Below, piece by piece: positions 1-64,000 of a DNA stretch of 64,000 bases. This DNA is from Alsobacter soli (GTDB lineage: Bacteria > Pseudomonadota > Alphaproteobacteria > Rhizobiales > Beijerinckiaceae). The stretch lies in the NCBI RefSeq assembly GCF_003004785.1, contig NZ_PVZS01000013.1, positions 62,001-126,000 of the forward strand, written 5' to 3'. A model generated the notes under the pieces. The model searched no databases and was not told the origin of the DNA. It saw only the letters and a program-made list of their open reading frames with translations. Position 1 is the stretch's first letter, and the number at the start of each line of letters is the position of its first letter. Made by a program: the position numbers and the translations under genes.

Positions 1-550
1 ACGTTTCGCGCGGGAAGTCATCCACGTCGTGCTTGTGCGGCGGGTAGCTCGACCAGTGACCGCCGGGCGTAATGACCTCCACCACGAGCAGGCTTTCGGC
101 ATAGGCCGACGTGTCCGGCAAAATGTTGCGCACGTGGCGCACGTTCGTGCCCTTGCCACGCGTCTCCAGGCCGACCTCGTCCGGCCCAATCACGCGCGCG
201 TGCAGCCTGCCTTCCGCCGGCGCCTTGCAGACAGCGAGTTCACAGTCGGTCTCGGCCTGGGCGGCCCAGGAGGACTGCGCCGGAACGTAGAGCGACCAGG
301 GCGCACCTTCGAAGGGGCTCATACGCTCGCCGATGACGCCGAAGTCCTTGCCACCTGCGCCGACATGGGCCTTGCCCGAGACCAGCACGAGGCACACCTC
401 CTCGCCAGCCGTCGGCTGATCGACCTCCTGGCCTGCCTTGAGCCGATACACGTCGAAGCCAACATAGCGCCAGCCGGCGCTGGCGGGCGAAATGCGATGG
501 ACGGCGCCTTGCGCATCCGGAGCGCTGGGGTGGACAAGCAGGTTCGGCAT
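1..550 (-). CDS. iolB: 5-deoxy-glucuronate isomerase, C-terminus beyond window
   Basis: Converts 5-deoxy-D-glucuronate to 5-dehydro-2-deoxy-D-gluconate in cytosolic myo-inositol catabolism. The reverse strand reads from an ATG at 550 (MPNLLVHPSAP) without a stop to the window edge, giving about 183 of the usual 265-270 residues. The cupin-type metal site region is visible as GGHWSSYPPHKHD near the edge (two His and a following Asp), the hallmark of the KduI/IolB family. It starts 28 bases after the iolE stop in the same direction, so it is the last visible gene of the iol operon. It is truncated only by the window boundary, not by mutation. Confidence 0.93.
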   Translation of the reverse strand, partial: MPNLLVHPSAPDAQGAVHRISPASAGWRYVGFDVYRLKAGQEVDQPTAGEEVCLVLVSGKAHVGAGGKDFGVIGERMSPFEGAPWSLYVPAQSSWAAQAETDCELAVCKAPAEGRLHARVIGPDEVGLETRGKGTNVRHVRNILPDTSAYAESLLVVEVITPGGHWSSYPPHKHDVDDFPRET

Positions 551-578
551 CGGACGGGACTCCACAGGGCGGCCGAGC

Positions 579-1478
579 TTAGCTCAATCCGGCTTCTTTG
601 AGCGCGGCCTTCAGGTGCGCCACGCCGCGCTTGGCGTAGTCGAGCGGGTTGGCCTTCTCCGGATCCTGCTCGGCCTCGACGACGACCCAGCCGGAATAGC
701 CGGGCAGCGCCTTGAACACCGAGACGTAGTCGACCATGCCGTCGCCCGGGACAGTGTAGACGCCGAGTTCTGCTCCCTCGCCCAGCACGGCGTCGAGGAA
801 ACTCCAGTCCTGCACGCGCGCCTTCTCCATGATGGGCTTGCGAACGTCCTTGGCGTGCACGTGGCTGATGCGATCCTGGTACTTGCGGGCGAGTTCGGCC
901 GGATCGGCGCCGCCCCAGGTCGCGTGGCCGGTGTCGAGAAGCAAGTGCGCCGCCGGGCCCGTGGCCGCCATAAAGGCGTCGATGTCGGCTGCGCTCTCCA
1001 CGATCGTCCCCATGTGGTGGTGGTAGACGAGCCGCACGCCTTCAGCGAGCGTGCGTTCGGCCACCTGGGTCACTCGGCGGCCGAACTCCGCCCAGGAGCC
1101 AGGGGCCATGACGGGCCGCTTCGACAACGGCTTGGAGCGGTCGCCGTGAATAGCGTTGGACGTCTCGGCGAAGACGAGGACGTTAGACCCCATCGCTTTC
1201 AGGAGGTCGAGATGGGGGCGGAGATGGCGCATTTCCTCGTCCGCGTCGCGGCGGAGCAGTTCGGCCGAGTACCAGCCCGAGATGCAGGCCATTGCGAACG
1301 GCGCGAGCGCCGCCTTGAGGGCGTTGGGGTCGCGGGGGAACTTGTGGCCGAGTTCCATGCCCTGGAAGCCGGCTTCACGGGCCTCGGCGAGGCAGGTCTC
1401 GAGCGGGGTGGCGCCGCCGATCGCCTGGAGATCGTCGTTGGACCAGCCGATGGGGTTCGCGCCGATGCGGATGGGCAT
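579..1478 (-). CDS. iolE: myo-inosose-2 dehydratase
   Basis: Dehydrates 2-keto-myo-inositol (scyllo-inosose) to the diketo product that IolD hydrolyses. The 299-residue protein has the length and TIM-barrel layout of the AP-endonuclease-like IolE family. Visible metal-site motifs are HHHMGT (153-158), DTGH (182-185), HVHAKD (206-211) and a late Glu (VVVEAE, about 265-270). An AGGAG sequence lies 6 bases before the ATG. The gene follows iolD after an 87-base gap and precedes iolB by 28 bases, all in the same direction. Confidence 0.96.
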   Translation of the reverse strand: MPIRIGANPIGWSNDDLQAIGGATPLETCLAEAREAGFQGMELGHKFPRDPNALKAALAPFAMACISGWYSAELLRRDADEEMRHLRPHLDLLKAMGSNVLVFAETSNAIHGDRSKPLSKRPVMAPGSWAEFGRRVTQVAERTLAEGVRLVYHHHMGTIVESAADIDAFMAATGPAAHLLLDTGHATWGGADPAELARKYQDRISHVHAKDVRKPIMEKARVQDWSFLDAVLGEGAELGVYTVPGDGMVDYVSVFKALPGYSGWVVVEAEQDPEKANPLDYAKRGVAHLKAALKEAGLS

Positions 1479-1565
1479 GGATATCTCCTGCAGACTGGGA
1501 CAACAGGCCCTCCGGCCCGCTCATATGGATAGGACGGACTACGAACCAGCGGTCCGCGGGCCTGG

Positions 1566-3419
1566 CTACGACAGGCTTCCGCGCCGGTCGAGCGCTTCCT
1601 CGTAGCGCCGACGGGCGTCGCGGACCTGCTCACGGTCGGAGACCTCGGGCACCGCTACTTCCCACCACCAGCCACCCGCATCAGTCGAGGCGAGCGGGTC
1701 CGTGTCGATCACCACGGCGGTGACGCCTGGGCGGCCGCGGGCGCCGCGAAGCGCAGCCTCGAGGTCGGCTAGGCTCGCGACCTTCTCAGCGTGCGCGCCC
1801 AGCGAGCGGGCGTGGGCGGCGAAGTCGATGTCAGGCAGCGTCTCGTGGCGCGTGTGCTGCAGCAGGTTGTTGAAGCTCTCGCCGCCCGTCGCACGCTGGA
1901 GGCGGTTGATGCAGCCGAATCCGCGGTTATCGAGAATCACGACTGTCATGCTCACCCCCAGCATGGCCGCGGAGGCGATCTCCGAGTTCATCATGAGGTA
2001 GGAACCGTCGCCTACCAGAACGGTAACGCGCCGCTCCGGGCAGGCCAGGGCCACGCCGAGGCCACCGGCTATCTCGTACCCCATGCAGGAATAGCCGTAT
2101 TCCAGGTGGTAGCCGCCCGGCTGGGCGGCGCGCCAGAGCTTGTGCAACTCGCCCGGCAAGCCTCCTGCGGCGCAAACCACCACATCACTCGGCTCGGCGG
2201 CGCGCTGAACGGCGCCGATCACCTGCGCGTCGCTTGGCAGATCGGCATTGCTCGGCTCGGTGTACAGCGCGGCGGTCGCCGCCCAGCGCGCCTTCTCGGC
2301 GCTGGCGCGCTCGCGCCAGACGGCTGGGGCCACGGCTCCAGCCCCCAAGGCCTTGTCGAGTTCCTCCAGGCCGGCTCGGGCGTCCGCCACCACCGAGAGC
2401 GCCCCGTGCTTGCTGGCGTCGAAGGCTTGCGCGTTGAGGCCGATGATGCGGCGATCCGGGTTTGAAAAAAGGCTCCAGGATCCCGTGGTGAAATCCTGGA
2501 GGCGCGTTCCGACGGCAAGGATCACGTCGGCTTCCTGGGCGAGCGCATTGGCCGCGCCCGTGCCGGTTACGCCGACCGCACCCATGTTGAGGGGATGCTC
2601 GTCAGGAAGGCTGCTCTTGCCGGCCTGTGTCTCGACCAGCGGATAACCGTGGGCCTCGCAGAATACCTTCAGCCGTTCCTCGGTCTCGCTGTAGAGCACG
2701 CCGCCGCCGGCAATGACGAGCGGCTTGCGGGCCCCTGCGAGGAGAGCGACTGCCGCCGCGAGTTCGCGGTCGTCCGGCCGGGCGCGACGAGGCCTCCAGA
2801 TGCGCTCGGCGAAGAAGGCTTCCGGATAGTCGTAAGCCTCAGTCTGCGTGTCCTGGCACAGCGCGAGGGTGACGGGGCCGCACTCGGCCGGGTCGGTGAG
2901 CACCTGCATGGCGCGGGCGAAGGCCGGGATGAGTTGCTCGGGCCGACCGATGCGATCGAAGTAGCGCGAGACCGGGCGGAAGCAGTCGTTGGCCGAGACC
3001 GTGCCGTCGCCGAAGTCCTCGATTTGCTGGAGCACGGGGTCGGGTTGCCGCGTGGCGAAGACGTCGCCAGGGAGCAGCAGCACCGGCAGCCGGTTCACAT
3101 GCGCCACGGCGGCGGCCGTCACCATGTTGGTCGCGCCCGGGCCGATGGAGGTCGTGCAGGCCATCATGCGCCGGCGCCGGGACGCCTTGGCGAAGGCGAC
3201 TGCCGCATGCGCCATGGCCTGCTCATTGTGAGCGCGATATGTGGGCAGCGTTTCCCCGACTCCGTAAAGCGCCTCGCCCATGCCGGCGACATTGCCGTGT
3301 CCGAAGATGGCCCAGACTCCGCCAAACAGCGGGACCGTCCTGCCGCCGACCTCGGTTTTCTGGGCCGCCATGGCGCGCACGAGCGCCTGCGCCATGGTGA
3401 GGCGAATGGTCTTGCTCAT
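1566..3419 (-). CDS. iolD: 3D-(3,5/4)-trihydroxycyclohexane-1,2-dione acylhydrolase
   Basis: Thiamine-diphosphate-dependent hydrolase that opens the inositol ring to 5-deoxy-glucuronate. The 617-residue length is normal. The N-terminal pyrimidine-binding half carries the catalytic Glu in HNEQAMAHAA (about residue 66), and the C-terminal half carries the ThDP/Mg motif GDGSYLMMN (470-478). I chose the ATG at 3419 (MSKTIRLT): GGAGGAAA lies 8-9 bases upstream, it overlaps the iolC stop as ATGA, and residues upstream of it in the longer open frame look non-coding because they overlap iolC in another frame. It is translationally coupled to iolC. Confidence 0.96.
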   Translation of the reverse strand: MSKTIRLTMAQALVRAMAAQKTEVGGRTVPLFGGVWAIFGHGNVAGMGEALYGVGETLPTYRAHNEQAMAHAAVAFAKASRRRRMMACTTSIGPGATNMVTAAAVAHVNRLPVLLLPGDVFATRQPDPVLQQIEDFGDGTVSANDCFRPVSRYFDRIGRPEQLIPAFARAMQVLTDPAECGPVTLALCQDTQTEAYDYPEAFFAERIWRPRRARPDDRELAAAVALLAGARKPLVIAGGGVLYSETEERLKVFCEAHGYPLVETQAGKSSLPDEHPLNMGAVGVTGTGAANALAQEADVILAVGTRLQDFTTGSWSLFSNPDRRIIGLNAQAFDASKHGALSVVADARAGLEELDKALGAGAVAPAVWRERASAEKARWAATAALYTEPSNADLPSDAQVIGAVQRAAEPSDVVVCAAGGLPGELHKLWRAAQPGGYHLEYGYSCMGYEIAGGLGVALACPERRVTVLVGDGSYLMMNSEIASAAMLGVSMTVVILDNRGFGCINRLQRATGGESFNNLLQHTRHETLPDIDFAAHARSLGAHAEKVASLADLEAALRGARGRPGVTAVVIDTDPLASTDAGGWWWEVAVPEVSDREQVRDARRRYEEALDRRGSLS

Positions 3420-5341
3420 AGGGCGTTTCCTCCCGCGCCCGCCGCGCGCTCCCAGGCGGCGACCAGGCGGCTGAAGTTGTCGGCCATTCGGGACACTGCG
3501 GTCGCATCGTCGATGCGCCCCGCGAGCCATTCGCGAGCTGGCTCGGCGAATATGGTGCGGCCCACCGCGAAGCCCTTCACGCGCGGGCAGGACGCGGCGA
3601 GCGAGAAGGCCTCGGCCAGCGCGGATTCCGGAGCTTCCAACCCCAGGAGCACCACGCCGCGGCAGAGCGGGTCGTTGTCGTCGATCACAGTGGCGATGGC
3701 GTCCCAGGCCGCGGCGCTGGGCTGCGGCTCCAGCTTCCACCAGTCGGGCTTGATGCCGAGATCGTAGAGCCGGCCCATCACCGCGGCCGTCGTGTCGTCG
3801 CCAAGCGCCCCGTTGCGGGATGCGATGATCTCGACCAGCAATTCGCGGCCAACGCTGCGGCAAGCGTCGAAGACGCGGCGCAGCTCGCGCTCCTGGTCAC
3901 GCTTGAGCGCGTCTTGATCATCCGGGTGGTAGAAGCAGAGCACCTTGGCGGTATGGGTGACCGGCCACTCGGCCAGAGTCGCCCCGAGCGATGCGTGGCC
4001 CTCCACCTCGAGGCGAAGCGGTCGCGAGCCTGGCCGTTCGAGGGGGCGGGCCACCCAGAAGTCATGGTCGACGACGCGGAACAGGGCTTCCCGCCCATAG
4101 GCGCCGTCCAGCAGCATGCCGAAGCCGGGCCGGCCTCCGGCTACCTGGGCAGCAGCCTTCACGGCGAGACCCTTGAACGCCTCCAGGCGGGACCGGGCCG
4201 CGCCCACCGCGTCCGCGATCTCCTCCAACTGCGCGCGGTGGTCGATGGCGAAGGCCATGAGGCGGTCCGGCCGGGGCCGCCGGGTGGTGGCCCAGTGGAC
4301 CTGGTTCAGCGCCTCGTCCCTGCGCAGCGCACGGTGCGGCGAGCCGTGCTGGAGGAAATGCTGCAGTTCTGGCCATGTCGGGTATTCCGACGAGCACATC
4401 AGGCGAGAGACGGCGAAGGCGCCGCAGGCGTTGGCCCACGCGCAGGTGGTCTCGAGCGGCTGGTCCGTCAACCAGCCGCGCAGGAACCCGGCGATGAACC
4501 CGTCGCCAGCGCCGAGCACGTTGTAGACCTCGACCGGGAAGCCCGGGCCCTTGATCCCCTGCTCGATGTCTCCGGGGATGTCTCCAGGGAACACGACGCA
4601 GCCCATCGGGCCGCGTTTGCAGACGATAACAGCGGCCGACAATCTCCGGATGGCGCGGATCGCGTCCAGGGTGTCCGTCGTGCCGCCGGCGATGTGCAGT
4701 TCCTCCTCGGTCCCGACGATCAGGTCGCAGCCAGGCAGGATTTGCTGCAGATGCGCCGTCACCTGGTCGGAACGGATGTAGCGTTCCTCGCCGGCGCCAT
4801 GTCCGGCCAGGCCCCATAGGTTGGGGCGGTAGTCGATGTCGAAGGCCACCTTGCGGCCGTGCGCACGGGCCAGCCGCATCGCCTTGCGCTGGGCGGCGTC
4901 CGTGTTGGGCTTGGCGAAGTGCGTGCCCGTGACCACGATCGCCTTGGCCGACGCGATGTAGGCTTCGTCGATGTCGCTCTCGTCCAGCGCGCTATCCGCG
5001 CAGTCGGTGCGATAGAAGATCAGCGGGAAGCTCTTGTCGTCCCGGACTCCCAGCAGCACCAGGGCGGTGAGGCGCTCGGGATCGGTGTGGACGCCCCGGA
5101 CGTCGACGCCCTCTCGCTCCAACTGCTCGCGCAGGAAGCGCCCCATGTGCTCGTCGCCGACGCGCGTGATGAGGCCGGGCTTGAGGCCCAGTCGCGCGGC
5201 TCCGATGGCCATGTTGGTTGGGCTGCCCCCGACCGCCTTGACGAAATTCCCCATGTCCTCCAAGCGGCCGCCGACCTGCTGCCCGTAGAGGTCCACAGAC
5301 GAACGACCGATGGTGATGACGTCGAGCGTGGGTTCAGTCAT
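3416..5341 (-). CDS. iolC: 5-dehydro-2-deoxygluconokinase fused to DUF2090 aldolase-like domain
   Basis: A bifunctional 641-residue inositol-pathway protein. Residues 1 to about 330 are a PfkB-type sugar kinase with GGSPTN (38-43) and the catalytic GAGDGF motif (277-282), phosphorylating 5-dehydro-2-deoxy-D-gluconate. Residues from about 345 to the end (beginning near RPDRLMAFAIDHR) are the DUF2090 domain, found fused to IolC in many proteobacteria and annotated as the 5-dehydro-2-deoxyphosphogluconate aldolase. The fusion would supply two consecutive steps and fits the absence of a separate iolJ in the visible operon. The gene starts 10 bases after the SDR stop and overlaps iolD by 4 bases. 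The aldolase role is family knowledge, not something shown by residues here. Confidence 0.94.
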   Translation of the reverse strand: MTEPTLDVITIGRSSVDLYGQQVGGRLEDMGNFVKAVGGSPTNMAIGAARLGLKPGLITRVGDEHMGRFLREQLEREGVDVRGVHTDPERLTALVLLGVRDDKSFPLIFYRTDCADSALDESDIDEAYIASAKAIVVTGTHFAKPNTDAAQRKAMRLARAHGRKVAFDIDYRPNLWGLAGHGAGEERYIRSDQVTAHLQQILPGCDLIVGTEEELHIAGGTTDTLDAIRAIRRLSAAVIVCKRGPMGCVVFPGDIPGDIEQGIKGPGFPVEVYNVLGAGDGFIAGFLRGWLTDQPLETTCAWANACGAFAVSRLMCSSEYPTWPELQHFLQHGSPHRALRRDEALNQVHWATTRRPRPDRLMAFAIDHRAQLEEIADAVGAARSRLEAFKGLAVKAAAQVAGGRPGFGMLLDGAYGREALFRVVDHDFWVARPLERPGSRPLRLEVEGHASLGATLAEWPVTHTAKVLCFYHPDDQDALKRDQERELRRVFDACRSVGRELLVEIIASRNGALGDDTTAAVMGRLYDLGIKPDWWKLEPQPSAAAWDAIATVIDDNDPLCRGVVLLGLEAPESALAEAFSLAASCPRVKGFAVGRTIFAEPAREWLAGRIDDATAVSRMADNFSRLVAAWERAAGAGGNAL

Positions 5342-5351
5342 CCCCCTGCCC

Positions 5352-6176
5352 TCACGCCGGGCGCTTCGGTTGAGGGGCGCTTTCCCAGCAGCCCAGGACC
5401 GACTGGTCGAGGTCGATATTGGCCCCGGTCATCAGGCCGGATTCATCTGAAGCCAGGAACACCGTGGCGCGGGCCACCTCATCGGGATCCACGAGGCGAC
5501 CGAAGGGCTGCTCGGCCGACGCTTTCTCCAGCCAGCCGTCCTGGGCGCCGTGATATTTGCGCATGATGGCGTCCTCGCCGGGCGTGGACATCCAGCCGAT
5601 GTTCAATCCGTTCACCCGGATGCGCCAGGGCATGAGCGAAAATGCGGCGTTCTTGGTGAGAGTGGCAAGAGCGCCCTTGGAAACAGAGTAGGCGCTGATG
5701 AAGGGCTGGCCCCCGTGGGCCGACATGGACTGGATGTTGACGATGGAGCCCGCGACGCCCTGCCGCCGCATCAGCGTGGCGGCGGCCTGGATCAGGAAAA
5801 ACGGCGCCTTCACGTTCACGTCCATGATCCGGTCGTAGAGCGTGGGGGACGTATCGAAGATCGTGCCACGGTCCGTGTCGCCGGCCGCGTTCACGAGGAT
5901 GTCCAGTCGGCCGAACGCCTCCTCCGCGGCAGGAATGATGCGCGCGACCTGCTCCTGATCCGCCAGGTCGGCCTGGACGAAAACGGCCTTGCAGCCCTCC
6001 CCGGCCAGCGAATCCGCCACACGGCGGCCCCGGTCGGCATTGCGGCCCGTGATCACCACTCCGGCTGCGCCAGCCGCCGCAACATGACGTGCGATCGATT
6101 CACCCAGGCCTTGCGTCCCTCCCGTGACCACGACGACCTTGCCCGCAAGGCGGGTGGAACGGGGGGCTTCGGGCAT
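5352..6176 (-). CDS. SDR family oxidoreductase, first gene of the iol operon
   Basis: A classical short-chain dehydrogenase/reductase of 274 residues. The Rossmann glycine motif is TGGTQGLG (18-25), the structural motif is NAAG (96-99), and the catalytic residues are Ser150 or 152, Tyr163 and Lys167 (YSVSK). A strong GGAGGAGGA lies before the ATG. It heads the minus-strand operon ahead of iolC, so an inositol-related polyol or keto-inositol substrate is likely, but the family cannot fix the substrate. The C-terminal extension [15 protein letters not shown] is typical of SDRs encoded near sugar-catabolic genes. Confidence 0.88.
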
Positions 6177-6235
6177 CGCTTCCTCCTCCTGTCCGGCATC
6201 CGGACGGCGCAGCCCTGGGCGGCTGCTTTGGCGCG

Positions 6236-6264
6236 ATGAAACGGAAATTCGAATAGCGCGTCAA
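6236..6264 (-). promoter_or_regulatory. candidate sigma-70-type promoter for the SDR-iolCDEB operon
   Basis: On the minus strand, TTGACG (6264-6259) is followed after 17 bases by TTTCAT (6241-6236), about 60 bases before the SDR start. The -35 matches 5 of 6 consensus bases and the -10 matches 4 of 6. The assignment is by eye only. Confidence 0.4.
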
Positions 6265-6267
6265 TTC

Positions 6268-6281
6268 GGAATATGTATTCT
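6268..6281. promoter_or_regulatory. IolR-like palindrome between divergent iol promoters
   Basis: The sequence GGAATATGTATTCT has the form GGAA-N6-TTCT, one base from the GGAA-N6-TTCC palindrome that I recall being reported for the RpiR-family repressor IolR of Sinorhizobium. It sits next to the minus-strand -35 and upstream of iolG, a sensible place to control both directions. A second short palindrome, ATTCGAAT, lies at 6247-6254. No iolR gene is in the window. Confidence 0.4.
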
Positions 6282-6343
6282 GGCGCGCGCTTCACGGCTG
6301 CGGCAGGCGCAGCCCACAACGTGTTTCAGCGGAGGATACAACC

Positions 6344-7333
6344 ATGCTGCGCGTAGGTTTGCTCGGCGCCGGTCGCATCGGCCGCATCCACGGCGGCAAC
6401 GTGGCATCGCACGCCAAGGCGCAACTGGTCTCCGTCGCTGACGCTTCGCTCGAGGCGAGCCAGGTGGTCGCGGCGGCGACCAACGCCACGGTGGGAACGA
6501 TCGACGGCATCCTCGCCGACGAGAACATCGACGCCGTGTTGATCTGCACGCCCACCGACATGCACGCGGACCTGATCGAGCGCGCCGCCCAGGCAGGCAA
6601 GGCCGTATTCTGCGAGAAGCCCGTCGACCTCGCCGCTGACCGCATCCGCGCATGCCTGCAGGTCGTGGAGCAGGCCGGGACGCCCCTGATGATCGGCTTC
6701 AACCGGCGGTTCGATCCGAACTTCGCGGCCCTAAAGCGACGGCTCGACGAAGGCGAGGTCGGCGCCATCGAGATCGTGACGGTGATCTCGCGCGACCCCG
6801 CGCCGCCCCCGGTGGACTACGTCAAGCGGTCCGGCGGACTGTTCCGGGACATGATGATCCACGACCTCGACATGGCGGCGTTTCTCCTCGGAGAGGCGCC
6901 GGTGGAGGTCTACGCGGTCGGGTCCGCGCTGGTGGACAGGGCGATTGGCGAGGCCGGGGACGTCGACACGGCGGCCGTCATCCTGAAAACCGCGTCAGGA
7001 AAGATCGCCCAGATCTCGAATTCCCGCCGGGCGGCCTATGGTTACGACCAACGCATCGAGGTGCACGGCTCCAAGGGCATGATCCGCGCCGGCAACGTGC
7101 ACGAGACCACGGTGGAGGCTGCGACAGCCGCGGGATTCCGTGCAGACCCGGTGCAAAACTTCTTCCTGGAACGCTATGCGGCCGCTTACCGCCTCGAGCT
7201 GGACGCCTTCGTGACGGCGGTCACGGAGGGGCAAGCGCCCAATCCGTCCGGCGAGGACGGGCTGCGGGCGCAGCTGCTGGCCGACGCGGCGACAGAATCG
7301 GCGCAGACTGGACGCCCGGTCCGGCTCGGGTAA
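6344..7333 (+). CDS. iolG: myo-inositol 2-dehydrogenase (Gfo/Idh/MocA family)
   Basis: Oxidises myo-inositol to 2-keto-myo-inositol with NAD+, the first step of the pathway whose later steps are encoded divergently. The 329-residue protein opens with the Rossmann motif GAGRIGRIHG (8-17). It has the EKPVD motif (91-95, catalytic Lys92) and the IHDLD motif (172-176) containing the conserved Asp/His pair. A GGAGG sequence lies 8 bases before the ATG. The product could also act on scyllo- or chiro-inositol, but the context argues for IolG. Confidence 0.93.
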   Translation: MLRVGLLGAGRIGRIHGGNVASHAKAQLVSVADASLEASQVVAAATNATVGTIDGILADENIDAVLICTPTDMHADLIERAAQAGKAVFCEKPVDLAADRIRACLQVVEQAGTPLMIGFNRRFDPNFAALKRRLDEGEVGAIEIVTVISRDPAPPPVDYVKRSGGLFRDMMIHDLDMAAFLLGEAPVEVYAVGSALVDRAIGEAGDVDTAAVILKTASGKIAQISNSRRAAYGYDQRIEVHGSKGMIRAGNVHETTVEAATAAGFRADPVQNFFLERYAAAYRLELDAFVTAVTEGQAPNPSGEDGLRAQLLADAATESAQTGRPVRLG

Positions 7334-7367
7334 TTTCCCGGCGCCGGATCTCGTCCGATGCTTGAGA

Positions 7368-7883
7368 TCACCCCGCGACCTTCTCCTCCAGCCTGAAGCG
7401 CACGATCCGCAGCACCTGGGCGAGCGCCGTGAGGCGCTCCTCCAGCAGCGCGCCGTGCAAACGGGCTTCGAAGCTCGCCAGGATCTGGTGCTTGTCGGCC
7501 CCCTTTACGGCCAAAATAAAGGGGATGCCGAAACGGGCCTTGTAGGCCTCGTTCAGCGCGGTGAAACGGGCGAATTCCGCCTGGGTGAGCGAACCGAGGC
7601 CGGCGCCGGCCTGCTCCGCCGTGCTCTCAGACGTGAGTTCTCCCGCAACCGCGGCGCGGCCGGCGAGATCGGGGTGCGCACGCAAGAGGGCGGTCTGCTC
7701 GGCTTCGCTTGCGGCCACGATGACGCGCTGGAAGGCGTTCACCATCGAAGGCCGGTCCGCGAACGGGCGCTGCGCGTCGGCTCGCTCGGCCACCCAGGGC
7801 GCGTCCTCGGCGATTCCCGCGAAGGCGCGCAGGAAGTCGTCATGCGAGAGTTCGTTGACCTGGGTGAGCGGCAGCCCCGTCAT
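7368..7883 (-). CDS. uraD: 2-oxo-4-hydroxy-4-carboxy-5-ureidoimidazoline decarboxylase
   Basis: Decarboxylates OHCU to (S)-allantoin, the last step of urate breakdown encoded here. The 171-residue protein carries the family His in RAHPDLAGR (His70), a following Glu-rich segment and the NEAYKARFGIPFI block (111-123), all standard for OHCU decarboxylases. I prefer the ATG at 7883 with GAGGA just upstream over a TTG at 7904 that would start inside puuD. It is the last gene of the purine operon, 7 bases after the puuD stop, and converges on iolG. Confidence 0.94.
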   Translation of the reverse strand: MTGLPLTQVNELSHDDFLRAFAGIAEDAPWVAERADAQRPFADRPSMVNAFQRVIVAASEAEQTALLRAHPDLAGRAAVAGELTSESTAEQAGAGLGSLTQAEFARFTALNEAYKARFGIPFILAVKGADKHQILASFEARLHGALLEERLTALAQVLRIVRFRLEEKVAG

Positions 7884-7890
7884 CGCGTCC

Positions 7891-9072
7891 TCACTGCTGC
7901 GCAATCCAGGTCCCCAAGCGGGCGCGCTCCTCGTCGGTCATATGCGTTTCGTTGCCGAGCGGCATGGCGCGGCCCTGCACCGCCTGGGCGTTCACCTGGG
8001 CCGCGTGACGGCGGATGTTCTCCACCGTGTCCAGCATCACGCCCTTGGGCGGCTCCCCTCCCTTGAACGCCTCATGGCTGGGTTTGGGCGCGTGGCACAT
8101 CACGCAGTGCGTCTGCGTGATCTTCAGGACATCCGCGTCCGACACGGCCGCTCCGTGGGCCGCTCCGCGCGGCGCGGTCCAGATGATCGCGGCGATGAGG
8201 GCGACCGCCGCTGCCGGAAGCGCCCAGGCGACCGACTTCGGATCCGCGCCTGCGTCCACCCGGTTCAGGAAGTGGCGGACCATGCCGCCAGCCAGCACGA
8301 TAAAGGCCACCACCAACCAGGACTGCGGGTGCGCATAGAGAAACGCGTAGTGGTTCGACACCATAAACAGGAGGACGGGCAGCGTCAGGTAGTTGTTGTG
8401 CAACGAGCGCTGCTTGCCGATCTTGCCATAGCGAGGATCGGGCGCGCGGCCGGCGAGCAGGTCGGCCGTGATGATCTTCTGGTTGGGGATGATCACCCGA
8501 AAAACGTTTGCCGCCATGATGGTCCCGACCATCGCGCCGACGTGGATGAAGGCCCCGCGGCCCGAGAATACGTGCGTGAACAGGATGGCCGCGCCGACGA
8601 TCATGGCGAAGACGCAGAGCGCCAGCAGTCCGGTCTTGTCGCCGATGGGCGAACGGCACAGGGCGTCGTAGACGAACCAACCGGCCGCCAGGCTGAGCAC
8701 GGAGATGATGACCGCCTCCGGGCCCGTCATGGCCAGCACCGCCGGGTCGACAAGAAACGCGCTCGCGTTCCAGTAGTACTGGACAATCAGCAAGCCGAAA
8801 CCGGAAAGGAATGTAAGGTAGGCCTCCCATTTGAACCAATGCAGGTCCGGCGGCAGGTTTGCGGGCGCGACCAGGTATTTCTCGACGTGGTAGAAGCCGC
8901 CGCCGTGGACCATCCACGACGTGCCATAAACGCCCTCGTTCATCCGCTCGCGTGCCCGCAGGCTGAAGTCGAGCCAGATGAAATGGAAGCTCGCGCCGAT
9001 CCAGGCGATGCCCACCACGAGGTGGAACCACCTCAGACCCAGGTTGATCCAGTCGGCCGCGAACGCGCCCAT
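7891..9072 (-). CDS. puuD: membrane-bound urate hydroxylase PuuD with cytochrome c domain
   Basis: Oxidises urate to 5-hydroxyisourate, replacing the soluble cofactor-free uricase. The 393-residue protein has an N-terminal multi-pass membrane domain (several hydrophobic helices over residues 1 to about 300, beginning WINLGLRWFHLVVGIAW) and a C-terminal class I cytochrome c domain with the heme motif CVMCH (323-327) and a likely axial Met in RAMPLG. Electrons would therefore pass to the respiratory chain instead of making hydrogen peroxide. It lies between a guanine deaminase and uraD in one operon, which supports the assignment. Confidence 0.94.
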   Translation of the reverse strand: MGAFAADWINLGLRWFHLVVGIAWIGASFHFIWLDFSLRARERMNEGVYGTSWMVHGGGFYHVEKYLVAPANLPPDLHWFKWEAYLTFLSGFGLLIVQYYWNASAFLVDPAVLAMTGPEAVIISVLSLAAGWFVYDALCRSPIGDKTGLLALCVFAMIVGAAILFTHVFSGRGAFIHVGAMVGTIMAANVFRVIIPNQKIITADLLAGRAPDPRYGKIGKQRSLHNNYLTLPVLLFMVSNHYAFLYAHPQSWLVVAFIVLAGGMVRHFLNRVDAGADPKSVAWALPAAAVALIAAIIWTAPRGAAHGAAVSDADVLKITQTHCVMCHAPKPSHEAFKGGEPPKGVMLDTVENIRRHAAQVNAQAVQGRAMPLGNETHMTDEERARLGTWIAQQ

Positions 9073-9098
9073 GTGGCCCTGCCTTCCGCTTCCAGCCG

Positions 9099-9578
9099 TC
9101 AGTATTCGATCTTGTCCGGCTTCGCCATCCAGGCCGCAAAGGCCGCCGCCGCCTCGGGCGTAGGCACGTGATCCATCGGAATGGCGCGCTCGCCGGGCGG
9201 CTTCGGCATCTCGTCATAGATGAAAGCGTCGTCGAAGCCGATCGCAGCCGCCTCGTCCCGGGTATTGGCGTAGACGATGCGCGAGATGCGCGCCCAGTAG
9301 GCCGAGGCGAGGCACATGGGACAGGGCTCGCAACTCGTATAGAGCGTGGCGCCCGCGAGACTGAAATCGCCAAGGGCTCCGCACGCCTTGCGGATGGCCG
9401 TCACTTCAGCGTGGGCGGTGGGGTCGTTGGAGGACGTCACCTCGTTCCAGCCCTCGCCGAGCACTCGGCCTTCGCGCACGATGACGGCCCCGAACGGCCC
9501 ACCCAGGTTGGCCTCCATGCGCTCGCGCGACAGCGCGACGGCTCGGGCCAGGTGAAGAAGGTCGTCTTGGGTGGTCAT
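9099..9578 (-). CDS. guaD: guanine deaminase (cytidine-deaminase fold)
   Basis: Converts guanine to xanthine, feeding the xanthine dehydrogenase encoded upstream. The 159-residue protein has the zinc site HAE (56-58) and PCPMC (85-89; Cys86 and Cys89 ligands), with Glu58 as the proton shuttle. It also has the GuaD-type FDDAFIYDE segment and a C-terminal Tyr (DKIEY) like that of Bacillus subtilis GuaD, where the C-terminal tail closes over the active site. These features favour guanine over a generic nucleoside substrate. It is followed by puuD after 26 bases. Confidence 0.88.
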   Translation of the reverse strand: MTTQDDLLHLARAVALSRERMEANLGGPFGAVIVREGRVLGEGWNEVTSSNDPTAHAEVTAIRKACGALGDFSLAGATLYTSCEPCPMCLASAYWARISRIVYANTRDEAAAIGFDDAFIYDEMPKPPGERAIPMDHVPTPEAAAAFAAWMAKPDKIEY

Positions 9579-9602
9579 CGGGCGTCCTGGGGCGGGAAAT
9601 GT

Positions 9603-10076
9603 TCAATCGGCCTTGGCCAGCCACTCGTCGAAGGCGGCGCTGGCCTCGGCCATGGGTGCATGGATGCAGGGGATGGCGCGCTCTTCCGGATTTTCCTTCA
9701 GGTACTCGGCGTAGATCGCCTCGGTCTGCGCGCCGATCCGGGACGCCTCCTGGCGGGTGGTGGCGTAGTAGCAGCGGGACACGCCGGCCAGAAACATGGC
9801 GCCCAGGCACATGGGGCACGGCTCTCCAGAGGCGTAGAGCACGGAGCCGCTGAGATCGCCATGGCCAAGAACCTTGCAGGCGCGGCGGATGGCCATCAGT
9901 TCGGCGTGAGCGGTGGGATCCTTGGAGGCGAAGACGGAATTCCAGCCCTCGGCGAGGGGCTTGCCGTTCAGCACCAGAACCGCCCCGAATGGACGGCCTT
10001 CCCCGGAGCGCATGTGCTCGAAGGCGATATCCACGGCGCGCTTGAGAAAGCCACGATCCTTGGAGTCGAAGCTCAT
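9603..10076 (-). CDS. second cytidine-deaminase-fold deaminase, substrate uncertain
   Basis: A 157-residue paralogue of the adjacent guanine deaminase, with the same zinc motifs (HAE 57-59; PCPMC 86-90). The ATG at 10076 shares its A with the xdhC stop (TGATG), so it is translationally coupled. It differs from the neighbour in three informative places: ASGEPC replaces TSCEPC, the FDDAFIYDE segment is lost, and the chain ends EWLAKAD without the terminal Tyr. This suggests a changed substrate, perhaps another purine or a pyrimidine. Its position in the purine operon is the only functional clue. Confidence 0.82.
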   Translation of the reverse strand: MSFDSKDRGFLKRAVDIAFEHMRSGEGRPFGAVLVLNGKPLAEGWNSVFASKDPTAHAELMAIRRACKVLGHGDLSGSVLYASGEPCPMCLGAMFLAGVSRCYYATTRQEASRIGAQTEAIYAEYLKENPEERAIPCIHAPMAEASAAFDEWLAKAD

Positions 10077-11074
10077 CAACGGTCCCCCGATACTCGGCGC
10101 GGGCCCGCAGGCTCCGCGCTCGTCGTTGAGCGGGCGGCCTGCCCCGCCTCCCGCCATTGCAAAAGCTGCGCCGCGGCGGAGGCGGCGATGACCGCCGGCT
10201 CCTTGCCGCTCACCCCGGGGATCCCGATCGGGCAATGGAGGCGAGCGAGCGCGAACTCCGAAACGCCAGCCTGGCGCAGGCGAGCGAGGAAGCGTGCGCG
10301 CTTGGTGGCGGAGCCGATCAGGCCCACTGGCCCCAGGTCGAATCGGCCCAGAGCCGCGGCGGTCACGGCAAGATCCAGCGGGTGGGAATGAGTCATGACC
10401 ATGACGGAGGCGCCCGCCGGGGCGGCGCCGATTGCCTGAACCGGGTCGGTGAGCACGGACGCGGTCGCGTTGGCGGGAACGAGGGCGGGGAAGGCATCCG
10501 GGCGCGGGTCGAACCATTGCAGCCGAAACGGCAGGGGCGCGAGCGCCAGCGCGAGGGCGCGCCCGACATGGCCAGCGCCGAACAGGACAACGGGCGATCG
10601 ATCGTCGCCGAAACGCTCCCGAACGGCCTCTTCCAAGCCTGGGCGGGATGATGCGGAGGAGACGGCGAGCGTCCTGGCCAGCCGCCCGTCGGCCTGGCGG
10701 ATGGCCAAGATCTCGTGCCTCCCACGGCGCTCGAGGTCGGCCCAGGTCTCGATTTCCCGACGGTCCCGGGCGTCGAACGTCTCGATCCAGGTTGTGACCC
10801 GCCCCCCGCAGCATTGGCCGAGGTCCGGGCCGAGCGGCCAATCCTGCACCCGAGCCGGGCCCCTGCCCGCCTCCAGGGCGTCACGCGCCTCCGCGAGCAG
10901 ACGCCATTCGAGCTGACCGCCGCCGACGGTGCCCCAAAAGCCTCCGTCGGGACGGATGATCATGCGGGCGCCGGGCTCGCGCGGCGCCGATCCTTGCACC
11001 GAGACGACGCTCACCAAGGCGCCGGCGCCCTGGGCGTCTATGGTCTCCAGCAATCGGCTCCATACGGGGGTCAT
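10076..11074 (-). CDS. xdhC: xanthine dehydrogenase accessory protein XdhC
   Basis: Binds molybdenum cofactor, promotes its sulfuration and hands it to xanthine dehydrogenase. The 332-residue protein has the N-terminal XdhC/CoxI domain (residues about 10-75, including GSAPREPGARMI) and the C-terminal Rossmann-like domain starting at VLFGAGHVGRALA. The ATG at 11074 gives MTPVWSRLLE. It lies 52 bases after xdhB in the same direction, the usual arrangement, and overlaps the next deaminase by one base. Confidence 0.92.
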   Translation of the reverse strand: MTPVWSRLLETIDAQGAGALVSVVSVQGSAPREPGARMIIRPDGGFWGTVGGGQLEWRLLAEARDALEAGRGPARVQDWPLGPDLGQCCGGRVTTWIETFDARDRREIETWADLERRGRHEILAIRQADGRLARTLAVSSASSRPGLEEAVRERFGDDRSPVVLFGAGHVGRALALALAPLPFRLQWFDPRPDAFPALVPANATASVLTDPVQAIGAAPAGASVMVMTHSHPLDLAVTAAALGRFDLGPVGLIGSATKRARFLARLRQAGVSEFALARLHCPIGIPGVSGKEPAVIAASAAAQLLQWREAGQAARSTTSAEPAGPRRVSGDR

Positions 11075-11126
11075 GCGCGATCCTGCCGCGGCTCAGCGGG
11101 GTCTTTCAAGCGGCTGCGGAAACGAT

Positions 11127-13451
11127 TCAACCAGCCGCCACAATCCCTTGAATGGCTTTCAGGATCGCTTCCGGCGTGGCCGGCGCGTCGAGCGGGACCG
11201 GGCGACCGGGCGCGATGGACTGCACGGCGTCAGCGATGGCGCAGAATACGGCGTTGGCCAGCATCAAGGGCGGCTCGCCGACGGCCTTTGAGCGGTAGAC
11301 GGTCTCTTCGCGGTTCTCACCGTCGAACAGCGTGACTCGGAAGTCGGCCGGCACGTCGGAAGCCACCGGGATCTTGTAGGTCGAGGGCGCGTGGGTCCGC
11401 AGCCGTCCGTCCTTGTCGTAGACCAGTTCTTCCGTGGTGAGCCACCCCATCCCCTGGACGAAGCCGCCCTCGATCTGCCCGATGTCGATGGCCGGGTTCA
11501 GCGAGCGGCCGACGTCATGAAGAATGTCGACGCGCAGCACGCGGTTCTCGCCCGTGAGGGTGTCGATCACCACCTCGGCGCAGGCTGCGCCATAGGCGAA
11601 ATAGAAGAAGGGTCGTCCCACGCCCTTCTGACGATCCCAGTGAAGCTTGGGCGTCTTGTAGTGGCCGGCCGCCGAGAGGTGGATCCGGGCGGCATGGGCG
11701 CGGCGGGCGAGTTCAGCGAAGGGGAGGCTCTCGTTGCCAGCGAAGGCGTGGTCGTCTCGGAAAACCACCTCTTTCGCCGGCACGCCGAAGTGTTCGCCGG
11801 CCAGGATGGCGAGCCGGTCGCGAATCTGGCGAGCGGCCATGCGCGCGGCCATGCCGTTGAGGTCCGAGCCGGACGAGGCCGCCGTGGGCGAAGTGTTGGG
11901 GACCTTGTCGGTCGTCGTCGCGGTGACGCGCACCCGGTCCATGCCGACGCCGAACTCCTCGGCGACGACCTGGGCGACCTTCTGGTAGAGCCCCTGCCCC
12001 ATTTCCGTGCCGCCGTGGTTCAGCTGAACGGACCCGTCGGAGTAGACGTGCACCAGCGCGCCGGCCTGGTTCAGCTGGGTCAGCGTGAACGAGATCCCGA
12101 ACTTCACCGGTGTGAGCGCGATTCCCTTGCGCAGGATGGGCGAAGAAGCATTGAAGCCCGCAATGGCCTCTCGCCGCTCCCTGTAGTTCGAACTGCGTTC
12201 AAGCTGCTCCAGGATGGCCGCGCCGACGTCATGGTCCTCCACCGTCATCCCGTAGGGTGTGGTGTCCCGCTCGGGGCCATAGTGGTTGACCTTGCGCACA
12301 TCGAGCGGATCGCGCCCGAGGCGACAGGCGATCTCGTCGATGATGCGTTCCATCGCCAGCATGCCTTGCGGGCCGCCGAAGCCGCGGAAGGCGGTGTTGG
12401 AGACGGTGTTGGTCTTGAGCCGCCGGCTGCTGATGATGAGTTCGGGCAGGAAGTAGGACGCGTCGGCGTGGAACATGGTGCGGTCGACCACGCCCTGGCT
12501 GAGATCCGCCGAACATCCACACCGCGCCAGGAAGGCCATCTCGACGCCCTGGATGCGGCCCTCGTCGTCGAACCCGACGGCGTAGTCCACCCGGAAGTCG
12601 TGGCGCTTGCCGGTCATCGCCATGTCGTCGTCGCGGTCGAGCCGGATCTTGCAGGGCCGGCCGGTCACGCGGGCGGCGAGGGCCGCCATGGCCGCCCATT
12701 GAGAGGCTTGGCTCTCCTTGCCGCCGAAGCCTCCGCCCATGCGGCGCACCTCCGCGGTGACCATGGCGTCCGGAAGCCCCAGTATGCGGGCGCAGACATG
12801 CTGCACCTCCGTCGGGTGCTGGGTCGAGGTATGGACGTGCATCGCGCCGTCCTCGCCCGGGATGGCGAGCGCCACCTGTCCTTCCAGGTAGAAATGCTCC
12901 TGGCCGCCGATGCGGAACTGACCCGCGATCTGGTTCGGGGCCGCGTCTATGGCCGCCGAAGCGTCGCCGCGAATGAAGGCGTAGTCAGGCAGCACCGTGT
13001 CGCCGCGCTTCTCGGCGTCCTCCACGGTGACAGCCGGCTTCTCCTGCACGACCGTGATGGCGCCGAGCCGGGCGGCCCTGCGGGCCGCGTCGCGGGTCTC
13101 GGCGGCAACCGCGAAGACCGGCTGGCCGTGGAACATGACATGGCCATGGGCGAACAGGGGCTCGTCCCCGAAGGCAGGCGAGATGTCATTTTTGCCGGGC
13201 ACGTCGGCCGCGGTCAGGACCGCCACGACGCCAGGAACCGCCCGGACCTTCTCGAGATCGACCGCGATCAGGCGTCCGCGCGCCATGGGCGAGCCGCCAA
13301 CGGCGAGGTGCAACGTCCCGGCGGGCTCGGGAAGGTCGTCGATGTAGGGGGCGGCGCCCTGGACGTGCTTAGCCGCGGAATCGTGCGGAAGCGGCTGGCT
13401 TACGTGTCGCAATTGCACGCCGCCGGGGGCAGGATGGTCATTCGGCCGCAT
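11127..13451 (-). CDS. xdhB: xanthine dehydrogenase, molybdopterin-binding subunit
   Basis: The large catalytic subunit oxidising hypoxanthine and xanthine to urate. Its 774 residues match bacterial XdhB. The molybdopterin-contact motif GGGFGGKESQ, the Phe/Arg-containing TAFRGFGGPQG stretch and the late GEPPLMLANAV segment, whose Glu is the catalytic base, are all present. The ATG at 13451 overlaps the end of xdhA by 14 bases, so the subunits are co-translated. The active enzyme would be an (AB)2 heterotetramer in the cytosol. Confidence 0.95.
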   Translation of the reverse strand: MRPNDHPAPGGVQLRHVSQPLPHDSAAKHVQGAAPYIDDLPEPAGTLHLAVGGSPMARGRLIAVDLEKVRAVPGVVAVLTAADVPGKNDISPAFGDEPLFAHGHVMFHGQPVFAVAAETRDAARRAARLGAITVVQEKPAVTVEDAEKRGDTVLPDYAFIRGDASAAIDAAPNQIAGQFRIGGQEHFYLEGQVALAIPGEDGAMHVHTSTQHPTEVQHVCARILGLPDAMVTAEVRRMGGGFGGKESQASQWAAMAALAARVTGRPCKIRLDRDDDMAMTGKRHDFRVDYAVGFDDEGRIQGVEMAFLARCGCSADLSQGVVDRTMFHADASYFLPELIISSRRLKTNTVSNTAFRGFGGPQGMLAMERIIDEIACRLGRDPLDVRKVNHYGPERDTTPYGMTVEDHDVGAAILEQLERSSNYRERREAIAGFNASSPILRKGIALTPVKFGISFTLTQLNQAGALVHVYSDGSVQLNHGGTEMGQGLYQKVAQVVAEEFGVGMDRVRVTATTTDKVPNTSPTAASSGSDLNGMAARMAARQIRDRLAILAGEHFGVPAKEVVFRDDHAFAGNESLPFAELARRAHAARIHLSAAGHYKTPKLHWDRQKGVGRPFFYFAYGAACAEVVIDTLTGENRVLRVDILHDVGRSLNPAIDIGQIEGGFVQGMGWLTTEELVYDKDGRLRTHAPSTYKIPVASDVPADFRVTLFDGENREETVYRSKAVGEPPLMLANAVFCAIADAVQSIAPGRPVPLDAPATPEAILKAIQGIVAAG

Positions 13452-14919
13452 GCGCCGCCTCCCGATGGCCGATGATCCGGGTCGCGTCCGAGGGCGCGCC
13501 GGCGATCTCTGCGAGCGCCTTGACGATCAGGTTCTTGCCAACTTGCAGCCGATAGGCGGCCGAGGCGCGGTGGTCGTCCAAGGGAGTGAAGTCCTGCCCG
13601 AGGGCTTCGCCTGCGGCGGCCCAGGCCGTGCCTTCCTGGATGCGGGATTCCAGCAGCGCCTTCTCCACCGCGAGCGCCCGCTTGGGTATCGCGGCCATCC
13701 CCCCGAAGGCTACGCGGGCCGTAACGATGCGACCGTCCTTGATGGTCAGTCGCATGGCCATCATGACGGCCGAGATGTCCTCGTCGAAGCGCTTCGTCAC
13801 CTTGAAGATGCGGATGTGGTCGTTGGGCCCGGGCTTGGGGATGAGAACGCTGCGCAGGAACTCGCCGCGGCGACGATCCTGCTTGCGGTAGCCGAGGAAG
13901 AAGTTCTCGATGGGCAGCGTGCGCCGGTCATTGCCCTGGCGCAGTTCGAGGATGGCGCCCAGGGTGATCAGCGCCGGCGCGAGGTCGCCGATGGGAGATC
14001 CGTTCGCGATGTTTCCTCCCACGGTGCCCGACGCGCGCACCTGGGCGGAGCCGAACCGACGCATGAGCTCGCCAAGGTCGGGATCGATTCCGGCGAGAGG
14101 TCCCATGGCGCGGGCGTGGGTCGACATGGCGCCCAGCGCCAGCACCTCGGGGCTGTCGTGGATTTCCTCCAGTCCCTTGACGCGTCCAAGCGAGATGAAC
14201 TTCCGCAAGGGCGCCAGGCCCTTGGTGACCCACAGGCCGACATCGGTGGCGCCGGCGAGCAGCGTGGCTTCAGGATGGTCCGAGAGCAGCTTCGCGAGAG
14301 TCTCCTCGTTGGCGGGCGCGGCGAAGAACGCGTGGCCCTCGCCAACGAAGACGTCCTCCCCATCGTCAAGGCGCCGGAGCGCGGCCAGTGTGGCCTCGTT
14401 GCGGGATTCAAAGGCGTCGGCCGGGGGCTCTGCGCACACGTCAAGCGCGGCGTCGATGATGGGCCGATACCCGGTGCAGCGGCACAAGTTGCCGGCGAGA
14501 GCGTCGCACACCGTCTCACGGGTGACCGGCCTGCCCCCCTCCTGGTACAAGGCGAACAGGCTCATCACGATGCCCGGCGTGCAGAAGCCGCACTGCGAGC
14601 CGTGGCGCGCCACAAGGGCGGCCTGGACGGGGTGCAACGCGCCCGCCTGCGCCAGATCCTCCACCGTAATCAGTTCGGCGCCGTCCATCTGCCCGAGCAG
14701 CATGATGCAGGCGTTAACCGGCTCGTAGACGAGGCGGCCCTCCCGCTCTCGCCCGAGCACCACCGTGCAGGCCCCGCAGTCGCCTTCCGCGCATCCCTCC
14801 TTGGTTCCCGTCGCGCGCTGGTCGATCCTAAGCCAGTCGAGCAGCGTGGTCCGCGGCGCGAAATCCGCTACCTCGACCACTCGGCCACGTCGAAGGAAGC
14901 GGATGCCCTTTCGCGCCAT
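13438..14919 (-). CDS. xdhA: xanthine dehydrogenase, iron-sulfur/FAD subunit
   Basis: The small subunit carries electrons from the molybdenum site to NAD+. The N-terminal [2Fe-2S] ferredoxin domain has Cys43, Cys48, Cys51 and Cys71. The second [2Fe-2S] domain has Cys110/Cys113 (QCGFC) and Cys146/Cys148 (CRC). The FAD-binding domain starts near residue 190 with LLAGATDVGLWV. The length of 493 residues is usual. It follows uraH by 2 bases and overlaps xdhB by 14 bases within the purine operon. Confidence 0.95.
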   Translation of the reverse strand: MARKGIRFLRRGRVVEVADFAPRTTLLDWLRIDQRATGTKEGCAEGDCGACTVVLGREREGRLVYEPVNACIMLLGQMDGAELITVEDLAQAGALHPVQAALVARHGSQCGFCTPGIVMSLFALYQEGGRPVTRETVCDALAGNLCRCTGYRPIIDAALDVCAEPPADAFESRNEATLAALRRLDDGEDVFVGEGHAFFAAPANEETLAKLLSDHPEATLLAGATDVGLWVTKGLAPLRKFISLGRVKGLEEIHDSPEVLALGAMSTHARAMGPLAGIDPDLGELMRRFGSAQVRASGTVGGNIANGSPIGDLAPALITLGAILELRQGNDRRTLPIENFFLGYRKQDRRRGEFLRSVLIPKPGPNDHIRIFKVTKRFDEDISAVMMAMRLTIKDGRIVTARVAFGGMAAIPKRALAVEKALLESRIQEGTAWAAAGEALGQDFTPLDDHRASAAYRLQVGKNLIVKALAEIAGAPSDATRIIGHREAAHAAE

Positions 14920-14921
14920 GC

Positions 14922-15263
14922 TCAGCTGCCTCGATAGGTGGAGTAACCGTAGGGGGAAACGAGCAGAGGCACGTGGTAGTGCGCGTTTTCGGCTGCGCCG
15001 AAGCGGATGGGCACCACGTCGAGGAACGGGGGATCAGGCAGGCTCACCCCCTGCGAGCGGTAATAGTCACCGACATGGAACGCGAGTTCGTAGGGGCCCG
15101 GCTCCGCCCGGTCGGCGGACAGGAGCGCCTGGTCGAGGCGCCCGTCGTGGTTCGTGGCCGCGTCAGCGAGAACAGCCCCGTCCCTCAGGCGCCTGAGAAC
15201 CACGCGAATGCCGCAGGCAGGACGCCCGGCAGCGGTGTCGAGGACGTGGGTCGTCAGCTTCAT
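14922..15263 (-). CDS. uraH: 5-hydroxyisourate hydrolase
   Basis: Transthyretin-related protein hydrolysing 5-hydroxyisourate, the PuuD product, to OHCU. The 113-residue protein begins MKLTTHVLDTAAGRPA and ends with the family signature tetrapeptide YRGS, preceded by HVPLLVSPYGYST. The conserved His and Arg residues of the tetramer-channel active site are visible in those two blocks. I chose the ATG at 15263, because longer in-frame extension gives an Arg-rich, non-homologous leader. It is the first gene of the purine operon. Confidence 0.95.
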   Translation of the reverse strand: MKLTTHVLDTAAGRPACGIRVVLRRLRDGAVLADAATNHDGRLDQALLSADRAEPGPYELAFHVGDYYRSQGVSLPDPPFLDVVPIRFGAAENAHYHVPLLVSPYGYSTYRGS

Positions 15264-15706
15264 GAGCTCATGATGGAGCAAACGCCATGATTTACGAAAG
15301 CCCCGACGGGGATGTTTTCCAAGGCGAACTCGATTGCGAGATGGCGGCCCCGGCCTTCGCGCCCGAGACATCGTGCGAGTTCGGGACTGCCGCTCCCGGA
15401 TCGCAACTTCCGCAACAAGCTATCTTGATATTAATCATTTTACGGCTTTATCGACCGGGATAAATGCACGCTTGCCGTCCTCTCGTTATCCGGTTGACGC
15501 GACCCTATATCGACCGCACATGCCGCCCCACCGACGCCCCGCCTGAAAATCGCCGGCCTGGTTAGCCTGTGACGAAGATCGTCGTGAGCGCACAGCGCCG
15601 CTGGGGCCCGAATCGCAATGCAGCCATCGTTCCTTCGCGAAGGCTTGCTCAAATCAACAAGTCCTCTGCAGCAGGACTGAACCGACCCTTGGGATGCCTC
15701 TTGGCG
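15264..15706. other. 443-base divergent intergenic region, uraH / GntR
   Basis: No gene is supported here. The stretch is AT-rich in its middle (15421-15465), which fits promoters for the minus-strand purine operon and the plus-strand GntR gene, and it contains one inverted repeat listed separately. Open frames crossing it lack plausible ribosome sites and resemble nothing I recognise. Confidence 0.6.
15447..15464. promoter_or_regulatory. inverted repeat TTTATC-N6-GATAAA, candidate operator
   Basis: Perfect 6-base arms (15447-15452 and 15459-15464) flank GACCGG in the AT-rich part of the uraH/GntR intergenic region. The site is suited to a dimeric regulator such as the adjacent GntR protein, but nothing in the sequence ties it to a particular protein. 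Confidence 0.35.
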
Positions 15707-16447
15707 ATGTCCGACTCTCCGAAAAGCACCATTCCGACGCGCGCCAGTGGCGCACCGCTTTACGCGCAGGTGCGCAACACGCTCGTGGGCAGGCTCGTGA
15801 AGGGCGTTTGGGCTCCGGGGGACGCGCTTCCCAGCGAGTTCGAGTTGGCCGCCGAACTCGGCGTCAGCCAGGGCACGGTTCGCAAGGCGCTGGACTCGCT
15901 GGCCGCGGACAACCTCGTGGTGAGACGGCAAGGGAGCGGCACGTTCGTGGCGGAGCACGACGAATCGCGGATCCTGTTCCAGTTCTTCCGGCTGGCGCCG
16001 GACACGGGGGAGCCCACCTTTCCTGAGAGCCGGCTGGTCTCCCTTCGCACGGGCCCCGCTCAGCCCGAGGAGGCCCGTGTGTTCAGCGTGACTGAGGGCG
16101 TCGACGTGTTCCGGATCCACAGGGTGCGTTCGCTTAGCGGGCGAGGCGTGATCGCCGAGCGCATCATCCTGCTCGCTTCCATGTTCCCGGGCCTGGACGG
16201 CGCGAAGTCACCCAACAACCTCTATGGGCTCTATGCCCATCGATATGGGGTCACGGTGGCGCGGGCCCACGAGCGCCTCAAAGCCATCGGCTTGCCTGAA
16301 GAAGAGGCGCTGCTCCTTGACAGCGATCCTGGTACTCCCGCGCTGCTCATCGACCGGGTCGCCTATGGGCTGGACGGGTCCGTGGTGGAATGGCGCGTGG
16401 CGCATTGCCTGACGGACGAATTCCACTACGCCACGGACCTGAAATAG
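15707..16447 (+). CDS. GntR family transcriptional regulator with UTRA domain (HutC subfamily)
   Basis: A 246-residue DNA-binding regulator. Residues about 15-80 form the winged helix-turn-helix (YAQVRNTLVGRLVKG, then LPSEFELAAELGVSQGTVRK and GSGTFV). Residues about 95-240 form a UTRA effector-binding domain ending WRVAHCLTDEFHY. I start it at the ATG of MSDSPKST at 15707, because residues from the upstream in-frame ATG at 15569 look non-coding. It lies between the divergent uraH operon and a convergent sugar kinase gene. Either the purine operon or the kinase/epimerase pair could be its target. Confidence 0.85.
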   Translation: MSDSPKSTIPTRASGAPLYAQVRNTLVGRLVKGVWAPGDALPSEFELAAELGVSQGTVRKALDSLAADNLVVRRQGSGTFVAEHDESRILFQFFRLAPDTGEPTFPESRLVSLRTGPAQPEEARVFSVTEGVDVFRIHRVRSLSGRGVIAERIILLASMFPGLDGAKSPNNLYGLYAHRYGVTVARAHERLKAIGLPEEEALLLDSDPGTPALLIDRVAYGLDGSVVEWRVAHCLTDEFHYATDLK

Positions 16448-16451
16448 CCCG

Positions 16452-17369
16452 TCACGGCGCCGTCGCCAGCATCGCCTCCACCTCGGGGCGGGAGGGCGCG
16501 CCTTCGCGCCCACCGAAGCGGGTGCACTTGAGGGCTGCTGCGGCCGCTGCGAAGCGCACGGCGCGACGCTCGGGCATCCCCTCCGCCAGCGCCAAGGCCA
16601 GCGCGCCATGGAAGACGTCGCCAGCGCCCAGGGTGTCGACGGCCCTGACCGGAATGGCCGGCTCATGGACGATCGCGCCGTTCTCGCTGAAGTATACGCC
16701 CCGGGGGCCGTCTGTGACGGCGAGCCAGTTCGACGCGCTACGCGCGAGCTCGGCGAGGCCGGTCTGCAGATCGTGGCGGCCCGTCATCTCGCGAAGTGCC
16801 TGGGCGGCGAACGCGACGTGGGTCGCCGCGTTCAGAAGCCGTTTTGCCTTCGGCGCGCGGTCCGCGTCCAGGACTCCGTGACCGCCAGAGGCGCGCGCCG
16901 CCGCGAATGCGGCCAGGGCGCCCTCCTCCCAGCGCGTGTCGGCCATCACGGCCTGCATCCCGATGGGCAGTTTGGATGGGATCACGTCCAAGGCGGCGGG
17001 CATGCGAGGATCGGAGTAGCTCAGCACCAGGCGCTCGCCTGCGGCGTCCACGATGACGGCCGATAGAGGAGAGCGCAGGCCAGCGCCGCGGAAGGCCAGG
17101 GAACAGTCCACGCCGTCCCGCTCCAGGGCGGCGATAATGGCGTCGCCCGTCGGGTCATCTCCCAGCCGCGTGGCCAGCACCGATCGGCCGCCGAGCCGGG
17201 CGACGGCGACGGCCGCATTCGCCGCGATGCCGCCGCCCACCGTCGCCAGGTCATGCGCGCGATGTTTCTCTGCGGTCCGCGGCATCGCGTCGACCGCGAA
17301 GACGTGGTCCAGCGTGGCGATGCCCACGCATAGAACGCCCCGCCGCGGGGCCCCTGTTCGCTCCTGCAC
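16452..17369 (-). CDS. PfkB family carbohydrate kinase, sulfofructose-kinase (YihV)-like subgroup
   Basis: A 305-residue ribokinase-fold sugar kinase. The N-terminal glycine motif is VGGGIAANAAVAVARLGG and the catalytic motif is GAGDVFHGA (248-256, Asp251 as base). The segments MADTRWEEGA, VLDADRAPK and AALKCTRFGGREG resemble, from memory, those of E. coli YihV, the 6-deoxy-6-sulfofructose kinase. Many alphaproteobacterial kinases of unknown specificity share this pattern. It lies 12 bases after an aldose 1-epimerase gene in the same direction and converges on the GntR gene. The substrate is not proven. Confidence 0.82.
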   Translation of the reverse strand: MQERTGAPRRGVLCVGIATLDHVFAVDAMPRTAEKHRAHDLATVGGGIAANAAVAVARLGGRSVLATRLGDDPTGDAIIAALERDGVDCSLAFRGAGLRSPLSAVIVDAAGERLVLSYSDPRMPAALDVIPSKLPIGMQAVMADTRWEEGALAAFAAARASGGHGVLDADRAPKAKRLLNAATHVAFAAQALREMTGRHDLQTGLAELARSASNWLAVTDGPRGVYFSENGAIVHEPAIPVRAVDTLGAGDVFHGALALALAEGMPERRAVRFAAAAAALKCTRFGGREGAPSRPEVEAMLATAP

Positions 17370-17381
17370 GGTGAGCCGGGC

Positions 17382-18410
17382 CTAGCCGATGCGATATTCC
17401 GACACCTGGCGATACACCTGTCCGGGGCGCAGCGTCGGGTTCGGGAAATGCTGGTGGTTGGGGCTGCCCGGCCATACCTGGCTTTCCAGGCAGAGCCCCG
17501 CGTTCGCTCCATAGCGCTGGTCGCCCAGGCCAGTCACCGGCAGGCTGATCTTCCAGCCGTCATAGACCTGGACGCCGGGCTCGGTTGTGTGGAGTTCGAG
17601 CGTAAGTCCGGAACGCGGCGAACGAAGCGTCGCGGCCTTCCGCAGGGCCGAGGCGGCGTCCGGCCGATGTGACGTCAGCACAAAATTGTGGTCGAGCTTG
17701 AACGGCGCGCCGTCCGGTCCAGACTGGCGCAGAGCGCGGGCGCGCCGGAAGTCGAAGGGGGTACCGGCTACGGCGAGCACCTCGCCCGTCGCGATCTGCT
17801 CCTCGTCCACCGGCGTGTAGAAATCGGCCGCGAGTTGCAGTTCGTGATCGAGCACCGACGGCGCGCCGTCGAGCGTCCAGTAGGTGTGCTGGGCGAGATT
17901 GATGATGGTGGGCGCGTCAGTCGTAGCGCTGAGTTCCACGCGCAGGGTCGCAGGCTCCAGCAGGATGTACCGGCATGTCACCGTGACTTGGCCCGGATAC
18001 CCGCCATCGCCGTCCGGCGAGACCAGCGTCAGCGTCACGGAGTTGTCGTCACGGGCGGCGAGGCGCCATGGGCGTTTGCCGAAGCCGGCCGAACCGCCAT
18101 GGAGGGCGTGGCGGCCGTTCTGGTTGCGCTCGAGCTGATAGGTCTTTCCATCGAGGGTGAAGCGGCCCTCGGCGATCCGGTTGGCGTAGCGGCCGGCGAT
18201 CGCGCCCATGTGGGGCGAATGCTTCACGTAGGCGTCAAGATCCTCGAAGCCGAGCACCACCCGCTGACGGCCACCCCCAGGCAGCGGGACGTGGAAGTCG
18301 CGCACCACGGCGCCCCAGGTGATCACTTGCGCCTCCGCGCCCGCCTTGGACCGGATGGTGATTTCCTGGATCGGCTCCTCGCCCAACCGGCCGAACTCCC
18401 TGACGCTCAT
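17382..18410 (-). CDS. galM: aldose 1-epimerase (mutarotase)
   Basis: Interconverts alpha and beta anomers of an aldose. The 342-residue galactose-mutarotase-fold protein has the substrate-binding His in GRHALHGG, the catalytic His in NLAQHTYW and the catalytic Glu in LCLESQVWPGS. GRYANRIAEGRF is the usual early motif. I prefer the ATG at 18410 (MSVREFG) with GGAGG 5 bases before it over an ATG at 18425, which would bury that ribosome site. With the downstream kinase it forms a two-gene unit that may supply the correct anomer of one sugar. Confidence 0.92.
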   Translation of the reverse strand: MSVREFGRLGEEPIQEITIRSKAGAEAQVITWGAVVRDFHVPLPGGGRQRVVLGFEDLDAYVKHSPHMGAIAGRYANRIAEGRFTLDGKTYQLERNQNGRHALHGGSAGFGKRPWRLAARDDNSVTLTLVSPDGDGGYPGQVTVTCRYILLEPATLRVELSATTDAPTIINLAQHTYWTLDGAPSVLDHELQLAADFYTPVDEEQIATGEVLAVAGTPFDFRRARALRQSGPDGAPFKLDHNFVLTSHRPDAASALRKAATLRSPRSGLTLELHTTEPGVQVYDGWKISLPVTGLGDQRYGANAGLCLESQVWPGSPNHQHFPNPTLRPGQVYRQVSEYRIG

Positions 18411-18452
18411 GCACCCTCCGCTCATGAATTATTGTCCGTGGTCGTTCGCCCG

Positions 18453-18535
18453 TGATTGCGAGGAGCGCAGCGACCAACCCATCCAGAGCCCTGCCTTGCG
18501 GCGCCCTGGATTGCTTCGCTGCGCTCGCAATGACG
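18453..18535. repeat. palindromic intergenic repeat, family A, copy 1
   Basis: Arms read GATTGCGAGGAGCGCAGCGA and, inverted, CTGGATTGCTTCGCTGCGC followed by TCGCAATGACG. This is a REP-like element common in Hyphomicrobiales. It lies between galM and the glyoxalase gene. Other copies in this window are near 47.5, 49.0 and 63.7 kb. Confidence 0.85.
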
Positions 18536-18549
18536 GCTTCGGGAAACCG

Positions 18550-18990
18550 CTACCACGTCCCCGTATTCGGCATGGAGGACCAAGGCTCGGCCGGGAGCTT
18601 GGGTTCGCCCTTCTGGAGGATTTCGATCGAGATGCCGTCCGGGGAGCGAATGAACGCCATGTAGCCGTCGCGGGGCGGCCTGTTGATGGTGACGCCAGCC
18701 TTCATGAGCCGGTCGCAGGTCTCGTAGATGTCGTCCACGCGATAGGCGAGATGGCCGAAATTGCGGCCGCCCGCATAGTCCTTCTCGTCCCAATTGTAGG
18801 TGAGCTCCAGGAGGGGCGCCTTGGTTTCCTTGGCCCGTTCGACATCGTCCCGCGCCGCCAGGAACACGAGGGTGTAGCGGCCCTTCTCGTTCTCCATCCG
18901 GCGAACTTCCACTAGGCCGAACTTGTTGCAGTAGAAGTCCAGCGCCTTGTCCAGGTCGCCGACGCGCACCATCGTGTGCAGGTATTCCAT
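18550..18990 (-). CDS. gloA: lactoylglutathione lyase (glyoxalase I), VOC family
   Basis: Detoxifies methylglyoxal as its glutathione hemithioacetal. The 146-residue vicinal-oxygen-chelate protein has the four expected metal ligands: His5, Glu62 (LLELTYNWD), His80 (FGHLAY) and Glu123 (SIEIL). The order and spacing of the two beta-alpha-beta-beta-beta halves are normal for GloA. It is transcribed away from fdhD and is probably monocistronic, with repeat A1 behind its stop codon. Confidence 0.93.
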
Positions 18991-19131
18991 GGGTTCCTCC
19001 TGGCTCGATTCCCCGGGATCATGGGGCCTCGTCTTGGGCCGGGGTAGGCCCGCCCATGCATGGCGGCCCCGGCCGGTTCGCTCTAGGTTATAGGCAGGAG
19101 AACCCGCCCGACACCCCCAGGGAGCGCATGC

Positions 19132-20022
19132 GTGAGCGACGCTGACGACGATATCGAGATCCTTTCAGAGCCTCCGCCGCCGCGCGTCGAAGCCCTGACC
19201 GTCGCGATCGCCCGGGACGGTCAGGCCGAGGAGCGCGCGCGAACGCTCGCCGCGGAGGTTCCGGTCTCGATCACCTACAACGGCCTGGCCCACGCCGTGA
19301 TGATGGCGAGTCCGATCGACGTGGAGGACTTCGTCGTTGGGTTCTCTCTCACGGAGCAGATCGTGGAGCGCGCCGAAGAGGTGGAGGACATCGTCATCCG
19401 CCCGATCGCCCTGGGGTTGCTGGCGCAAGCCACGATCCCAGCCCACCGGCAGAAAGCCCTCCTGGAGAACCGGCGCAACCTTGTCGGACAGACCGGTTGC
19501 GGCATCTGCGGCATCGTGGAACTCGAGCAGGCGGTGCGCCGCTTCGGGGCGATCGAAACGAAGCCGCTGATCAGCGGGGCGGCCGTGTTCGCGGCCCTTG
19601 ACGCGCTTTACCCCCTCCAGCGGCTTAATCGCGAGACCGGGGCGGTGCACGCAGCCGCCTTCGTGTCGCCGTCCGGCGAAATCCTGGCGGTACGCGAGGA
19701 CGTGGGCCGCCATAACGCGCTGGACAAGCTCATCGGTTACATGGCGCGGGCCGGCATTCCAGGGGAGAGCGGCTTCTGCCTCATGACGAGCCGCATCTCG
19801 TTCGAACTCGTGCAAAAATGTCTCGCCGCGCGCATTCCCGCGCTGGCGGGCATATCAGCGCCGACAAGCCTCGCGGTCCGCCTTTCGCAAGAGCATCGGC
19901 TCACGCTGATCGCATTGGCGCGCAGCGACACGTTTCAGATCTTCTCCGATCCACACGCGCTTTTCCGAGACCCTGGCGACTCCAGCGAGGGATGCTTTCG
20001 TGTAGCGTCGCCGGCTCGTTGA
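19132..20022 (+). CDS. fdhD: formate dehydrogenase accessory sulfurtransferase FdhD
   Basis: Transfers sulfur from a cysteine desulfurase to the bis-MGD cofactor of formate dehydrogenase. The 296-residue protein has the reactive Cys pair in GQTGCGICG (Cys123, Cys126) and the later [14 protein letters not shown] and [12 protein letters not shown] blocks of the family. The start is the GTG at 19132, with GGGAG about 7 bases upstream; the ATG 4 bases earlier is out of frame. No formate dehydrogenase subunit is in the window, so the client enzyme is encoded elsewhere. Confidence 0.93.
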
Positions 20023-20157
20023 CGCTCAGTTCCGACGCTTCCAGGGCATGGCTTCGCGCCCCCCCCCCGCGGAGGCGCCGATTCGGGCGTACGGGTTGTA
20101 GCGGGCGTCAGGGCGCCCGATAACAAGCGCCCTTTCTGCGTCAGCCCGGAAGCCTCC

Positions 20158-22797
20158 ATGCGCACCGACACCGCCGCTCCCGTCCGCCTCGAAGACTACC
20201 GGCCGACGGACTACCTCATCGACACGGTGTCGCTGGACGTGCGGCTGCATCCCACCGCCACCCGGATCTTGGCTGAACTGGCGATCCGGCCCAATCCGGC
20301 GGGCCGGGCGGGCGCTGCGCTGGAGCTCGACGGGGACGAGCTGGAACTCGTGTCCGTGGCGCTGGACGGCGGCGCCCTGGCGCCCGGCGCCTACGAGGCC
20401 AGCCCGAGCGGGCTCACTCTGCACGCGCCGCCGGAGCGGGCATTCCGGCTCTCGATCGAGACCCGGGTCAACCCGACGGCAAACACCAAGCTCATGGGCC
20501 TCTACCGGTCCTCCGGGGTGTACTGCACCCAGTGCGAGGCCGAAGGCTTCCGCCGGATCACCTATTTCCTCGACCGCCCGGACGTGATGGCGGTCTACAC
20601 GACCCGCATCGAGGCCGAGGAAGCCGAGGCGCCGGTCCTGCTGGGCAACGGCGATCCGGTCGAGCGCGGCGCGCTGCCGAACGGCCGACATTACGCCGTG
20701 TGGCGCGATCCCCACCCGAAGCCCTGCTACCTCTTCGCGCTCGTGGGCGGGAAGCTTGGCCGGGTCGGCGGCGAGATCGTCACCCGCTCGGGCCGGAAGG
20801 TCGAACTCGGCGTCTACGTGGAGCCGGGCAAAGAGAGCCGCGCCGGCTACGCCCTCGACGCGCTGGTCCGCTCCATGCGCTGGGACGAGCAGGCGTTCGG
20901 CTGCGAGTACGACCTCAGCGTGTTCAACATCGTCGCCGTGTCTGACTTCAACATGGGCGCGATGGAGAACAAGGGCCTCAACATCTTCAACGACAAGTAC
21001 GTGTTGGCGAGCCCGGAGACTGCGACCGATGCGGATTACGCCGCCATCGAGGCGATCATCGCTCACGAGTATTTCCATAATTGGACCGGCAACAGAATCA
21101 CTTGCCGGGACTGGTTCCAGCTCTGCCTGAAGGAAGGCCTCACCGTCTTCCGCGACCAGGAGTTCAGCTCGGACGAGCGCTCCCGCCCCGTGAAGCGGAT
21201 CGCGGATGTGCGGGCGCTGCGCGCCCAGCAGTTCGCCGAGGATTCAGGCCCCCTCGCCCATCCGGTGCGACCCTCCGTCTATCGCGAGATCAACAACTTC
21301 TACACGGCGACCGTCTACGAGAAGGGCGCCGAAGTGATCCGCATGCTGAAGACGCTGATCGGTCCCGAGGCCTTCAAGGCCGGGATGGACCTCTATTTCC
21401 ACCGCTGCGACGGCACGGCCGCGACGATCGAGGATTTCCTCGCCTGCTTCGCCGAGGCGAGCGGGCGCGATCTCTCCCACTTCTCGCTCTGGTACCGGCA
21501 GGCCGGCACGCCCAGCGTCGCCGTACGCACGGCCTATGACGCCGAGGACCGGACGCTGCGGCTGGACTTCGCCCAGAGCACGCCGCCCACGCCAGGGCAG
21601 ACCGAGAAGGAGCCGGTCGTCATCCCGATCCGCCTTGGCCTCGTCAGCGCGCAGGGACGCGGGGCGCCGCTCAAGACGGCGGACGGACGCACGCTCGAGG
21701 ATGGTCTCTTCGTGCTCGACAAGACAGCTGACAGCCTGACCCTGATCGAGGTTCCGGCCGACCCCGTGCCGTCGCTGCTGCGCGGCTTCTCGGCGCCCGT
21801 GCGGCTTGAGCAGGAGCTGGGGCCAGCCGAACTGCTGACGCTGTTCCGGCGCGACGAGGACCCGTTCAACCGCTGGCAGGCGGCCCAGACCTACGCGATG
21901 CGCCTCATGGTGCGCGCCGTGGAAGCGCTGCGGGCGCAGCAGCCGCCGGAATTCGACCAAGGCTTCGCGGTGGCCCTCGGGGAGTTGCTGGCCGCGACGG
22001 ACGACCACGCCTTCGCAGCCCAGGTGATGGCGCTTCCAAGCGAGGCGGACGTGGCGCGCGAACTCGGCCGCGAAATCGACCCCGACGCCGTCCTGCACGC
22101 CCGCAAGGCGCTGCGAAGCTTCGTGGGGCAGACAGCTGGCGACCGTCTGGCTCAGACCTACTCCAGGCTGGAGACAACTGGCCCCTACAGCCCCGATGCG
22201 GCCAGCGCCGGGAGGCGCTCGCTCCGCAATGCGGCGCTCGACCTGCTCACGGCGGGTGACCCCGGGCGAGGCATTCCGCTGGCGCAGGCTCAGTTCGCCT
22301 CGGCCGACAACATGACGGACCAGATCGGAGCCCTCGCCATCCTCGCCCAGCACCCCGGTCCGGCGCGCGAGGAGGCGCTCGCCGCCTTCGGCGAGCATTT
22401 CGCCGCCGACCCGCTGGTTCTGGACAAGTGGTTCGGGCTGCAGGCGGCCATCCCGGAGGCGGCCACGCTCGACAGGGTGCGGGGGCTCATGCGCCATCCC
22501 GCCTTCTCGCTGTCCAATCCCAACCGCACCCGGGCGCTCGTAGGCACGTTCGCGATGGCCAACCTGTCGCAATTCCACAGGGCCGACGGCGCAGGCTACG
22601 CCTTCCTGGCCGACATGGTGCTCCAGCTCGATGGCAGCAACCCGCAGCTGGCTGCGCGCCTCCTCGGAGCGTTCCGGACCTGGCGCTCCCTGGAACAGGG
22701 CCGGCGGGCGCAGGCCGAGACCCAGCTTCGGCGAGTCGCGGCGAAGGAAGGTCTCTCGCCGGATGTTTCCGACATCGTCACGCGCTCACTCGCGTGA
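20158..22797 (+). CDS. pepN: aminopeptidase N (M1 family)
   Basis: Cytosolic zinc aminopeptidase that trims peptides from the N-terminus. The length of 879 residues matches the E. coli-type PepN. The exopeptidase motif GAMEN lies at about 268-272 and the zinc site HEYFHNWTGNR at 303-313, with the third ligand Glu about 19 residues after it (LKEGLTVFRDQEF). The Ig-like and C-terminal helical domains are complete. The gene starts at an ATG 135 bases after fdhD and appears to be an independent housekeeping gene. Confidence 0.95.
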   Translation: MRTDTAAPVRLEDYRPTDYLIDTVSLDVRLHPTATRILAELAIRPNPAGRAGAALELDGDELELVSVALDGGALAPGAYEASPSGLTLHAPPERAFRLSIETRVNPTANTKLMGLYRSSGVYCTQCEAEGFRRITYFLDRPDVMAVYTTRIEAEEAEAPVLLGNGDPVERGALPNGRHYAVWRDPHPKPCYLFALVGGKLGRVGGEIVTRSGRKVELGVYVEPGKESRAGYALDALVRSMRWDEQAFGCEYDLSVFNIVAVSDFNMGAMENKGLNIFNDKYVLASPETATDADYAAIEAIIAHEYFHNWTGNRITCRDWFQLCLKEGLTVFRDQEFSSDERSRPVKRIADVRALRAQQFAEDSGPLAHPVRPSVYREINNFYTATVYEKGAEVIRMLKTLIGPEAFKAGMDLYFHRCDGTAATIEDFLACFAEASGRDLSHFSLWYRQAGTPSVAVRTAYDAEDRTLRLDFAQSTPPTPGQTEKEPVVIPIRLGLVSAQGRGAPLKTADGRTLEDGLFVLDKTADSLTLIEVPADPVPSLLRGFSAPVRLEQELGPAELLTLFRRDEDPFNRWQAAQTYAMRLMVRAVEALRAQQPPEFDQGFAVALGELLAATDDHAFAAQVMALPSEADVARELGREIDPDAVLHARKALRSFVGQTAGDRLAQTYSRLETTGPYSPDAASAGRRSLRNAALDLLTAGDPGRGIPLAQAQFASADNMTDQIGALAILAQHPGPAREEALAAFGEHFAADPLVLDKWFGLQAAIPEAATLDRVRGLMRHPAFSLSNPNRTRALVGTFAMANLSQFHRADGAGYAFLADMVLQLDGSNPQLAARLLGAFRTWRSLEQGRRAQAETQLRRVAAKEGLSPDVSDIVTRSLA

Positions 22798-22890
22798 TTA
22801 GAGCTCGGCGGGGACCAGCAGGCCTCCGCCCCTTTGTGGGTCTTCGCCGCCCGTTGATACAATCCCTAGTGGCAAGTTCTTTTTTTCTTC

Positions 22891-22906
22891 GTAATCAACT
22901 CTTAAC
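22891..22906. promoter_or_regulatory. CtrA-like site upstream of the PAS sensor kinase gene
   Basis: GTAATCAACTCTTAAC fits TTAA-N7-TTAAC, the full CtrA box of alphaproteobacteria, with one mismatch (G for the first T). It lies 102 bases upstream of the kinase start, in an AT-rich patch within otherwise GC-rich DNA. Confidence 0.45.
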
Positions 22907-23007
22907 AACTGGACAAATCACCCCCCGGGGATTCAGATCATCTCGATTCGGAGAGATGCGGCACGTCCTTCCGAATGGGCGTTTTAGGGATCCGAGGGGG
23001 ACCGTGA

Positions 23008-25317
23008 ATGGCGCGAAGCTTCGCAGCCATTGCTTCCGTTCGCACACATTCAATACCGGGTCTGGTCCGTTCTCTGGCCGACCCGGCCTATATGAAACTG
23101 CTCGACATCGAGCCGTGGCTCCGGCGCATCGTTCCGGTCCTGGTCGCTGTCTTTGTGGTGGCGCTCGGCAGCATCTCCTACCTGAACGCGTCGGCGACGC
23201 GGGAGGAGACGCTCGTCGACGCCGTGGGCGACATCGACATCCTCGCGTCCTACACCGCGGCTGAGCTTTCGCGCGCCATTGGCGCGGATGCAATCCTCGA
23301 CGCCCGCGCTCTGGGATTTGTCCCCAGCCATGCGATCCACGACGGCCGGTTCATGCTCCTGACCCGCGCCGAGGGCGCGGTGGTCGCCAGCCTTCCTGGC
23401 GGCCTCTACACCGGCGGCACGCTCGTGAGCGCGCTCGGCGAGTCGCAGCCGCTGACCACCTTCGCGGACAAGGCCGGGGTCATCGTGATCACGCTGCCGA
23501 GCGGCGCAAAGGCGCTCGCGACGGTGCGGGACCTGCCCGCGCCCTACGGCCAGGTCGCCGTGGTGCAGCCGATCTCTCTGGCGCTCGCCACCTGGCGGCA
23601 GCGCACCACCTCCACGCTCATCCTGCTGGGGGCGGCGTGCTTCGTCCTCACCGCCATCAGCACGGCCTATTTCTGGCAAGCGTGGAGGGCGCGGCAGGCG
23701 GACGCGATCTGCGACAAGTTCCGCCGCCGGCTCGATGCAGCGCTGTCGCGCGGTCGTTGCGGACTGTGGGACTGGGACATCGCGCGGGGCACGCTCTACT
23801 GGTCCGACTCCATGTACGAGATGCTCGGCTACGCGCGCGAGAGCGAGTTCATGTCCTTCGGCGAGGTGAACCGCCTGGTTCATCCGGAGGACGGGGACCT
23901 GTTCTCGCTGGCCGACACCCTGGCGAGCCGCGAAGCCACCACGGTGGACCATGCCTTCCGGGTCCGCGCCGCGGACGGGGCATGGGTGTGGCTGCGCGCC
24001 CGGGCCGAACTGGTGCGGGACGGCGAGAACCGAGACCCACACCTGATCGGCATCGCCATCGACATCACCGAACAGCGCCGCCTCGCCCAGCAGACCGCGA
24101 CGGCGGACATGCGGTTGCGCGAGGCCATCGAGACCATCTCGGAAGCCTTCGTCCTGTGGGACGACGCCAACCAGCTGGTGATGTGCAACTCGAAGTTCCA
24201 GAAGCTGCACAACCTCCTGCCTGAGCACGTGCAGCCGGGCACGCCCTACGAGACGCTGGCGGCCGCCCTGACGCCCTCCGTGGTGCAACACCGCCTGGAC
24301 GCGGCCGTCGAGGCTGGGGCGCGCAGCTACGAAGCGCAGTTGCCGGACCAGCGCTGGCTGCAGATTAACGAGCGCCGGACCAAGGACGGCGGTTACGTGT
24401 CGGTGGGTACGGACATCACGCTCCTGAAACAGCAGGAAGAGCGCCTGCTGGACAGCGAGCGCAAGCTGACGGCCTCAGTGGCCGATCTGAAGCGCTCGCG
24501 ACAGACGCTCGAGATGCAGGCGCAGCAGCTCGCCGACCTGGCCGAGCGCTACCTGGAGCAGAAGGCCGAGGCCGAGAGCGCGAACCGCGCCAAGTCCGAG
24601 TTCCTGGCCAAGATGAGTCACGAGCTGCGCACGCCGCTCAACGCCATTCTGGGCTTTTCGGAGGTCATGGAAGCCGGCATCTTCGGCTCGCTCGGCTGTG
24701 ACAAGTACACCGACTACTGCCGCGACATCCGCAAGAGCGGCGAATATCTGCTGGGCCTCATCGCCGACATCCTCGACATGGCGGAGCTGGAGGCCGGACG
24801 GGTGCGCATGCACCGCGAGCCGGTGGTCGCTGAGGAGATGGTGTCCGCGGCCATGGCCGCCATCACACCCGTCGCGCATTCGCGCGGGCTGTCGCTCTCT
24901 GCCGAGCCCCTGGCGGGCGCGGTGGTCCACGCAGACAAGCGCGCGCTGGAGAAGATGCTGGGGCACCTGCTGTCGAACGCGGTGAAGTTCACCCCCGAGG
25001 GCGGCAAGGTGATGATCCGCACGCGCCGGATCGGCGGCAATCTCAACATCTACGTCGAGGACACCGGCGTCGGCATCCCGAAGGACGCGCTGCCCAAGCT
25101 CGCACGCCCGTTCGAGTGGGTGGCCATGGACGCCTCCAAGCCGACGGACGGTTCGGGGCTGGGACTCGCCATCGCGCGCTCGCTGGCGGAGCTGCATGGC
25201 GGCGGATTGCGCATCCGCTCCTGCGAGGGCGCAGGCACCATCGTGATGTTGCACCTGCCGCTCAAGCCGCCCACGGGACTGGAGATCGCGTCGGGGCGGG
25301 CTTCGCGGGTCGGCTGA
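23008..25317 (+). CDS. PAS domain sensor histidine kinase, PleC/DivJ-like
   Basis: A 769-residue membrane histidine kinase. Transmembrane helices lie at about 41-59 and 199-221 and enclose a periplasmic sensor. They are followed by a PAS fold (about 245-355, ending IGIAIDITEQRR), a second PAS-like region (about 370-480) and a coiled coil. The HisKA domain has phospho-acceptor His538 in FLAKMSHELRTPLNAILGFS, and the C-terminal HATPase has DTGVGIPKD and GSGLGLAIA. The H-box and the following SGEYLLGLIADILDMAELEAG resemble the PleC/DivJ/PdhS kinases that act on DivK. The ATG at 23008 has GAGGGGG upstream. No response regulator gene is adjacent. Confidence 0.88.
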   Translation: MARSFAAIASVRTHSIPGLVRSLADPAYMKLLDIEPWLRRIVPVLVAVFVVALGSISYLNASATREETLVDAVGDIDILASYTAAELSRAIGADAILDARALGFVPSHAIHDGRFMLLTRAEGAVVASLPGGLYTGGTLVSALGESQPLTTFADKAGVIVITLPSGAKALATVRDLPAPYGQVAVVQPISLALATWRQRTTSTLILLGAACFVLTAISTAYFWQAWRARQADAICDKFRRRLDAALSRGRCGLWDWDIARGTLYWSDSMYEMLGYARESEFMSFGEVNRLVHPEDGDLFSLADTLASREATTVDHAFRVRAADGAWVWLRARAELVRDGENRDPHLIGIAIDITEQRRLAQQTATADMRLREAIETISEAFVLWDDANQLVMCNSKFQKLHNLLPEHVQPGTPYETLAAALTPSVVQHRLDAAVEAGARSYEAQLPDQRWLQINERRTKDGGYVSVGTDITLLKQQEERLLDSERKLTASVADLKRSRQTLEMQAQQLADLAERYLEQKAEAESANRAKSEFLAKMSHELRTPLNAILGFSEVMEAGIFGSLGCDKYTDYCRDIRKSGEYLLGLIADILDMAELEAGRVRMHREPVVAEEMVSAAMAAITPVAHSRGLSLSAEPLAGAVVHADKRALEKMLGHLLSNAVKFTPEGGKVMIRTRRIGGNLNIYVEDTGVGIPKDALPKLARPFEWVAMDASKPTDGSGLGLAIARSLAELHGGGLRIRSCEGAGTIVMLHLPLKPPTGLEIASGRASRVG

Positions 25318-25333
25318 CCGGCTCTAGCCGACC
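25308..25333. terminator. stem-loop spanning two convergent stop codons
   Basis: GGTCGGCT (25308-25315) and AGCCGACC (25326-25333) form an 8-bp stem over a 10-base loop between the convergent sensor kinase and glnE genes. It contains both stop codons. There is no T-run, so it may not work as an intrinsic terminator. Confidence 0.35.
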
Positions 25334-28299
25334 AGTCGCGTGAAGATGTCGCGCACCTTGTCCTGCGTGTCAGCCAAGTCGCGCTCGAGGATCTTGAAAT
25401 CCGGCAGACCGACGATGGACGCCATGCGGCGCTTCAGGCCCTGGGAGGCGGTCTTGCCATCGAAGGCGCCGGCCACCGTCAGTCGCTGCCAGTGCAGCAG
25501 GTCGCGCATCATGGCGTAGGCCTCTCGCAGGAACTCGCCGTGTTCGGGAGCGAGGACGCCATGCTCCTGCGCCTCGCGCAGGATGTCGCCCGTCGAGGTC
25601 GTGACGAGGCTGGGATGGGCGCGCCCGTGGACCAGCACCAGCGTCTGCGCAATGAACTCGATATCGAGCAGCCCGCCGCGGGCGAGCTTGAGATCCCATA
25701 GCTGATCCTCGCCCTTCTCCCGGGCGATCAGGCGACGCATGTCCGCCGCCTCGCGCCGAACATGGTCCGGGTCTCGCTCGGCGGTGAGAATGCCGTGGAT
25801 GGCGCCAGCCACCTCCTCCGCGAACAGGAGATCGCCGGCGACGGGCCGGGCGCGGGTGAGCGCCATCTTCTCCCAAACCTCAGCCTCCTCGTTCTGGTAG
25901 GCGAGGAAGCCCTTGTACTGCGTGGCCGCAGGGCCCTTGTTGCCAGAGGGCCTCAGGCGCATGTCGACGGAATACAGCACGCCCCTGCGCGTCGGGACGG
26001 TGAGCGCGCTGATGAGCCGCTGGGTCAGGCGCGTGTAGTACACGACGGCGTTCAGAGGGCGCGTGCCGTCGCTCTCGGCCGCGTCCTCGTCAAAGTCGTA
26101 AAGCACCACGAGGTCGAGATCGGAGGTCGCCGTCATCTCGCGCGAGCCTAGCCGGCCCATGCCCACGACAGCCATGCGCCCGCCCGGAACCCTGCCGTGG
26201 TCGGCCTGGAAGCGACGCTCCACCTCGCGGAGGGCGACCTGGATGAGCGCGTCCGCCAGGGTGGCGTAGGCTGTTCCGATCCGCGACAGCGGCACGGCCT
26301 CCGAAATGGCGCGCGAGCCGACAAGGAACATCTCGTGCTGGCCGACCTCGCGGATGCGGTCGAGAAAATCTTCCAGCAGTTCAGGCGCCCCGACCGCGCC
26401 CGAAAGGCGTGAGACGAGTTCCTCCACCCCCGCATAAGGCCTGTTCAGGGCCGGGTCGATGACGGCGTCCAGGAGATGCGGCCGCTGGGCCACAGTCTCG
26501 GCGAGCCGCGGAGCCGAGCCGAGCAGGTCGGCGAACAGCGCCAGGATGGAGCGGTGGTTCTTCAGGATGGAGAAGAGCTCGACAGCGGCAGGCATGCGGG
26601 CGAGCGCCCTATCGAGATTGGCGAGGGCGCCGTCGGGATCGGCGGTCGCCCCGAAGGCCGTCAGCAGCTGGGGAACGAGCTCTGTCAGGACCTCCCGGGC
26701 GCGCGGGCTCGTCACAGCCTGGCGCCGGCCGAAGTGCCAGCCGCGCACCGTCTCGGCAGCGAGCGCCGGGTCGGTGAAGCCCATGCGGCGCAGCGTCTCC
26801 AGGGTCTCCGGGTCGTCCGTCACGCCCGTGAAGACGAGGTTGCCCTCGCCGGCGGTGAGTTCGCCGCCTTCCTCGAACAGGCGCGCGTAGTGCCCTTCCA
26901 CCTTGAGCGCCTGGGCCGTCAGCGCCTTGCCGAAGGAGGCCGCCGAGGCATAGCCGCAGAACTTGGCGAAGCGGGCGAGCTTGTCGTCTTCGTGCGGCAG
27001 CTGCTGCGTCTGTTCGTCGGCCTGCATCTGCAGCCGGTGCTCGATCGCGCGCAGGAATCGGTATGCTTCCGACAGCTCCTGTTCCGCCGTCGCGCTGATC
27101 CAGCCGTCCTGTCGCAGCGCCGTCAGCATCTCGAGCGTGCGCCGCCCCCGCAGCTGCGGCCTGCGGCCGCCGAACACGAGTTGCTGGGTCTGGACGAAGA
27201 ATTCCACCTCGCGGATGCCGCCGCGGCCCAGCTTAATGTTGTGCCCCGCGACCGCGATCACGTCGTGGCCGCGCACGGCGTGGATCTGGCGCTTCATGGC
27301 GTGGATGTCCGCCACGGCGGCGAAGTCGAAGTACTTGCGCCAGATGAAGGGCGTCAGCTCCTTGAGGAAGGCCTCGCCGATGGGGATGTCCCCAGCCACC
27401 GCGCGCGCCTTGATGAGGGCGGCGCGTTCCCAGTTCTGGCCGACGCTCTCGTAGTAGGCGTAGGCCGACGGCAGGGGGATGGCGCTGGGCGTGGAGGCGG
27501 GATCCGGTCGAAGCCGCAGGTCGGTGCGGAACACGTAGCCATCCGCCGTGCGCTCCTGCAGCAGCTTCACGACCCCCTTCACCATCCGGACGAAGAAGGG
27601 CGTGGGCTCGACGTTTCCGGCGAGCGGCGCCTTGTCCGGATCGAAAAAGACGACGATGTCGATATCCGAAGAGTAGTTCAGCTCCCGGGCGCCGTGCTTG
27701 CCGAGCGCCAGAACCACCACGCCGCAGTCGGCGGCTGGGTCATTCGGGTCATTCGGCCTGAACTTCCCGGCCTCCGCCGCCTCGTTCAGCAGCCAGCGCA
27801 CGCTGGTCGCGACGCAAGCGTCCGCGAAGTCGCTGAGGGTTTCGGTGACCTGCTCGACACCCCAGAGGCCGCCAAGGTCGGCAAGCGCCACGAGAAGCGC
27901 CACCTCCTGCTTGGCGGCTCGCAACCTGCGCATCAATTGCTGCTCGGCTTCCGCTTCCCGCCAGAGGCCGTTGACTCGCCGGACGAGGGCCGCCGCGTGC
28001 GCGTCCGGGTCGCAGGCCAGAAGGGACACAAGGCGGGCGGGGTCGCCCGAGACGAGACGCCACAAGTAGGGGGAGTGGTCGGCGATCCCCGCCAGCAGAG
28101 CTTGAACCGACTCACTGGCCTGCACGAGCGGCTTCAGGCCCCCTCCCCCGCCAGGCTCATCGGCCCCGGCGAGGAACTCGGCCACTCGGTCGCGCGCGCT
28201 CCCGTGGTCGGCGAGCCGGGGCGCCGCCGTTAGCCGGTCGACAAGTCGCACGCCCGTGGGCGCTTTGTGGGGGGCAGGTTCGCCGGCGCCGGTGTCCAT
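25324..28299 (-). CDS. glnE: bifunctional glutamine synthetase adenylyltransferase/deadenylyltransferase
   Basis: Adenylylates and deadenylylates glutamine synthetase according to nitrogen status, under PII control. The 991-residue protein has two nucleotidyltransferase domains. The N-terminal deadenylylase has GKHGARELNYSSDIDI (200-215), and the C-terminal adenylylase has GMGRLGSREMTATSDLDL at about 715. Each is followed by a helical GlnD/PII-responsive region. The ATG follows the kinase stop directly (TAGATG), with AGGAG inside the kinase gene, so it is translationally coupled to the upstream two-component system. Confidence 0.96.
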   Translation of the reverse strand: MDTGAGEPAPHKAPTGVRLVDRLTAAPRLADHGSARDRVAEFLAGADEPGGGGGLKPLVQASESVQALLAGIADHSPYLWRLVSGDPARLVSLLACDPDAHAAALVRRVNGLWREAEAEQQLMRRLRAAKQEVALLVALADLGGLWGVEQVTETLSDFADACVATSVRWLLNEAAEAGKFRPNDPNDPAADCGVVVLALGKHGARELNYSSDIDIVVFFDPDKAPLAGNVEPTPFFVRMVKGVVKLLQERTADGYVFRTDLRLRPDPASTPSAIPLPSAYAYYESVGQNWERAALIKARAVAGDIPIGEAFLKELTPFIWRKYFDFAAVADIHAMKRQIHAVRGHDVIAVAGHNIKLGRGGIREVEFFVQTQQLVFGGRRPQLRGRRTLEMLTALRQDGWISATAEQELSEAYRFLRAIEHRLQMQADEQTQQLPHEDDKLARFAKFCGYASAASFGKALTAQALKVEGHYARLFEEGGELTAGEGNLVFTGVTDDPETLETLRRMGFTDPALAAETVRGWHFGRRQAVTSPRAREVLTELVPQLLTAFGATADPDGALANLDRALARMPAAVELFSILKNHRSILALFADLLGSAPRLAETVAQRPHLLDAVIDPALNRPYAGVEELVSRLSGAVGAPELLEDFLDRIREVGQHEMFLVGSRAISEAVPLSRIGTAYATLADALIQVALREVERRFQADHGRVPGGRMAVVGMGRLGSREMTATSDLDLVVLYDFDEDAAESDGTRPLNAVVYYTRLTQRLISALTVPTRRGVLYSVDMRLRPSGNKGPAATQYKGFLAYQNEEAEVWEKMALTRARPVAGDLLFAEEVAGAIHGILTAERDPDHVRREAADMRRLIAREKGEDQLWDLKLARGGLLDIEFIAQTLVLVHGRAHPSLVTTSTGDILREAQEHGVLAPEHGEFLREAYAMMRDLLHWQRLTVAGAFDGKTASQGLKRRMASIVGLPDFKILERDLADTQDKVRDIFTRLVG

Positions 28300-29724
28300 C
28301 TACGCTCCTGCGGTCGCCGGAAGCGCGACCACGGCGCGCAACCCGGGCTCATTGTCCTCCAGGCGCAACGTCCCGCCATGGAGACGCGCCACCGCCGCCG
28401 CCAAGGATAGCCCAAGGCCGAAGCCCGGTCGCGTGCGGGCGCCCTCGAGCCTGACGAAGCGCTCCAGCACTCGGCTGCGATCCGCAGCCGGAATGCCTGG
28501 GCCGCGGTCCGCGACGGCGAGTTCCACGGTATCGCCGTGCTGCCCGGCCCTGACAAGCACCTCAGGCGAAGGCGACGGTACCTGCCCACCGTCGGTCGCC
28601 GCCACGGCCTCCAGCGGCTTCGGCGCATACTTGATGGCGTTGTCCACCAGGTTGGCGAGCGCCTGCCCAATGAGCTCGCGCGAACCGCGGATGCGCAAGC
28701 CCGGCTCCACCTCCAGCCGCAGCGGAACTCCCGCTTCCTCGGCGACCGGCTCATACAGCTCCACGACATCGCGCGCCACCTCGGCCACGTCGAAACCAGC
28801 CATGTTGTCTCGCGCGTTCCCGGCCTCCGCGCGGGCGATCATCAGGAGCGCGTTGAAGACGCGGATCAGGTTATCCGCCTCCTCGATCGTGCCCTCCAGT
28901 GCGTTGCGATAGTCGTTGGGCGTCTCGGCGGTGCGCAGCGCCTCCTCAGCGCCGTTGCGCAGGCGCGTCAGCGGTGTCTTGAGGTCGTGGGCGATGTTGT
29001 CGGAGACCTCCTTCATGCCGGACATCAACTCCTCGATGCGGTCCAGCATGGCGTTGAGGTTTACGGCGAGGCGGTCGAGCTCGTCGTTCGTGCCCGCGAT
29101 GGCGAGGCGGCCGGAGAGGTCGCCCTTCATGATGCCGCGCGTGGCGTCCGTCATGGCGTCAATGCGGCCCAGAACGCGGCGTGTGACGAACCAGCCGCCC
29201 AGGAGCGCCAGGATCACCACCAGCGACAGCGACCAGCTGAAGGCGCGGCGGATGACCTGGCGCAGGCGGTCGGCTTCGGCGAGGTCGTGGCCGACCAGCA
29301 GGCGCACGCCCTGGGGCAATTGATAGACGCGCACCAGGGCCATGTGGGCCTTCTGGTCGTCGTCGTTGTGGAAGTAGGAGATCGTGCGCTGGCCGGGGCG
29401 CTCCAGCAAATCCGATGGCAGGCGGCCGATATTGCCGGCGTATCTCTCGCCATTCGGTCCTGCGACGAGGTAGAGCGAGGCTCCGGGCTGGCGCGAACGC
29501 GACTCGATCACGTCCACGAGCCGGCGCAAGCCGCCGCCCATGTACTGCTCGGCGAGGCCCTGGGTCTCCGCCTCCACCACGGAGGCGACCTGGTCGGCGA
29601 TGAGCCGACGGGCGTTGAAGGCGATGTAGCCGAGCAGGAAAAACGCGAAGAGCGTGAAAATCGCGAGGTAGGCCAGCGACAGCTTGAACGCCGTCGTACG
29701 GAAAAGCTTACCGAGCGCTGTCAC
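28300..29724 (-). CDS. HAMP-domain sensor histidine kinase upstream of glnE
   Basis: A 474-residue membrane kinase with transmembrane helices at about 14-36 and 165-184, a periplasmic domain between them, a HAMP domain and a HisKA domain with His246 in NIAHDLKTPLTRLR. The ATPase has NLVDNAIKYAP and DRGPGIPAADR, and GFGLGLSLAAAVA as the G2 box. It overlaps the 3' end of the partner response regulator gene by 17 bases. The order degP, regulator, kinase, glnE recurs in Hyphomicrobiales, and the conserved link to DegP suggests an envelope-stress signal, which is inference. Confidence 0.9.
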   Translation of the reverse strand: MTALGKLFRTTAFKLSLAYLAIFTLFAFFLLGYIAFNARRLIADQVASVVEAETQGLAEQYMGGGLRRLVDVIESRSRQPGASLYLVAGPNGERYAGNIGRLPSDLLERPGQRTISYFHNDDDQKAHMALVRVYQLPQGVRLLVGHDLAEADRLRQVIRRAFSWSLSLVVILALLGGWFVTRRVLGRIDAMTDATRGIMKGDLSGRLAIAGTNDELDRLAVNLNAMLDRIEELMSGMKEVSDNIAHDLKTPLTRLRNGAEEALRTAETPNDYRNALEGTIEEADNLIRVFNALLMIARAEAGNARDNMAGFDVAEVARDVVELYEPVAEEAGVPLRLEVEPGLRIRGSRELIGQALANLVDNAIKYAPKPLEAVAATDGGQVPSPSPEVLVRAGQHGDTVELAVADRGPGIPAADRSRVLERFVRLEGARTRPGFGLGLSLAAAVARLHGGTLRLEDNEPGLRAVVALPATAGA

Positions 29725-30397
29725 GGACCACGTATCCGGCGCCGCGGACGGTGTGGATCAGGGGCCGGTCGAAACCCCTGTCCACCTTCCCGCGCAGGCG
29801 CGACAGGTGCACGTCGATGACGTTGGTTTGCGGGTCGAAGTGGTAGTCCCATACATTCTCGAGCAGCATCGTGCGCGTCACCACCTGCCCGGCGTGCTTC
29901 ATCAGGTATTCGAGGAGGCGGAACTCGCGCGGCTGAAGTTCGATCGGCTTGCCGGCGCGAGCCACCGTGTGGGACAGGCGGTCGAGCTCCAGGTCGGCGA
30001 CGCGGTAGCGGGTCTCCTCCACCGGGCCGGTGCGGCGGCGGCGCGCGAGCACCTCGGCGCGGGCCAGGAGTTCGGAAAAGGCGTAGGGCTTGGGCAGGTA
30101 GTCGTCGCCGCCGGCGCGCAGGCCCTTCACGCGGTCATCCACCTGGCCGAGGGCCGACAGGATCAGGACAGGCGTCTCGACCTTCTGCTCGCGCAACCCG
30201 TGAATGAGCGACAGGCCGTCGAGCTTGGGCAGCATGCGGTCGATGATGAGGACGTCGTAGTCGCCCTCGCGGGCCAGGGCGTAGCCGTCGAGGCCGTCGG
30301 CGGCGTGGTCGGCCACGTGCCCGGCCTCCTTGAAGGCCTTCACCAGGTAGGCCGCGGAGTCCGTGTCGTCCTCGACGATGAGAAGCTTCATGTCCAT
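29708..30397 (-). CDS. OmpR family response regulator
   Basis: A 229-residue regulator with a receiver domain (LLIVEDDTD, phospho-acceptor Asp53 in IIDRMLPKLDG, Lys in PKPYAFSEL) and a winged-helix DNA-binding domain ending VIDVHLSRLRGKVDR and HTVRGAGYVV. I start it at the ATG of MDMKLL (30397), with GGAGG 6 bases upstream; the second ATG two codons on is also possible. It pairs with the overlapping kinase gene and is separated from the preceding degP gene by an intrinsic terminator, so it probably has its own promoter. Confidence 0.93.
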   Translation of the reverse strand: MDMKLLIVEDDTDSAAYLVKAFKEAGHVADHAADGLDGYALAREGDYDVLIIDRMLPKLDGLSLIHGLREQKVETPVLILSALGQVDDRVKGLRAGGDDYLPKPYAFSELLARAEVLARRRRTGPVEETRYRVADLELDRLSHTVARAGKPIELQPREFRLLEYLMKHAGQVVTRTMLLENVWDYHFDPQTNVIDVHLSRLRGKVDRGFDRPLIHTVRGAGYVVRDSAR

Positions 30398-30459
30398 GGC
30401 ATACCTCCAAGACGCGCGCCTGTTGAGGGGGCTCGGACATCCGGAGCGGCTTGCGCAGA

Positions 30460-30504
30460 AGAAAAAAAGCAAGCAGGCCGGAAGAGGCTGGGCTTCCGGC
30501 CTGC
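30460..30504 (-). terminator. Rho-independent terminator of the degP-type gene
   Basis: A perfect 12-bp stem (GCAGGCCGGAAG 30473-30484 with CTTCCGGCCTGC 30493-30504) and an 8-base loop are followed on the minus strand by CTTGCTTTTTTTC. The gene upstream in that direction is the DegP-type protease, ending at 30631. Confidence 0.88.
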
Positions 30505-30630
30505 CTGACGCTCCCGCCGCGCCGGTTGGGACGGGGGCGGCGGGAGGCGGCGACGCGCTGGGGCATGCGCGCGTCAGCCGCTGGAGCGGAGCTGGCGGAG
30601 AGGGGGCGGTCCCCGCCGGCTCCGGCAGGC

Positions 30631-32196
30631 TTAGCCGCGGTCCTTCTTGGGGAAGGCGAGCGCGACGAAGCGGCTGTCCTTGCCGGTCTTGAGCCGAAGC
30701 AGCACGGCCTTCTTGCCGCCCTTGCGAGCGTCGGCGAGGGCCTGCTTCACCTCGGAGGGGCTGGACACGGCGTGGCCGGCCACCTCCAGGATGACGTCGC
30801 CCTGCTTCACGCCCTGCTGGGCGCCGGGGCCCTCCGGGTCGACCTGGGTCACCACGACCCCCTGCGAGCCCGCGCCATCCACCGAACTGGCCGGAGCCAG
30901 CGCCAGGCCGAAGCCGCCGGCCGGGGCCGCGTTCTCGTCCTGCGCGTCCGCCCGGGCCGTCTTGTCGTTGGGCAGCGCGGCGAGCTTGAGGGTGACCGTC
31001 TGCTCGCGGCCGTCGCGGATGTAGGTGATCTCGGCCTTGTCGCCCGGCTTCATGGAGCCGATGCGACGAGACAGCTCCTTCGGACCCGCGACCTTGTCGC
31101 CGTCCACGGACACGATCACGTCGCCGGCCTTGATGCCGGCGTCAGAGGCCGGACCGGGTTGGGCCTCGGCCACCAGGGCGCCCTTGGCGTCCTTCAGGCC
31201 CAGGCTGTCGGCGATCTCGCTCGTCACCGGCTGGATCTGCACGCCGATGAAGCCGCGGGCGACGGAGCCCGTGTCCTTCAGCGACTCGACCACGTTGGCC
31301 GCCACCTCGGTCGGGATCGCGAAGGCGATGCCGACGTTGCCGCCGGACGGCGAGTAGATGGCCGTGTTCACGCCCACGACCTCGCCGTTCATGTCGAAGG
31401 TCGGACCGCCCGAGTTGCCGCGGTTCACGGCTGCGTCGATCTGCAGGTAGTCGTCATAGGGTCCGGAGCCGATGTCGCGACCGCGGGCCGAAACGATGCC
31501 GGCCGTCACCGTGCCGCCGAGGCCGAACGGGTTGCCTACCGCGATCACCCAGTCGCCGACGCGGGGCTGCGCCTTGGCGAACTTGACGAAGGGGTATGTC
31601 CCGGGCTGCTTCACCTTAAGCAGCGCGAGGTCGGTCTTGGGGTCCGTGCCGATCACTTTGGCGTCGAGCGTCTTGCCGTCGTCCATGGTCACCTGGACCT
31701 CGACGCCGTGCTCGACCACGTGGTTGTTGGTGACGATGTAGCCGTCCGGCGAGATGAAGAAGCCCGAGCCCTGGGCCTGCGAGTACTGGTGTCCGCGCGG
31801 GCGCATCTGGCCGTGCGGCATGCCGCCCCCATTGGGCTCGCCAAACTGGCGGAAGAAGTCGCGCAGGCCGGGCGGCAGGTTCGGCGGGAGGCCGTTGTCC
31901 TCGCCGTCGCCGTTGGCGATATCACCGCCACGCACCGCGGCGCTCTCGACCTTCACCTTCACGGAGACGACGGCGGGCTTCACCCGGTCGACGGCGTTGG
32001 CGAAGGAAGGCGGGCCGCCGAGCGACTGGCCGCCCTGCGGCTGCGCGCTCTGGGCGTTGGCGATGGCGACGGGGAAATCGGAATAGTGTGTCACGCCCGC
32101 GCCGACGACCGCGATCGCGCAAGCCCCGGCCAGCAGGCCGGCGCGGACCGACAGGCGGCGCCTGGGGGTGTTCGTCGGGGAAGTCTCTTGGGTCAT
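30631..32196 (-). CDS. degP: DegP/HtrA-type periplasmic serine endopeptidase (Do family)
   Basis: Periplasmic protease and chaperone for misfolded envelope proteins. The 521-residue protein has an N-terminal membrane or signal segment (about 15-38), then a trypsin-like domain with catalytic His159 (TNNHVV), Asp189 (KTDLALLK) and Ser262 (GNSGGP). Two PDZ domains follow (about 300-385 and 420-515). I chose the ATG at 32196 with AGGAG 7 bases upstream over an ATG at 32229. It follows ccmH by 121 bases and ends in an intrinsic terminator. Confidence 0.93.
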   Translation of the reverse strand: MTQETSPTNTPRRRLSVRAGLLAGACAIAVVGAGVTHYSDFPVAIANAQSAQPQGGQSLGGPPSFANAVDRVKPAVVSVKVKVESAAVRGGDIANGDGEDNGLPPNLPPGLRDFFRQFGEPNGGGMPHGQMRPRGHQYSQAQGSGFFISPDGYIVTNNHVVEHGVEVQVTMDDGKTLDAKVIGTDPKTDLALLKVKQPGTYPFVKFAKAQPRVGDWVIAVGNPFGLGGTVTAGIVSARGRDIGSGPYDDYLQIDAAVNRGNSGGPTFDMNGEVVGVNTAIYSPSGGNVGIAFAIPTEVAANVVESLKDTGSVARGFIGVQIQPVTSEIADSLGLKDAKGALVAEAQPGPASDAGIKAGDVIVSVDGDKVAGPKELSRRIGSMKPGDKAEITYIRDGREQTVTLKLAALPNDKTARADAQDENAAPAGGFGLALAPASSVDGAGSQGVVVTQVDPEGPGAQQGVKQGDVILEVAGHAVSSPSEVKQALADARKGGKKAVLLRLKTGKDSRFVALAFPKKDRG

Positions 32197-32317
32197 CGTT
32201 TGCTCCTCGGGCCTGGGTTTCGGGGGCATCCCCGGGGGCCTGTGGAGCAGAAGATGGGGCGCAGCGGCTTACGGCGCCCTCGCGGGATCATGAAACTTTG
32301 GAAAGGTGCGGTAACGG

Positions 32318-32782
32318 TCAGCCGACCTGATCCAGCCGGTCCAAGGCCACGCGCTCTTCGTCCGTCAGCGGGCTCACAGGCGTCGGGCTCGTGCGCCGCT
32401 TCGCGTTCGCCCAGACGATGCCAATGCCGGCCAGCAGCACCAGGAACGGCCCTGCCCAGAGCAGCACGGTGTGGGGCGTGAAGGTCGGCTTCAACAGCAC
32501 GAACTCGCCGTAGCGGTCCACGAGGAAGGTGCGGATCTGCGTCTCGTTCTCGCCGGCCTTGAGCTTCTCGCGAACGATCAGCCGCAGGTCGCGCGCGAGC
32601 GGGGCGTCGCTATCGTCGATCGACTGGTTCTGGCACACGAGGCACCGCAACTCGGAGGACAGCGCGCGGGCGCGGGCCTCGAGCTTCGGGTCGGAGAGGA
32701 CCTCGTCCGGGTTCACCGCGAAGGCGGGCGTTGAACCGAGAAGAGCCAGCGCGGCCAGGGCGAGGAGGAGCCAGCGGCGCAT
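32318..32782 (-). CDS. ccmH: cytochrome c-type biogenesis protein CcmH (CycL)
   Basis: Thiol oxidoreductase that reduces apocytochrome c heme-binding cysteines and passes them to CcmF. The 154-residue protein has a signal peptide (about 1-22), the periplasmic redox motif LRCLVCQNQS (Cys47, Cys50) and a C-terminal membrane anchor (about 106-126). The ATG at 32782 lies 2 bases from the ccmF stop, so the two are co-translated. It is the last gene of the ccmI-E-F-H unit. Confidence 0.95.
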   Translation of the reverse strand: MRRWLLLALAALALLGSTPAFAVNPDEVLSDPKLEARARALSSELRCLVCQNQSIDDSDAPLARDLRLIVREKLKAGENETQIRTFLVDRYGEFVLLKPTFTPHTVLLWAGPFLVLLAGIGIVWANAKRRTSPTPVSPLTDEERVALDRLDQVG

Positions 32783-32784
32783 GG

Positions 32785-34761
32785 TCACTCCGCCGGAACT
32801 GCGGCCGGGGCCGCACGGCGGACCGGCGCGCCGACCCGGGCGCGGCGATCGCTGAGCGACAGCACGCCGCCGGCGGCCATCACCACTGCGCCCAGCCAGA
32901 TGAAGAGCACCCACGGCTTCCAGTAGAGCCGCACGCCGACGCTCCCGCCGGCCTCGATCTCGGCCACGCTGGCGTAGACCTGCCCCAACCCCACCGTCAG
33001 CAGCCCGGCCTCGGAGGTGGGCATCGAGCGACCGGTGAAGGTGCGCTTGCCTGGTTCGACGCGGCCGACGAGGCGGTCACCGTCCCGAATGGCCAGGAGG
33101 GCCGCGGTCTCGCGGTAGTCGGGCCCATTGCGCGGCACGACGGCTTCCAGCGTCACCTGGTAGGGGCCGAGGTCCAGGCTTTCTCCCGCCTTCATGGTCG
33201 CAAGGCGCTCGACGCCCCAGGCCGTTGCGGCGATGCCGATCACGGTGACGCCGAGCCCCGCATGGGCCAGCGCCGTGCCCCAGGCCGAGCGCGGCAGGCC
33301 GGCGGCGCGGCGCAGCACCACCGCGAGCGAGGCGCCTGCGCGGTGCGAGCGGTTGAAGATCTCGGACGCGGAGCCGAGGATCAGCCACAGGCCGAGGCCG
33401 ATGCCGAGCGGCGCCGCGACCGGCCCTCGCCGCGTTACGGCAAATACGACGATCGCGCCGGCGAGGGCCAAGGCGAAGGCCGCAGCGAGGCGCTGGGCCA
33501 CGCCGAGGAGGTCGCCACGCTTCCACGCCAGCGACTGGCCCACCGGGACCAGCAACAGCAGCGGAACGGTCAGCGGCAGGAAGGTCGCTTCAAAGAACGG
33601 GGCGCCGACCGAGATCTTGCCGCCCGTGAGCGCCTCAAGGCCGAGCGGGTACAGGGTGCCGATGAACACGGCCGCGCAGGCGGCGGACAGGAACAGGTTG
33701 TTCAGGACCAGCGCGCCTTCGCGCGAGATCGGCGCGAAGAGGCCGCCCTGGCGCAGCACAGGCGCGCGCCAGGCGAACAGGGTCAGGCCGCCGCCGATGA
33801 AGAAGATCAGGATGCCGAGAATGAACACGCCGCGAGTCGGGTCGCTCGCAAACGAATGCACGGAGGTCAGAACGCCCGAGCGCACCAGGAAGGTGCCGAT
33901 CAGCGACAGCGAGAAAGCCAGGATGGACAGCAGGATGGTCCAGACCTTCAGGGCGTCGCGCTTTTCCATCACCACGATGGAGTGGATGAGGGCCGTGCCG
34001 GCGAGCCAGGGCATCAGGGAAGCGTTCTCGACCGGGTCCCAGAACCACCAGCCGCCCCAGCCGAGCTCGTAGTAGGCCCAGTACGAGCCCATCGCGATGC
34101 CGAGCGTCAGGAAGGCCCAGGCTAGCAGCGTCCAGGGCCGCACGAAGCGGGCCCACACGGCGTCGATGCGCCCTTCCAGCAGCGCGCCGACCGCGAAGGA
34201 GAAGGCCACCGAGAAGCCGACATAGCCCAGGTAGAGCAGCGGCGGATGGATCGCCAGGCCGGGGTCCTGCAGGATCGGGTTCAGCCCCTCCCCCTCGAAG
34301 GGCGCCGGCATGACGCGGGCGAAGGGATTGGAGGTGAGCAGGATGAACAGGAAGAAGGCGGCCGCGATCGCGCCCTGCACGGAAAGCACATAGGCGAGCA
34401 AGCGCTGGGGCATGTGCGCGCCGCGCCAGGCTACCAGGCCGGCGAACAGGGCGAGGATGGTCACCCAGAGCAGCATCGATCCTTCGTGGTTCGACCACAC
34501 GCCGGAGATCTTGTAGGCGAGCGGCTTCGACGAATGCGAGTTCTGGACGACGTTGAGGACGGAGAAGTCCGAATCCACATAGGCGATCGTCAGCGCCAGG
34601 AAGGCGAGCGCGGCGAAACCCAGCATGGCGAAGGCGGCCGGGCGGGCCACGCCCATGAGGGCCGAGTCACGAGTATGCGCGCCCCAGGCGGGGATGAAGG
34701 TCAGCACCAGCGAGAGCGCCAGGGCGAGCACGAGGGCGTAGTGGCCGACTTCGACGACCAT
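32785..34761 (-). CDS. ccmF: heme lyase CcmF (CycK)
   Basis: Polytopic inner-membrane component that attaches heme from holo-CcmE to apocytochrome c in the periplasm. The 658-residue protein has many hydrophobic helices and the conserved tryptophan-rich WWD domain (GWWFWDPVENASLMPW, about 226-241). Conserved His residues flank it (SNHEGS in the N-terminal third). I start it at the ATG of MVVEVGHYAL, 4 bases after the ccmE stop. Confidence 0.95.
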   Translation of the reverse strand: MVVEVGHYALVLALALSLVLTFIPAWGAHTRDSALMGVARPAAFAMLGFAALAFLALTIAYVDSDFSVLNVVQNSHSSKPLAYKISGVWSNHEGSMLLWVTILALFAGLVAWRGAHMPQRLLAYVLSVQGAIAAAFFLFILLTSNPFARVMPAPFEGEGLNPILQDPGLAIHPPLLYLGYVGFSVAFSFAVGALLEGRIDAVWARFVRPWTLLAWAFLTLGIAMGSYWAYYELGWGGWWFWDPVENASLMPWLAGTALIHSIVVMEKRDALKVWTILLSILAFSLSLIGTFLVRSGVLTSVHSFASDPTRGVFILGILIFFIGGGLTLFAWRAPVLRQGGLFAPISREGALVLNNLFLSAACAAVFIGTLYPLGLEALTGGKISVGAPFFEATFLPLTVPLLLLVPVGQSLAWKRGDLLGVAQRLAAAFALALAGAIVVFAVTRRGPVAAPLGIGLGLWLILGSASEIFNRSHRAGASLAVVLRRAAGLPRSAWGTALAHAGLGVTVIGIAATAWGVERLATMKAGESLDLGPYQVTLEAVVPRNGPDYRETAALLAIRDGDRLVGRVEPGKRTFTGRSMPTSEAGLLTVGLGQVYASVAEIEAGGSVGVRLYWKPWVLFIWLGAVVMAAGGVLSLSDRRARVGAPVRRAAPAAVPAE

Positions 34762-34765
34762 GGCG

Positions 34766-35260
34766 TCAGGCCCCCGGCTTCGCGGCTGCGGGCGCCGCAT
34801 TCGGCGCGGCCTCCTTGGCCTTGTCGCCCGTGTGCTGCCACATGCCCTGCTGCTTGAGCGCCTCGGCTACTTCCTTGGGCATGTACTTCTCGTCGTGCTT
34901 GGCGAGCACGCTGTCGGCCTTGAACTCGCCGGAGGGTTGCAGGGCGCCGTCGGCCACCACGCCCTGCCCTTCCCTGAACAGGTCAGGGAGCAGGCCCTGG
35001 TAAGTCACCGGCACGGAACGGTTCGTGTCCGTCACCTCGAAGTGGACCGTCTGGTTAGGGCCGCGTTGCAGCGTTCCCTCCTTCACAAGGCCGCCAATGC
35101 GCAGGCGCATGCCGGGCTTGAACCCCTCTTCCGCCAACTCCGTCGGCGTCTTGAAGAAGGTGATCGTCTTCGTGAGATTGTACAGGATCAGCCCTGCCGC
35201 GACAGCGAGCACGGCAAGCGCGGATCCGATGAGGGTCAGGCGGCGCTGCTTCCGGGTCAT
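34766..35260 (-). CDS. ccmE: cytochrome c maturation heme chaperone CcmE (CycJ)
   Basis: Membrane-anchored periplasmic chaperone that binds heme covalently and delivers it to CcmF. The 164-residue protein has one N-terminal transmembrane helix (about 8-28), an OB-fold domain and the heme-binding His122 in [10 protein letters not shown] with Tyr126 nearby. The C-terminal Ala/Pro tail is disordered, as usual. It lies between ccmI (6 bases) and ccmF (4 bases). Confidence 0.96.
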
Positions 35261-35266
35261 GGGGGA

Positions 35267-36382
35267 TCAGGAGCCTTCGATCTTCAGTTCGCGGCCGAGC
35301 GCCTCGAGACGGTCGCGGCCAGTCTGGTCGGAAGCCAGCGCGGCCCGCCCGCGGGCGAACGCGTCGCGGGCCTTCTCAGGCTCGCCCAGAACCATGTAGG
35401 AACGGACCAGCCTCAGCCAACCCTCGACGTCGTCGCCTTTTTCCGCAAGCCGGGCGTCCAGGCTCGCCACCATGCCGCGGATCGCGGTCATGCGATCGCC
35501 GGCCGCCATGCCGGCGATGGCTTGCGCGGCCTCGCCCGACGGCTGCGGCGGCTTGCCGCCGAGCTCTGCGACCTTGTCGTCCAGGCGGGCCTTGATGGGC
35601 GCGCCCGCCGGCGCCTCGGCGGCCAGTTCGGAATACAAGGAGAGCGCCTTGGCCTTGTCGCCGTCCTGCTCGGCGGCGAGCGCGCGGTAATAGCGCGCCT
35701 TCACCAGCTTGGCGTCGAGCGCCAGGGCCTTGTCGAAGCTCGTCCGGGCGTTCGCGGTCACGATGCCGTCGGCCTGGGCCACCTGGGCCTCGCCCAGGCT
35801 CTCCCACCGATGAGGGCTGTCGCCGAGGATGCGGATCGCGGCCGCGAAGGCGCGCTCGGCGTCGGCGAAGCGGCCCATGCTCATGTAGACCGGCCCGACG
35901 ACCTCCTGGCCCCGGCCGTCGTTGGGATTCTTGGCGAGGTGCTCCTCGATGCGCGCGAGCGCCTGCCCCATGCTCATGTCGGGCGCGGCGCGGTCGTTGC
36001 GGGCCTGCAGCGGCATATCCGGGATCGCCGGGTTGCCCAGGGTCAGGTAGATCGTGAGACTCACCAACGGCAGGCCGACGAGCGCCACGACGGCTGCGGC
36101 GCGCCGGCGGCCAGCGGTCGCGGACAACGGACCAGCGGCCTCGCCGCGGCGGGCCGAGGCGAGCAGCCGACGGGCCGCCTCCACCTTGGCGGTCTCGGCC
36201 TCGGAGGGCTCGATCAGCCCGCGTTCGGCGTCGCGCTCAATCTCGGCGAGTTGGGCCTTGTAGAAAGCGGCGTCGGTCGCCGTCTCAGCCGAGGGCTGCT
36301 GCGACTGCGCGCGGCCGAGCGGCCAGAGCACCGCCAGCACCGCGGCGCCCGTCATCAGGGCCAGGACGATCCAGAGGGTCAT
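35267..36382 (-). CDS. ccmI: c-type cytochrome biogenesis protein CcmI (CycH)
   Basis: Holds apocytochrome c for the heme-ligation machinery. The 371-residue protein starts with a membrane helix (MTLWIVLALMTGAAVLAVLW), then a cytoplasmic coiled segment (FYKAQLAEIERDAERGL, characteristic of the family), a second helix at about 93-112 and a periplasmic TPR region from about 130 to 360. It opens the four-gene cytochrome c maturation unit and lies 79 bases after the FeuQ-like kinase gene. Confidence 0.94.
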   Translation of the reverse strand: MTLWIVLALMTGAAVLAVLWPLGRAQSQQPSAETATDAAFYKAQLAEIERDAERGLIEPSEAETAKVEAARRLLASARRGEAAGPLSATAGRRRAAAVVALVGLPLVSLTIYLTLGNPAIPDMPLQARNDRAAPDMSMGQALARIEEHLAKNPNDGRGQEVVGPVYMSMGRFADAERAFAAAIRILGDSPHRWESLGEAQVAQADGIVTANARTSFDKALALDAKLVKARYYRALAAEQDGDKAKALSLYSELAAEAPAGAPIKARLDDKVAELGGKPPQPSGEAAQAIAGMAAGDRMTAIRGMVASLDARLAEKGDDVEGWLRLVRSYMVLGEPEKARDAFARGRAALASDQTGRDRLEALGRELKIEGS

Positions 36383-36461
36383 GCGGGATCGATTACCGAT
36401 CCTTTATGGCCGCGTCACGCCAAATCCGGATCAGGCTGAATGCGGATGGGAGATGGCGACC

Positions 36462-37856
36462 TCACGCCGCGGGCAGGACCAGCTCCGCCCTGAGGCCGCC
36501 GAGGGGCGAGGCGCCGAGCGTCAGGGCGCCGCCGTAGAGGCTCGCGAGATCGGCCACGATGGAGAGGCCCAGCCCGGAGCCGGGCTTCGACTCGTCCAGG
36601 CGCGCGCCGCGGCGCAGGGCGCCCGTCCAGGCTTCCTCGGGCAGGCCGGGGCCGTCGTCATCGACGTGGATGCACAGGTACAGGCGTCCGTCGCCCGTGG
36701 GCTCGGCCGGGCGCGCGTCCACGCGGACATGGGTGGCGGCCCACTTGCCGCCGTTGTCGACGAGGTTGCCGACCATCTCCTCCAGATCCTGCCGCTCGCC
36801 GCGGAACAACAGGCCGGGCGTTGTCTGGCCATCGAACACGATGGCGCGGTCGCCGTGGATCTTGGCCGCGGTGCGCAGGATGCCGTCCACCACCGGGCCG
36901 ACCTCGGTGGACGCGCCGATGGAGCCGGCCCGCGCGGCGGCCCGGGCGCGCTCCAGGTACCAGCTCACCTGGTCGCGCATGATCGCAGCCTGCTCCTTCA
37001 CCTTGTCGGCGAGCGGGCCGCCCTCGGCCGAGGCCTCGTTCATGATGACGCTGAGCGGCGTCTTGAGCGCATGCGCCAGGTTGCCGACCTGGGTGCGGGC
37101 GCGCTCCAGGATCTCGCGGTTGGAGTCGATCAGCAGGTTGATCTCGGAGGCGAGCGGGGCGATGTCGTGCGGGAACTGCCCGGAAACGTGGTCCGCCTCC
37201 CCCTTGCGGATGGCGCCGACGCCGGCGGACAGACGCGAGAGCGGCAGCAGGCCGAAGCGCACCTGAAACACGGTGGTGGCGACCAGCGCCAGCCCCAGCA
37301 GCGCGAAGGTGAAGCCGAGCGCCCAGTTGAAGCTCGTCACCGACTGCTCGATTTCCGCCGAATCCGCAGCCACCTGGATCAGGAACTTGCCATCTTCCCC
37401 GAGGTCGATCACGCGCTCCACCATGCGCAGGCGGCGCTCGTCGGGTCCGGTGGCGTAGCCCTCGCGCAACTCGCCGGCCTTGGCCTTGACGTTGCTGGCC
37501 GCGAGCGACAGCAGACGGCCGCCGAAAAGGGAGGTGGAGCCCTTGATCTCGTTGGGCTCACGGTCGACCCGGGTGATCTGCCAGTACCAGCCGGACAACG
37601 GCAGGTCGAAGCGGGGCTCGCCGAGACTGTAGGGGTCCGAGCGCTCGCTGTCGTTGGGCGACGCCACGTCGGCCACGAGGGACTTGAGATAGACGTGGAG
37701 CCGCTCGTCGAAGGCGTGCTCCGTGGTGCGGCGGTTCAGCGTCGAGAGGATCACGCCGGCGATGAGCAGGATCGCGAGGCTCCATGCCGCGGACGACACG
37801 AAGAGGCGCGTCGCGATCGACTGGCGCTTGCGCAGGAACAGCAGTCGCCGGGGCAT
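36462..37856 (-). CDS. feuQ: sensor histidine kinase, FeuQ/PhoQ-like
   Basis: A 464-residue membrane kinase with transmembrane helices at about 18-40 and 180-203 and a periplasmic sensor between them. The dimerisation helix has His262 in NLAHALKTPLSVI, the H-box type seen in PhoQ and FeuQ, and the ATPase contains DDDGPGLPEEA and GSGLGLSIVADLA. The ATG shares a base with the feuP stop (TGATG); a GTG one codon earlier is also possible. Location directly upstream of ccmI matches the feuPQ-cycHJKL linkage described in Rhizobium leguminosarum, which is the basis of the name. Confidence 0.85.
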   Translation of the reverse strand: MPRRLLFLRKRQSIATRLFVSSAAWSLAILLIAGVILSTLNRRTTEHAFDERLHVYLKSLVADVASPNDSERSDPYSLGEPRFDLPLSGWYWQITRVDREPNEIKGSTSLFGGRLLSLAASNVKAKAGELREGYATGPDERRLRMVERVIDLGEDGKFLIQVAADSAEIEQSVTSFNWALGFTFALLGLALVATTVFQVRFGLLPLSRLSAGVGAIRKGEADHVSGQFPHDIAPLASEINLLIDSNREILERARTQVGNLAHALKTPLSVIMNEASAEGGPLADKVKEQAAIMRDQVSWYLERARAAARAGSIGASTEVGPVVDGILRTAAKIHGDRAIVFDGQTTPGLLFRGERQDLEEMVGNLVDNGGKWAATHVRVDARPAEPTGDGRLYLCIHVDDDGPGLPEEAWTGALRRGARLDESKPGSGLGLSIVADLASLYGGALTLGASPLGGLRAELVLPAA

Positions 37857-38530
37857 CACGCGCGCGGCGCCGGGGGCGCCTGGAGCACGTAGCCGAGGCC
37901 TCGCACGGTCTGGATCACGTCCACGCCGAGCTTTTTGCGGAGCCTACCGACAAAGACCTCGATCGTGTTGGAATCGCGGTCAAAGTCCTGATCGTACAGA
38001 TGTTCCACGATTTCCGTGCGCGACACCACCCGGCCGGCGTGGTGCATCAGGTAGGCCATCAGCCGGTACTCGTGCGAAGTCAGCTTCACCGGGTTGCCGT
38101 CCACCGTCACGCGGCCGGCGCGGGTGTCGAGGCGGACCGGGCCGCAGACCAGCTCGCTGCTGGCGTGGCCGGCGGCGCGGCGCACCACCGCGCGCACGCG
38201 GGCCAGGATCTCCTCCATGTGGAAGGGCTTGGTCACATAATCGTCGGCGCCGGCGTCGAAACCTTGCACCTTGTCGCTCCAGCGGTCGCGGGCGGTAAGA
38301 ATGATCACCGGCATCGTGCGGCCGTTGCGGCGCCAGGCCTGGAGCACGCCCACCCCGTCGAGCTTGGGCAGGCCGAGGTCCAGGATCACGGCGTCGTAGG
38401 GCTCGGTGTCGCCCAGGAACTTGCCTTCCTCGCCGTCAAAGGCGCGGTCGACGGCGTAGCCGGCCTGCTCGAGCGCGGCCGAGATCTGGCGGTTGAGGTC
38501 TTTGTCGTCCTCGACGACGAGGAGGCGCAC
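37856..38530 (-). CDS. feuP: OmpR family response regulator, FeuP-like
   Basis: A 224-residue regulator with a receiver domain (LLVVEDDKD, phospho-acceptor Asp51 in VILDLGLPKLDG, Lys in TKPFHMEEI) and a winged helix ending VFVGRLRKKLG and TVRGLGYVL. I choose the GTG at 38530 with GAGGA upstream. A longer open frame to 38596 would add a Pro-rich leader overlapping the PepSY gene. It is coupled to the downstream kinase gene. In Sinorhizobium, FeuPQ controls cyclic glucan export and osmotic adaptation; whether that holds here is inference. Confidence 0.87.
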   Translation of the reverse strand: MRLLVVEDDKDLNRQISAALEQAGYAVDRAFDGEEGKFLGDTEPYDAVILDLGLPKLDGVGVLQAWRRNGRTMPVIILTARDRWSDKVQGFDAGADDYVTKPFHMEEILARVRAVVRRAAGHASSELVCGPVRLDTRAGRVTVDGNPVKLTSHEYRLMAYLMHHAGRVVSRTEIVEHLYDQDFDRDSNTIEVFVGRLRKKLGVDVIQTVRGLGYVLQAPPAPRA

Positions 38531-38555
38531 GGGATTCTGTCCTCGCGGAAACGGT

Positions 38556-38891
38556 TCAGTGGGAGGCCATGACCTTGCCGGTCTGGGCGTCGACATACAC
38601 CCTGACGACCTTGCCGTCCCGCTTCAAGGCCGTGATGGCGTAGACCAGCCCCGACTCGTTGCGGCACAGGCGCGCCCTGACGGCCTCGCCGCCCAGCGCG
38701 CCGCGCGCGGCGCGCAGCGCCACCACCTGGGACACCACGCGCTTGGCGGCCACCTCCTCGCGGATCTCGTGCTGGTCCAGGCAGCCGGAGAGCTTGGGGA
38801 CGAGCGGTTCTGCGGCTGGAGCGGAAGCGGACACGGCCGGGGCGAGGGCTGCGATGCAGGCGGCTACAAAGAGGTGATGAAATCGGGCCAT
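38556..38891 (-). CDS. secreted PepSY-domain protein preceding feuPQ
   Basis: A 111-residue protein with a signal peptide (MARFHHLFVAACIAALAPAV, cleavage near residue 27) and a C-terminal PepSY-like domain (about 60-110, with GLVYAITALKRDGKVVRVYV and a terminal DAQTGKV). Two cysteines could form a disulfide. The ATG at 38891 has AGGGA upstream. PepSY proteins beside sensor kinases often restrain the kinase or its protease, and Sinorhizobium encodes a small periplasmic FeuQ inhibitor, FeuN, at this position. That analogy is positional only. Confidence 0.8.
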   Translation of the reverse strand: MARFHHLFVAACIAALAPAVSASAPAAEPLVPKLSGCLDQHEIREEVAAKRVVSQVVALRAARGALGGEAVRARLCRNESGLVYAITALKRDGKVVRVYVDAQTGKVMASH

Positions 38892-38914
38892 GGCCCCTTC
38901 CCTGCCGGATTGTT

Positions 38915-38931
38915 CCTGAACCAACCCTGAA
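38915..38931 (-). promoter_or_regulatory. direct repeat TTCAGG-N5-TTCAGG, candidate OmpR-family operator
   Basis: On the minus strand, TTCAGG occurs twice with an 11-base period (38931-38926 and 38920-38915), 24 bases before the PepSY start. Tandem half-sites 11 bases apart are the usual geometry for PhoP/PhoB/OmpR-type regulators, so FeuP is the obvious candidate. Confidence 0.45.
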
Positions 38932-38949
38932 TGCCCGCTTGTTCCAATC

Positions 38950-39156
38950 CTACACCAGCCTGCGCGTCGCCAGGATGCGGAACACGGTGGACGACACGAA
39001 ACTCAGGCCGGCGATGGCCTGGAGGCCGGCCTCGGCCAGGCGGCCCTGGTCCACACCGGTCGTGTCGAAGCCGAACGCCGAGAGTCCGATCGCGGCGAGG
39101 CCGATCAGGTTGGACCAGACGGTGCGGCTCTGCAGGATGGGCTTAATCATGTCCAT
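38950..39156 (-). CDS. possible separately initiated holin-like product
   Basis: Inside the hydrolase gene and in the same frame, AGGAG (39167-39163) lies 6 bases before an ATG at 39156 (MDMIKPILQSR). Initiation here would give a free 68-residue two-helix protein. Both the fused and the free form can come from the same mRNA; the sequence alone cannot tell which is made. Confidence 0.45.
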   Translation of the reverse strand: MDMIKPILQSRTVWSNLIGLAAIGLSAFGFDTTGVDQGRLAEAGLQAIAGLSFVSSTVFRILATRRLV

Positions 39157-39741
39157 CGATTTCTCCTGGGTTTTGGATGGTTGGGAGGGCGCCGCGGCGA
39201 CCCGTGGCGGTTCGGGCTTGGGCGCAGGAGGCGCGGCGAGAGCCAGGGCGCGCCGTTCGATCTCGGCGACGCGGCGGCTCCAGCCGCGGCCGAAGGTCTT
39301 CCAGCCCGGCAGGCTGCGAAGCCACGCGAGCCGGGCGGCGGAATAGTGGGAGATCAGCGTGGAGGGGTCGGCGCCGAGGGCCGCCTCGAGCGTGAGGGGG
39401 CCGATCACGCCGTCCTGCTGGACGCCGAGCGCCTTCTGGAGCAGCAGCACGGCCCGACGCGGGCCGGCGTTCACGGCGCCGTCGAACACGGCGAGGTCGA
39501 CCCCGGCCGGGAGTTCATCGCCGCGCACCGCGTCCCAGTACAGATGACGGTAGATGTCCGCAGCCTCGTCGCGGCCGAGCGCCTTCACCTCCTCCGCGCT
39601 GACCGGCCGGCCCCGGGCGCGGGCGAGCGTGGCCTGTGTCACGCCGAAGCGGGTCGGTCCTCCGGGATCGCGCGGATCGTCGGAATACCCGCCCTCCACC
39701 GCGAAGACGGCGTCGAGCGCCGCCGGAAAGTTCGCGTCCAT
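38950..39741 (-). CDS. GTA cell-wall hydrolase (GH108 N-acetylmuramidase) fused to a holin-like tail
   Basis: A 263-residue lysis protein. Residues 1 to about 80 form the glycoside hydrolase 108 domain with catalytic Glu16 in AVEGGYSDDPRDPGG and TRFGVTQ. Residues about 85-165 are a peptidoglycan-binding-type region (LQKALGVQQDGVIGPLT). After a Pro/Ala linker, residues 196-263 contain two hydrophobic helices (SNLIGLAAIGLSAF and IAGLSFVSSTVFRIL), as in small holins. There is no signal peptide. It follows the DUF2793 gene by 10 bases and closes the GTA cluster, so it probably releases particles by lysis. Confidence 0.85.
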   Translation of the reverse strand: MDANFPAALDAVFAVEGGYSDDPRDPGGPTRFGVTQATLARARGRPVSAEEVKALGRDEAADIYRHLYWDAVRGDELPAGVDLAVFDGAVNAGPRRAVLLLQKALGVQQDGVIGPLTLEAALGADPSTLISHYSAARLAWLRSLPGWKTFGRGWSRRVAEIERRALALAAPPAPKPEPPRVAAAPSQPSKTQEKSMDMIKPILQSRTVWSNLIGLAAIGLSAFGFDTTGVDQGRLAEAGLQAIAGLSFVSSTVFRILATRRLV

Positions 39742-39751
39742 GGGATCCCCC

Positions 39752-41164
39752 TCACAGTTCGGCTGAATAATCGTAGGGGCCGGTTCCGGTTTGGACGGGC
39801 GTCGTCCGCATGGCGTAGGCCAGGTTGGCGGGCGCCTGCGCCGTCGCGTAGCGACGAAAGAAGCGGCGGGCCATGGCCAGCTCGATCGCTGGCGGGCGCC
39901 GCTCGAACGGCGTGGAAACCGGCCCGGCCTCGACCTGCACGTCCGCGACGTCGATGGACGCGGCGGCGGCTCCGGACAGGAAGATGCGGAAAGACAGGAA
40001 GGAGCCCGCGCCCACGGTCTTGCCGGCGATGGAGGGGACGTTGACCACCGTAGCCATGCGCCGCCACGTCCCGGGGCTCGGCGGCAGCGCGGCCTGCCCA
40101 ATCGACCACACGGTCGATGAACCGCCAGTCCCGAAGCCCTGGGCGAGGTCGAAGAAAAAGGCCGGCGAGGCCGTGCGGTAGGAGAGCGAGACCACCGCTG
40201 TCCTGCCGGCCAGCGTGGCCACGTCCTCGATGCGGGTCTGCACCTCGGGGTACGACGAGGCGGACGTGGCCGTCACCGCGAAGGTCGCGAAATTCGCCGC
40301 GCCGGGGACATCGGACTGGCCCGGCGGAAACGCCGTGCGCGACACGGAGCCGGTCGCCGGGCCCGCCGCCTGGATGAGCCATCGGTCGAACCCATACGAG
40401 GCCGCCTGCCCCAGGGCGAAAGGCCCGGGGCCGCGCTGGGCGATGCCGAAATCACCATTCACCACCCCGTTGCGGAAGCCGTGCGGAAGGCCGACCGCGC
40501 CGCTCGGGAAGGCCACGGCGCCGGTGGCGGGATCAGCGACGAGGGAGTCGCGCCACGAAGCGCCGTCCGCCGACACCTTGAGACGCCAGGCGTCGTCGCC
40601 GATGAGCCCGGATTCGGCCCGGCCGCCGAAAGCCGTCTGGAACAGGTGCGAGACGATCCGGGCGGCCGCCGGTTTGTTGAAAGCGACGCGCAGGTCGCCC
40701 GTGCCTCCCTCCGTCGCCGGCAAGGCGTTGAACAGGGCGGCGTTGAGGCGGGCCGACAAAGGGTTGGCCGGGTCCGGCGCCGTCCCGATTCCAATCCGCT
40801 CCAGCGGGCCCAGTCGGCGCGCCAGTTCGTCCAGGTCGCGCCAGCCTGCGCCGTCGTGGACCAGGAGCCGCCTCTCCGCGACGACCCAGATGCGCCAGCC
40901 GGGCTTCGGCTGCAGGAAACGCCACGCGCCGTCGTCGAAGGCGGCGAGAGCGCCCGCCTGTCCGGCAAAGGCCCCCGAGGGAGCGGCGCCGACAAGATAT
41001 CGGTCGCCTTCCGCGGGCGCCTCCGGCGGAGCGGCGCGGTTGCGCTCGATCACGGCCGCGTGGACCAGGGCGTCGAGGATTTGCAGCGCGTCGTTGTGCG
41101 TGACGTGCTTCTGCGCCTGGGCGGCCGCCAGATAGGGCAGCCCCAGCCGGGTGCTGTCGGACAT
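39752..41164 (-). CDS. DUF2793 domain phage/GTA tail-associated protein
   Basis: A 470-residue protein of unknown function. Its N-terminal 95 residues are the DUF2793 region (TRLGLPYLAAAQAQKHVTHNDAL and the GDRYLVG segment), seen near the tail end of prophage and GTA clusters. The middle and C-terminal part includes FGIAQRGPG, a jelly-roll-like stretch and the FERRPPAIELAMARRFF motif found at the ends of phage tail fibres. A role in receptor binding is inference. It lies 12 bases after the hub gene and 10 before the hydrolase gene. Confidence 0.83.
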   Translation of the reverse strand: MSDSTRLGLPYLAAAQAQKHVTHNDALQILDALVHAAVIERNRAAPPEAPAEGDRYLVGAAPSGAFAGQAGALAAFDDGAWRFLQPKPGWRIWVVAERRLLVHDGAGWRDLDELARRLGPLERIGIGTAPDPANPLSARLNAALFNALPATEGGTGDLRVAFNKPAAARIVSHLFQTAFGGRAESGLIGDDAWRLKVSADGASWRDSLVADPATGAVAFPSGAVGLPHGFRNGVVNGDFGIAQRGPGPFALGQAASYGFDRWLIQAAGPATGSVSRTAFPPGQSDVPGAANFATFAVTATSASSYPEVQTRIEDVATLAGRTAVVSLSYRTASPAFFFDLAQGFGTGGSSTVWSIGQAALPPSPGTWRRMATVVNVPSIAGKTVGAGSFLSFRIFLSGAAAASIDVADVQVEAGPVSTPFERRPPAIELAMARRFFRRYATAQAPANLAYAMRTTPVQTGTGPYDYSAEL

Positions 41165-41176
41165 GGGAAACCTCGG

Positions 41177-44100
41177 TCAGAGGACAGGAAGAGTGACGGC
41201 CAGCGCGCGCCCGCGGCCCACGGCGGCGCTGAGCTGGACGATGCGCAGCCACAGAGAGGCCTGGGGCGCGCCGAAGTCGGCGCGTTCGGCGTCTGCCGGG
41301 TACAGCGCCTCCGGGGAGGAGCAGGACAAGGTTCGTTTCACGACACCTCCGGCGAGCACATCGACCTCGTAGCGCTCGGCGGCCTCGCCGAGCGGAATCT
41401 CGACCGGCTCCCAGGCGTCCGCCTCCAGCCGGCCGCGGCGGATCCAGCGCAGCGCCACCCCCGCCGAAGTGCGGCGCGCCGACGCCCGCACGGGGGCGAG
41501 CGGCAGCAGGGCCCCCGGCCCCGGAGCAGCCTCGAACGCCAGTGCGGCGGGGTCGCCCGCGCCGCGGGCGGCAGGGCCGACGCGATACCGGAAAGCCCGC
41601 CCAAGGCTCTCGGGTCCGGCCGCCAGGGGGACGAGGGAGGCGTCCAGCAGCACCGCGAGAGACCCGGCCGGGACGTCGCGGCTGGCGGCCTCCTCCGTGC
41701 CTGACAGTCCGCGCAGGAGACGCGTCAGGCGCCAGCGCGAGGGTCCGACCAGTTCGGAGCGCGCGTAGGCCAGCACCTCCCAGGCGCCGTCCGGCCCCCG
41801 GATGGCCAAGGCCGTCGCGCCCGACAGGGCGGCCATGTCCGCGCCAGTCGGCGGCGCGCCGGCCGGAAGCTGCATCTCCACTCCGCCCGCCCTGTCCCAT
41901 CGACCGCAGGGGCCGGCCGGCAACGGCGCGAGCAGCCGGGCCATCAAGCTCGGCGCGTCGACGGTCGCGACGGTATCGAAGCCAAGGCCATCGGCCGAGC
42001 GCCACACGACCATGCGCCCCGGCCAGGGCCGGCCGGCCACCGCCAGCCATTGGAGCACGGGCGCGCCCGGCACGGGCAGGCTGACGTCCAGGACCGCCGC
42101 GAAAGGGCGACCCGGCGCGGCGGGAGCGCCAACCGAGCGCGTTCCGCCAGCGGCCCGGGCAGGAGCCTCCAGGGCGGCGGGATCCACCGCCCGGCCCGTG
42201 ACCTCCCGCGCCTCGGCGTCGCGGATCCGCGTGATCCGGTAGGTCCGGGGCGTCCCATTCACGGCGAGGCTGACGCAGTCGCCGGGCTCAGGCGCCAGCA
42301 GGCCCGGGCGCAGGCGGAACTCGACGGTTTCCCGCGCGATCCAGGCGTCGTGCAGAATCCTGTCGGCCAGGCGCGCCGCGGCGGAGCGCGGCAGCACGGC
42401 GGCGGCCTCCACCTGCGTTTCCCGGCGGCTGCCGCCCTCGAGGCGGCGGGACAACACGCTGGCGCGGGCGTAGTCCCCCTCCGCGTCCGCAAAGCCGAGC
42501 GCCACCGCGCGGGGCAGTTCGGCGTCCTGGGTCCGCGTGAGGCGCAGCAGCGCGCCCTCCCCGTCCGGCGCGAGATCATCCTCGCCGAGCGGCGTCGCAT
42601 GGACGTCGCCCCGGTCGATGAACCGGACTCGGCCGCCGCTCGCCACCGCGTCGAAGCCGAAGAGCGCGACCAGGGGCTCCAGCGCCGCCCGCAGGCTCAT
42701 GGGGCGGTCCACAACGTATCCGTCCAGGAAGCCGTCCACGTCCACCTCAGCCGGAGGCTCGACGCCCCAGTCGCGCAGCAGCGCGCGGACGAGATCCGCG
42801 AGGGGCATGCCTTCAAGGCGGCCGGTGAGCCAGTGGCCGAGCTCCCAGGCGGGGCCGTCCGCCCAGATCGCTTCCCGGCTCGGAAAGGCCGGGAAAGGCC
42901 GCGCGTCCCAGCACCACAGGTGCATGCGGGCCGGATCGACCATCCGCCCGCCGTAGATCGGCGAGACCGGGTTGGCGGCCTCGGCGAAGCCCGGCGCGGC
43001 CGGATCGAAATGGTTGAGCAGCGCGCGGATCGCGCGGTCCTGGGCCAGGTCGTCGCGGAAGCCGCGCGAGAACGGCGGCAGGTTCGCCGCGCCGGACTTG
43101 GCGTCCGGGAAGCAGTTCGGCCCGTTGGAGCCCTTGTCCACGGCCGGGCAGCCGCACTCGACGAGGAGGATCGGCTTGGAGCGGGGGACCCAGGCCGTGG
43201 GCGTGGCCAGCTCCACGCCGTTCACGCGCTCCACGTGAGGCTGCGACCACCAGGCCGCGAGGTCCTTGGGTCTGTAGACCCAGGGCTTGTCGTAGGCGCC
43301 GTCCGTCATCGGCCGGCGATCCTGCCGGCGTCGGGCCTCGTCGTCTGGGTAGAACCAGTCGAAGCCCTCCCCGCCCGCGACGTTGGCGGCGATGTAGGAC
43401 GCCCCGGCGCCATTGCGGGCGCGGCCGGAGTCCGCGTGGCCGGGCTCGTCACGCCAATCGGCCAGGGGCGGCCACCAGTCGACGCCGACGCAGTCGATCG
43501 CGGGCGAGGCCCAGAGCGGGTCGAGGGGGAAGCGCAGCTCCCCGTCCGACGGGGCATGGGCGCCGTATTCGGTCCAGTCCGCCCCGTAGGTCAGCCTGGT
43601 TCCGGCGCCGAGCACGGCCTTCACGTCCGCGGCGAGCGCAACCAGGGCGGACACGGCCGGGTAAACGCCGGGCGCGGAGCGCACGCGGGTGAGGCCGACA
43701 AGCTCCGAGCCCATCACGAAGGCGTCCACGCCGCCGGCCAGGGCGGCGAGGTGGGCGTAATGCAGCATCATGCGGCGGAAGGACCATTCGGCCGGACCGC
43801 CGTACTGGACGGTCCCGTTCGCCAGGGCGGAATCCGCCGGCCGGGCAGCGCCGAAGAAGGCCGCGACCTGGGCGGCCGCCGCGCCGGCGCCATCCGGGCT
43901 GCCGGTTCGGCCCGGCGCGGGATGGCACGTCACCCGCCCGCGCCACGGGTAGGGCGGCTGGCCGGCGGCGCCGGTCCAGGGGTCGGGCAGGCCGTTGCCG
44001 GCCGGCACGTCCATCATGATGAACGGGTAGAGCATCACCTTCAGGTCGCGGGCCTTCAGGTCGCGGATCGCGGCGACCACGCTGGCGTCGGACGGCGTGC

Positions 44101-45118
44101 CCCCATAAGCGGGGCGACCCTCGGCCTGGGATGCGACGCGCGCCTCGGGGCGGGTCAAGCCCGCGACGGCCCAGGCTGTTTCCAGGTGGACGCGGTCGCC
44201 GCCCTCCACACGCGGGGCCACCGTGCAGGCGCCGGCGCGCAGGTCGTCGCCGAACCAGCTCACCACGAGGCCGACGCTCTCCAGGTTCGGGCAGAGCGCC
44301 TGGAGCGCGTCCAGCGAGGCGGCCCAGTCAGTCGGATGGGTGGATTGCCAGCGGTTCTCGGGCCGGGTCTCGCCGAGGCCGGCGTCCCGGGTGACGAGCG
44401 TCGGCGCGTACACGAACTCGCCCGCGCCCGGGATGAGGTCCACCGCGCGGATCTGGGCGCCGAGGCCGCCCACCGGGCGCACCACCTCGAAGCTGAGCTG
44501 AGGCACGCGGTTGCCGAACTCGGCGAGGGGCAGGCGCTCGAACACCACATAGGCGAGCCCGCGATAGGCCGGGGCGGCGTCCGCGCCCTCCTTGGCGACG
44601 ATGAGCGGGTCAGGCTCCTGGCTCTCCGCGCCGGTGTGGACGCGGATGCTGTAGAGCGTCCTGTCGAGCTCGCGGCCATCCGCCCAGATGCGGCGCACGA
44701 AGGCGATCGGGCCCTCGCACAGTCCGACCGCCAGGTTGGCGTAGTAGGCGTAAGCGGTTGTGACCGTCTGCGCCCCGGCGGAGCCGCCGCCCAGGCCCTT
44801 GCCGCCCCCTGATACGGCGGCGGACTCGCGCCGCGTCGTCGCGACCTCCTCGAAGCGGGTCGCCCAGATCACCTCGCCGCCCACGCGGGCGCGGCCATAG
44901 ACACGCGGGACGGGCGCGCCTTCCGTGGAGCCGAGCCCCGCCAGGGTCTGCAGGCGCGGACCTTCCACGTATTTGCGCGCGCCGCTCCCGCCGAAGAGGG
45001 CGTTGTCGATCAGGGAGCCGGCCGCGGCGCCGAGGCCGCCGCCCACGAGGGCGCCCAGGGGGCCGCCGACGGCTCCGCCCACCGCGGAGCCCGCGGCCTG
45101 GAGGACGAGGGTGGTCAT
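41177..45118 (-). CDS. GTA hub/megatron protein, TIM-barrel-like (RcGTA gp15-like)
   Basis: At 1313 residues this is the largest GTA protein, forming the tail tip and host-penetration hub. The Gly/Ala-rich hydrophobic N-terminus (VLQAAGSAVGGAVGG) is followed by phage-tail beta domains. A glycoside-hydrolase TIM-barrel-like domain spans about 250-650 (YPFIMMDVP, VMGSELVGLTRVR, RLTYGADWTEYG, DCVGVDWWPPL), and more tail domains follow. I start it at the ATG at 45118 (MTTLVLQ), with GGAG upstream. The reading frame is intact over nearly 4 kb, which argues against decay of the cluster. Confidence 0.92.
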   Translation of the reverse strand: MTTLVLQAAGSAVGGAVGGPLGALVGGGLGAAAGSLIDNALFGGSGARKYVEGPRLQTLAGLGSTEGAPVPRVYGRARVGGEVIWATRFEEVATTRRESAAVSGGGKGLGGGSAGAQTVTTAYAYYANLAVGLCEGPIAFVRRIWADGRELDRTLYSIRVHTGAESQEPDPLIVAKEGADAAPAYRGLAYVVFERLPLAEFGNRVPQLSFEVVRPVGGLGAQIRAVDLIPGAGEFVYAPTLVTRDAGLGETRPENRWQSTHPTDWAASLDALQALCPNLESVGLVVSWFGDDLRAGACTVAPRVEGGDRVHLETAWAVAGLTRPEARVASQAEGRPAYGGTPSDASVVAAIRDLKARDLKVMLYPFIMMDVPAGNGLPDPWTGAAGQPPYPWRGRVTCHPAPGRTGSPDGAGAAAAQVAAFFGAARPADSALANGTVQYGGPAEWSFRRMMLHYAHLAALAGGVDAFVMGSELVGLTRVRSAPGVYPAVSALVALAADVKAVLGAGTRLTYGADWTEYGAHAPSDGELRFPLDPLWASPAIDCVGVDWWPPLADWRDEPGHADSGRARNGAGASYIAANVAGGEGFDWFYPDDEARRRQDRRPMTDGAYDKPWVYRPKDLAAWWSQPHVERVNGVELATPTAWVPRSKPILLVECGCPAVDKGSNGPNCFPDAKSGAANLPPFSRGFRDDLAQDRAIRALLNHFDPAAPGFAEAANPVSPIYGGRMVDPARMHLWCWDARPFPAFPSREAIWADGPAWELGHWLTGRLEGMPLADLVRALLRDWGVEPPAEVDVDGFLDGYVVDRPMSLRAALEPLVALFGFDAVASGGRVRFIDRGDVHATPLGEDDLAPDGEGALLRLTRTQDAELPRAVALGFADAEGDYARASVLSRRLEGGSRRETQVEAAAVLPRSAAARLADRILHDAWIARETVEFRLRPGLLAPEPGDCVSLAVNGTPRTYRITRIRDAEAREVTGRAVDPAALEAPARAAGGTRSVGAPAAPGRPFAAVLDVSLPVPGAPVLQWLAVAGRPWPGRMVVWRSADGLGFDTVATVDAPSLMARLLAPLPAGPCGRWDRAGGVEMQLPAGAPPTGADMAALSGATALAIRGPDGAWEVLAYARSELVGPSRWRLTRLLRGLSGTEEAASRDVPAGSLAVLLDASLVPLAAGPESLGRAFRYRVGPAARGAGDPAALAFEAAPGPGALLPLAPVRASARRTSAGVALRWIRRGRLEADAWEPVEIPLGEAAERYEVDVLAGGVVKRTLSCSSPEALYPADAERADFGAPQASLWLRIVQLSAAVGRGRALAVTLPVL

Positions 45119-45166
45119 GGGGAGGCTCCTCCATTTGAGACGCATGCGGTGCGTGAAGCGCCCCCC

Positions 45167-45607
45167 TTAGCGCAGGCCGGGGAAGCGGAAGGCGGCTGTC
45201 AGGCGGGGGCGCCAGACGCCCAGCGCCACTTCGGCCACCACGGCGCCGTCGTGGGCGTGGATCATGCGGGCGGGGCCGGTCGCGACGCCGCAGTGCTTGG
45301 CCGGCGCGCCGTCTCGCCAGCGGAACAGGAGCACGTCGCCGGGCGCCGCCTCACCGAGCGGGATGGGCTCCAGCCAGCGGCTCGCCGCTTCCAGCAGCGC
45401 GTCACGGCTCGAGGCCTCGGCCCAGTCGGGCGTGTAGGGCGGCGGAGATTCGGGCTCGGGCCCGACCAGGGCGCGCCAGACGCCGCGCACCAGGCCCAGG
45501 CAGTCGCAGCCGGCGCCTTTCAGGCTGGCGCCGTGGACGTAGGGCGTGCCGAGCCAGGACCGCGCCTCGGCCAGGATCGCGGCGCGCGTCAGACCGGGCG
45601 CGCTCAC
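45167..45607 (-). CDS. NlpC/P60 family tail peptidase (RcGTA gp14-like)
   Basis: A 146-residue cell-wall peptidase at the tail tip, thought to open peptidoglycan during DNA delivery. The catalytic Cys36 lies in GCDCLGLVRGVWR, His105 in AKHCGVATG, and a polar third residue follows at MIHAHDG. The GTG start at 45607 overlaps the DUF2163 stop as GTGA. It lies between the DUF2163 and hub genes exactly as in Rhodobacter capsulatus GTA. Confidence 0.92.
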   Translation of the reverse strand: MSAPGLTRAAILAEARSWLGTPYVHGASLKGAGCDCLGLVRGVWRALVGPEPESPPPYTPDWAEASSRDALLEAASRWLEPIPLGEAAPGDVLLFRWRDGAPAKHCGVATGPARMIHAHDGAVVAEVALGVWRPRLTAAFRFPGLR

Positions 45608-46497
45608 CGGAACAGGCTCCCGCCATCCATGGCCGGGTCGCCGTTGCGGGCGGCGCGGAGCAGGAAGTCATTGCCCGGCATGTGCGGGAAGCCGCGGAAA
45701 TTGGCGACGTTGCCGAAGCGCCCGGCGCAGGTCGCGAGCCGCTTGTCGCAGCCAGCCGTGACCACGAAGGCGTCCCCCGGGGCCACCGGCGCGCCGGGAG
45801 CCTGCCAGAGCGTGACGAGCCCCTCGCCCACGCCCGCGTCGTGGGCCTTCACCTCGCAGGCGAAGCCGGCGCTGGCGCCCCCCGTGAACCGAAGGCGACC
45901 ACCTGCGAAGAAGCCGCCCTCGAAGGCGGCGAGCCCGGCGGCGCGGATGAAGACGGCGCCGTCGGTGGCCGTCACAACGGCCTCGGCCCGCCAGCGCGGG
46001 TCGGCGAGGTCGACGTGGCAGCGCTCGTCGCCCAGGTCCGCCGCGCAGGCGGGCTGGTAGGTCCGGCCCCGCGGGTCGTCGAAGCGCTGGGCGAGTCCGC
46101 GCAGCTCCGCCACGAAGGCCCGGTCGGCGCGGCGGATCTCGCCGATGACGTAGACGTCGAGCAGGATGCGGCTGGCCGGGTCGGTCCAGTCCACCATCCA
46201 GGCCTCGACCGTGGCGCCGTCGTAGAGCCCGCCCGCCAGGTCGGCCTCGCTGATGGCGCCGGACGACAAGGCGCCGGCCACCTCGCCCCCGCCGATGGCG
46301 AAGCCAAGCTGCGACTCGCAGTCGGAAGCCTCCAGGGCGGCGCCGGCCGCGAAGGTGACTCCGCCGAAGGCGAGGTCGCGGTCATGGTCGGTGAAGCCAA
46401 GGGCGGCGCCGTCGCGGCGCAGCACCTTCCAGCAGCGGGCGAGCGTGGTTGCGCCGGCGGCGATGGCCGCCGACAGCGCGTCGGGCACGGTGCGCAT
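45604..46497 (-). CDS. DUF2163 baseplate hub protein (RcGTA gp13-like)
   Basis: A 297-residue tail hub protein. The DUF2163 pattern is visible in TLARCWKVLRRDGAALGFTDHDRDL, GLYDGATVEAWMVDW and the Cys-rich C-terminal half (PACAADLGDERCHVDL, then GCDKRLATCAGRFGNVANFRGFPHMPG). Family members in GTAs carry an iron-sulfur or metal site formed by these cysteines. It overlaps the NlpC/P60 gene by 4 bases and lies 12 bases after the DUF2460 gene. Confidence 0.92.
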   Translation of the reverse strand: MRTVPDALSAAIAAGATTLARCWKVLRRDGAALGFTDHDRDLAFGGVTFAAGAALEASDCESQLGFAIGGGEVAGALSSGAISEADLAGGLYDGATVEAWMVDWTDPASRILLDVYVIGEIRRADRAFVAELRGLAQRFDDPRGRTYQPACAADLGDERCHVDLADPRWRAEAVVTATDGAVFIRAAGLAAFEGGFFAGGRLRFTGGASAGFACEVKAHDAGVGEGLVTLWQAPGAPVAPGDAFVVTAGCDKRLATCAGRFGNVANFRGFPHMPGNDFLLRAARNGDPAMDGGSLFR

Positions 46498-46509
46498 GGC
46501 GCCTCCGGT

Positions 46510-47154
46510 TCAGGGCAGGATTTCGACCAGCGGGATGGACGGGATCTCGCCCGCCTCGAAGGCGGCGAGGTCCACGATGAGCTCGTCCGTGTCGAAGCGG
46601 ACGGGCACGTCGAACAGGAAGCCGGCGGTCACCTTCGCTCCCTCGGGCGGGATCGCGCCCGGGCGGAATGAGACGATCCCGGTCGCAGGGTCCATGTCGA
46701 AGTCGCGAACGGCCTGCTTTTCGGCGCCGGCCACCGCCACGCGGACGCTGCCGGCCACAGGCTTCGCGATGGGCCGCCGGTAGGGCGCGAAGGCGCCGCC
46801 GTAGGTCTTCGCCAGCGCGAAAGCGGCCGTCGCGCCGTCGCCGACGCCGATGGCCTGGTCCAGCGGACCCGGCGCCTGGCCGTGGGCGCACGAGCGGTCG
46901 TCCAGCCGGTCGCGCCAGCGGAAGCCGTAGAGGCGGCCGCGCCGCTCTTCGAAGAAGGCGACCACGGCCGCGAGCGACTCGAGCGTCTTCACCCCGTAGC
47001 CCGCGTCGTAGCGGCGGCGCGAATGGGCCCAGCGGGCGTTGCGCTCCTCGCGCCCCGAGCCCACGATGACGACATCCGTGCGCCGCCGCGGCCCGCCGCG
47101 GCTCTTCACCGAGACGTCCAGGGGGAAGCGCACCTCATGGAAGGGAGCCGGCAT
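46510..47154 (-). CDS. DUF2460 distal tail protein (RcGTA gp12-like)
   Basis: A 214-residue distal tail or baseplate protein. The family is recognised from FHEVRFPLDVS at the start, RRRYDAGYGVKTLESLAAVVAFFEERRGR in the first half and GFLFDVPVRFDTDEL near the end. It precedes the DUF2163 gene by 12 bases. Upstream, in place of the expected direct link to the tape-measure gene, stand an antisense DUF465 gene and a palindromic repeat. Confidence 0.92.
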   Translation of the reverse strand: MPAPFHEVRFPLDVSVKSRGGPRRRTDVVIVGSGREERNARWAHSRRRYDAGYGVKTLESLAAVVAFFEERRGRLYGFRWRDRLDDRSCAHGQAPGPLDQAIGVGDGATAAFALAKTYGGAFAPYRRPIAKPVAGSVRVAVAGAEKQAVRDFDMDPATGIVSFRPGAIPPEGAKVTAGFLFDVPVRFDTDELIVDLAAFEAGEIPSIPLVEILP

Positions 47155-47242
47155 GGCGACCTCCGATTTCGTTGACCTCGGTCAAAGCGCCGCGGACTTG
47201 GCGGGGCTCTTGTGGGGGCACTGACATTCCAAGGAGAGACGC

Positions 47243-47485
47243 ATGACCCATGTCCCCCACGGCCTCCACGAGGAGTTCCCCACCTCGGCTGCGGCCATCA
47301 GCAAGCTGAAGATCGGCGACGCCCATTTCGCCACGCTGGCGGAGAGCTACGACGCCACGAATCGCGAGATTCACCGCATCGAGGCCGGCATCGAGCCCAC
47401 GGACGACGCGGTGCTGGAGGAACTCAAGAAGAAGCGCCTCAAGCTCAAGGACCAGATCGCCGCCATGCTGCGCGCGGCTGCGTAA
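47243..47485 (+). CDS. DUF465 (YdcH-like) small protein inside the GTA cluster
   Basis: An 80-residue, highly charged, probably all-helical protein. HEEFPTSAAAISKLKIGDAHFATLAESYDATNREIHRIE and ELKKKRLKLKDQIAAML are typical of the YdcH/DUF465 family, whose function is unknown. AAGGAG lies 7 bases before the ATG. It is transcribed against the GTA genes, between the tape-measure and DUF2460 genes, and so needs its own promoter. Family A repeat copy 2 follows its stop codon. Confidence 0.88.
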   Translation: MTHVPHGLHEEFPTSAAAISKLKIGDAHFATLAESYDATNREIHRIEAGIEPTDDAVLEELKKKRLKLKDQIAAMLRAAA

Positions 47486-47527
47486 GCCTGCTCTCGCCAA
47501 CGCGGGAGAGGAACGGTCCAAACGTCG

Positions 47528-47613
47528 GTCATTGCGCGCGCAGTGAAGCAATCCAGGGGACTTGCGCCGAAGCCTCCTGGATTGCTTCGTCGCTGCGCTC
47601 CTCGCAGAGACGG
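47528..47613. repeat. palindromic repeat, family A, copy 2 (diverged)
   Basis: Inverted arms AGTGAAGCAATCCAGG and CCTGGATTGCTTCGTCGCTG, with outer parts diverged from copies 1, 3 and 4. It lies between the DUF465 and tape-measure genes. Confidence 0.7.
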
Positions 47614-47648
47614 AAACGGCGGTTGCTTCGGCCCTTCCGCGCTCCAAC

Positions 47649-48197
47649 TCACAGGCCCCGCTGGCCACGGGCGACGGCGCGGGCGATGGCGGCGGTGAGG
47701 CTGGCTTCCGAGCGGCGGAAGCTTTCCACGTCCTGCGCGGCGATGTTCACCGTCACGGACGCCGCGCCTCCGCCGGCGCGCACGCCGAGCGCCCCGTCGG
47801 GGCCGCGCGCCAGCGGCAGGATGGCCTCCGGCCCGGCCTCGCCGGCGAGGCCGAGGCCCTGCCCGAGCGGGAAGTAGGTCGGCGCGCGGATCACGCCGCC
47901 ATCCGCGAAGGCCTGCACCGGGCCGAAGCCGCCCAGGCCCATCCCCTGCCCCGTCGACGCGCCGAGCCTGGCGCCAAGGCTGGACAGCCCGCTCGCCAGC
48001 AGCGCCTGAAGGGGCTGCATGGCCGCCTTCAGGGCCATGTCCTGCAGCTTCTGCCCCAGCCCGCGCAACACGTCGTCCAGCTTCCTGCCGTCCGTGGTTC
48101 CCTTGGCGAAGGCTGAGGACAGCGCCTTGCCGAGATTGTCCGCAAGGCCGTTCAGCTTCTCGAGCTGGGCTTCCTGGGCAGCGAAGTCTTGATTCAT
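47649..48197 (-). CDS. short phage tail tape-measure-like protein (RcGTA gp11-like)
   Basis: A 182-residue protein with a helical N-terminal half (LEKLNGLADNLGKALSSAFAKGTTDGRKLDDVLRGL), a Gly/Ala-rich middle and the tape-measure C-terminal pattern FADGGVIRAPTYFPLG and GEAGPEAILPLARGPDGALGV. GTA tape-measure proteins are short because the tail is short. I use the ATG at 48197 (MNQDFAAQE), with GGAG upstream, over a start at 48227 that would be embedded in repeat B1. Confidence 0.9.
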   Translation of the reverse strand: MNQDFAAQEAQLEKLNGLADNLGKALSSAFAKGTTDGRKLDDVLRGLGQKLQDMALKAAMQPLQALLASGLSSLGARLGASTGQGMGLGGFGPVQAFADGGVIRAPTYFPLGQGLGLAGEAGPEAILPLARGPDGALGVRAGGGAASVTVNIAAQDVESFRRSEASLTAAIARAVARGQRGL

Positions 48198-48235
48198 GAA
48201 AAGGCTCCAAGGCTCTGAACGGCGCATATTTTCCC

Positions 48236-48350
48236 GCCGTCATCCCCGGCGGCGCGAAGCGCCGGGAAGGGGATCCAGGGGTCGTGGCGCGCGGCCCCTG
48301 GATCCCCTTCCCCTCCGCGGCTTCGCCGCTCCGGCCGGGGATGACGGCGA
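48236..48350. repeat. palindromic repeat, family B, copy 1
   Basis: Inverted arms CCGTCATCCCCGGCGGCGCG and CTCCGGCCGGGGATGACGG, with an inner pair GGGAAGGGGATCCAGGGG and CCCCTGGATCCCCTTCCC. It fills the space between the two tail chaperone-like genes and the tape-measure gene. Confidence 0.85.
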
Positions 48351-48356
48351 AATAAG

Positions 48357-48608
48357 TCAGCCTCTCGCCTCATCCGGGAACAGCCGCATCAGGTCCGCCA
48401 AAGCCGCGCGAGTGGGCGGCGCGGTCCCGCGCCTGCGTCCGAAGACGCCCTCGGCGGCGGCGGCGAGTTCGCGGGGCGTCATGCGCCAGAAGGCGCCAGG
48501 GGTCAGCCGCAGGACGCCGAGGCCGAAGGCCATTGCGTCGTCCCAGGGGAACGGGCGGGAGTCCCCGTCCCCCGAAAGGGCGCCGGATCGGCGTCCTGCG
48601 GCGCTCAA
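48357..48608 (-). CDS. GTA tail assembly chaperone-like protein (rcc01693/TIGR02216 family)
   Basis: A small protein recognised by FPWDDAMAFGLGVLRL and AFWRMTPRELAAA, the core of a family encoded between the major tail and tape-measure genes of GTAs. Because the FPWD motif lies upstream of the first ATG (48533), I favour the TTG at 48608, which overlaps the previous stop as TTGA and gives 83 residues. The start remains uncertain. It probably pairs with the preceding gene as a tail-length chaperone. Confidence 0.75.
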   Translation of the reverse strand: MSAAGRRSGALSGDGDSRPFPWDDAMAFGLGVLRLTPGAFWRMTPRELAAAAEGVFGRRRGTAPPTRAALADLMRLFPDEARG

Positions 48609-48937
48609 GGGCGGGGCGACCGGTCCCCGCCCGAGCCGAAGGCTTGCAGCAGCATGCGGGCGATGGCGTCGGCCACGGCCTCGAGGCCCTCGCCCAGGGG
48701 CAGCGCGGCGACCTCCTCGTCCGAGAGGTCGGCGCCGCCGCCGCGGATCCCGGCGCCGAGCAGGCGCACGAGGTCGCGGGCGGACAGGGCGCCGGAGGCG
48801 AAGCGGCGGCCCAGGTCGTCCAGGCTCTCGGCCGCGAACGCGGCCTCCAGCTCGGCCAGGGCGCCCAGTGTCAGTCGCAACGTGAAGCGGCGGCCGCCGA
48901 GCACGAGTTCGGCGTCCCCGCGGCGCAGGTTCGGCAT
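48605..48937 (-). CDS. gene transfer agent family protein, tail chaperone-like (gp10-like)
   Basis: A 110-residue protein starting MPNLRRGDAELVLGGRR. The segment FTLRLTLGALAELEAAF and the following helical DLVRLLGAGIRGGG region match the small GTA protein after the major tail gene, in the position of phage tail assembly chaperones. I use the ATG at 48937, because upstream in-frame sequence runs into repeat A3. It is coupled to the next small gene by a 4-base overlap. Confidence 0.85.
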   Translation of the reverse strand: MPNLRRGDAELVLGGRRFTLRLTLGALAELEAAFAAESLDDLGRRFASGALSARDLVRLLGAGIRGGGADLSDEEVAALPLGEGLEAVADAIARMLLQAFGSGGDRSPRP

Positions 48938-48963
48938 GGGAGGCGCTCCATTTCGGAACTTTC

Positions 48964-49055
48964 CGTCTTGCGAGGAGCGCAGCGACGAAGCAATCCAGGA
49001 CGGCTGGCCCTGCGACAGTCCCCCTGGATTGCTTCGCTGCGCTCGCAATGACGGG
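48964..49055. repeat. palindromic repeat, family A, copy 3
   Basis: Arms CGTCTTGCGAGGAGCGCAGC (continuing into GACGAAGCAATCCAGG) and CCTGGATTGCTTCGCTGCGC (continuing TCGCAATGACG). It lies between the major tail gene and the chaperone-like genes. Confidence 0.88.
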
Positions 49056-49066
49056 ACAGGGGGATT

Positions 49067-49477
49067 TCAAATGGCGGTGAACGTGAGCGCGCCGGCGCTT
49101 TCCAGCGCCAGGTCGAACGTCACCTCGCCGGCGTGGTCGCCGCGGTAGTCGAGGCTGGCGATGTGGAACGGACCCTGGACGATCCCGAAGCTCGGGATGA
49201 TCACCTGCCAGGTTCGGATGGCGTCGTCGAACAGCGTCTGGCGGACCAGCGCGTCGGCGGCCTCGTCGCGGAACACGCCGGCGCCAGTCACGGCGGCGCG
49301 ACGCACCGCGGCGCCGGCCAGCAGCTCGCGCCAGCGGCCGGCGGAGTCGGCGCTGGTGACGTCCACCGCCTCGCTGTTGAACGTGATCTGGCGTGCGCGA
49401 AGACCTGCGACCGAGACGAAGGCGCCGGTCCCGTCGTCGAGCTTGAGCAGCAGGTCCTTGCCTTTCTGAGCGGGCAT
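49067..49477 (-). CDS. major tail protein, TP901-1 family (RcGTA gp9-like)
   Basis: A 136-residue tail-tube subunit. The N-terminal KGKDLLLKLDDGTGAFVSVAG, the central NSEAVDVTSADSAGRWRELL and the C-terminal FDLALESAGALTFTAI are family signatures; VDVTSADSAGRWRELL is nearly invariant in GTA clusters. The ATG at 49477 is chosen because the upstream in-frame extension is the translated repeat C1. Repeats flank the gene on both sides. Confidence 0.94.
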   Translation of the reverse strand: MPAQKGKDLLLKLDDGTGAFVSVAGLRARQITFNSEAVDVTSADSAGRWRELLAGAAVRRAAVTGAGVFRDEAADALVRQTLFDDAIRTWQVIIPSFGIVQGPFHIASLDYRGDHAGEVTFDLALESAGALTFTAI

Positions 49478-49562
49478 GGAAACCTCCGGTTTTGGGTGAA
49501 AGGGCCGTCTTGGGGTCGCCACGAGCGGGCGAAGCAGCGAGGCAGCGGACGCGACTCCTCCC

Positions 49563-49642
49563 CCGTCATCCCCGGGCTTGTCCCGGGGATCCACGCGCTG
49601 GGGACAGGCGTGGATGGCCGGGACGAGCCCGGCCATGACGGC
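49563..49642. repeat. palindromic repeat, family C, copy 1
   Basis: CCGTCATCCCCGGGCTTGTC at one end and GACGAGCCCGGCCATGACGG at the other, with an inner CCACGC/GCGTGG pair. It lies between the tail terminator and major tail genes. Confidence 0.85.
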
Positions 49643-49686
49643 TCATGCGGGGCTCGTGGTGACGACTGGGCCCCATCCGTTCGCGC

Positions 49687-50085
49687 CTAGAGCGGCTCCG
49701 TAAGCGCGGCGAGGCGGATGACGGCGCGGCGCAGGCCGGCCTTGTCGGGGCGCGCCGTCTCCTGCGACGCCACGCGCAGCAGGACGAGGCGGTTGCCGGC
49801 GAGCGCCAGGGGCGGGTCGGCGCAGAGGGCCGCGATCCGGTCGAGGACGGCGAGGACTTCGGCGTCGCCGCCCTGGCGGGACCAGGCGACCAGGGCGAGC
49901 GCATGCTGGCAGCCGCCGGTCGACCAGTCCCGCGCGCTGGCCTCGCCGAAGGTCACGTAAGGCGGCTCGGCCCCGCGGGGCGGCTCGTCGTAGACGCGCT
50001 CGCCGCCGAGCAGGGCGACCAGCGCGGGGTCGGCCACCAGCAGGGCGCGCAGCGCCGTCCGGAGAGCAAGGATGGGGTGGCTCAC
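49687..50085 (-). CDS. DUF3168 tail terminator/completion protein (RcGTA gp8-like)
   Basis: A 132-residue protein with the DUF3168 pattern LRTALRALLVADPALVALLGG near the N-terminus, then PYVTFGEASARDW and a C-terminal RAVIRLAAL. Such proteins cap the tail at its junction with the head. The start is a GTG at 50085 with GGAGG upstream, overlapping the preceding head-closure gene by 4 bases (GTGA). Repeat C1 lies 44 bases beyond its stop. Confidence 0.9.
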   Translation of the reverse strand: MSHPILALRTALRALLVADPALVALLGGERVYDEPPRGAEPPYVTFGEASARDWSTGGCQHALALVAWSRQGGDAEVLAVLDRIAALCADPPLALAGNRLVLLRVASQETARPDKAGLRRAVIRLAALTEPL

Positions 50086-50411
50086 GGCTTCACCTCCTCG
50101 CAGAGGCAGACGATGCGCCGGCGGCGCTCGTCCGGGTCCCAGACGGCGCGGATCAGGAACAGTCGCGACCCCAGCCGCAGGCGCATGGAGGCGTCCAGCC
50201 CGGCGCGCCAGCGCAGGTGGATGCGGTGGGTCACGCGCTGGCCAACGGCGCCGGCGCGGACCTCCTCGTCCCCGCCGAGCGGGGCGACCGCGCCCCACAA
50301 CGTGGCCGCGCCCGCGAAGGAGCGCGTCACGCCCCCTGCCCCGTCCGGCGCCTCGACGGGCTGCTCCAAGGTCAGTCGCCGGCGCAGCTGGGCGATGGCG
50401 GGCGACGCCAT
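50082..50411 (-). CDS. phage head closure (stopper) protein (RcGTA gp7-like)
   Basis: A 109-residue head-tail joining protein, recognisable from LRRRLTLEQPVEAPDGAGGVTRSF, VTHRIHLRWRAGLDASMRL and the terminal FLIRAVWDPDERRRRIVCLCEE, the standard SPP1 gp16-like pattern. The ATG shares its A with the stop of the preceding adaptor gene. A GTG one codon earlier is an alternative. Head closure and tail terminator genes overlap, as in other GTAs. Confidence 0.91.
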   Translation of the reverse strand: MASPAIAQLRRRLTLEQPVEAPDGAGGVTRSFAGAATLWGAVAPLGGDEEVRAGAVGQRVTHRIHLRWRAGLDASMRLRLGSRLFLIRAVWDPDERRRRIVCLCEEVKP

Positions 50412-50980
50412 CACAGCTTCGCCCGGCGATAGGGGCCGACCAACGCGGCGACGGCCGGCGGCGGCTGCATCGGCGCGAGACCGGGCGCGCCGTCGCCCCG
50501 GTTCTCATAGAGGTGCGCGGCCATGAGCCGAACCGCCATGCGCAGCGCCTCCGGCACGGCGGCAGCGGCGCCCCCGTAGCCGGCCGTCATGTCGATCTCG
50601 ATGCCGCCAAGCGCACGGCCCGGCTGCGGCGTCGCGCCCAGCAGCGCCAGCCGCGGCGGCAGGAAGGCGTTGCTCAACTGGTACAGCGTGGCCGCGACCG
50701 TCGCCGCCACGCCGGCGGCGTTGTAGACGCGGATGGCCGGAACGGCCTGCATGGGCCAGACCGGCAGCTCCAGGGGCGACGCGGGCCAGGCGTTCAGCAC
50801 CCAGCGCCAGGTCTGCGTCAGCAGCTTGCGGCCGGATGCAGCCTCCACGGCCAGACGCGCGGCGGCGATCACGGCCGTGAGCAGAACGTCCTCGTCCGCC
50901 GTGTCGATCTTCAGCCAGTCCTTCAGTTCGGCGAGCGTGACCGGCTCCACCGTGGGCGGGGTCACGAGCATCAGGGCCAT
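50411..50980 (-). CDS. head-tail connector/adaptor protein (RcGTA gp6-like)
   Basis: A 189-residue adaptor with the connector pattern VTLAELKDWLKIDTADEDVLLTAVIAAARLAVEAASGRKLL near the N-terminus and an IEIDMTAGYG motif toward the C-terminus, ending with a helical LRMAVRLMAAHLYENRG. I use the ATG at 50980 with GAGGAG upstream. Its usual upstream neighbour, the capsid gene, is here separated from it by an antisense protease gene and a repeat. Confidence 0.91.
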   Translation of the reverse strand: MALMLVTPPTVEPVTLAELKDWLKIDTADEDVLLTAVIAAARLAVEAASGRKLLTQTWRWVLNAWPASPLELPVWPMQAVPAIRVYNAAGVAATVAATLYQLSNAFLPPRLALLGATPQPGRALGGIEIDMTAGYGGAAAAVPEALRMAVRLMAAHLYENRGDGAPGLAPMQPPPAVAALVGPYRRAKL

Positions 50981-51048
50981 GGGCGGCTCCTCGTCTTCCG
51001 TTCCGGCGGCGAACATGCGATGTCGCGCCCAGGCGGAGGGGTTTCGGC

Positions 51049-51780
51049 ATGCAGCGGTTTCGTAGGCTTCCTGGAATGGGCGCGCTGGCGGCGGCGCTGG
51101 GCGCAGCCGCGCCGGCGGGCGCGATCGTGCAGGGCGGGCCGGCGCCCGAGCTCGCGCCGCACACCGTGATGGTGGTGGAGCGGCAGGGCTTCTGCTCGGC
51201 CACGGCGCTGGCGCCGGACGTGGTGCTGACGGCGGCGCATTGCGTCGCCGGCAAGGAGGTCCGGGTGTTCTACCGGGACGCGGCCAACGCGCCCGCGTTC
51301 CTGGCGCCGCGCGCCGTGGCGGTGCACCCCGGCTACGTGAAGGGGGCCGAGCAGTCCCGGCGCAAGTCCATCGACCTTGCGCTCGTGCGCCTGGCCGAGC
51401 CGCTGCCCAAGGGCTTCGCGCCCGCGGCCCTGAGCGAGGCGACTAGGCCGACGGCCGGCGAGACCTGGACCGTGGCGGGCTACGGCCTGCAGACGGAGGG
51501 CGAGCCGCGCTCCGGCGGCCAGTTCCGCGCCGCGCCCCTGCCCGTGGTGGAGCCTTACGGGCCCAGCAGCATCCTTGTGTGGCTCAAGAGCCCCGGCCGC
51601 GGAGCTTGCACTGGCGACTCCGGCGGCCCCATCTTCGCGCCTGACGGCGGCCTCGGCGCCGTGACGGTGTGGGCCGAGGGAACCGGCAAGTCCCGCTGCG
51701 GGGCGCTGACCCAGGGCGTCCTCGTCGCGCCCCAGCGGGCGTGGATCGACAAGACGCTCGCGGGGTGGGGCGCGCGGTAG
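51049..51780 (+). CDS. secreted S1-family serine protease inserted in the GTA cluster
   Basis: A 243-residue chymotrypsin-fold protease with an N-terminal signal peptide (about 1-25) and a short propeptide-like AIVQGG. The catalytic triad is complete: His64 (TAAHC), Asp109 (SIDLALVRL) and Ser191 (GDSGGP). The S1 pocket position six before the Ser is Gly185, not the Asp of trypsin, so specificity is probably for small or hydrophobic residues. GGAGG lies 9 bases before the ATG. It is transcribed against the GTA genes, between capsid and connector. Orthodox GTA clusters lack it. Confidence 0.9.
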   Translation: MQRFRRLPGMGALAAALGAAAPAGAIVQGGPAPELAPHTVMVVERQGFCSATALAPDVVLTAAHCVAGKEVRVFYRDAANAPAFLAPRAVAVHPGYVKGAEQSRRKSIDLALVRLAEPLPKGFAPAALSEATRPTAGETWTVAGYGLQTEGEPRSGGQFRAAPLPVVEPYGPSSILVWLKSPGRGACTGDSGGPIFAPDGGLGAVTVWAEGTGKSRCGALTQGVLVAPQRAWIDKTLAGWGAR

Positions 51781-51789
51781 GCGCCGGAG

Positions 51790-51966
51790 GCGCGCCCTCC
51801 CCTGCGAGGGGGAGGGTCGACCGCCGCAGGCCGGCGGGGTGGGTGACCCGCACCCGGCGAGGGCGCGCGCGCTCTTTTGGGAAAGCCGGAGCTTCATGCC
51901 CGGCATCACCCCACCCCGGCCCTTCGGGCCGACCCTCCCCCTCAAAGGGGAGGGTGCGCTTCGCGC
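51790..51966. repeat. inverted intergenic repeat, family D, copy 1
   Basis: CGCGCCCTCCCCTGCGAGGG and AAAGGGGAGGGTGCGCTTCG form outer arms, with inner GGCGGGGTGGGTGACC and TCACCCCACCCCGGCC. It lies between the protease and capsid genes. The long spacer carries a GC-rich stretch with no gene. Confidence 0.8.
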
Positions 51967-51968
51967 GC

Positions 51969-53219
51969 TCACGACACGCCGAACTTCAGCAGCTTGATGG
52001 CGTCGAAGTCCTGGACGCCGCCGCCGACGCGCTTGGTCGTGTAGAACAGCACGTAGGGCTTGGCGGTGAAGGGGTCGCGCAGCACGCGCACGCCGATTCG
52101 GTCGACGATGAGGTAGCCGCGGCGGAAGTCGCCGCAGGCGACGGCGAAGCTGTCGGCGGCGATGTCGGGCATGTCCTCCGCCTCCACGACGGGGAAGTTC
52201 ATCAGCGTCGCCGGCTGGCCGACGGCCGCCGGCGGCTGCCAAAGGTACTCGCCCGTGGTGGTCTTGAACTTGCGGACGGCCGCCTGGGTCTTGCGGTTCA
52301 TGACGAAGCTGGCGTTCTGCCGGTAGCCGGCCTTCAGGGCGTAGACCAGGTCGACCAGGATGTCGGAGGGGTTCGCGGCCGCGAAGTTGGCGGAGACGCC
52401 CGTCGGCACATAGGCGAGCTTGCCCCAGCTCCAGGCCGCCACGGTGGACTTGGCCGCCGCCATGAAGCCCTGGGGCTTGTTGACGCCGTCGCCGTTGACG
52501 AAGGCGGCGCCCTCCTGCTCGGCGAACACCGTCTCGACCTCGTCGGCGATCCACTGCTCGATATTCACGGCCGCGTCGTCCAGCAGGGTCTGCGTGGCGG
52601 ACGGCATGGCGTAGAGCTCCATGGCCGGGAAGGTCAGCTCGGCGATGACCTGGCTGTTGGTCTGCGGCCGGGCCGCGGCCTCGGCCACCCAGCCGGTCGC
52701 CGGGCCGGTGGTGGAATAAGCCTTCTTGAAGGTGGCGGTGGAGATCTCGCGCACAGACGCGATGGCCCGGATGGGCGAGATCACCGCCATGCGGCGCAGG
52801 ATCTCCCGCTCGGCCGGGGGCGGGACGAGATAACCGCCGTCCGGGCCGGAGCCGGCGGAAAGGGCCTTGGCCTCGAGCGCCTTGAGCCCGCCGGTCTCGC
52901 CGGCGCGCACATAGAGGTCGAAGGCGGCCTTGTGCTCGGCCGCCGCGGCCGGCAGGGCCGGGCGCTCGGGGCCGCCGAGGGCGGGGCGGCTCGCCTTCAG
53001 GGCGAAGGCGTCGAGGCGGCGGCGGGCGTCGTCGAGCGCCTGGTCGATGCGGGCGAGCTTCTCCTCCACGAGCACGTCGGAGGAGAGGCGCGTCTCCAGC
53101 TCGGCGAGGCGCTGGTCGTTGGCGTCGCGGAAGGCGTCGAAGGCGCGGTTCAGGTCTTCGAAGGCGTGCGCCTCGGAGGCGGCGTGCTTGGTCTCGTAGG
53201 TCGGGATGGCGTGGGTCAT
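51969..53219 (-). CDS. major capsid protein, HK97 fold (RcGTA gp5-like)
   Basis: A 416-residue capsid subunit. The N-terminal third is a coiled-coil scaffold region (residues about 10-110, ending near VEEKLARIDQALDDARRRLDAF). The HK97 core follows, with GPDGGYLVPP, RRMAVISPIRAIASVREIST, GWVAEAAARPQTNS and the C-terminal GDFRRGYLIVDRIGVRVLRDP. I choose the ATG at 53219, because the upstream in-frame extension is translated repeat C2. The scaffold would be removed by the adjacent prohead protease. Confidence 0.95.
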   Translation of the reverse strand: MTHAIPTYETKHAASEAHAFEDLNRAFDAFRDANDQRLAELETRLSSDVLVEEKLARIDQALDDARRRLDAFALKASRPALGGPERPALPAAAAEHKAAFDLYVRAGETGGLKALEAKALSAGSGPDGGYLVPPPAEREILRRMAVISPIRAIASVREISTATFKKAYSTTGPATGWVAEAAARPQTNSQVIAELTFPAMELYAMPSATQTLLDDAAVNIEQWIADEVETVFAEQEGAAFVNGDGVNKPQGFMAAAKSTVAAWSWGKLAYVPTGVSANFAAANPSDILVDLVYALKAGYRQNASFVMNRKTQAAVRKFKTTTGEYLWQPPAAVGQPATLMNFPVVEAEDMPDIAADSFAVACGDFRRGYLIVDRIGVRVLRDPFTAKPYVLFYTTKRVGGGVQDFDAIKLLKFGVS

Positions 53220-53256
53220 GGGTGGGTCCTTGCTTGGGATCACGAGTCGCGCTCGG

Positions 53257-53336
53257 CCGTCATCCCCGGGCTTGTCCCGGGGACCCACGCTTCGGGTGAC
53301 GGCGTGGATGGCCGGGACTGGCCCGGCCATGACGGA
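53257..53336. repeat. palindromic repeat, family C, copy 2
   Basis: CCGTCATCCCCGGGCTTGTC and GACTGGCCCGGCCATGACGG bracket the element, which lies between the prohead protease and capsid genes. It is closely related to the copy at 49.6 kb. Confidence 0.85.
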
Positions 53337-53352
53337 GAAGCAGGAGGCGGCC

Positions 53353-53874
53353 TCACCGCCCCTTCACGGCGGTGACGCGGGCCTGGGGGAGCAGCGGGAA
53401 GGTGACGAGGGAGATCTCCCAGAGGTCGACCTTGGCGATGCGGCGCACGCCGCTGCGCGGGTCGGTGCGGGCGCCGCCGGCCTTGAAGCCGATGGAGAGG
53501 CCGTCCACGGCGCCCTGGCGCATCAGCGCCAGGAGCTCGCGGGCGCGGGCCACGCCCAGGTTGAGGCGGCCGCGGGCGAAGAGGCCGCGCCCATCCTCGC
53601 GCAGCACCGTCCAGGCGCCCACGGGTTCGGCCGGGTCGTGCTGCCACAGGAGCCGCACGCCGCCGGCGCCCCGGCGGGCGAGGCTGTCGGCGAAGGCGCC
53701 GGGCAGGATCATGTCGCGCCCGAGGTCGACCACGCCGAACAGGCTGGCGTAGCCCTCGAACACGCCGAGCGGGCCCGGCGGCGCGGCCAGCGCCAGGCGG
53801 GCGTCGCGTACCTCCACGGGCGGGAGCTCGCGACGCGGCGGCGGCCGCAGGGGGACGGACAGGCCGTACGCCAT
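53353..53874 (-). CDS. HK97 family prohead protease (RcGTA gp4-like)
   Basis: A 173-residue herpesvirus-assemblin-like serine protease that processes the capsid scaffold. The catalytic His79 is in LLWQHDPAEPVG and the catalytic Ser127 in VDGLSIGF; FEGYASLFGVVD and LWEISLVTFPLLPQARV are further family blocks. I start it at the ATG of MAYGLSVPL. It follows a small ORF by 4 bases and precedes the capsid gene across repeat C2. Confidence 0.93.
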   Translation of the reverse strand: MAYGLSVPLRPPPRRELPPVEVRDARLALAAPPGPLGVFEGYASLFGVVDLGRDMILPGAFADSLARRGAGGVRLLWQHDPAEPVGAWTVLREDGRGLFARGRLNLGVARARELLALMRQGAVDGLSIGFKAGGARTDPRSGVRRIAKVDLWEISLVTFPLLPQARVTAVKGR

Positions 53875-53878
53875 GGCG

Positions 53879-54061
53879 TCAGGCCTTGCGCGCCACCACC
53901 CGGGGACGCCGGCGCGGGCCGGTCCGGGCGGTACCGCAGGGGTCGAGGCGGGCGAGGCTCTGGACAAAGGAGGCGATCACCGCCTCAGGGGCGGGATGGG
54001 CGGGCGCGGCCTCGTCCGCGCCAGCCGGAGGAGCGGCGCGCCGCAACAGAAACGACAGCAT
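53879..54061 (-). CDS. small Arg/Pro-rich hypothetical protein between gp3.5 and gp4
   Basis: A 60-residue ORF beginning MLSFLLRRAAPPAG, with a helical middle (EAVIASFVQSLARLD) and an Arg-rich end. The ATG has GAGGA upstream and the stop is 4 bases before the prohead protease start, which fits tight GTA packing. I do not recognise the family. The high GC makes chance frames common here, so it is only moderately supported. Confidence 0.5.
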   Translation of the reverse strand: MLSFLLRRAAPPAGADEAAPAHPAPEAVIASFVQSLARLDPCGTARTGPRRRPRVVARKA

Positions 54062-54098
54062 GGGCAATCCTCAGGTGATGAAGTGTTTGCTGAAATGC

Positions 54099-54113
54099 GG
54101 GGGCGCAGCCCCC
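54099..54113. other. GC stem-loop after gp3.5-like gene
   Basis: GGGGGC-GCA-GCCCCC forms a 6-bp stem with a 3-base loop, directly at the stop codon of the small membrane protein gene. No T-run follows on the minus strand, so it is more likely an RNA-stability or attenuation element than a terminator. Confidence 0.35.
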
Positions 54114-54317
54114 CTACTCCCGCCCGGAAACCCGGGCGTTGAACAGATGCAGCTCGCGCACGAAGGCGTCGAAGCGGCGGTTGGCGGCGCCGAGCTCGCG
54201 CAGCAGCAGCACGGCGACGGCGGAGGCGCCGGTGGCCCACAGGAACAGGGCCAGATGGGCGAGATCGCCCCGCCCCAGAATGGCGTCCAGGACCGGGCTG
54301 TCGAGCAGGGAAGGCAT
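54114..54317 (-). CDS. small GTA membrane protein (position of RcGTA g3.5)
   Basis: A 67-residue protein starting MPSLLDSPVLDAILGRGD, with one hydrophobic helix (about 18-37, LAHLALFLWATGASAVAVLLL) and a polar helical tail ending FDAFVRELHLFNARVSG. GTA clusters have a small gene of this kind between portal and protease. The ATG at 54317 has GGAG upstream. An intrinsic terminator of the preceding cassette lies only 36 bases before the start. Confidence 0.75.
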   Translation of the reverse strand: MPSLLDSPVLDAILGRGDLAHLALFLWATGASAVAVLLLRELGAANRRFDAFVRELHLFNARVSGRE

Positions 54318-54352
54318 GGGGGGCTCCTTCATGCGGGCCGGACGGCCCAACG

Positions 54353-54382
54353 AAAAAGCGCCCGCGGCGGAGCCGGGGCGCT
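54353..54382 (-). terminator. Rho-independent terminator inside the GTA cluster
   Basis: On the minus strand AGCGCCC (54382-54376) pairs with GGGCGCT (54363-54357), with a further inner GGC/GCC pair, and is followed by TTTTTCG. It lies after the toxin/immunity-like cassette and before the gp3.5-like gene. Confidence 0.78.
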
Positions 54383-54429
54383 GGGGGGAACGGGGTTTGC
54401 GCAGCAGGGACTGGCGAGCGGGAGGCGGC

Positions 54430-54762
54430 TCAGACCAGGTCGGCGTCTGAGCCGATCACCATGTCCTTCAGCCCCTGCGGAACCGGGAAGCCGTAGCCTC
54501 GCTCGTCGCCCTCGGCGCGCAGCGATCCCGAGCGATGGTGATCGCTCGTGTAGATCTCAGAGCCGATCTTCTGCAGCGCCATCACCAGCGCCTGGAGCGC
54601 ATCCAGCCCGTAGGCCTGGCTCTTCCGTGTCCGGTCCGGCCAGCCGATGGAATAAGCGCAAGTCCAGCAGCGGTCGTCCGGCTCGGGCTGGTGGATGGCG
54701 ATCTCGATGGCGCGCTCGCCTTGGGGCGACTGCAAACGCAAGCGATGGGTGAGAATGATCAT
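54430..54762 (-). CDS. DUF6968-like small protein, possible immunity protein
   Basis: A 110-residue cytosolic-type protein beginning MIILTHRLRLQSPQGE. The core YSIGWPDRTRKSQAYGLDALQALVMALQKIGSEIYTSD resembles the DUF6968 family, whose function is unknown. A start 12 codons earlier is possible. It is the third gene of a low-GC cassette after the portal gene, following a toxin-like ORF and an acidic protein, and an intrinsic terminator follows it. Position suggests an immunity or accessory role; no residue shows it. Confidence 0.72.
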   Translation of the reverse strand: MIILTHRLRLQSPQGERAIEIAIHQPEPDDRCWTCAYSIGWPDRTRKSQAYGLDALQALVMALQKIGSEIYTSDHHRSGSLRAEGDERGYGFPVPQGLKDMVIGSDADLV

Positions 54763-54851
54763 GGCGTCGGAACCCGACAGAAAGCGCGAGCCTGGCACGC
54801 TAGCAGCCCCAAAATCGAGGCCCCCGGCGACGTTGTGATCTCGAGCGTCGT

Positions 54852-55274
54852 CTACGCGGGCAGTTCGACCTTCGGCTTCGGCCAGTCGCGCCGATTTTCC
54901 GGGCTGTCGAGGTAGCTCGGCAAGGCGAAGGCGATGCCTTCATAACCGGGGATGTCCGGTTCGCCCTGGGCGATCCACTCGGCGGTTACCGCGTGGGCGA
55001 CGTCCTCCGGCTTTTCACCGTAATGCGGGGCGGCGCGCCAGTAGTGAATGCCGTCGTCCGCGCCCTCGATCACGATGCCACCATGGGCGATCAGCGTGTA
55101 GACATAGAGAGCGACAAACTCGCGCAAATCGCCGTTAGTGAGTTCGTAGCCGACGCGGCCCATGGATAAGATGCCCCACAGGCCGACCAAACCAAACCTG
55201 AAATCCCCGTGGGCCACTTCCAGCGTCTGTGCGATGCTGTCGCCACCGTAACGGTGAACTTTATTCATGTTCAT
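54852..55274 (-). CDS. acidic hypothetical protein, candidate immunity protein
   Basis: A 140-residue protein rich in Asp, Glu and aromatic residues, with segments GDSIAQTLEVAHGDFRFG, FVALYVYTLIAHGGIVIEG and a C-terminal LDSPENRRDWPKPKVEL. I do not recognise the family. The ATG at 55274 overlaps the stop of the toxin-like ORF as ATGA, the translational coupling expected of a toxin/immunity pair. Its base composition is lower in GC than the flanking GTA genes. Confidence 0.75.
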   Translation of the reverse strand: MNMNKVHRYGGDSIAQTLEVAHGDFRFGLVGLWGILSMGRVGYELTNGDLREFVALYVYTLIAHGGIVIEGADDGIHYWRAAPHYGEKPEDVAHAVTAEWIAQGEPDIPGYEGIAFALPSYLDSPENRRDWPKPKVELPA

Positions 55275-55645
55275 TGCCAATGCACCTTGAATCCGCGATC
55301 GATTGCTGATGATCCGCTTTCAATAACATCTATCGTTTCGCCGAAATCCACGCTTTGCCGAATTCCAAATCGAAGTCCGTCTGGGCGTTGGTAAACCATA
55401 CCCTGGTAGTTCGAAGGGCCTTTCACCGATTGTGCGTCTTGCATCAAATCCCGCTTGATCGCTTCGAACTCAGTTTTGCCCACAGTCCTTACTTCCTTAG
55501 TCGCCCCACCAACTTGTCTTCCCACAGGGCTGCCACCCGGGCTCAATATATCCCGGCTGGCGCGCCCTGTCGCTTGTGCGACCGATGATGTGCCTCCAGC
55601 GGTCGGCGCCTTCGGAGCCGTCGGCCCCTTCGGCATGTTGCGCAC
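55271..55645 (-). CDS. toxin-tip-like ORF directly after the portal gene
   Basis: From a GTG at 55645 this reads 124 residues: a Pro/Thr/Gly-rich linker (MPKGPTAPKAPTAGGTSS) and a compact C-terminal domain (about 55-124) with TEFEAIKRDLMQDAQSV, MVYQRPDGLRFGIRQSVDFG and the end FKVHWQ. That organisation recalls C-terminal tips of polymorphic toxins, but I cannot name a family. The frame stays open upstream to 55756 (encoding DTFVSTLANLAASAATTIIR and more) without a standard start, so the gene may be the stub of a larger protein. G+C hand-counted over three 60-base lines here is 43-48%, against 77% in one portal line. Confidence 0.62.
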   Translation of the reverse strand: MRNMPKGPTAPKAPTAGGTSSVAQATGRASRDILSPGGSPVGRQVGGATKEVRTVGKTEFEAIKRDLMQDAQSVKGPSNYQGMVYQRPDGLRFGIRQSVDFGETIDVIESGSSAIDRGFKVHWQ

Positions 55646-55759
55646 CGCGCCGATCAGGCGCTGCAGAACGGTGCGGATGATCGTCGTAGCCGCCGAAGCC
55701 GCGAGATTGGCGAGAGTCGAGACAAACGTGTCGCCGAGTCCCCCGAGCCCAGACGTCTA

Positions 55760-57037
55760 TTAGCCTTCGTCCGAGTCACCTGACGGCACGCGCGGCTGGC
55801 GCTCCCAGTGCCCAGGCGTGACCGTGATTTCCATGAGTTTCTGCTGGCCAGCCCCCTTCGGCCCGTACCCCACCGCTTCGCGCTGCTCGTCCTCCGTCAG
55901 GAACCCCGCCGCGCCCACCCGCGCCCACAGCGCCTCGCGCTCGGGGGCCAGGGCGTCGATGCGGTCGAGGTCGGGCTCCAGGCGCAGGGCGGCGCCATAG
56001 GCCGGGCCGAGCCAGTGGGCGAGGCTCGCGGCCGTGCGGGTCACGAGCGGGATCACGGTCTGGCGCCAGAAGCTGCGGTTGGCTTCGGCGTAGTTGGAAT
56101 AGGTGTTGTCGCCCGGCAGGCCGAGCAGCATGGGCGGCACGCCGAAGGCCAGCGCGATCTCGCGGGCCGCCGCCGCCTTGGCCTGGATGAAGTCCATGTC
56201 CTTGGGGGTTAAGGACAGGGGCTTCCAGTCGAGCCCGCCTTCCAGCAGCAGCGGGCGGCCGGCGTTGGCGGCGCCCTGGAAGCTCGCCTCCAGCTCCTCC
56301 TTCAGGCGGTCGAACTGCTCGTCGGACAGGTTCACGCCCGCCGCGCCGGCGTAGACCAGCGCGCCGGAGGGCCGGGCGGCGTTGTCGAGCAGCGCCTTGT
56401 TCCAGGCGCCGGCGGCGTTGTGGATGTCGAGCGCGACGGCGGCGGCCTCGGTTGGGGCCAGGCCGTAATGGTCGTCAAGCGGGTTGAACAGGGTCAGATG
56501 GAGGATGGGCGGGGTCCCCTCCCCGTCCTGCCGGAAGCGCACCGTGCGGCCGCCCACCGTGTAGTCGTAGGCCTCGGCCCAGCCGTCCGGGCCGGGCACG
56601 ACCTTCATGCGGTCGGGACGCAGCGCGTAGAGCTCGCGCGGATCGCCGCGCACGGCGGCGCATTCCAGGTAGGCGTTGCCGGCCACCAGCAGGTGGCCAT
56701 AGAGCGCGTCGAACAGGGCTTGACCGGCGTCGCGCGGGTTCGGGCGAGCCAGGAGTTGCGCCACCGGGTGGTCCGGCCGCTCGTGGCGGCCCTCATAGAC
56801 CAGCAGCGGCACGCTGGCCGCAGCCTCCGCGACGAGGCGCACGGCGCGGTAGACCACCGCGTTGCGCTGGTAGCCTTCGCGCGCCAGCGCCGCGTAGTCG
56901 CGCGGGGTCCAGACGGGCCGGCCCACGCTTGGGAAGGCGATCAGCGGGCCGACGCGCGAACTCTTGGCCTGCAGGGGCGCGACCGGCGCAGCAACGCGGA
57001 CAGCGCGCCCGACCAGGCGCGACAGCAGGGAGGACAT
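55760..57037 (-). CDS. phage/GTA portal protein (RcGTA gp3-like)
   Basis: A 425-residue HK97-type portal subunit forming the DNA entry vertex. Family blocks are YAALAREGYQRNAVVYRAVRLVAEAAASVPLLVYEG, LYGHLLVAGNAYLE, LTLFNPLDDHYGLAPTEAAA and GVPPMLLGLPGDNTYSNYAEANRSFW. I use the ATG at 57037 (MSSLLSRL), with GGAG upstream; longer frames read through repeat D2. The stop is a tandem TAA TAG, after which the same frame stays open into the toxin-like ORF. Confidence 0.95.
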   Translation of the reverse strand: MSSLLSRLVGRAVRVAAPVAPLQAKSSRVGPLIAFPSVGRPVWTPRDYAALAREGYQRNAVVYRAVRLVAEAAASVPLLVYEGRHERPDHPVAQLLARPNPRDAGQALFDALYGHLLVAGNAYLECAAVRGDPRELYALRPDRMKVVPGPDGWAEAYDYTVGGRTVRFRQDGEGTPPILHLTLFNPLDDHYGLAPTEAAAVALDIHNAAGAWNKALLDNAARPSGALVYAGAAGVNLSDEQFDRLKEELEASFQGAANAGRPLLLEGGLDWKPLSLTPKDMDFIQAKAAAAREIALAFGVPPMLLGLPGDNTYSNYAEANRSFWRQTVIPLVTRTAASLAHWLGPAYGAALRLEPDLDRIDALAPEREALWARVGAAGFLTEDEQREAVGYGPKGAGQQKLMEITVTPGHWERQPRVPSGDSDEG

Positions 57038-57073
57038 GCGAGGGTTCTCCGGAATGGGTGGGCGCAGGAGCGC

Positions 57074-57242
57074 GAAGGCGCACCCTCCCCTTGAGGGGGA
57101 GGGTTGGCGGCGCATAGCGCCGACGGGGTGGGGTGACCGCGCCCGGCGAGGGCGCGTTTCAAAGGTCAGCGCGGCGCACGACGCCCAGCCTCACCCCACC
57201 CCGCCGCTGCGCGGCGACCCTCCCCCTCGAGGGGAGGGTGTG
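57074..57242. repeat. inverted intergenic repeat, family D, copy 2
   Basis: CACCCTCCCCTTGAGGGGGA and CCCTCGAGGGGAGGGTG form the outer arms, with inner CGACGGGGTGGGGTGACC and CTCACCCCACCCCGCCGCTG. It lies between the terminase and portal genes and resembles the copy at 51.8 kb. Confidence 0.82.
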
Positions 57243-57255
57243 GGCGTGGCGCCCC

Positions 57256-58593
57256 TCACACCCGCCGCACCCGCGGGGCAGCGCCTTTCGGGCCGAGGGC
57301 GAGGGCGGTGACGGCCCAGACGAGGGCGTCGAGGCGGTCGGGCGAGCGGCCGCTGGAGAGGCCGAAGCCGGTCGGGGTGGGGCCGAAGTCGCAGAGCTCG
57401 TCCTCCAGCCCGGGGAAGGCCCCGGCGTGGCGCACGCGGCCCAGCTCGTAGAGATGGGCGACGGGCTCGGCGCGCAGGTGCTTGCCGCGGGTGGCTCGCA
57501 CCGGCGTCACCGGGACGCCGGGGTCGGCCTCGGCGAGGACGGCCTGGGCCATCTCGCCGCCCTGGTTCACCTCCACCACGAGGGCGTCGGCCTCCCAGCG
57601 GCGCACGACCGCGCAGGCGGCGGAGGCCCAGGCCGCCGGGCGGGCGCCGCTCACGGTGGCGTCCTCCAGCACGTGGACGAGGCCGGCCGCATCGATGCCG
57701 GCCGCCACGATCCCGCAGGAGTCGGCGCGGCGGCTCGATGATGCCGGGGGGTCCACGGCCACCACGATGCGGACGAGGTCCGCCGGGGCGGCAGGCTCGC
57801 GGCAAGCCTCCAGCAGGTCGCGGCTCCAGAGCGCGTCCTGGCGCTCCTCCAGGATTTCGCCCAGGAGCTCCTGCCGACCGAGGCGCGTGCCGCCGTAGCG
57901 GCGGGCCATCGTCTCCACGAAGCCGGGAGCAAGATGGAAGCGATTGTCCGCCGTGGCGGCCCGCGTCACGGCGGCGTGCGGGTCCGCCAGCAATTCCTTG
58001 AGCAGCGGAATGGGCCGTGGCGTGGTGGTGACCAGTTGCTGCGGGAGCCGCCCAAGGCGCAGGCCGAACTGCAGCATGTCCCAGGCCTCGCGGGCCTGGC
58101 GCCACTTGGCGAGCTCGTCCAGCCAGGCGGCCCCGAACTGGGGGCCGCGCAGGCTTTCCGGGTCCTCGGCCGAGAAGGCGTGCGCCACCACGCCGTTGGG
58201 CCAGGCGAGGCGGCGACGCGAGGGCTCCCACTTCGGCCGCGCGCTGCGCGGGTGAACGGCGAGGATGCCGGAGGGCCCCTCCACCATCACGTCGCGGACA
58301 TCCGCGAAGGTTTCGCCCAGCAACGCGATGCGGCGCACCGGGGGCCGGCCGGTGGCTAGGGCCCTCACCCACTCGGCCCCGGCGCGGGTCTTGCCCGCCC
58401 CGCGGCCGCCCAGGATCAGCCAGACGGACCAGAGCCCTCCCCCCTGGGCCGCGGCCGGGGGCAACTGGTCGGCCCGGGCCCAGACGGTCCAGTTATGCCG
58501 CAGTTTCGCGATCCTCTCCGGAGGCATGATCTTCAGCGCCTCCATGAGATGCCCGTTCTTCTGCCATTCGAGCAAGGTGTCGCGCCAGGTCAT
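57256..58593 (-). CDS. terminase large subunit/DNA packaging ATPase (RcGTA gp2-like)
   Basis: A 445-residue motor that packages host DNA headful by headful. The ATPase has Walker A GGRGAGKT (62-69) and Walker B FGAAWLDEL (about 154-162), with the coupling motif TTTPRP. The nuclease domain has VVAVDPPAS and further acidic residues toward RSPDRLDALVWAV. The ATG at 58593 makes a 101-base overlap with the preceding gene. An ATG at 58545 would shorten the overlap but remove conserved-looking residues. Confidence 0.93.
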   Translation of the reverse strand: MTWRDTLLEWQKNGHLMEALKIMPPERIAKLRHNWTVWARADQLPPAAAQGGGLWSVWLILGGRGAGKTRAGAEWVRALATGRPPVRRIALLGETFADVRDVMVEGPSGILAVHPRSARPKWEPSRRRLAWPNGVVAHAFSAEDPESLRGPQFGAAWLDELAKWRQAREAWDMLQFGLRLGRLPQQLVTTTPRPIPLLKELLADPHAAVTRAATADNRFHLAPGFVETMARRYGGTRLGRQELLGEILEERQDALWSRDLLEACREPAAPADLVRIVVAVDPPASSSRRADSCGIVAAGIDAAGLVHVLEDATVSGARPAAWASAACAVVRRWEADALVVEVNQGGEMAQAVLAEADPGVPVTPVRATRGKHLRAEPVAHLYELGRVRHAGAFPGLEDELCDFGPTPTGFGLSSGRSPDRLDALVWAVTALALGPKGAAPRVRRV

Positions 58594-58936
58594 CGCGGAA
58601 GGCCTCGAGATCACGGTCCGACGCCTCGTCCAGGTCGTCGCCTGCCAGCGCCGCCGGGTCGTCGACAGGCAACTCCTTCACCACGCGGCAGAGCACCGCG
58701 AGCGCCTTGGCGTCGCGCTCCGGGTTGAAGCCCGCGCCGGGAAGGTTCTCGCTGCGCCGCTCGATTTCGTCGACCTGGCGCTCGGCGGCCGCCCAGAGGC
58801 GCGAGATCAGCGCCTCCCGCCGGGCGGTCGGGGACAGCGGCGGCGACGCGCCGCCGCGGGCCGAACGTTCGAAGGTGGAAGGATCTCGCTCGACAGTCGG
58901 CGCGAAGGCGCCGTTCTTTTCGTTGGGAATGCTCAT
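58493..58936 (-). CDS. first GTA gene, small terminase-like (gp1 position)
   Basis: A 147-residue polar protein starting MSIPNEKNGAFAP. It has a disordered N-terminal third and a helical centre (ALISRLWAAAERQVDEIERRSE, then NPERDAKALAVLCRVVKEL), ending in an acidic, Arg-rich helix. It precedes the large terminase, where RcGTA encodes its small terminase. I infer the role from position and helical character. It is the first gene after the GTA promoter and overlaps the terminase gene by 101 bases. Confidence 0.75.
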   Translation of the reverse strand: MSIPNEKNGAFAPTVERDPSTFERSARGGASPPLSPTARREALISRLWAAAERQVDEIERRSENLPGAGFNPERDAKALAVLCRVVKELPVDDPAALAGDDLDEASDRDLEAFRDDLARHLARMAEERASHGGAEDHASGEDRETAA

Positions 58937-59041
58937 TCTGAAAAAACTCCCAGCAATTCCAGACCGCATTCTGCGGCCGGGCGGCGGAGCCTCGCGGGAA
59001 AACCCCGCTTCCATCCGCTCGCAACTCTGGAGAATGAGCGC

Positions 59042-59070
59042 ATCCTATCGAAGGAGCGTTACGCTGTCAA
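59042..59070 (-). promoter_or_regulatory. promoter of the GTA structural cluster
   Basis: On the minus strand TTGACA (59070-59065) is followed by 17 bases and TAGGAT (59047-59042), about 105 bases before the gp1 start. The -35 is perfect and the -10 has 4 of 6 consensus bases. It leaves a leader of about 100 bases. Confidence 0.7.
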
Positions 59071-59154
59071 GGAGATTTTTCCTAGTTTTTCGCATGACGA
59101 CATGGAGAGGCTGGAACCCATGCGCGCGCCTGGGATTTCGGCGACGGGACCGGT

Positions 59155-59658
59155 CTAGCCGCGGACCTTGTCGCGGGCCTTTTTCGGCCATTGCAGGGGC
59201 CACCGCTTGATGCGGTCCACCACGTCCTCCAGGGCGATCTCGTCCTCGGAGGCGAAGACCTTGCCGGCCACGGAGACGCCGGCCTCCCTGACGGTCTCGG
59301 GCGTGCCGGAAACGAGCGGGTGCCACCAGGGCAGGTCCTTGCCCTCCGCCACCAGGCGATAGCCGCAGGTGGGCGGGAGCCAGCGCAGGGTCCGCACTTC
59401 GTGCGGGGTCAGGCCGACGCAATCCGGCACCACCGTTGTGCGGTTGGGGTAGTCGCGACAGCGGCAGGCGCCGGCGTCGAACAGACGGCAGCCGATGTCG
59501 GTCGCGTGGATCTGGCCGGTGTCCTCGTCCTCCAGCTTCACGAGGCAGCAGCGCCCGCACCCGTCGCAGAGGCTTTCCCACTGCTCCGGGGTCATGTCTT
59601 CGAGACGGGTCGTGCGCCAGAACGGCGCCGCCCCGGCGGGCTTGGGATCGCGGCTCAT
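59155..59658 (-). CDS. YcgN family cysteine cluster protein (UPF0260)
   Basis: A 167-residue cytosolic protein of unknown function with the conserved cysteine cluster CDGCGRCC (31-38) and later cysteines at [19 protein letters not shown] and PTCGYRL. These probably bind zinc or an iron-sulfur cluster. The block [28 protein letters not shown] is family-typical. It reads in the same direction as the GTA cluster and ends 85 bases before the GTA -35 element. It is a widespread housekeeping gene, not part of the GTA. Confidence 0.92.
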
Positions 59659-60130
59659 GATGGCCCTGCTTTAGCGCGTGAGGGGCGAAGGGGCCAGCCC
59701 GGCGAGCGGCGAGGCGCTCGGGCTGGGGCGTTCAGCGGCTGCCGCCGCCCGCCGCGCCAGCCGTCCGGCCTCGGACTCTCCACCGTCATCCCCGGCCGGA
59801 GCGCCGAAGGCGCGGACGGGAAGGGGATCCAGGGGACCGGGCTCGGCGTTCGGCCGTCGAGCAGCGCGCTTCTTCAGCCGAGCCACCGTCGAACCTTGCA
59901 GCGGTGGCTCTGGATCCCCTTCCCGGCGCTTCGCGCCGCCGGGGATGACGGTGGAGGGGGTCCCCGGCGCCACGCGCGACCGCCGGGGCCTTGGGCGCCC
60001 TGCCCCGTTCACCATGCGCCAATTGGCCACCCTGCCTCCAGAAGTTGCAGGCAACCCGAACTCGCCCCCGTTCGTTTTGCTTGCTAGAGTGTAAACGGCT
60101 CAGAGACGGCGGGAACAGGGCGGGGAGCAG
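59659..60130. other. 472-base intergenic region, ycgN / PBP1A
   Basis: A divergent intergenic region. Its middle is repeat B2; the rest (59955-60130) should hold the promoter of the penicillin-binding protein gene, including an AT-richer patch around 60065-60095. No gene is supported. Confidence 0.6.
59781..59954. repeat. palindromic repeat, family B, copy 2
   Basis: CACCGTCATCCCCGGCCGGA and CCGCCGGGGATGACGGTG form the outer arms, with inner GGGAAGGGGATCCAGGGG and TGGATCCCCTTCCCGGCGCT. It lies between the ycgN and PBP genes. Confidence 0.85.
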
Positions 60131-62362
60131 GTGGAGTTTCGAGGCAAGCTCTCGATCTGGCGGCGCATCGTGCGCGCTTTCGAGGCGTTCGATTCCTGGA
60201 CGGCGTTCTCCCTGAACGAGAGCGGCCGCAAGCTCTCGGACGCCTATTCGCGCTACTCCGAGGTCCTCGAGCGCCTGCAGGTGCGCGGCGTCAAGCGCGT
60301 GGGCGTCGAGCTGCTCGACGAGGCGCTGACGCTGGGCGTCGGCGGACTGCTCGTCATGCTGGCGCTCGCCCTGCCCGCCTTCCGCGAGGTGGGCGGCGAC
60401 GACTGGATGAAGAAGCAGGACCTGGCGGTCACCTTCCTCGACCGCTACGGCGCCGAGATCGGCCGGCGCGGCATCCGGCACGACGACTCGGTGTCCCTGG
60501 ACGAGTTCCCGGACCACTTCATCAAGGCCGTGATCGCCACGGAGGACCGGCGCTTCTACGACCACTTCGGGATCGACGTGATCGGGACGCTGCGCGCCGT
60601 CACCGTGAACGCCCGCGCCTCCGGCGTGGTGCAGGGCGGCTCGTCGCTCACCCAGCAGCTGGCCAAGAACCTGTTCCTGTCCAACGAGCGCTCGCTGGAG
60701 CGCAAGATCAAGGAGGCGTTCCTGGCCCTGTGGCTGGAGGCGCATCTCACCAAGAACCAGATCCTCAAGCTCTACCTCGACCGCGCCTACATGGGCGGCG
60801 GCTCCTTCGGCGCCCAGGCGGCGGCGGAGTTCTACTTCGGCAAGTCGATCAAGGACGTGAGCCTGGCCGAGGCCGCCATGCTGGCGGGCCTGTTCAAGGC
60901 GCCGTCGAAATACGCGCCCCACAACAACCTGCCGGCGGCCCGGGCCCGCGCGGCGGACGTTCTGTCCAACATGGTGGACGCCGGCTTCCTCACCGAGGGG
61001 CAGGTCTACGCCGCGCGCCGCAACCCGGCGACGCCGGTGGACCGCAAGCGCGAGTTGAGCCCGGACTACTACCTCGACTGGGCCTTCAACGAGGTGAAGC
61101 GCCTCGCCGACGAGGGCAAGCTCGGCTCCGACCGCGTGCTCACCGTGCGCACCGCCGCGGACGTGTCCATCCAGAAGCAGGCGGACACGGCCGTCGAGTC
61201 CATGCTGCGCCAGTATGGCGAGACCTACGAGGCCAAGCAGGCCGCCACCGTGGTGATGGACCCGGACGGCGCCGTGCGGGCCATGGTTGGCGGGCGCGAC
61301 TACGGCGCCAGCCAGTTCAACCGCGCCACGGACGCGCTGCGTCAGCCGGGCTCCTCGTTCAAGCCGTTCGTGTACACGACGGCGCTGCTCACGGGTAAGT
61401 TCAAGCCCACCACCACCGTGGTGGACCGGCCGGTGTGCATCGGCAACTGGTGCCCCAACAACTACGGCCGCTCCTACGCCGGCGCCATGCCGCTGGCGGT
61501 GGCGCTGGCGAAGTCGATCAACACCATCCCGGTGCAGCTCGCCACCGCCATCGGGGGCGACAACAACAAGGCCGGGCGCGCCCGCATCGTGGAGATCTGC
61601 CACCTGATGGGCCTCACCACGCCGCTCACCGACACGGTGTCGCTGCCCATCGGCGCCGCCGAGGTGACCGTGATGGACATGACGGCCGGCTACGCCGTGT
61701 TCGCCAACGGCGGCAAGAAAGCCGACCCCTATGCGGCGGTCGAGATCCGCAACTCCCATGGCGACGTGATCTACCGGCACGACCGCGACCAGCCGCCGGC
61801 CAAGCAGATCATCAACGCCAACGTCATCGCCGACATGAACAGCATGCTGGTGAAGGTGGTGGAGGAAGGCACCGGCAAGAAGGCGATGATCCCGGGCGTG
61901 CGCGTCGCCGGCAAGACCGGCACGACGAACGCCTACCGGGACGCCTGGTTCGTGGGCTTCACCGGCAACCTCGTCGCGGCCATCTGGATGGGCAACGACG
62001 ACTACCAGTCCACCAACAAGATGACCGGCGGCTCCCTGCCGGCCATGACCTGGCACGAGATGATGGCCCCCGCGCACCAGAGCGTCGAGCTGAAGCCGAT
62101 CCCGGGCATCCCGCCGGTGAACGAGCCGAAGGGCCAGGCCGTGGCCAGCAACGGCGGCGGCAAGGGCTTCGAGGTGATGAACGGGCCGCAGCGTCCGGCG
62201 GTGCTCAACGCCCGCTCGCTGGAGGCGGTCGGCGGCATCGAAACGCTGTTCAAGTCCGTCTCGGCCCGCCGCGGCGCGGACAGGGCCGCCCTGCTGGAAA
62301 CGTCCTCCGCGCCCGCCGCCGAGCCGGCGCGGTCCGGCGGCGGGCGGATCGCCATCCCGTGA
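60131..62362 (+). CDS. class A penicillin-binding protein, bifunctional transglycosylase/transpeptidase
   Basis: Polymerises and cross-links peptidoglycan. The 743-residue protein has an N-terminal cytoplasmic segment, one membrane anchor (about 68-88, LGVGGLLVMLALALPAF), a GT51 domain with catalytic Glu138 (ATEDRRFYDHFG) and SSLTQQLAKNLF, and a transpeptidase domain with Ser408-Ser-Phe-Lys411 (PGSSFKPF), SIN in AKSINTIPVQ and KTGTTNAYRD. The start is a GTG at 60131 with GGAG close upstream. It is of the PBP1A/PbpC-like class common in Hyphomicrobiales and transcribed away from ycgN. Confidence 0.93.
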   Translation: MEFRGKLSIWRRIVRAFEAFDSWTAFSLNESGRKLSDAYSRYSEVLERLQVRGVKRVGVELLDEALTLGVGGLLVMLALALPAFREVGGDDWMKKQDLAVTFLDRYGAEIGRRGIRHDDSVSLDEFPDHFIKAVIATEDRRFYDHFGIDVIGTLRAVTVNARASGVVQGGSSLTQQLAKNLFLSNERSLERKIKEAFLALWLEAHLTKNQILKLYLDRAYMGGGSFGAQAAAEFYFGKSIKDVSLAEAAMLAGLFKAPSKYAPHNNLPAARARAADVLSNMVDAGFLTEGQVYAARRNPATPVDRKRELSPDYYLDWAFNEVKRLADEGKLGSDRVLTVRTAADVSIQKQADTAVESMLRQYGETYEAKQAATVVMDPDGAVRAMVGGRDYGASQFNRATDALRQPGSSFKPFVYTTALLTGKFKPTTTVVDRPVCIGNWCPNNYGRSYAGAMPLAVALAKSINTIPVQLATAIGGDNNKAGRARIVEICHLMGLTTPLTDTVSLPIGAAEVTVMDMTAGYAVFANGGKKADPYAAVEIRNSHGDVIYRHDRDQPPAKQIINANVIADMNSMLVKVVEEGTGKKAMIPGVRVAGKTGTTNAYRDAWFVGFTGNLVAAIWMGNDDYQSTNKMTGGSLPAMTWHEMMAPAHQSVELKPIPGIPPVNEPKGQAVASNGGGKGFEVMNGPQRPAVLNARSLEAVGGIETLFKSVSARRGADRAALLETSSAPAAEPARSGGGRIAIP

Positions 62363-62437
62363 CGGTTGTCCTCGCCGCCGCCGCGATGGCGCGCTAACCT
62401 CCCGCCCATCGATGACCCGTCCCGCGCCCGGCCGCCC

Positions 62438-63091
62438 ATGACCGACTTCGCCCTCCCCTTCAGCCGCCGCCGCGAGCGGTCGCCGCTGGCCGCAGCCGCC
62501 GCGCCGCGCCCGCGCTCGGCGCTGGGGCCGTTCCTGGCGGTGCTCGGCATCGGCCTGACGCTGGGCCTCGGCGCCACATGGCTGGCCGTCGCCCGCAACG
62601 TCTCGTTCGGGGCGGTGGAGGTCGGGCCCTGGACCGCTTGGCCGCGGACCGGCGCGCTGGACGCGGATCCCTACACCAAGGCCTCCGTGGCCCGCAGCGG
62701 CGAGGCCCCGCTGGGGCTCGGCGAAGGGCTCGTGTTCACGGCGCGGCGCGACAGCGCCGGGCGCCCGCTGATCGCCCGCTGCTCCTATGCGGTGGTCGGC
62801 CGCACGCCTCAGGCGCGGTACTGGACGCTCACCGTCCAGACGCCGGGCGGCCAGCTCATGGAGAACCCGGCGCAGCGCTACGGCTTTACCTCGGCCGAGA
62901 TCGTGCGCCCGTCCGTCGGGGCGTTCACCATCGCGGTCAGCCGCGAGGCGCGGCCGGGCAACTGGCTGCCCACATCCGGTGACGGCCGCTTCGACCTTGT
63001 GCTGCGGCTCTACGACACGCCCGTGAGTCCCACCGGCTCGGCCATCGAGGCCACCGCCATGCCGCGAATCGACGCCGTGGGGTGCTCATGA
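62438..63091 (+). CDS. DUF1214 domain-containing membrane protein
   Basis: A 217-residue protein with a short cytoplasmic N-terminus, one membrane helix (about 28-52, LGPFLAVLGIGLTLGLGATWL) and a beta-rich periplasmic DUF1214 domain, recognisable from GPWTAWPRTGALDADPYTKA, TQAR-like ARYWTLTVQTPGGQL and the C-terminal LVLRLYDTP. The function is unknown. I use the ATG at 62438. Its stop overlaps the next gene's start (ATGA), and DUF1214/DUF1254 genes are commonly paired like this. Confidence 0.88.
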   Translation: MTDFALPFSRRRERSPLAAAAAPRPRSALGPFLAVLGIGLTLGLGATWLAVARNVSFGAVEVGPWTAWPRTGALDADPYTKASVARSGEAPLGLGEGLVFTARRDSAGRPLIARCSYAVVGRTPQARYWTLTVQTPGGQLMENPAQRYGFTSAEIVRPSVGAFTIAVSREARPGNWLPTSGDGRFDLVLRLYDTPVSPTGSAIEATAMPRIDAVGCS

Positions 63092-63666
63092 GCCCGCGCC
63101 TGCGCCGCTACGCGTATTTCGGCCTCCTCGGCCTCGTGCTGGCCGTCATGGTGCACCTCGCCTCCATGCTGGCCCTGCCGAGCTTCGCCTCCCAGAACGC
63201 CGACGCCCGCCTGGCGGCCTTCGCCGACCGGCACGTGGTGACGCTGCTGCCCGCCGCTGTCCCCGGGCCCAGTCCCCTGCCCTTCCGCGATCCGGCGACG
63301 GTCATGGCCGTGTGCCGCTACGATCTCGCGGCCGGGCCCATCCGGGTGCAGGCGACGGCCGGCGAAGTGTTCCTGTCCATGGCCTTCCACCGCAGCATGG
63401 GCGGCGTGTTCTACGCCTTGACGGACCGCAGCGCCGTGCGCGGCCTCATGGACGTGGTGATCGTCACCCAGCCGCAGCTGGAGGCCCTGCAGGCCAACGA
63501 CCCGGAAGACGAGCCCGTGCGCGAGCTGCGCCTCGTCTCCCCCGACCGCACCGGCTTCGTGACGTTCCGGGCGCTCGCCCCCGAACCCGGCGTGGCCGCG
63601 GACGCCGAAGCCCTGCTGAAAGCCGCGGTCTGCCGCCCCGAGCCGCTGCCCGCCAAGGGCAAGTAG
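63088..63666 (+). CDS. DUF1254 domain-containing membrane protein
   Basis: A 192-residue protein with an N-terminal membrane helix (about 8-30, AYFGLLGLVLAVMVHLASML) and a periplasmic DUF1254-type domain (FRDPATVMAVCRYDLAAGPIRV, FLSMAFHRSMGGVFYALTDR). The ATG at 63088 overlaps the DUF1214 stop by 4 bases; a GTG two codons earlier is possible. The pair probably acts together at the cell surface, but the role is unknown. Confidence 0.88.
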   Translation: MSPRLRRYAYFGLLGLVLAVMVHLASMLALPSFASQNADARLAAFADRHVVTLLPAAVPGPSPLPFRDPATVMAVCRYDLAAGPIRVQATAGEVFLSMAFHRSMGGVFYALTDRSAVRGLMDVVIVTQPQLEALQANDPEDEPVRELRLVSPDRTGFVTFRALAPEPGVAADAEALLKAAVCRPEPLPAKGK

Positions 63667-63683
63667 GCGCCCGGCGCTCCCTC

Positions 63684-63792
63684 CCGTCCTTGCGAGGAGC
63701 GCAGCGACGAAGCGATCAGGGGCCGTGCGCGCCCAGGCCCGCCGGTCAGCGCCCATTGCACCTGGATTGCTTCGCTGCGCTCGCAATGACGG
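63684..63792. repeat. palindromic repeat, family A, copy 4
   Basis: CCGTCCTTGCGAGGAGCGCA (continuing GCGACGAAGCGATCAGG) and CCTGGATTGCTTCGCTGCGC (ending TCGCAATGACGG). It is in tandem with repeat B3. Confidence 0.85.
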
Positions 63793-63817
63793 GGATGGGC
63801 ATTGCGCGCCCACGCCG

Positions 63818-64000
63818 CCATACCCCCGGCGGCGCGAAGCGCCGGGAAGGGGATCCAGGGGACTGGGCGTCACTTCGAGGCACTGGGTTGAAGCAATGGG
63901 TAGGGCCGAGACGCTTCGGTCCGAAAGCTTGGCAAGACATGCGCGTGCGGCCCCTGGATCCCCTTCCCCCCCGCGCCTGCGGCGCTCCGGCCGGGGATGA
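63818..64000. repeat. palindromic repeat, family B, copy 3 (reaches window edge)
   Basis: CATACCCCCGGCGGCGCGAA with inner GGGAAGGGGATCCAGGGG, and at the far side GGCCCCTGGATCCCCTTCCC then GCTCCGGCCGGGGATGA at the edge. The left arm has ATACCC where the other copies have TCATCC, so it has diverged. Confidence 0.8.

Follow-up and report, generated by a model that had tools for sequence, protein, structure and literature searches.

A fused muramidase and holin-like gene with a putative internal translation start in a gene transfer agent cluster of Alsobacter soli

In the window analysed here, the whole stretch of 64,000 nucleotides from Alsobacter soli, a gene on the minus strand (38950..39741) joins a muramidase, a linker and a holin-like segment with two predicted transmembrane (TM) helices in a single reading frame, and an in-frame ATG preceded by a Shine-Dalgarno (SD) sequence lies where the holin-like segment begins. 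The locus raises the question of whether one gene can provide both a membrane-tethered hydrolase and a free holin, and of which system such products would serve.

Domain layout and genomic setting

Translation of 39741-38950 gives 263 amino acids with zero inner stops. The Glyco_hydro_108 (GH108) domain (residues 10-93; 39463..39714, minus strand) is recognised by Pfam with E 4.7e-28 and 98 bits against a cut-off of 21.2, and is followed by a PG_binding_3 domain (residues 96-157; 39271..39456, minus strand; E 9.6e-7). In the AlphaFold model the GH108 core is confident, the linker corresponds to residues 170-195 (39157..39234, minus strand), pLDDT falls below 50 at residues 188-195 and 197-200, and helices occupy residues 196-204, 206-222 and 232-262, the junction methionine being Met196. 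Model and hydropathy place the first predicted membrane helix at residues 206-222 (39076..39126, minus strand) and the second hydrophobic segment within the helix of residues 232-262 (38956..39048, minus strand). The sequence-only reading had described a GH108 hydrolase continuing through a linker into a two-helix, holin-like segment without a stop; translation, Pfam and AlphaFold confirm this layout, on a minus-strand gene. The E16-G17-G18 motif, whose glutamate we take to be the catalytic residue, is invariant across the 22 rows of alignment A1, and Pfam match, EGG motif and fold together mark the product as a predicted GH108 muramidase. The best PDB match is 7dnp, SagA of Brucella, with 50% identity across the enzyme part and a TM-score of 0.93 by target length; no paper on a SagA carrying a membrane segment was found in the literature searched. 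For NF040573, the holin-associated N-acetylmuramidases, the gene scores 85.7 bits, below the 240-bit cut-off. In the two genomes of the set with a muramidase above this cut-off no fusion was seen: in one (L233) the muramidase is overlapped out of frame by an ORF of about 140 aa that looks holin-like, and at the muramidase of the other (L234) no holin-like ORF was seen. The genome of A. soli contains one other GH108 domain, within a 1037-aa frame on a different contig, and no further holin match better than E 0.18.

Searched up to E 1, neither Pfam nor NCBIfam has a family that matches the C-terminal segment of 68 aa, which gives weak matches to two PHROGs, one of them named holin (E 0.053); the segment is termed holin-like because it matches no curated holin family. 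Topology prediction, which had been proposed as a check, returns a two-TM hairpin, and in 78 of 79 fused genes (described below) the flanks have on average more positive residues than the loop, a charge pattern that fits an N-in/C-in arrangement. The length of 68 aa, the two predicted TM helices and the charges agree with what defines a class II (two-TM) holin.

Gene order makes it the final member of a gene transfer agent (GTA) cluster of the RcGTA type. Directly upstream lies a DUF2793 protein with some tail-fibre PHROG matches (39752..41164, minus strand), preceded by the GTA megatron baseplate protein (41177..45145, minus strand; NF048004, 1711 bits against a cut-off of 800). The remaining structural cluster (45604..58614, minus strand), identified by profile matches, comprises baseplate hub, distal tail protein, tape measure (a weak match, with 140 bits where the cut-off is 220), TAC, tail tube, tail completion, connector, capsid, prohead protease, portal and large terminase, so that the genes are collinear from terminase through megatron. 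On the other side, a PepSY protein and a response regulator are found downstream of the fused gene. Between portal and prohead protease there is an insert (about 54430-55645, minus strand) with a 124-aa ORF that has no Pfam match and looks like the end of a larger protein, an overlapping 142-aa ORF, likewise unmatched in Pfam, and a DUF6968 protein. In the remaining three genomes of the genus, of which one is 83% complete, the 142-aa protein was not found. Rfam searches at the gathering threshold gave no matches in the window.

The internal start and its conservation

At the junction, the minus strand reads CAGGAG AAATCG ATG GAC ATG: the SD AGGAG (39163..39167, minus strand) stands six bases ahead of the in-frame ATG of Met196 (39154..39156, minus strand), as had been read from the letters alone. 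Translation of 39156-38950 yields the 68-aa segment, beginning MDMIKPILQSRTVW, which would be released as a putative free holin (38950..39156, minus strand) having frame and stop codon in common with the long protein. The full-length start at 39741 has its own SD-like sequence, GAGGGGG (39747..39753, minus strand), which, as read from the sequence, overlaps the stop codon of the DUF2793 gene. Thus, the in-frame internal ribosome site and the shared stop that characterise endolysin genes with an internal start appear to be present, with the short product predicted as a two-TM hairpin instead of a cell-wall-binding domain. The internal start at 39148-39156 (minus strand) reads Met-Asp-Met, resembling the Met-Lys-Met at the start of lambda S; the second methionine is not conserved among the relatives.

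Whole or partial matches to the protein or its alignment were found in 66 of 149 related genomes and in 168 of 397 genomes of the order, two sets that overlap. A total of 232 loci were examined, 223 of them with a GH108 match; after removal of GH108 matches ending before model position 150, of tails shorter than 60 aa and of duplicates by the last 45 residues, 130 genes were left, 79 with a holin motif and 51 others, and 49 of the latter, carrying a TM segment, served as control tails. The loci had been chosen partly because the match reached into the holin part or had a stop there, so fused forms are over-represented, and given this choice no fusion frequency is claimed. The 79 distinct fused genes show five holin motifs, defining class A (SRTVW, 24 genes), class B (ASQTVW, 5), class C (GYKTY, 30), class F (KWW, 19) and class G (REPSTYAG, 1), and span ten family codes (f1, f2, f6, f17, f19, f26, f31, f34, f40 and f46), with Methylobacterium, Devosia, Pelagibacterium and Hyphomicrobium among the named members. 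In the upstream DNA examined, a megatron gene precedes 58 of the 79 and a DUF2793 gene 16 more; the remaining five (L011, L014, L016, L026 and L206) have a response regulator downstream, accompanied by PepSY in four and standing by itself in L206. The linker, from the end of the GH108 model to the start, has a median length of 18 residues (range 7-40).

Two other origins of the fusion were rejected. A frameshift or assembly error is ruled out by the 79 distinct fused relatives. A phage origin is disfavoured for holin classes A and C, which the queries covered: none of the 762 matching records of a phage collection covers 80% of the window protein, and none of 738 does so with a Devosia form as query; the holin part by itself gave one weak record match (E 0.06).

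Within the 30 codons before the first TM motif, an in-frame ATG is present in 75 of the 79 fused genes and in 11 of the 49 control tails (Fisher test, 4e-18), and an ATG with an SD (dG <= -5) in 69 and 4, respectively (5e-20), contrasts that are weakened by the inclusion among the controls of a gene truly of holin class G (L180), without which the control counts are 10 and 3 of 48. Ten of the 79 have no ATG with an SD of -5 or below; with GTG allowed, the figures are 72/79 and 16/49, the latter a hand count. In random 30-codon windows from the GH108 parts of the same genes (n=3950), the frequencies are 28% for ATG and 10% for ATG with SD. When the codon at a fixed offset from the TM motif is considered with the SD ignored, class A (n=24) has 21 ATG, one GTG, one TTG and one other codon, and class C (n=29) has 26 ATG, two GTG and one other, methionine making up 1.2% of the codons of the GH108 parts; in class F start positions vary, so its 19/19 ATG partly reflect the choice of start. 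The sequence-only reading was to be given up if the segment were soluble in orthologues or the SD unconserved; the frequency of ATG with SD and the predicted two TM helices do not lead to its rejection.

Further features of the junction were compared with the rest of the same genes. In the analyses of SD phase, folding, gene-start SD, charge, linker identity and tree the SD was one of the criteria for picking the start, which biases them towards the result; the permutation test, which takes the nearest ATG, and the fixed-offset counts are free of such a choice. The mean SD energy is -6.6 at the junction against -3.4 at 153 other in-frame ATGs, and the junction SD is as strong as that of the gene start (-7.3 and -6.7; 70 of 79 genes). 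As a group, the SDs are shifted with respect to both synonymous permutation (Wilcoxon, 1e-11) and linker permutation (4e-14); gene by gene, significance at p < 0.05 in the synonymous, within-gene test is attained by just 5 of 79, and since the residues of the linker constrain the SD in part, this test has low power. The window gene taken singly is not significant in it (p = 0.64) and gives p = 0.02 in the linker permutation. In 77 of 78 genes the GG of the SD sits 9-13 nt ahead of the start; all three reading phases occur, so that the residues it encodes include KE, KG, RR and WS. A maximum-likelihood tree of 98 rows was used, among them 80 fused rows (with L180 placed in class G) and 8 split ones, of which some have unrelated small ORFs where the holin would stand; it requires no fewer than 19 changes of SD phase (18-21 across 200 bootstrap trees).

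Folding of the 42 nt at the junction start amounts to -4.7 kcal/mol, compared with -12.1 elsewhere in the same genes, and is weaker than the gene average in 79 of 79, with the Wilcoxon statistic at its maximum; in the window gene the values are -3.9 and -14.6 kcal/mol, and 48 control tails show the reverse (-15.4 against -12.2 kcal/mol elsewhere). Relative to the GH108 part, GC3 drops by 0.22 over the ten codons that precede the start, with a decrease in 69 of 79 genes, and by 0.02 at codons -25 to -13; when it is binned by 15 nt, low values span about -45 to +29 nt, extending into the first 30 nt of the holin part, where a dip is seen as at ordinary starts and amino-acid make-up may add to the low GC. 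Pairwise identity is 0.12-0.15 in the linker, whereas that of the start is 0.92 in class A and 0.87 in class C. Chance or artefact is ruled out by the controls on ATG and SD, folding, linker identity and fixed offsets. The shifts of SD phase, the weak folding and the GC3 dip point to selection acting on the nucleotides and not on the peptide, and the data support the view that the junction bears the marks of a translation start kept by selection, as far as comparison of sequences can tell.

Comparison of split and fused orthologues, another check that had been suggested, revealed several further arrangements besides the fused one. At L024, L027 and L068 (Microvirga) the holin, of class B or A, has a gene to itself with SD and ATG, the SD lying before or just past the muramidase stop; at L044 and L222 a class-G-like holin is encoded by its own ORF, closely spaced or overlapping, and L154, L156 and L226 have other small ORFs. 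At two GTA loci with a muramidase (L022 and L025) no holin was seen, and a PepSY-like gene follows directly. In four relatives (L211, L212, L213 and L216) a class A holin with SD and ATG comes directly after the megatron or DUF2793 gene with no endolysin in between, so that another enzyme, or none, must serve. Finally, in two loci (L214:1225-2349 and L218:1022-2224) the class A holin is fused, after the megatron gene, to a GH19 plus PG_binding_1 protein, again with an in-frame SD and ATG; here a second type of enzyme has the same arrangement. On the tree, the fused or split state changes at least 6 times (5-7 in bootstrap trees), and so does the holin class (6-7). Taken together, the split, stand-alone and GH19 forms and these changes of state suggest that the holin, equipped with a ribosome site of its own, acts as one module that is frequently joined to the enzyme encoded before it.

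Two side observations concern the same set of loci. L044, on a 13-kb contig filed as viral, has DUF2793 and megatron genes ahead of its muramidase and probably represents a GTA locus. A number of GH108 genes outside the holin set (L053, L056, L057, L139 and similar ones) have a C-terminus made of one strongly hydrophobic helix plus a charged tail, and no ATG with SD precedes the helix; several of them are in viral contigs.

One gene, two products, and competing readings

From the features described above, it is likely that the gene gives two products from two starts on one mRNA and acts as a GTA lysis module. Ribosomes starting at 39741 would produce a muramidase tethered through a flexible linker to the two-helix holin, and those starting at 39156 the 68-residue holin alone; if both are made, long and short forms could join one membrane assembly, in which the free form would supply the pore, consistent with its charge pattern, and the long form would deliver the muramidase at the pore rim. 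With a bulky cytoplasmic domain carried by the hairpin that both forms share, the long form may in addition delay pore formation, by analogy with lambda, where S107 slows pore formation by S105; thus, it may either help, by local delivery, or brake, as an antiholin. The original proposal of a tethered hydrolase and a free 68-residue holin from one gene gains support from the conserved SD and ATG, and the comparison extends it: the gene is a probable lysis module of the GTA cluster, and the fusion is widespread.

The same SD and ATG could be the remnant of an old two-gene fusion, no longer used, so that only the tethered muramidase is made. Split forms do have the same SD and ATG, the at least six changes between fused and split states imply that some fusions may be young, and single-gene synonymous tests are mostly not significant; against this, the start is retained over subtrees of classes A, C and F that are 7.4-9.2 changes per GH108 column long, next to a linker of very low identity, with an SD that has moved repeatedly among reading phases and a junction that folds weakly in every fused gene, and such a relic is very improbable. 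The C-terminal helices might also be nothing other than a membrane anchor, serving local wall remodelling and not pore formation, a reading to which the 49 GH108 genes with other membrane tails and the resemblance of the enzyme to SagA lend some weight. Control tails, however, seldom have an ATG with SD, 38 of the 51 genes with other tails show no GTA gene in the upstream DNA examined, and split and stand-alone relatives encode the holin segment by itself, so that a tail-anchored muramidase as the only product is improbable as well.

A further possibility, which is a version of the two-product reading and not an exclusive alternative to it, is that the long product mainly brakes the short holin and that the enzyme acts only after the membrane collapses. 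As in dual-start holins, the two forms have frame, stop and both predicted TM helices in common, and charges of the N-in/C-in type would place the enzyme in the cytoplasm; however, four relatives have the holin with no long form at the same locus, and to our knowledge antiholin action is limited to short N-terminal extensions and does not include a 195-residue enzyme, which makes a switch of this kind rather doubtful, though conceivable. For the two-product reading as a whole, a more general scheme can be advanced tentatively: in the GTAs of Hyphomicrobiales, a one-gene, two-product lysis module may keep constant the holin with its internal ribosome site, with the enzyme (GH108, or GH19 in one family) and the type of holin exchanged several times, and the long form may be a tethered enzyme with a built-in brake that times the burst of the rare producing cell. 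For many Hyphomicrobiales GTAs this points to a specific candidate lysis gene, whose position behind the megatron gene is fixed, and to a testable way in which a single gene could set the ratio of enzyme to pore; for annotation, it warns that the start of a holin may hide within a muramidase gene.

Relation to known lysis systems

The proposed pair of products resembles lambda S (S107/S105), in which a longer and a shorter holin arise from two in-frame starts; the extension of lambda S amounts to two residues, whereas here it would be the whole 195-residue muramidase. Among GTAs, the closest counterpart is that of R. capsulatus, where a putative lysozyme and a holin are described for release of an RcGTA-type particle (rcc00555/rcc00556; relevant passages of PMC3423380), as two separate genes in contrast to the one fused gene found here. 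Caulobacter is described in passages of PMC13236601 as using LypABC, with no canonical holin-endolysin, so that two alphaproteobacterial GTAs release their particles differently.

Holin and endolysin in one polypeptide are also known from a natural fusion of the TpeE type in six isolates of Clostridium sporogenes; there the endolysin follows the C-terminus of the holin, and the passages of PMC9527704 that concern the fusion mention no internal start. An engineered holin-endolysin fusion is mentioned in PMC9636201, and the pertinent parts of PMC9638019 and PMC9662315 contain no mention of such a fusion. Among the papers listed in the literature searches there was no report of a GTA muramidase-holin fusion with an internal start; internal-start endolysins and holin-endolysin fusions are each known separately.

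With regard to the internal start, the gene resembles the endolysins CTP1L (PMC4777826) and CD27L, in which one gene has two in-frame starts, each with a ribosome site, and a shared stop. The survey PMC9430671 deals with internal-start endolysins in phages of Gram-positive hosts and mycobacteria and leaves out Gram-negative hosts as unlikely. In endolysins of the CTP1L/CD27L type the short product is a cell-wall-binding subunit, whereas here it would be holin-like and the host is Gram-negative, suggesting that internal-start endolysin genes exist also in the hosts that the survey had set aside.
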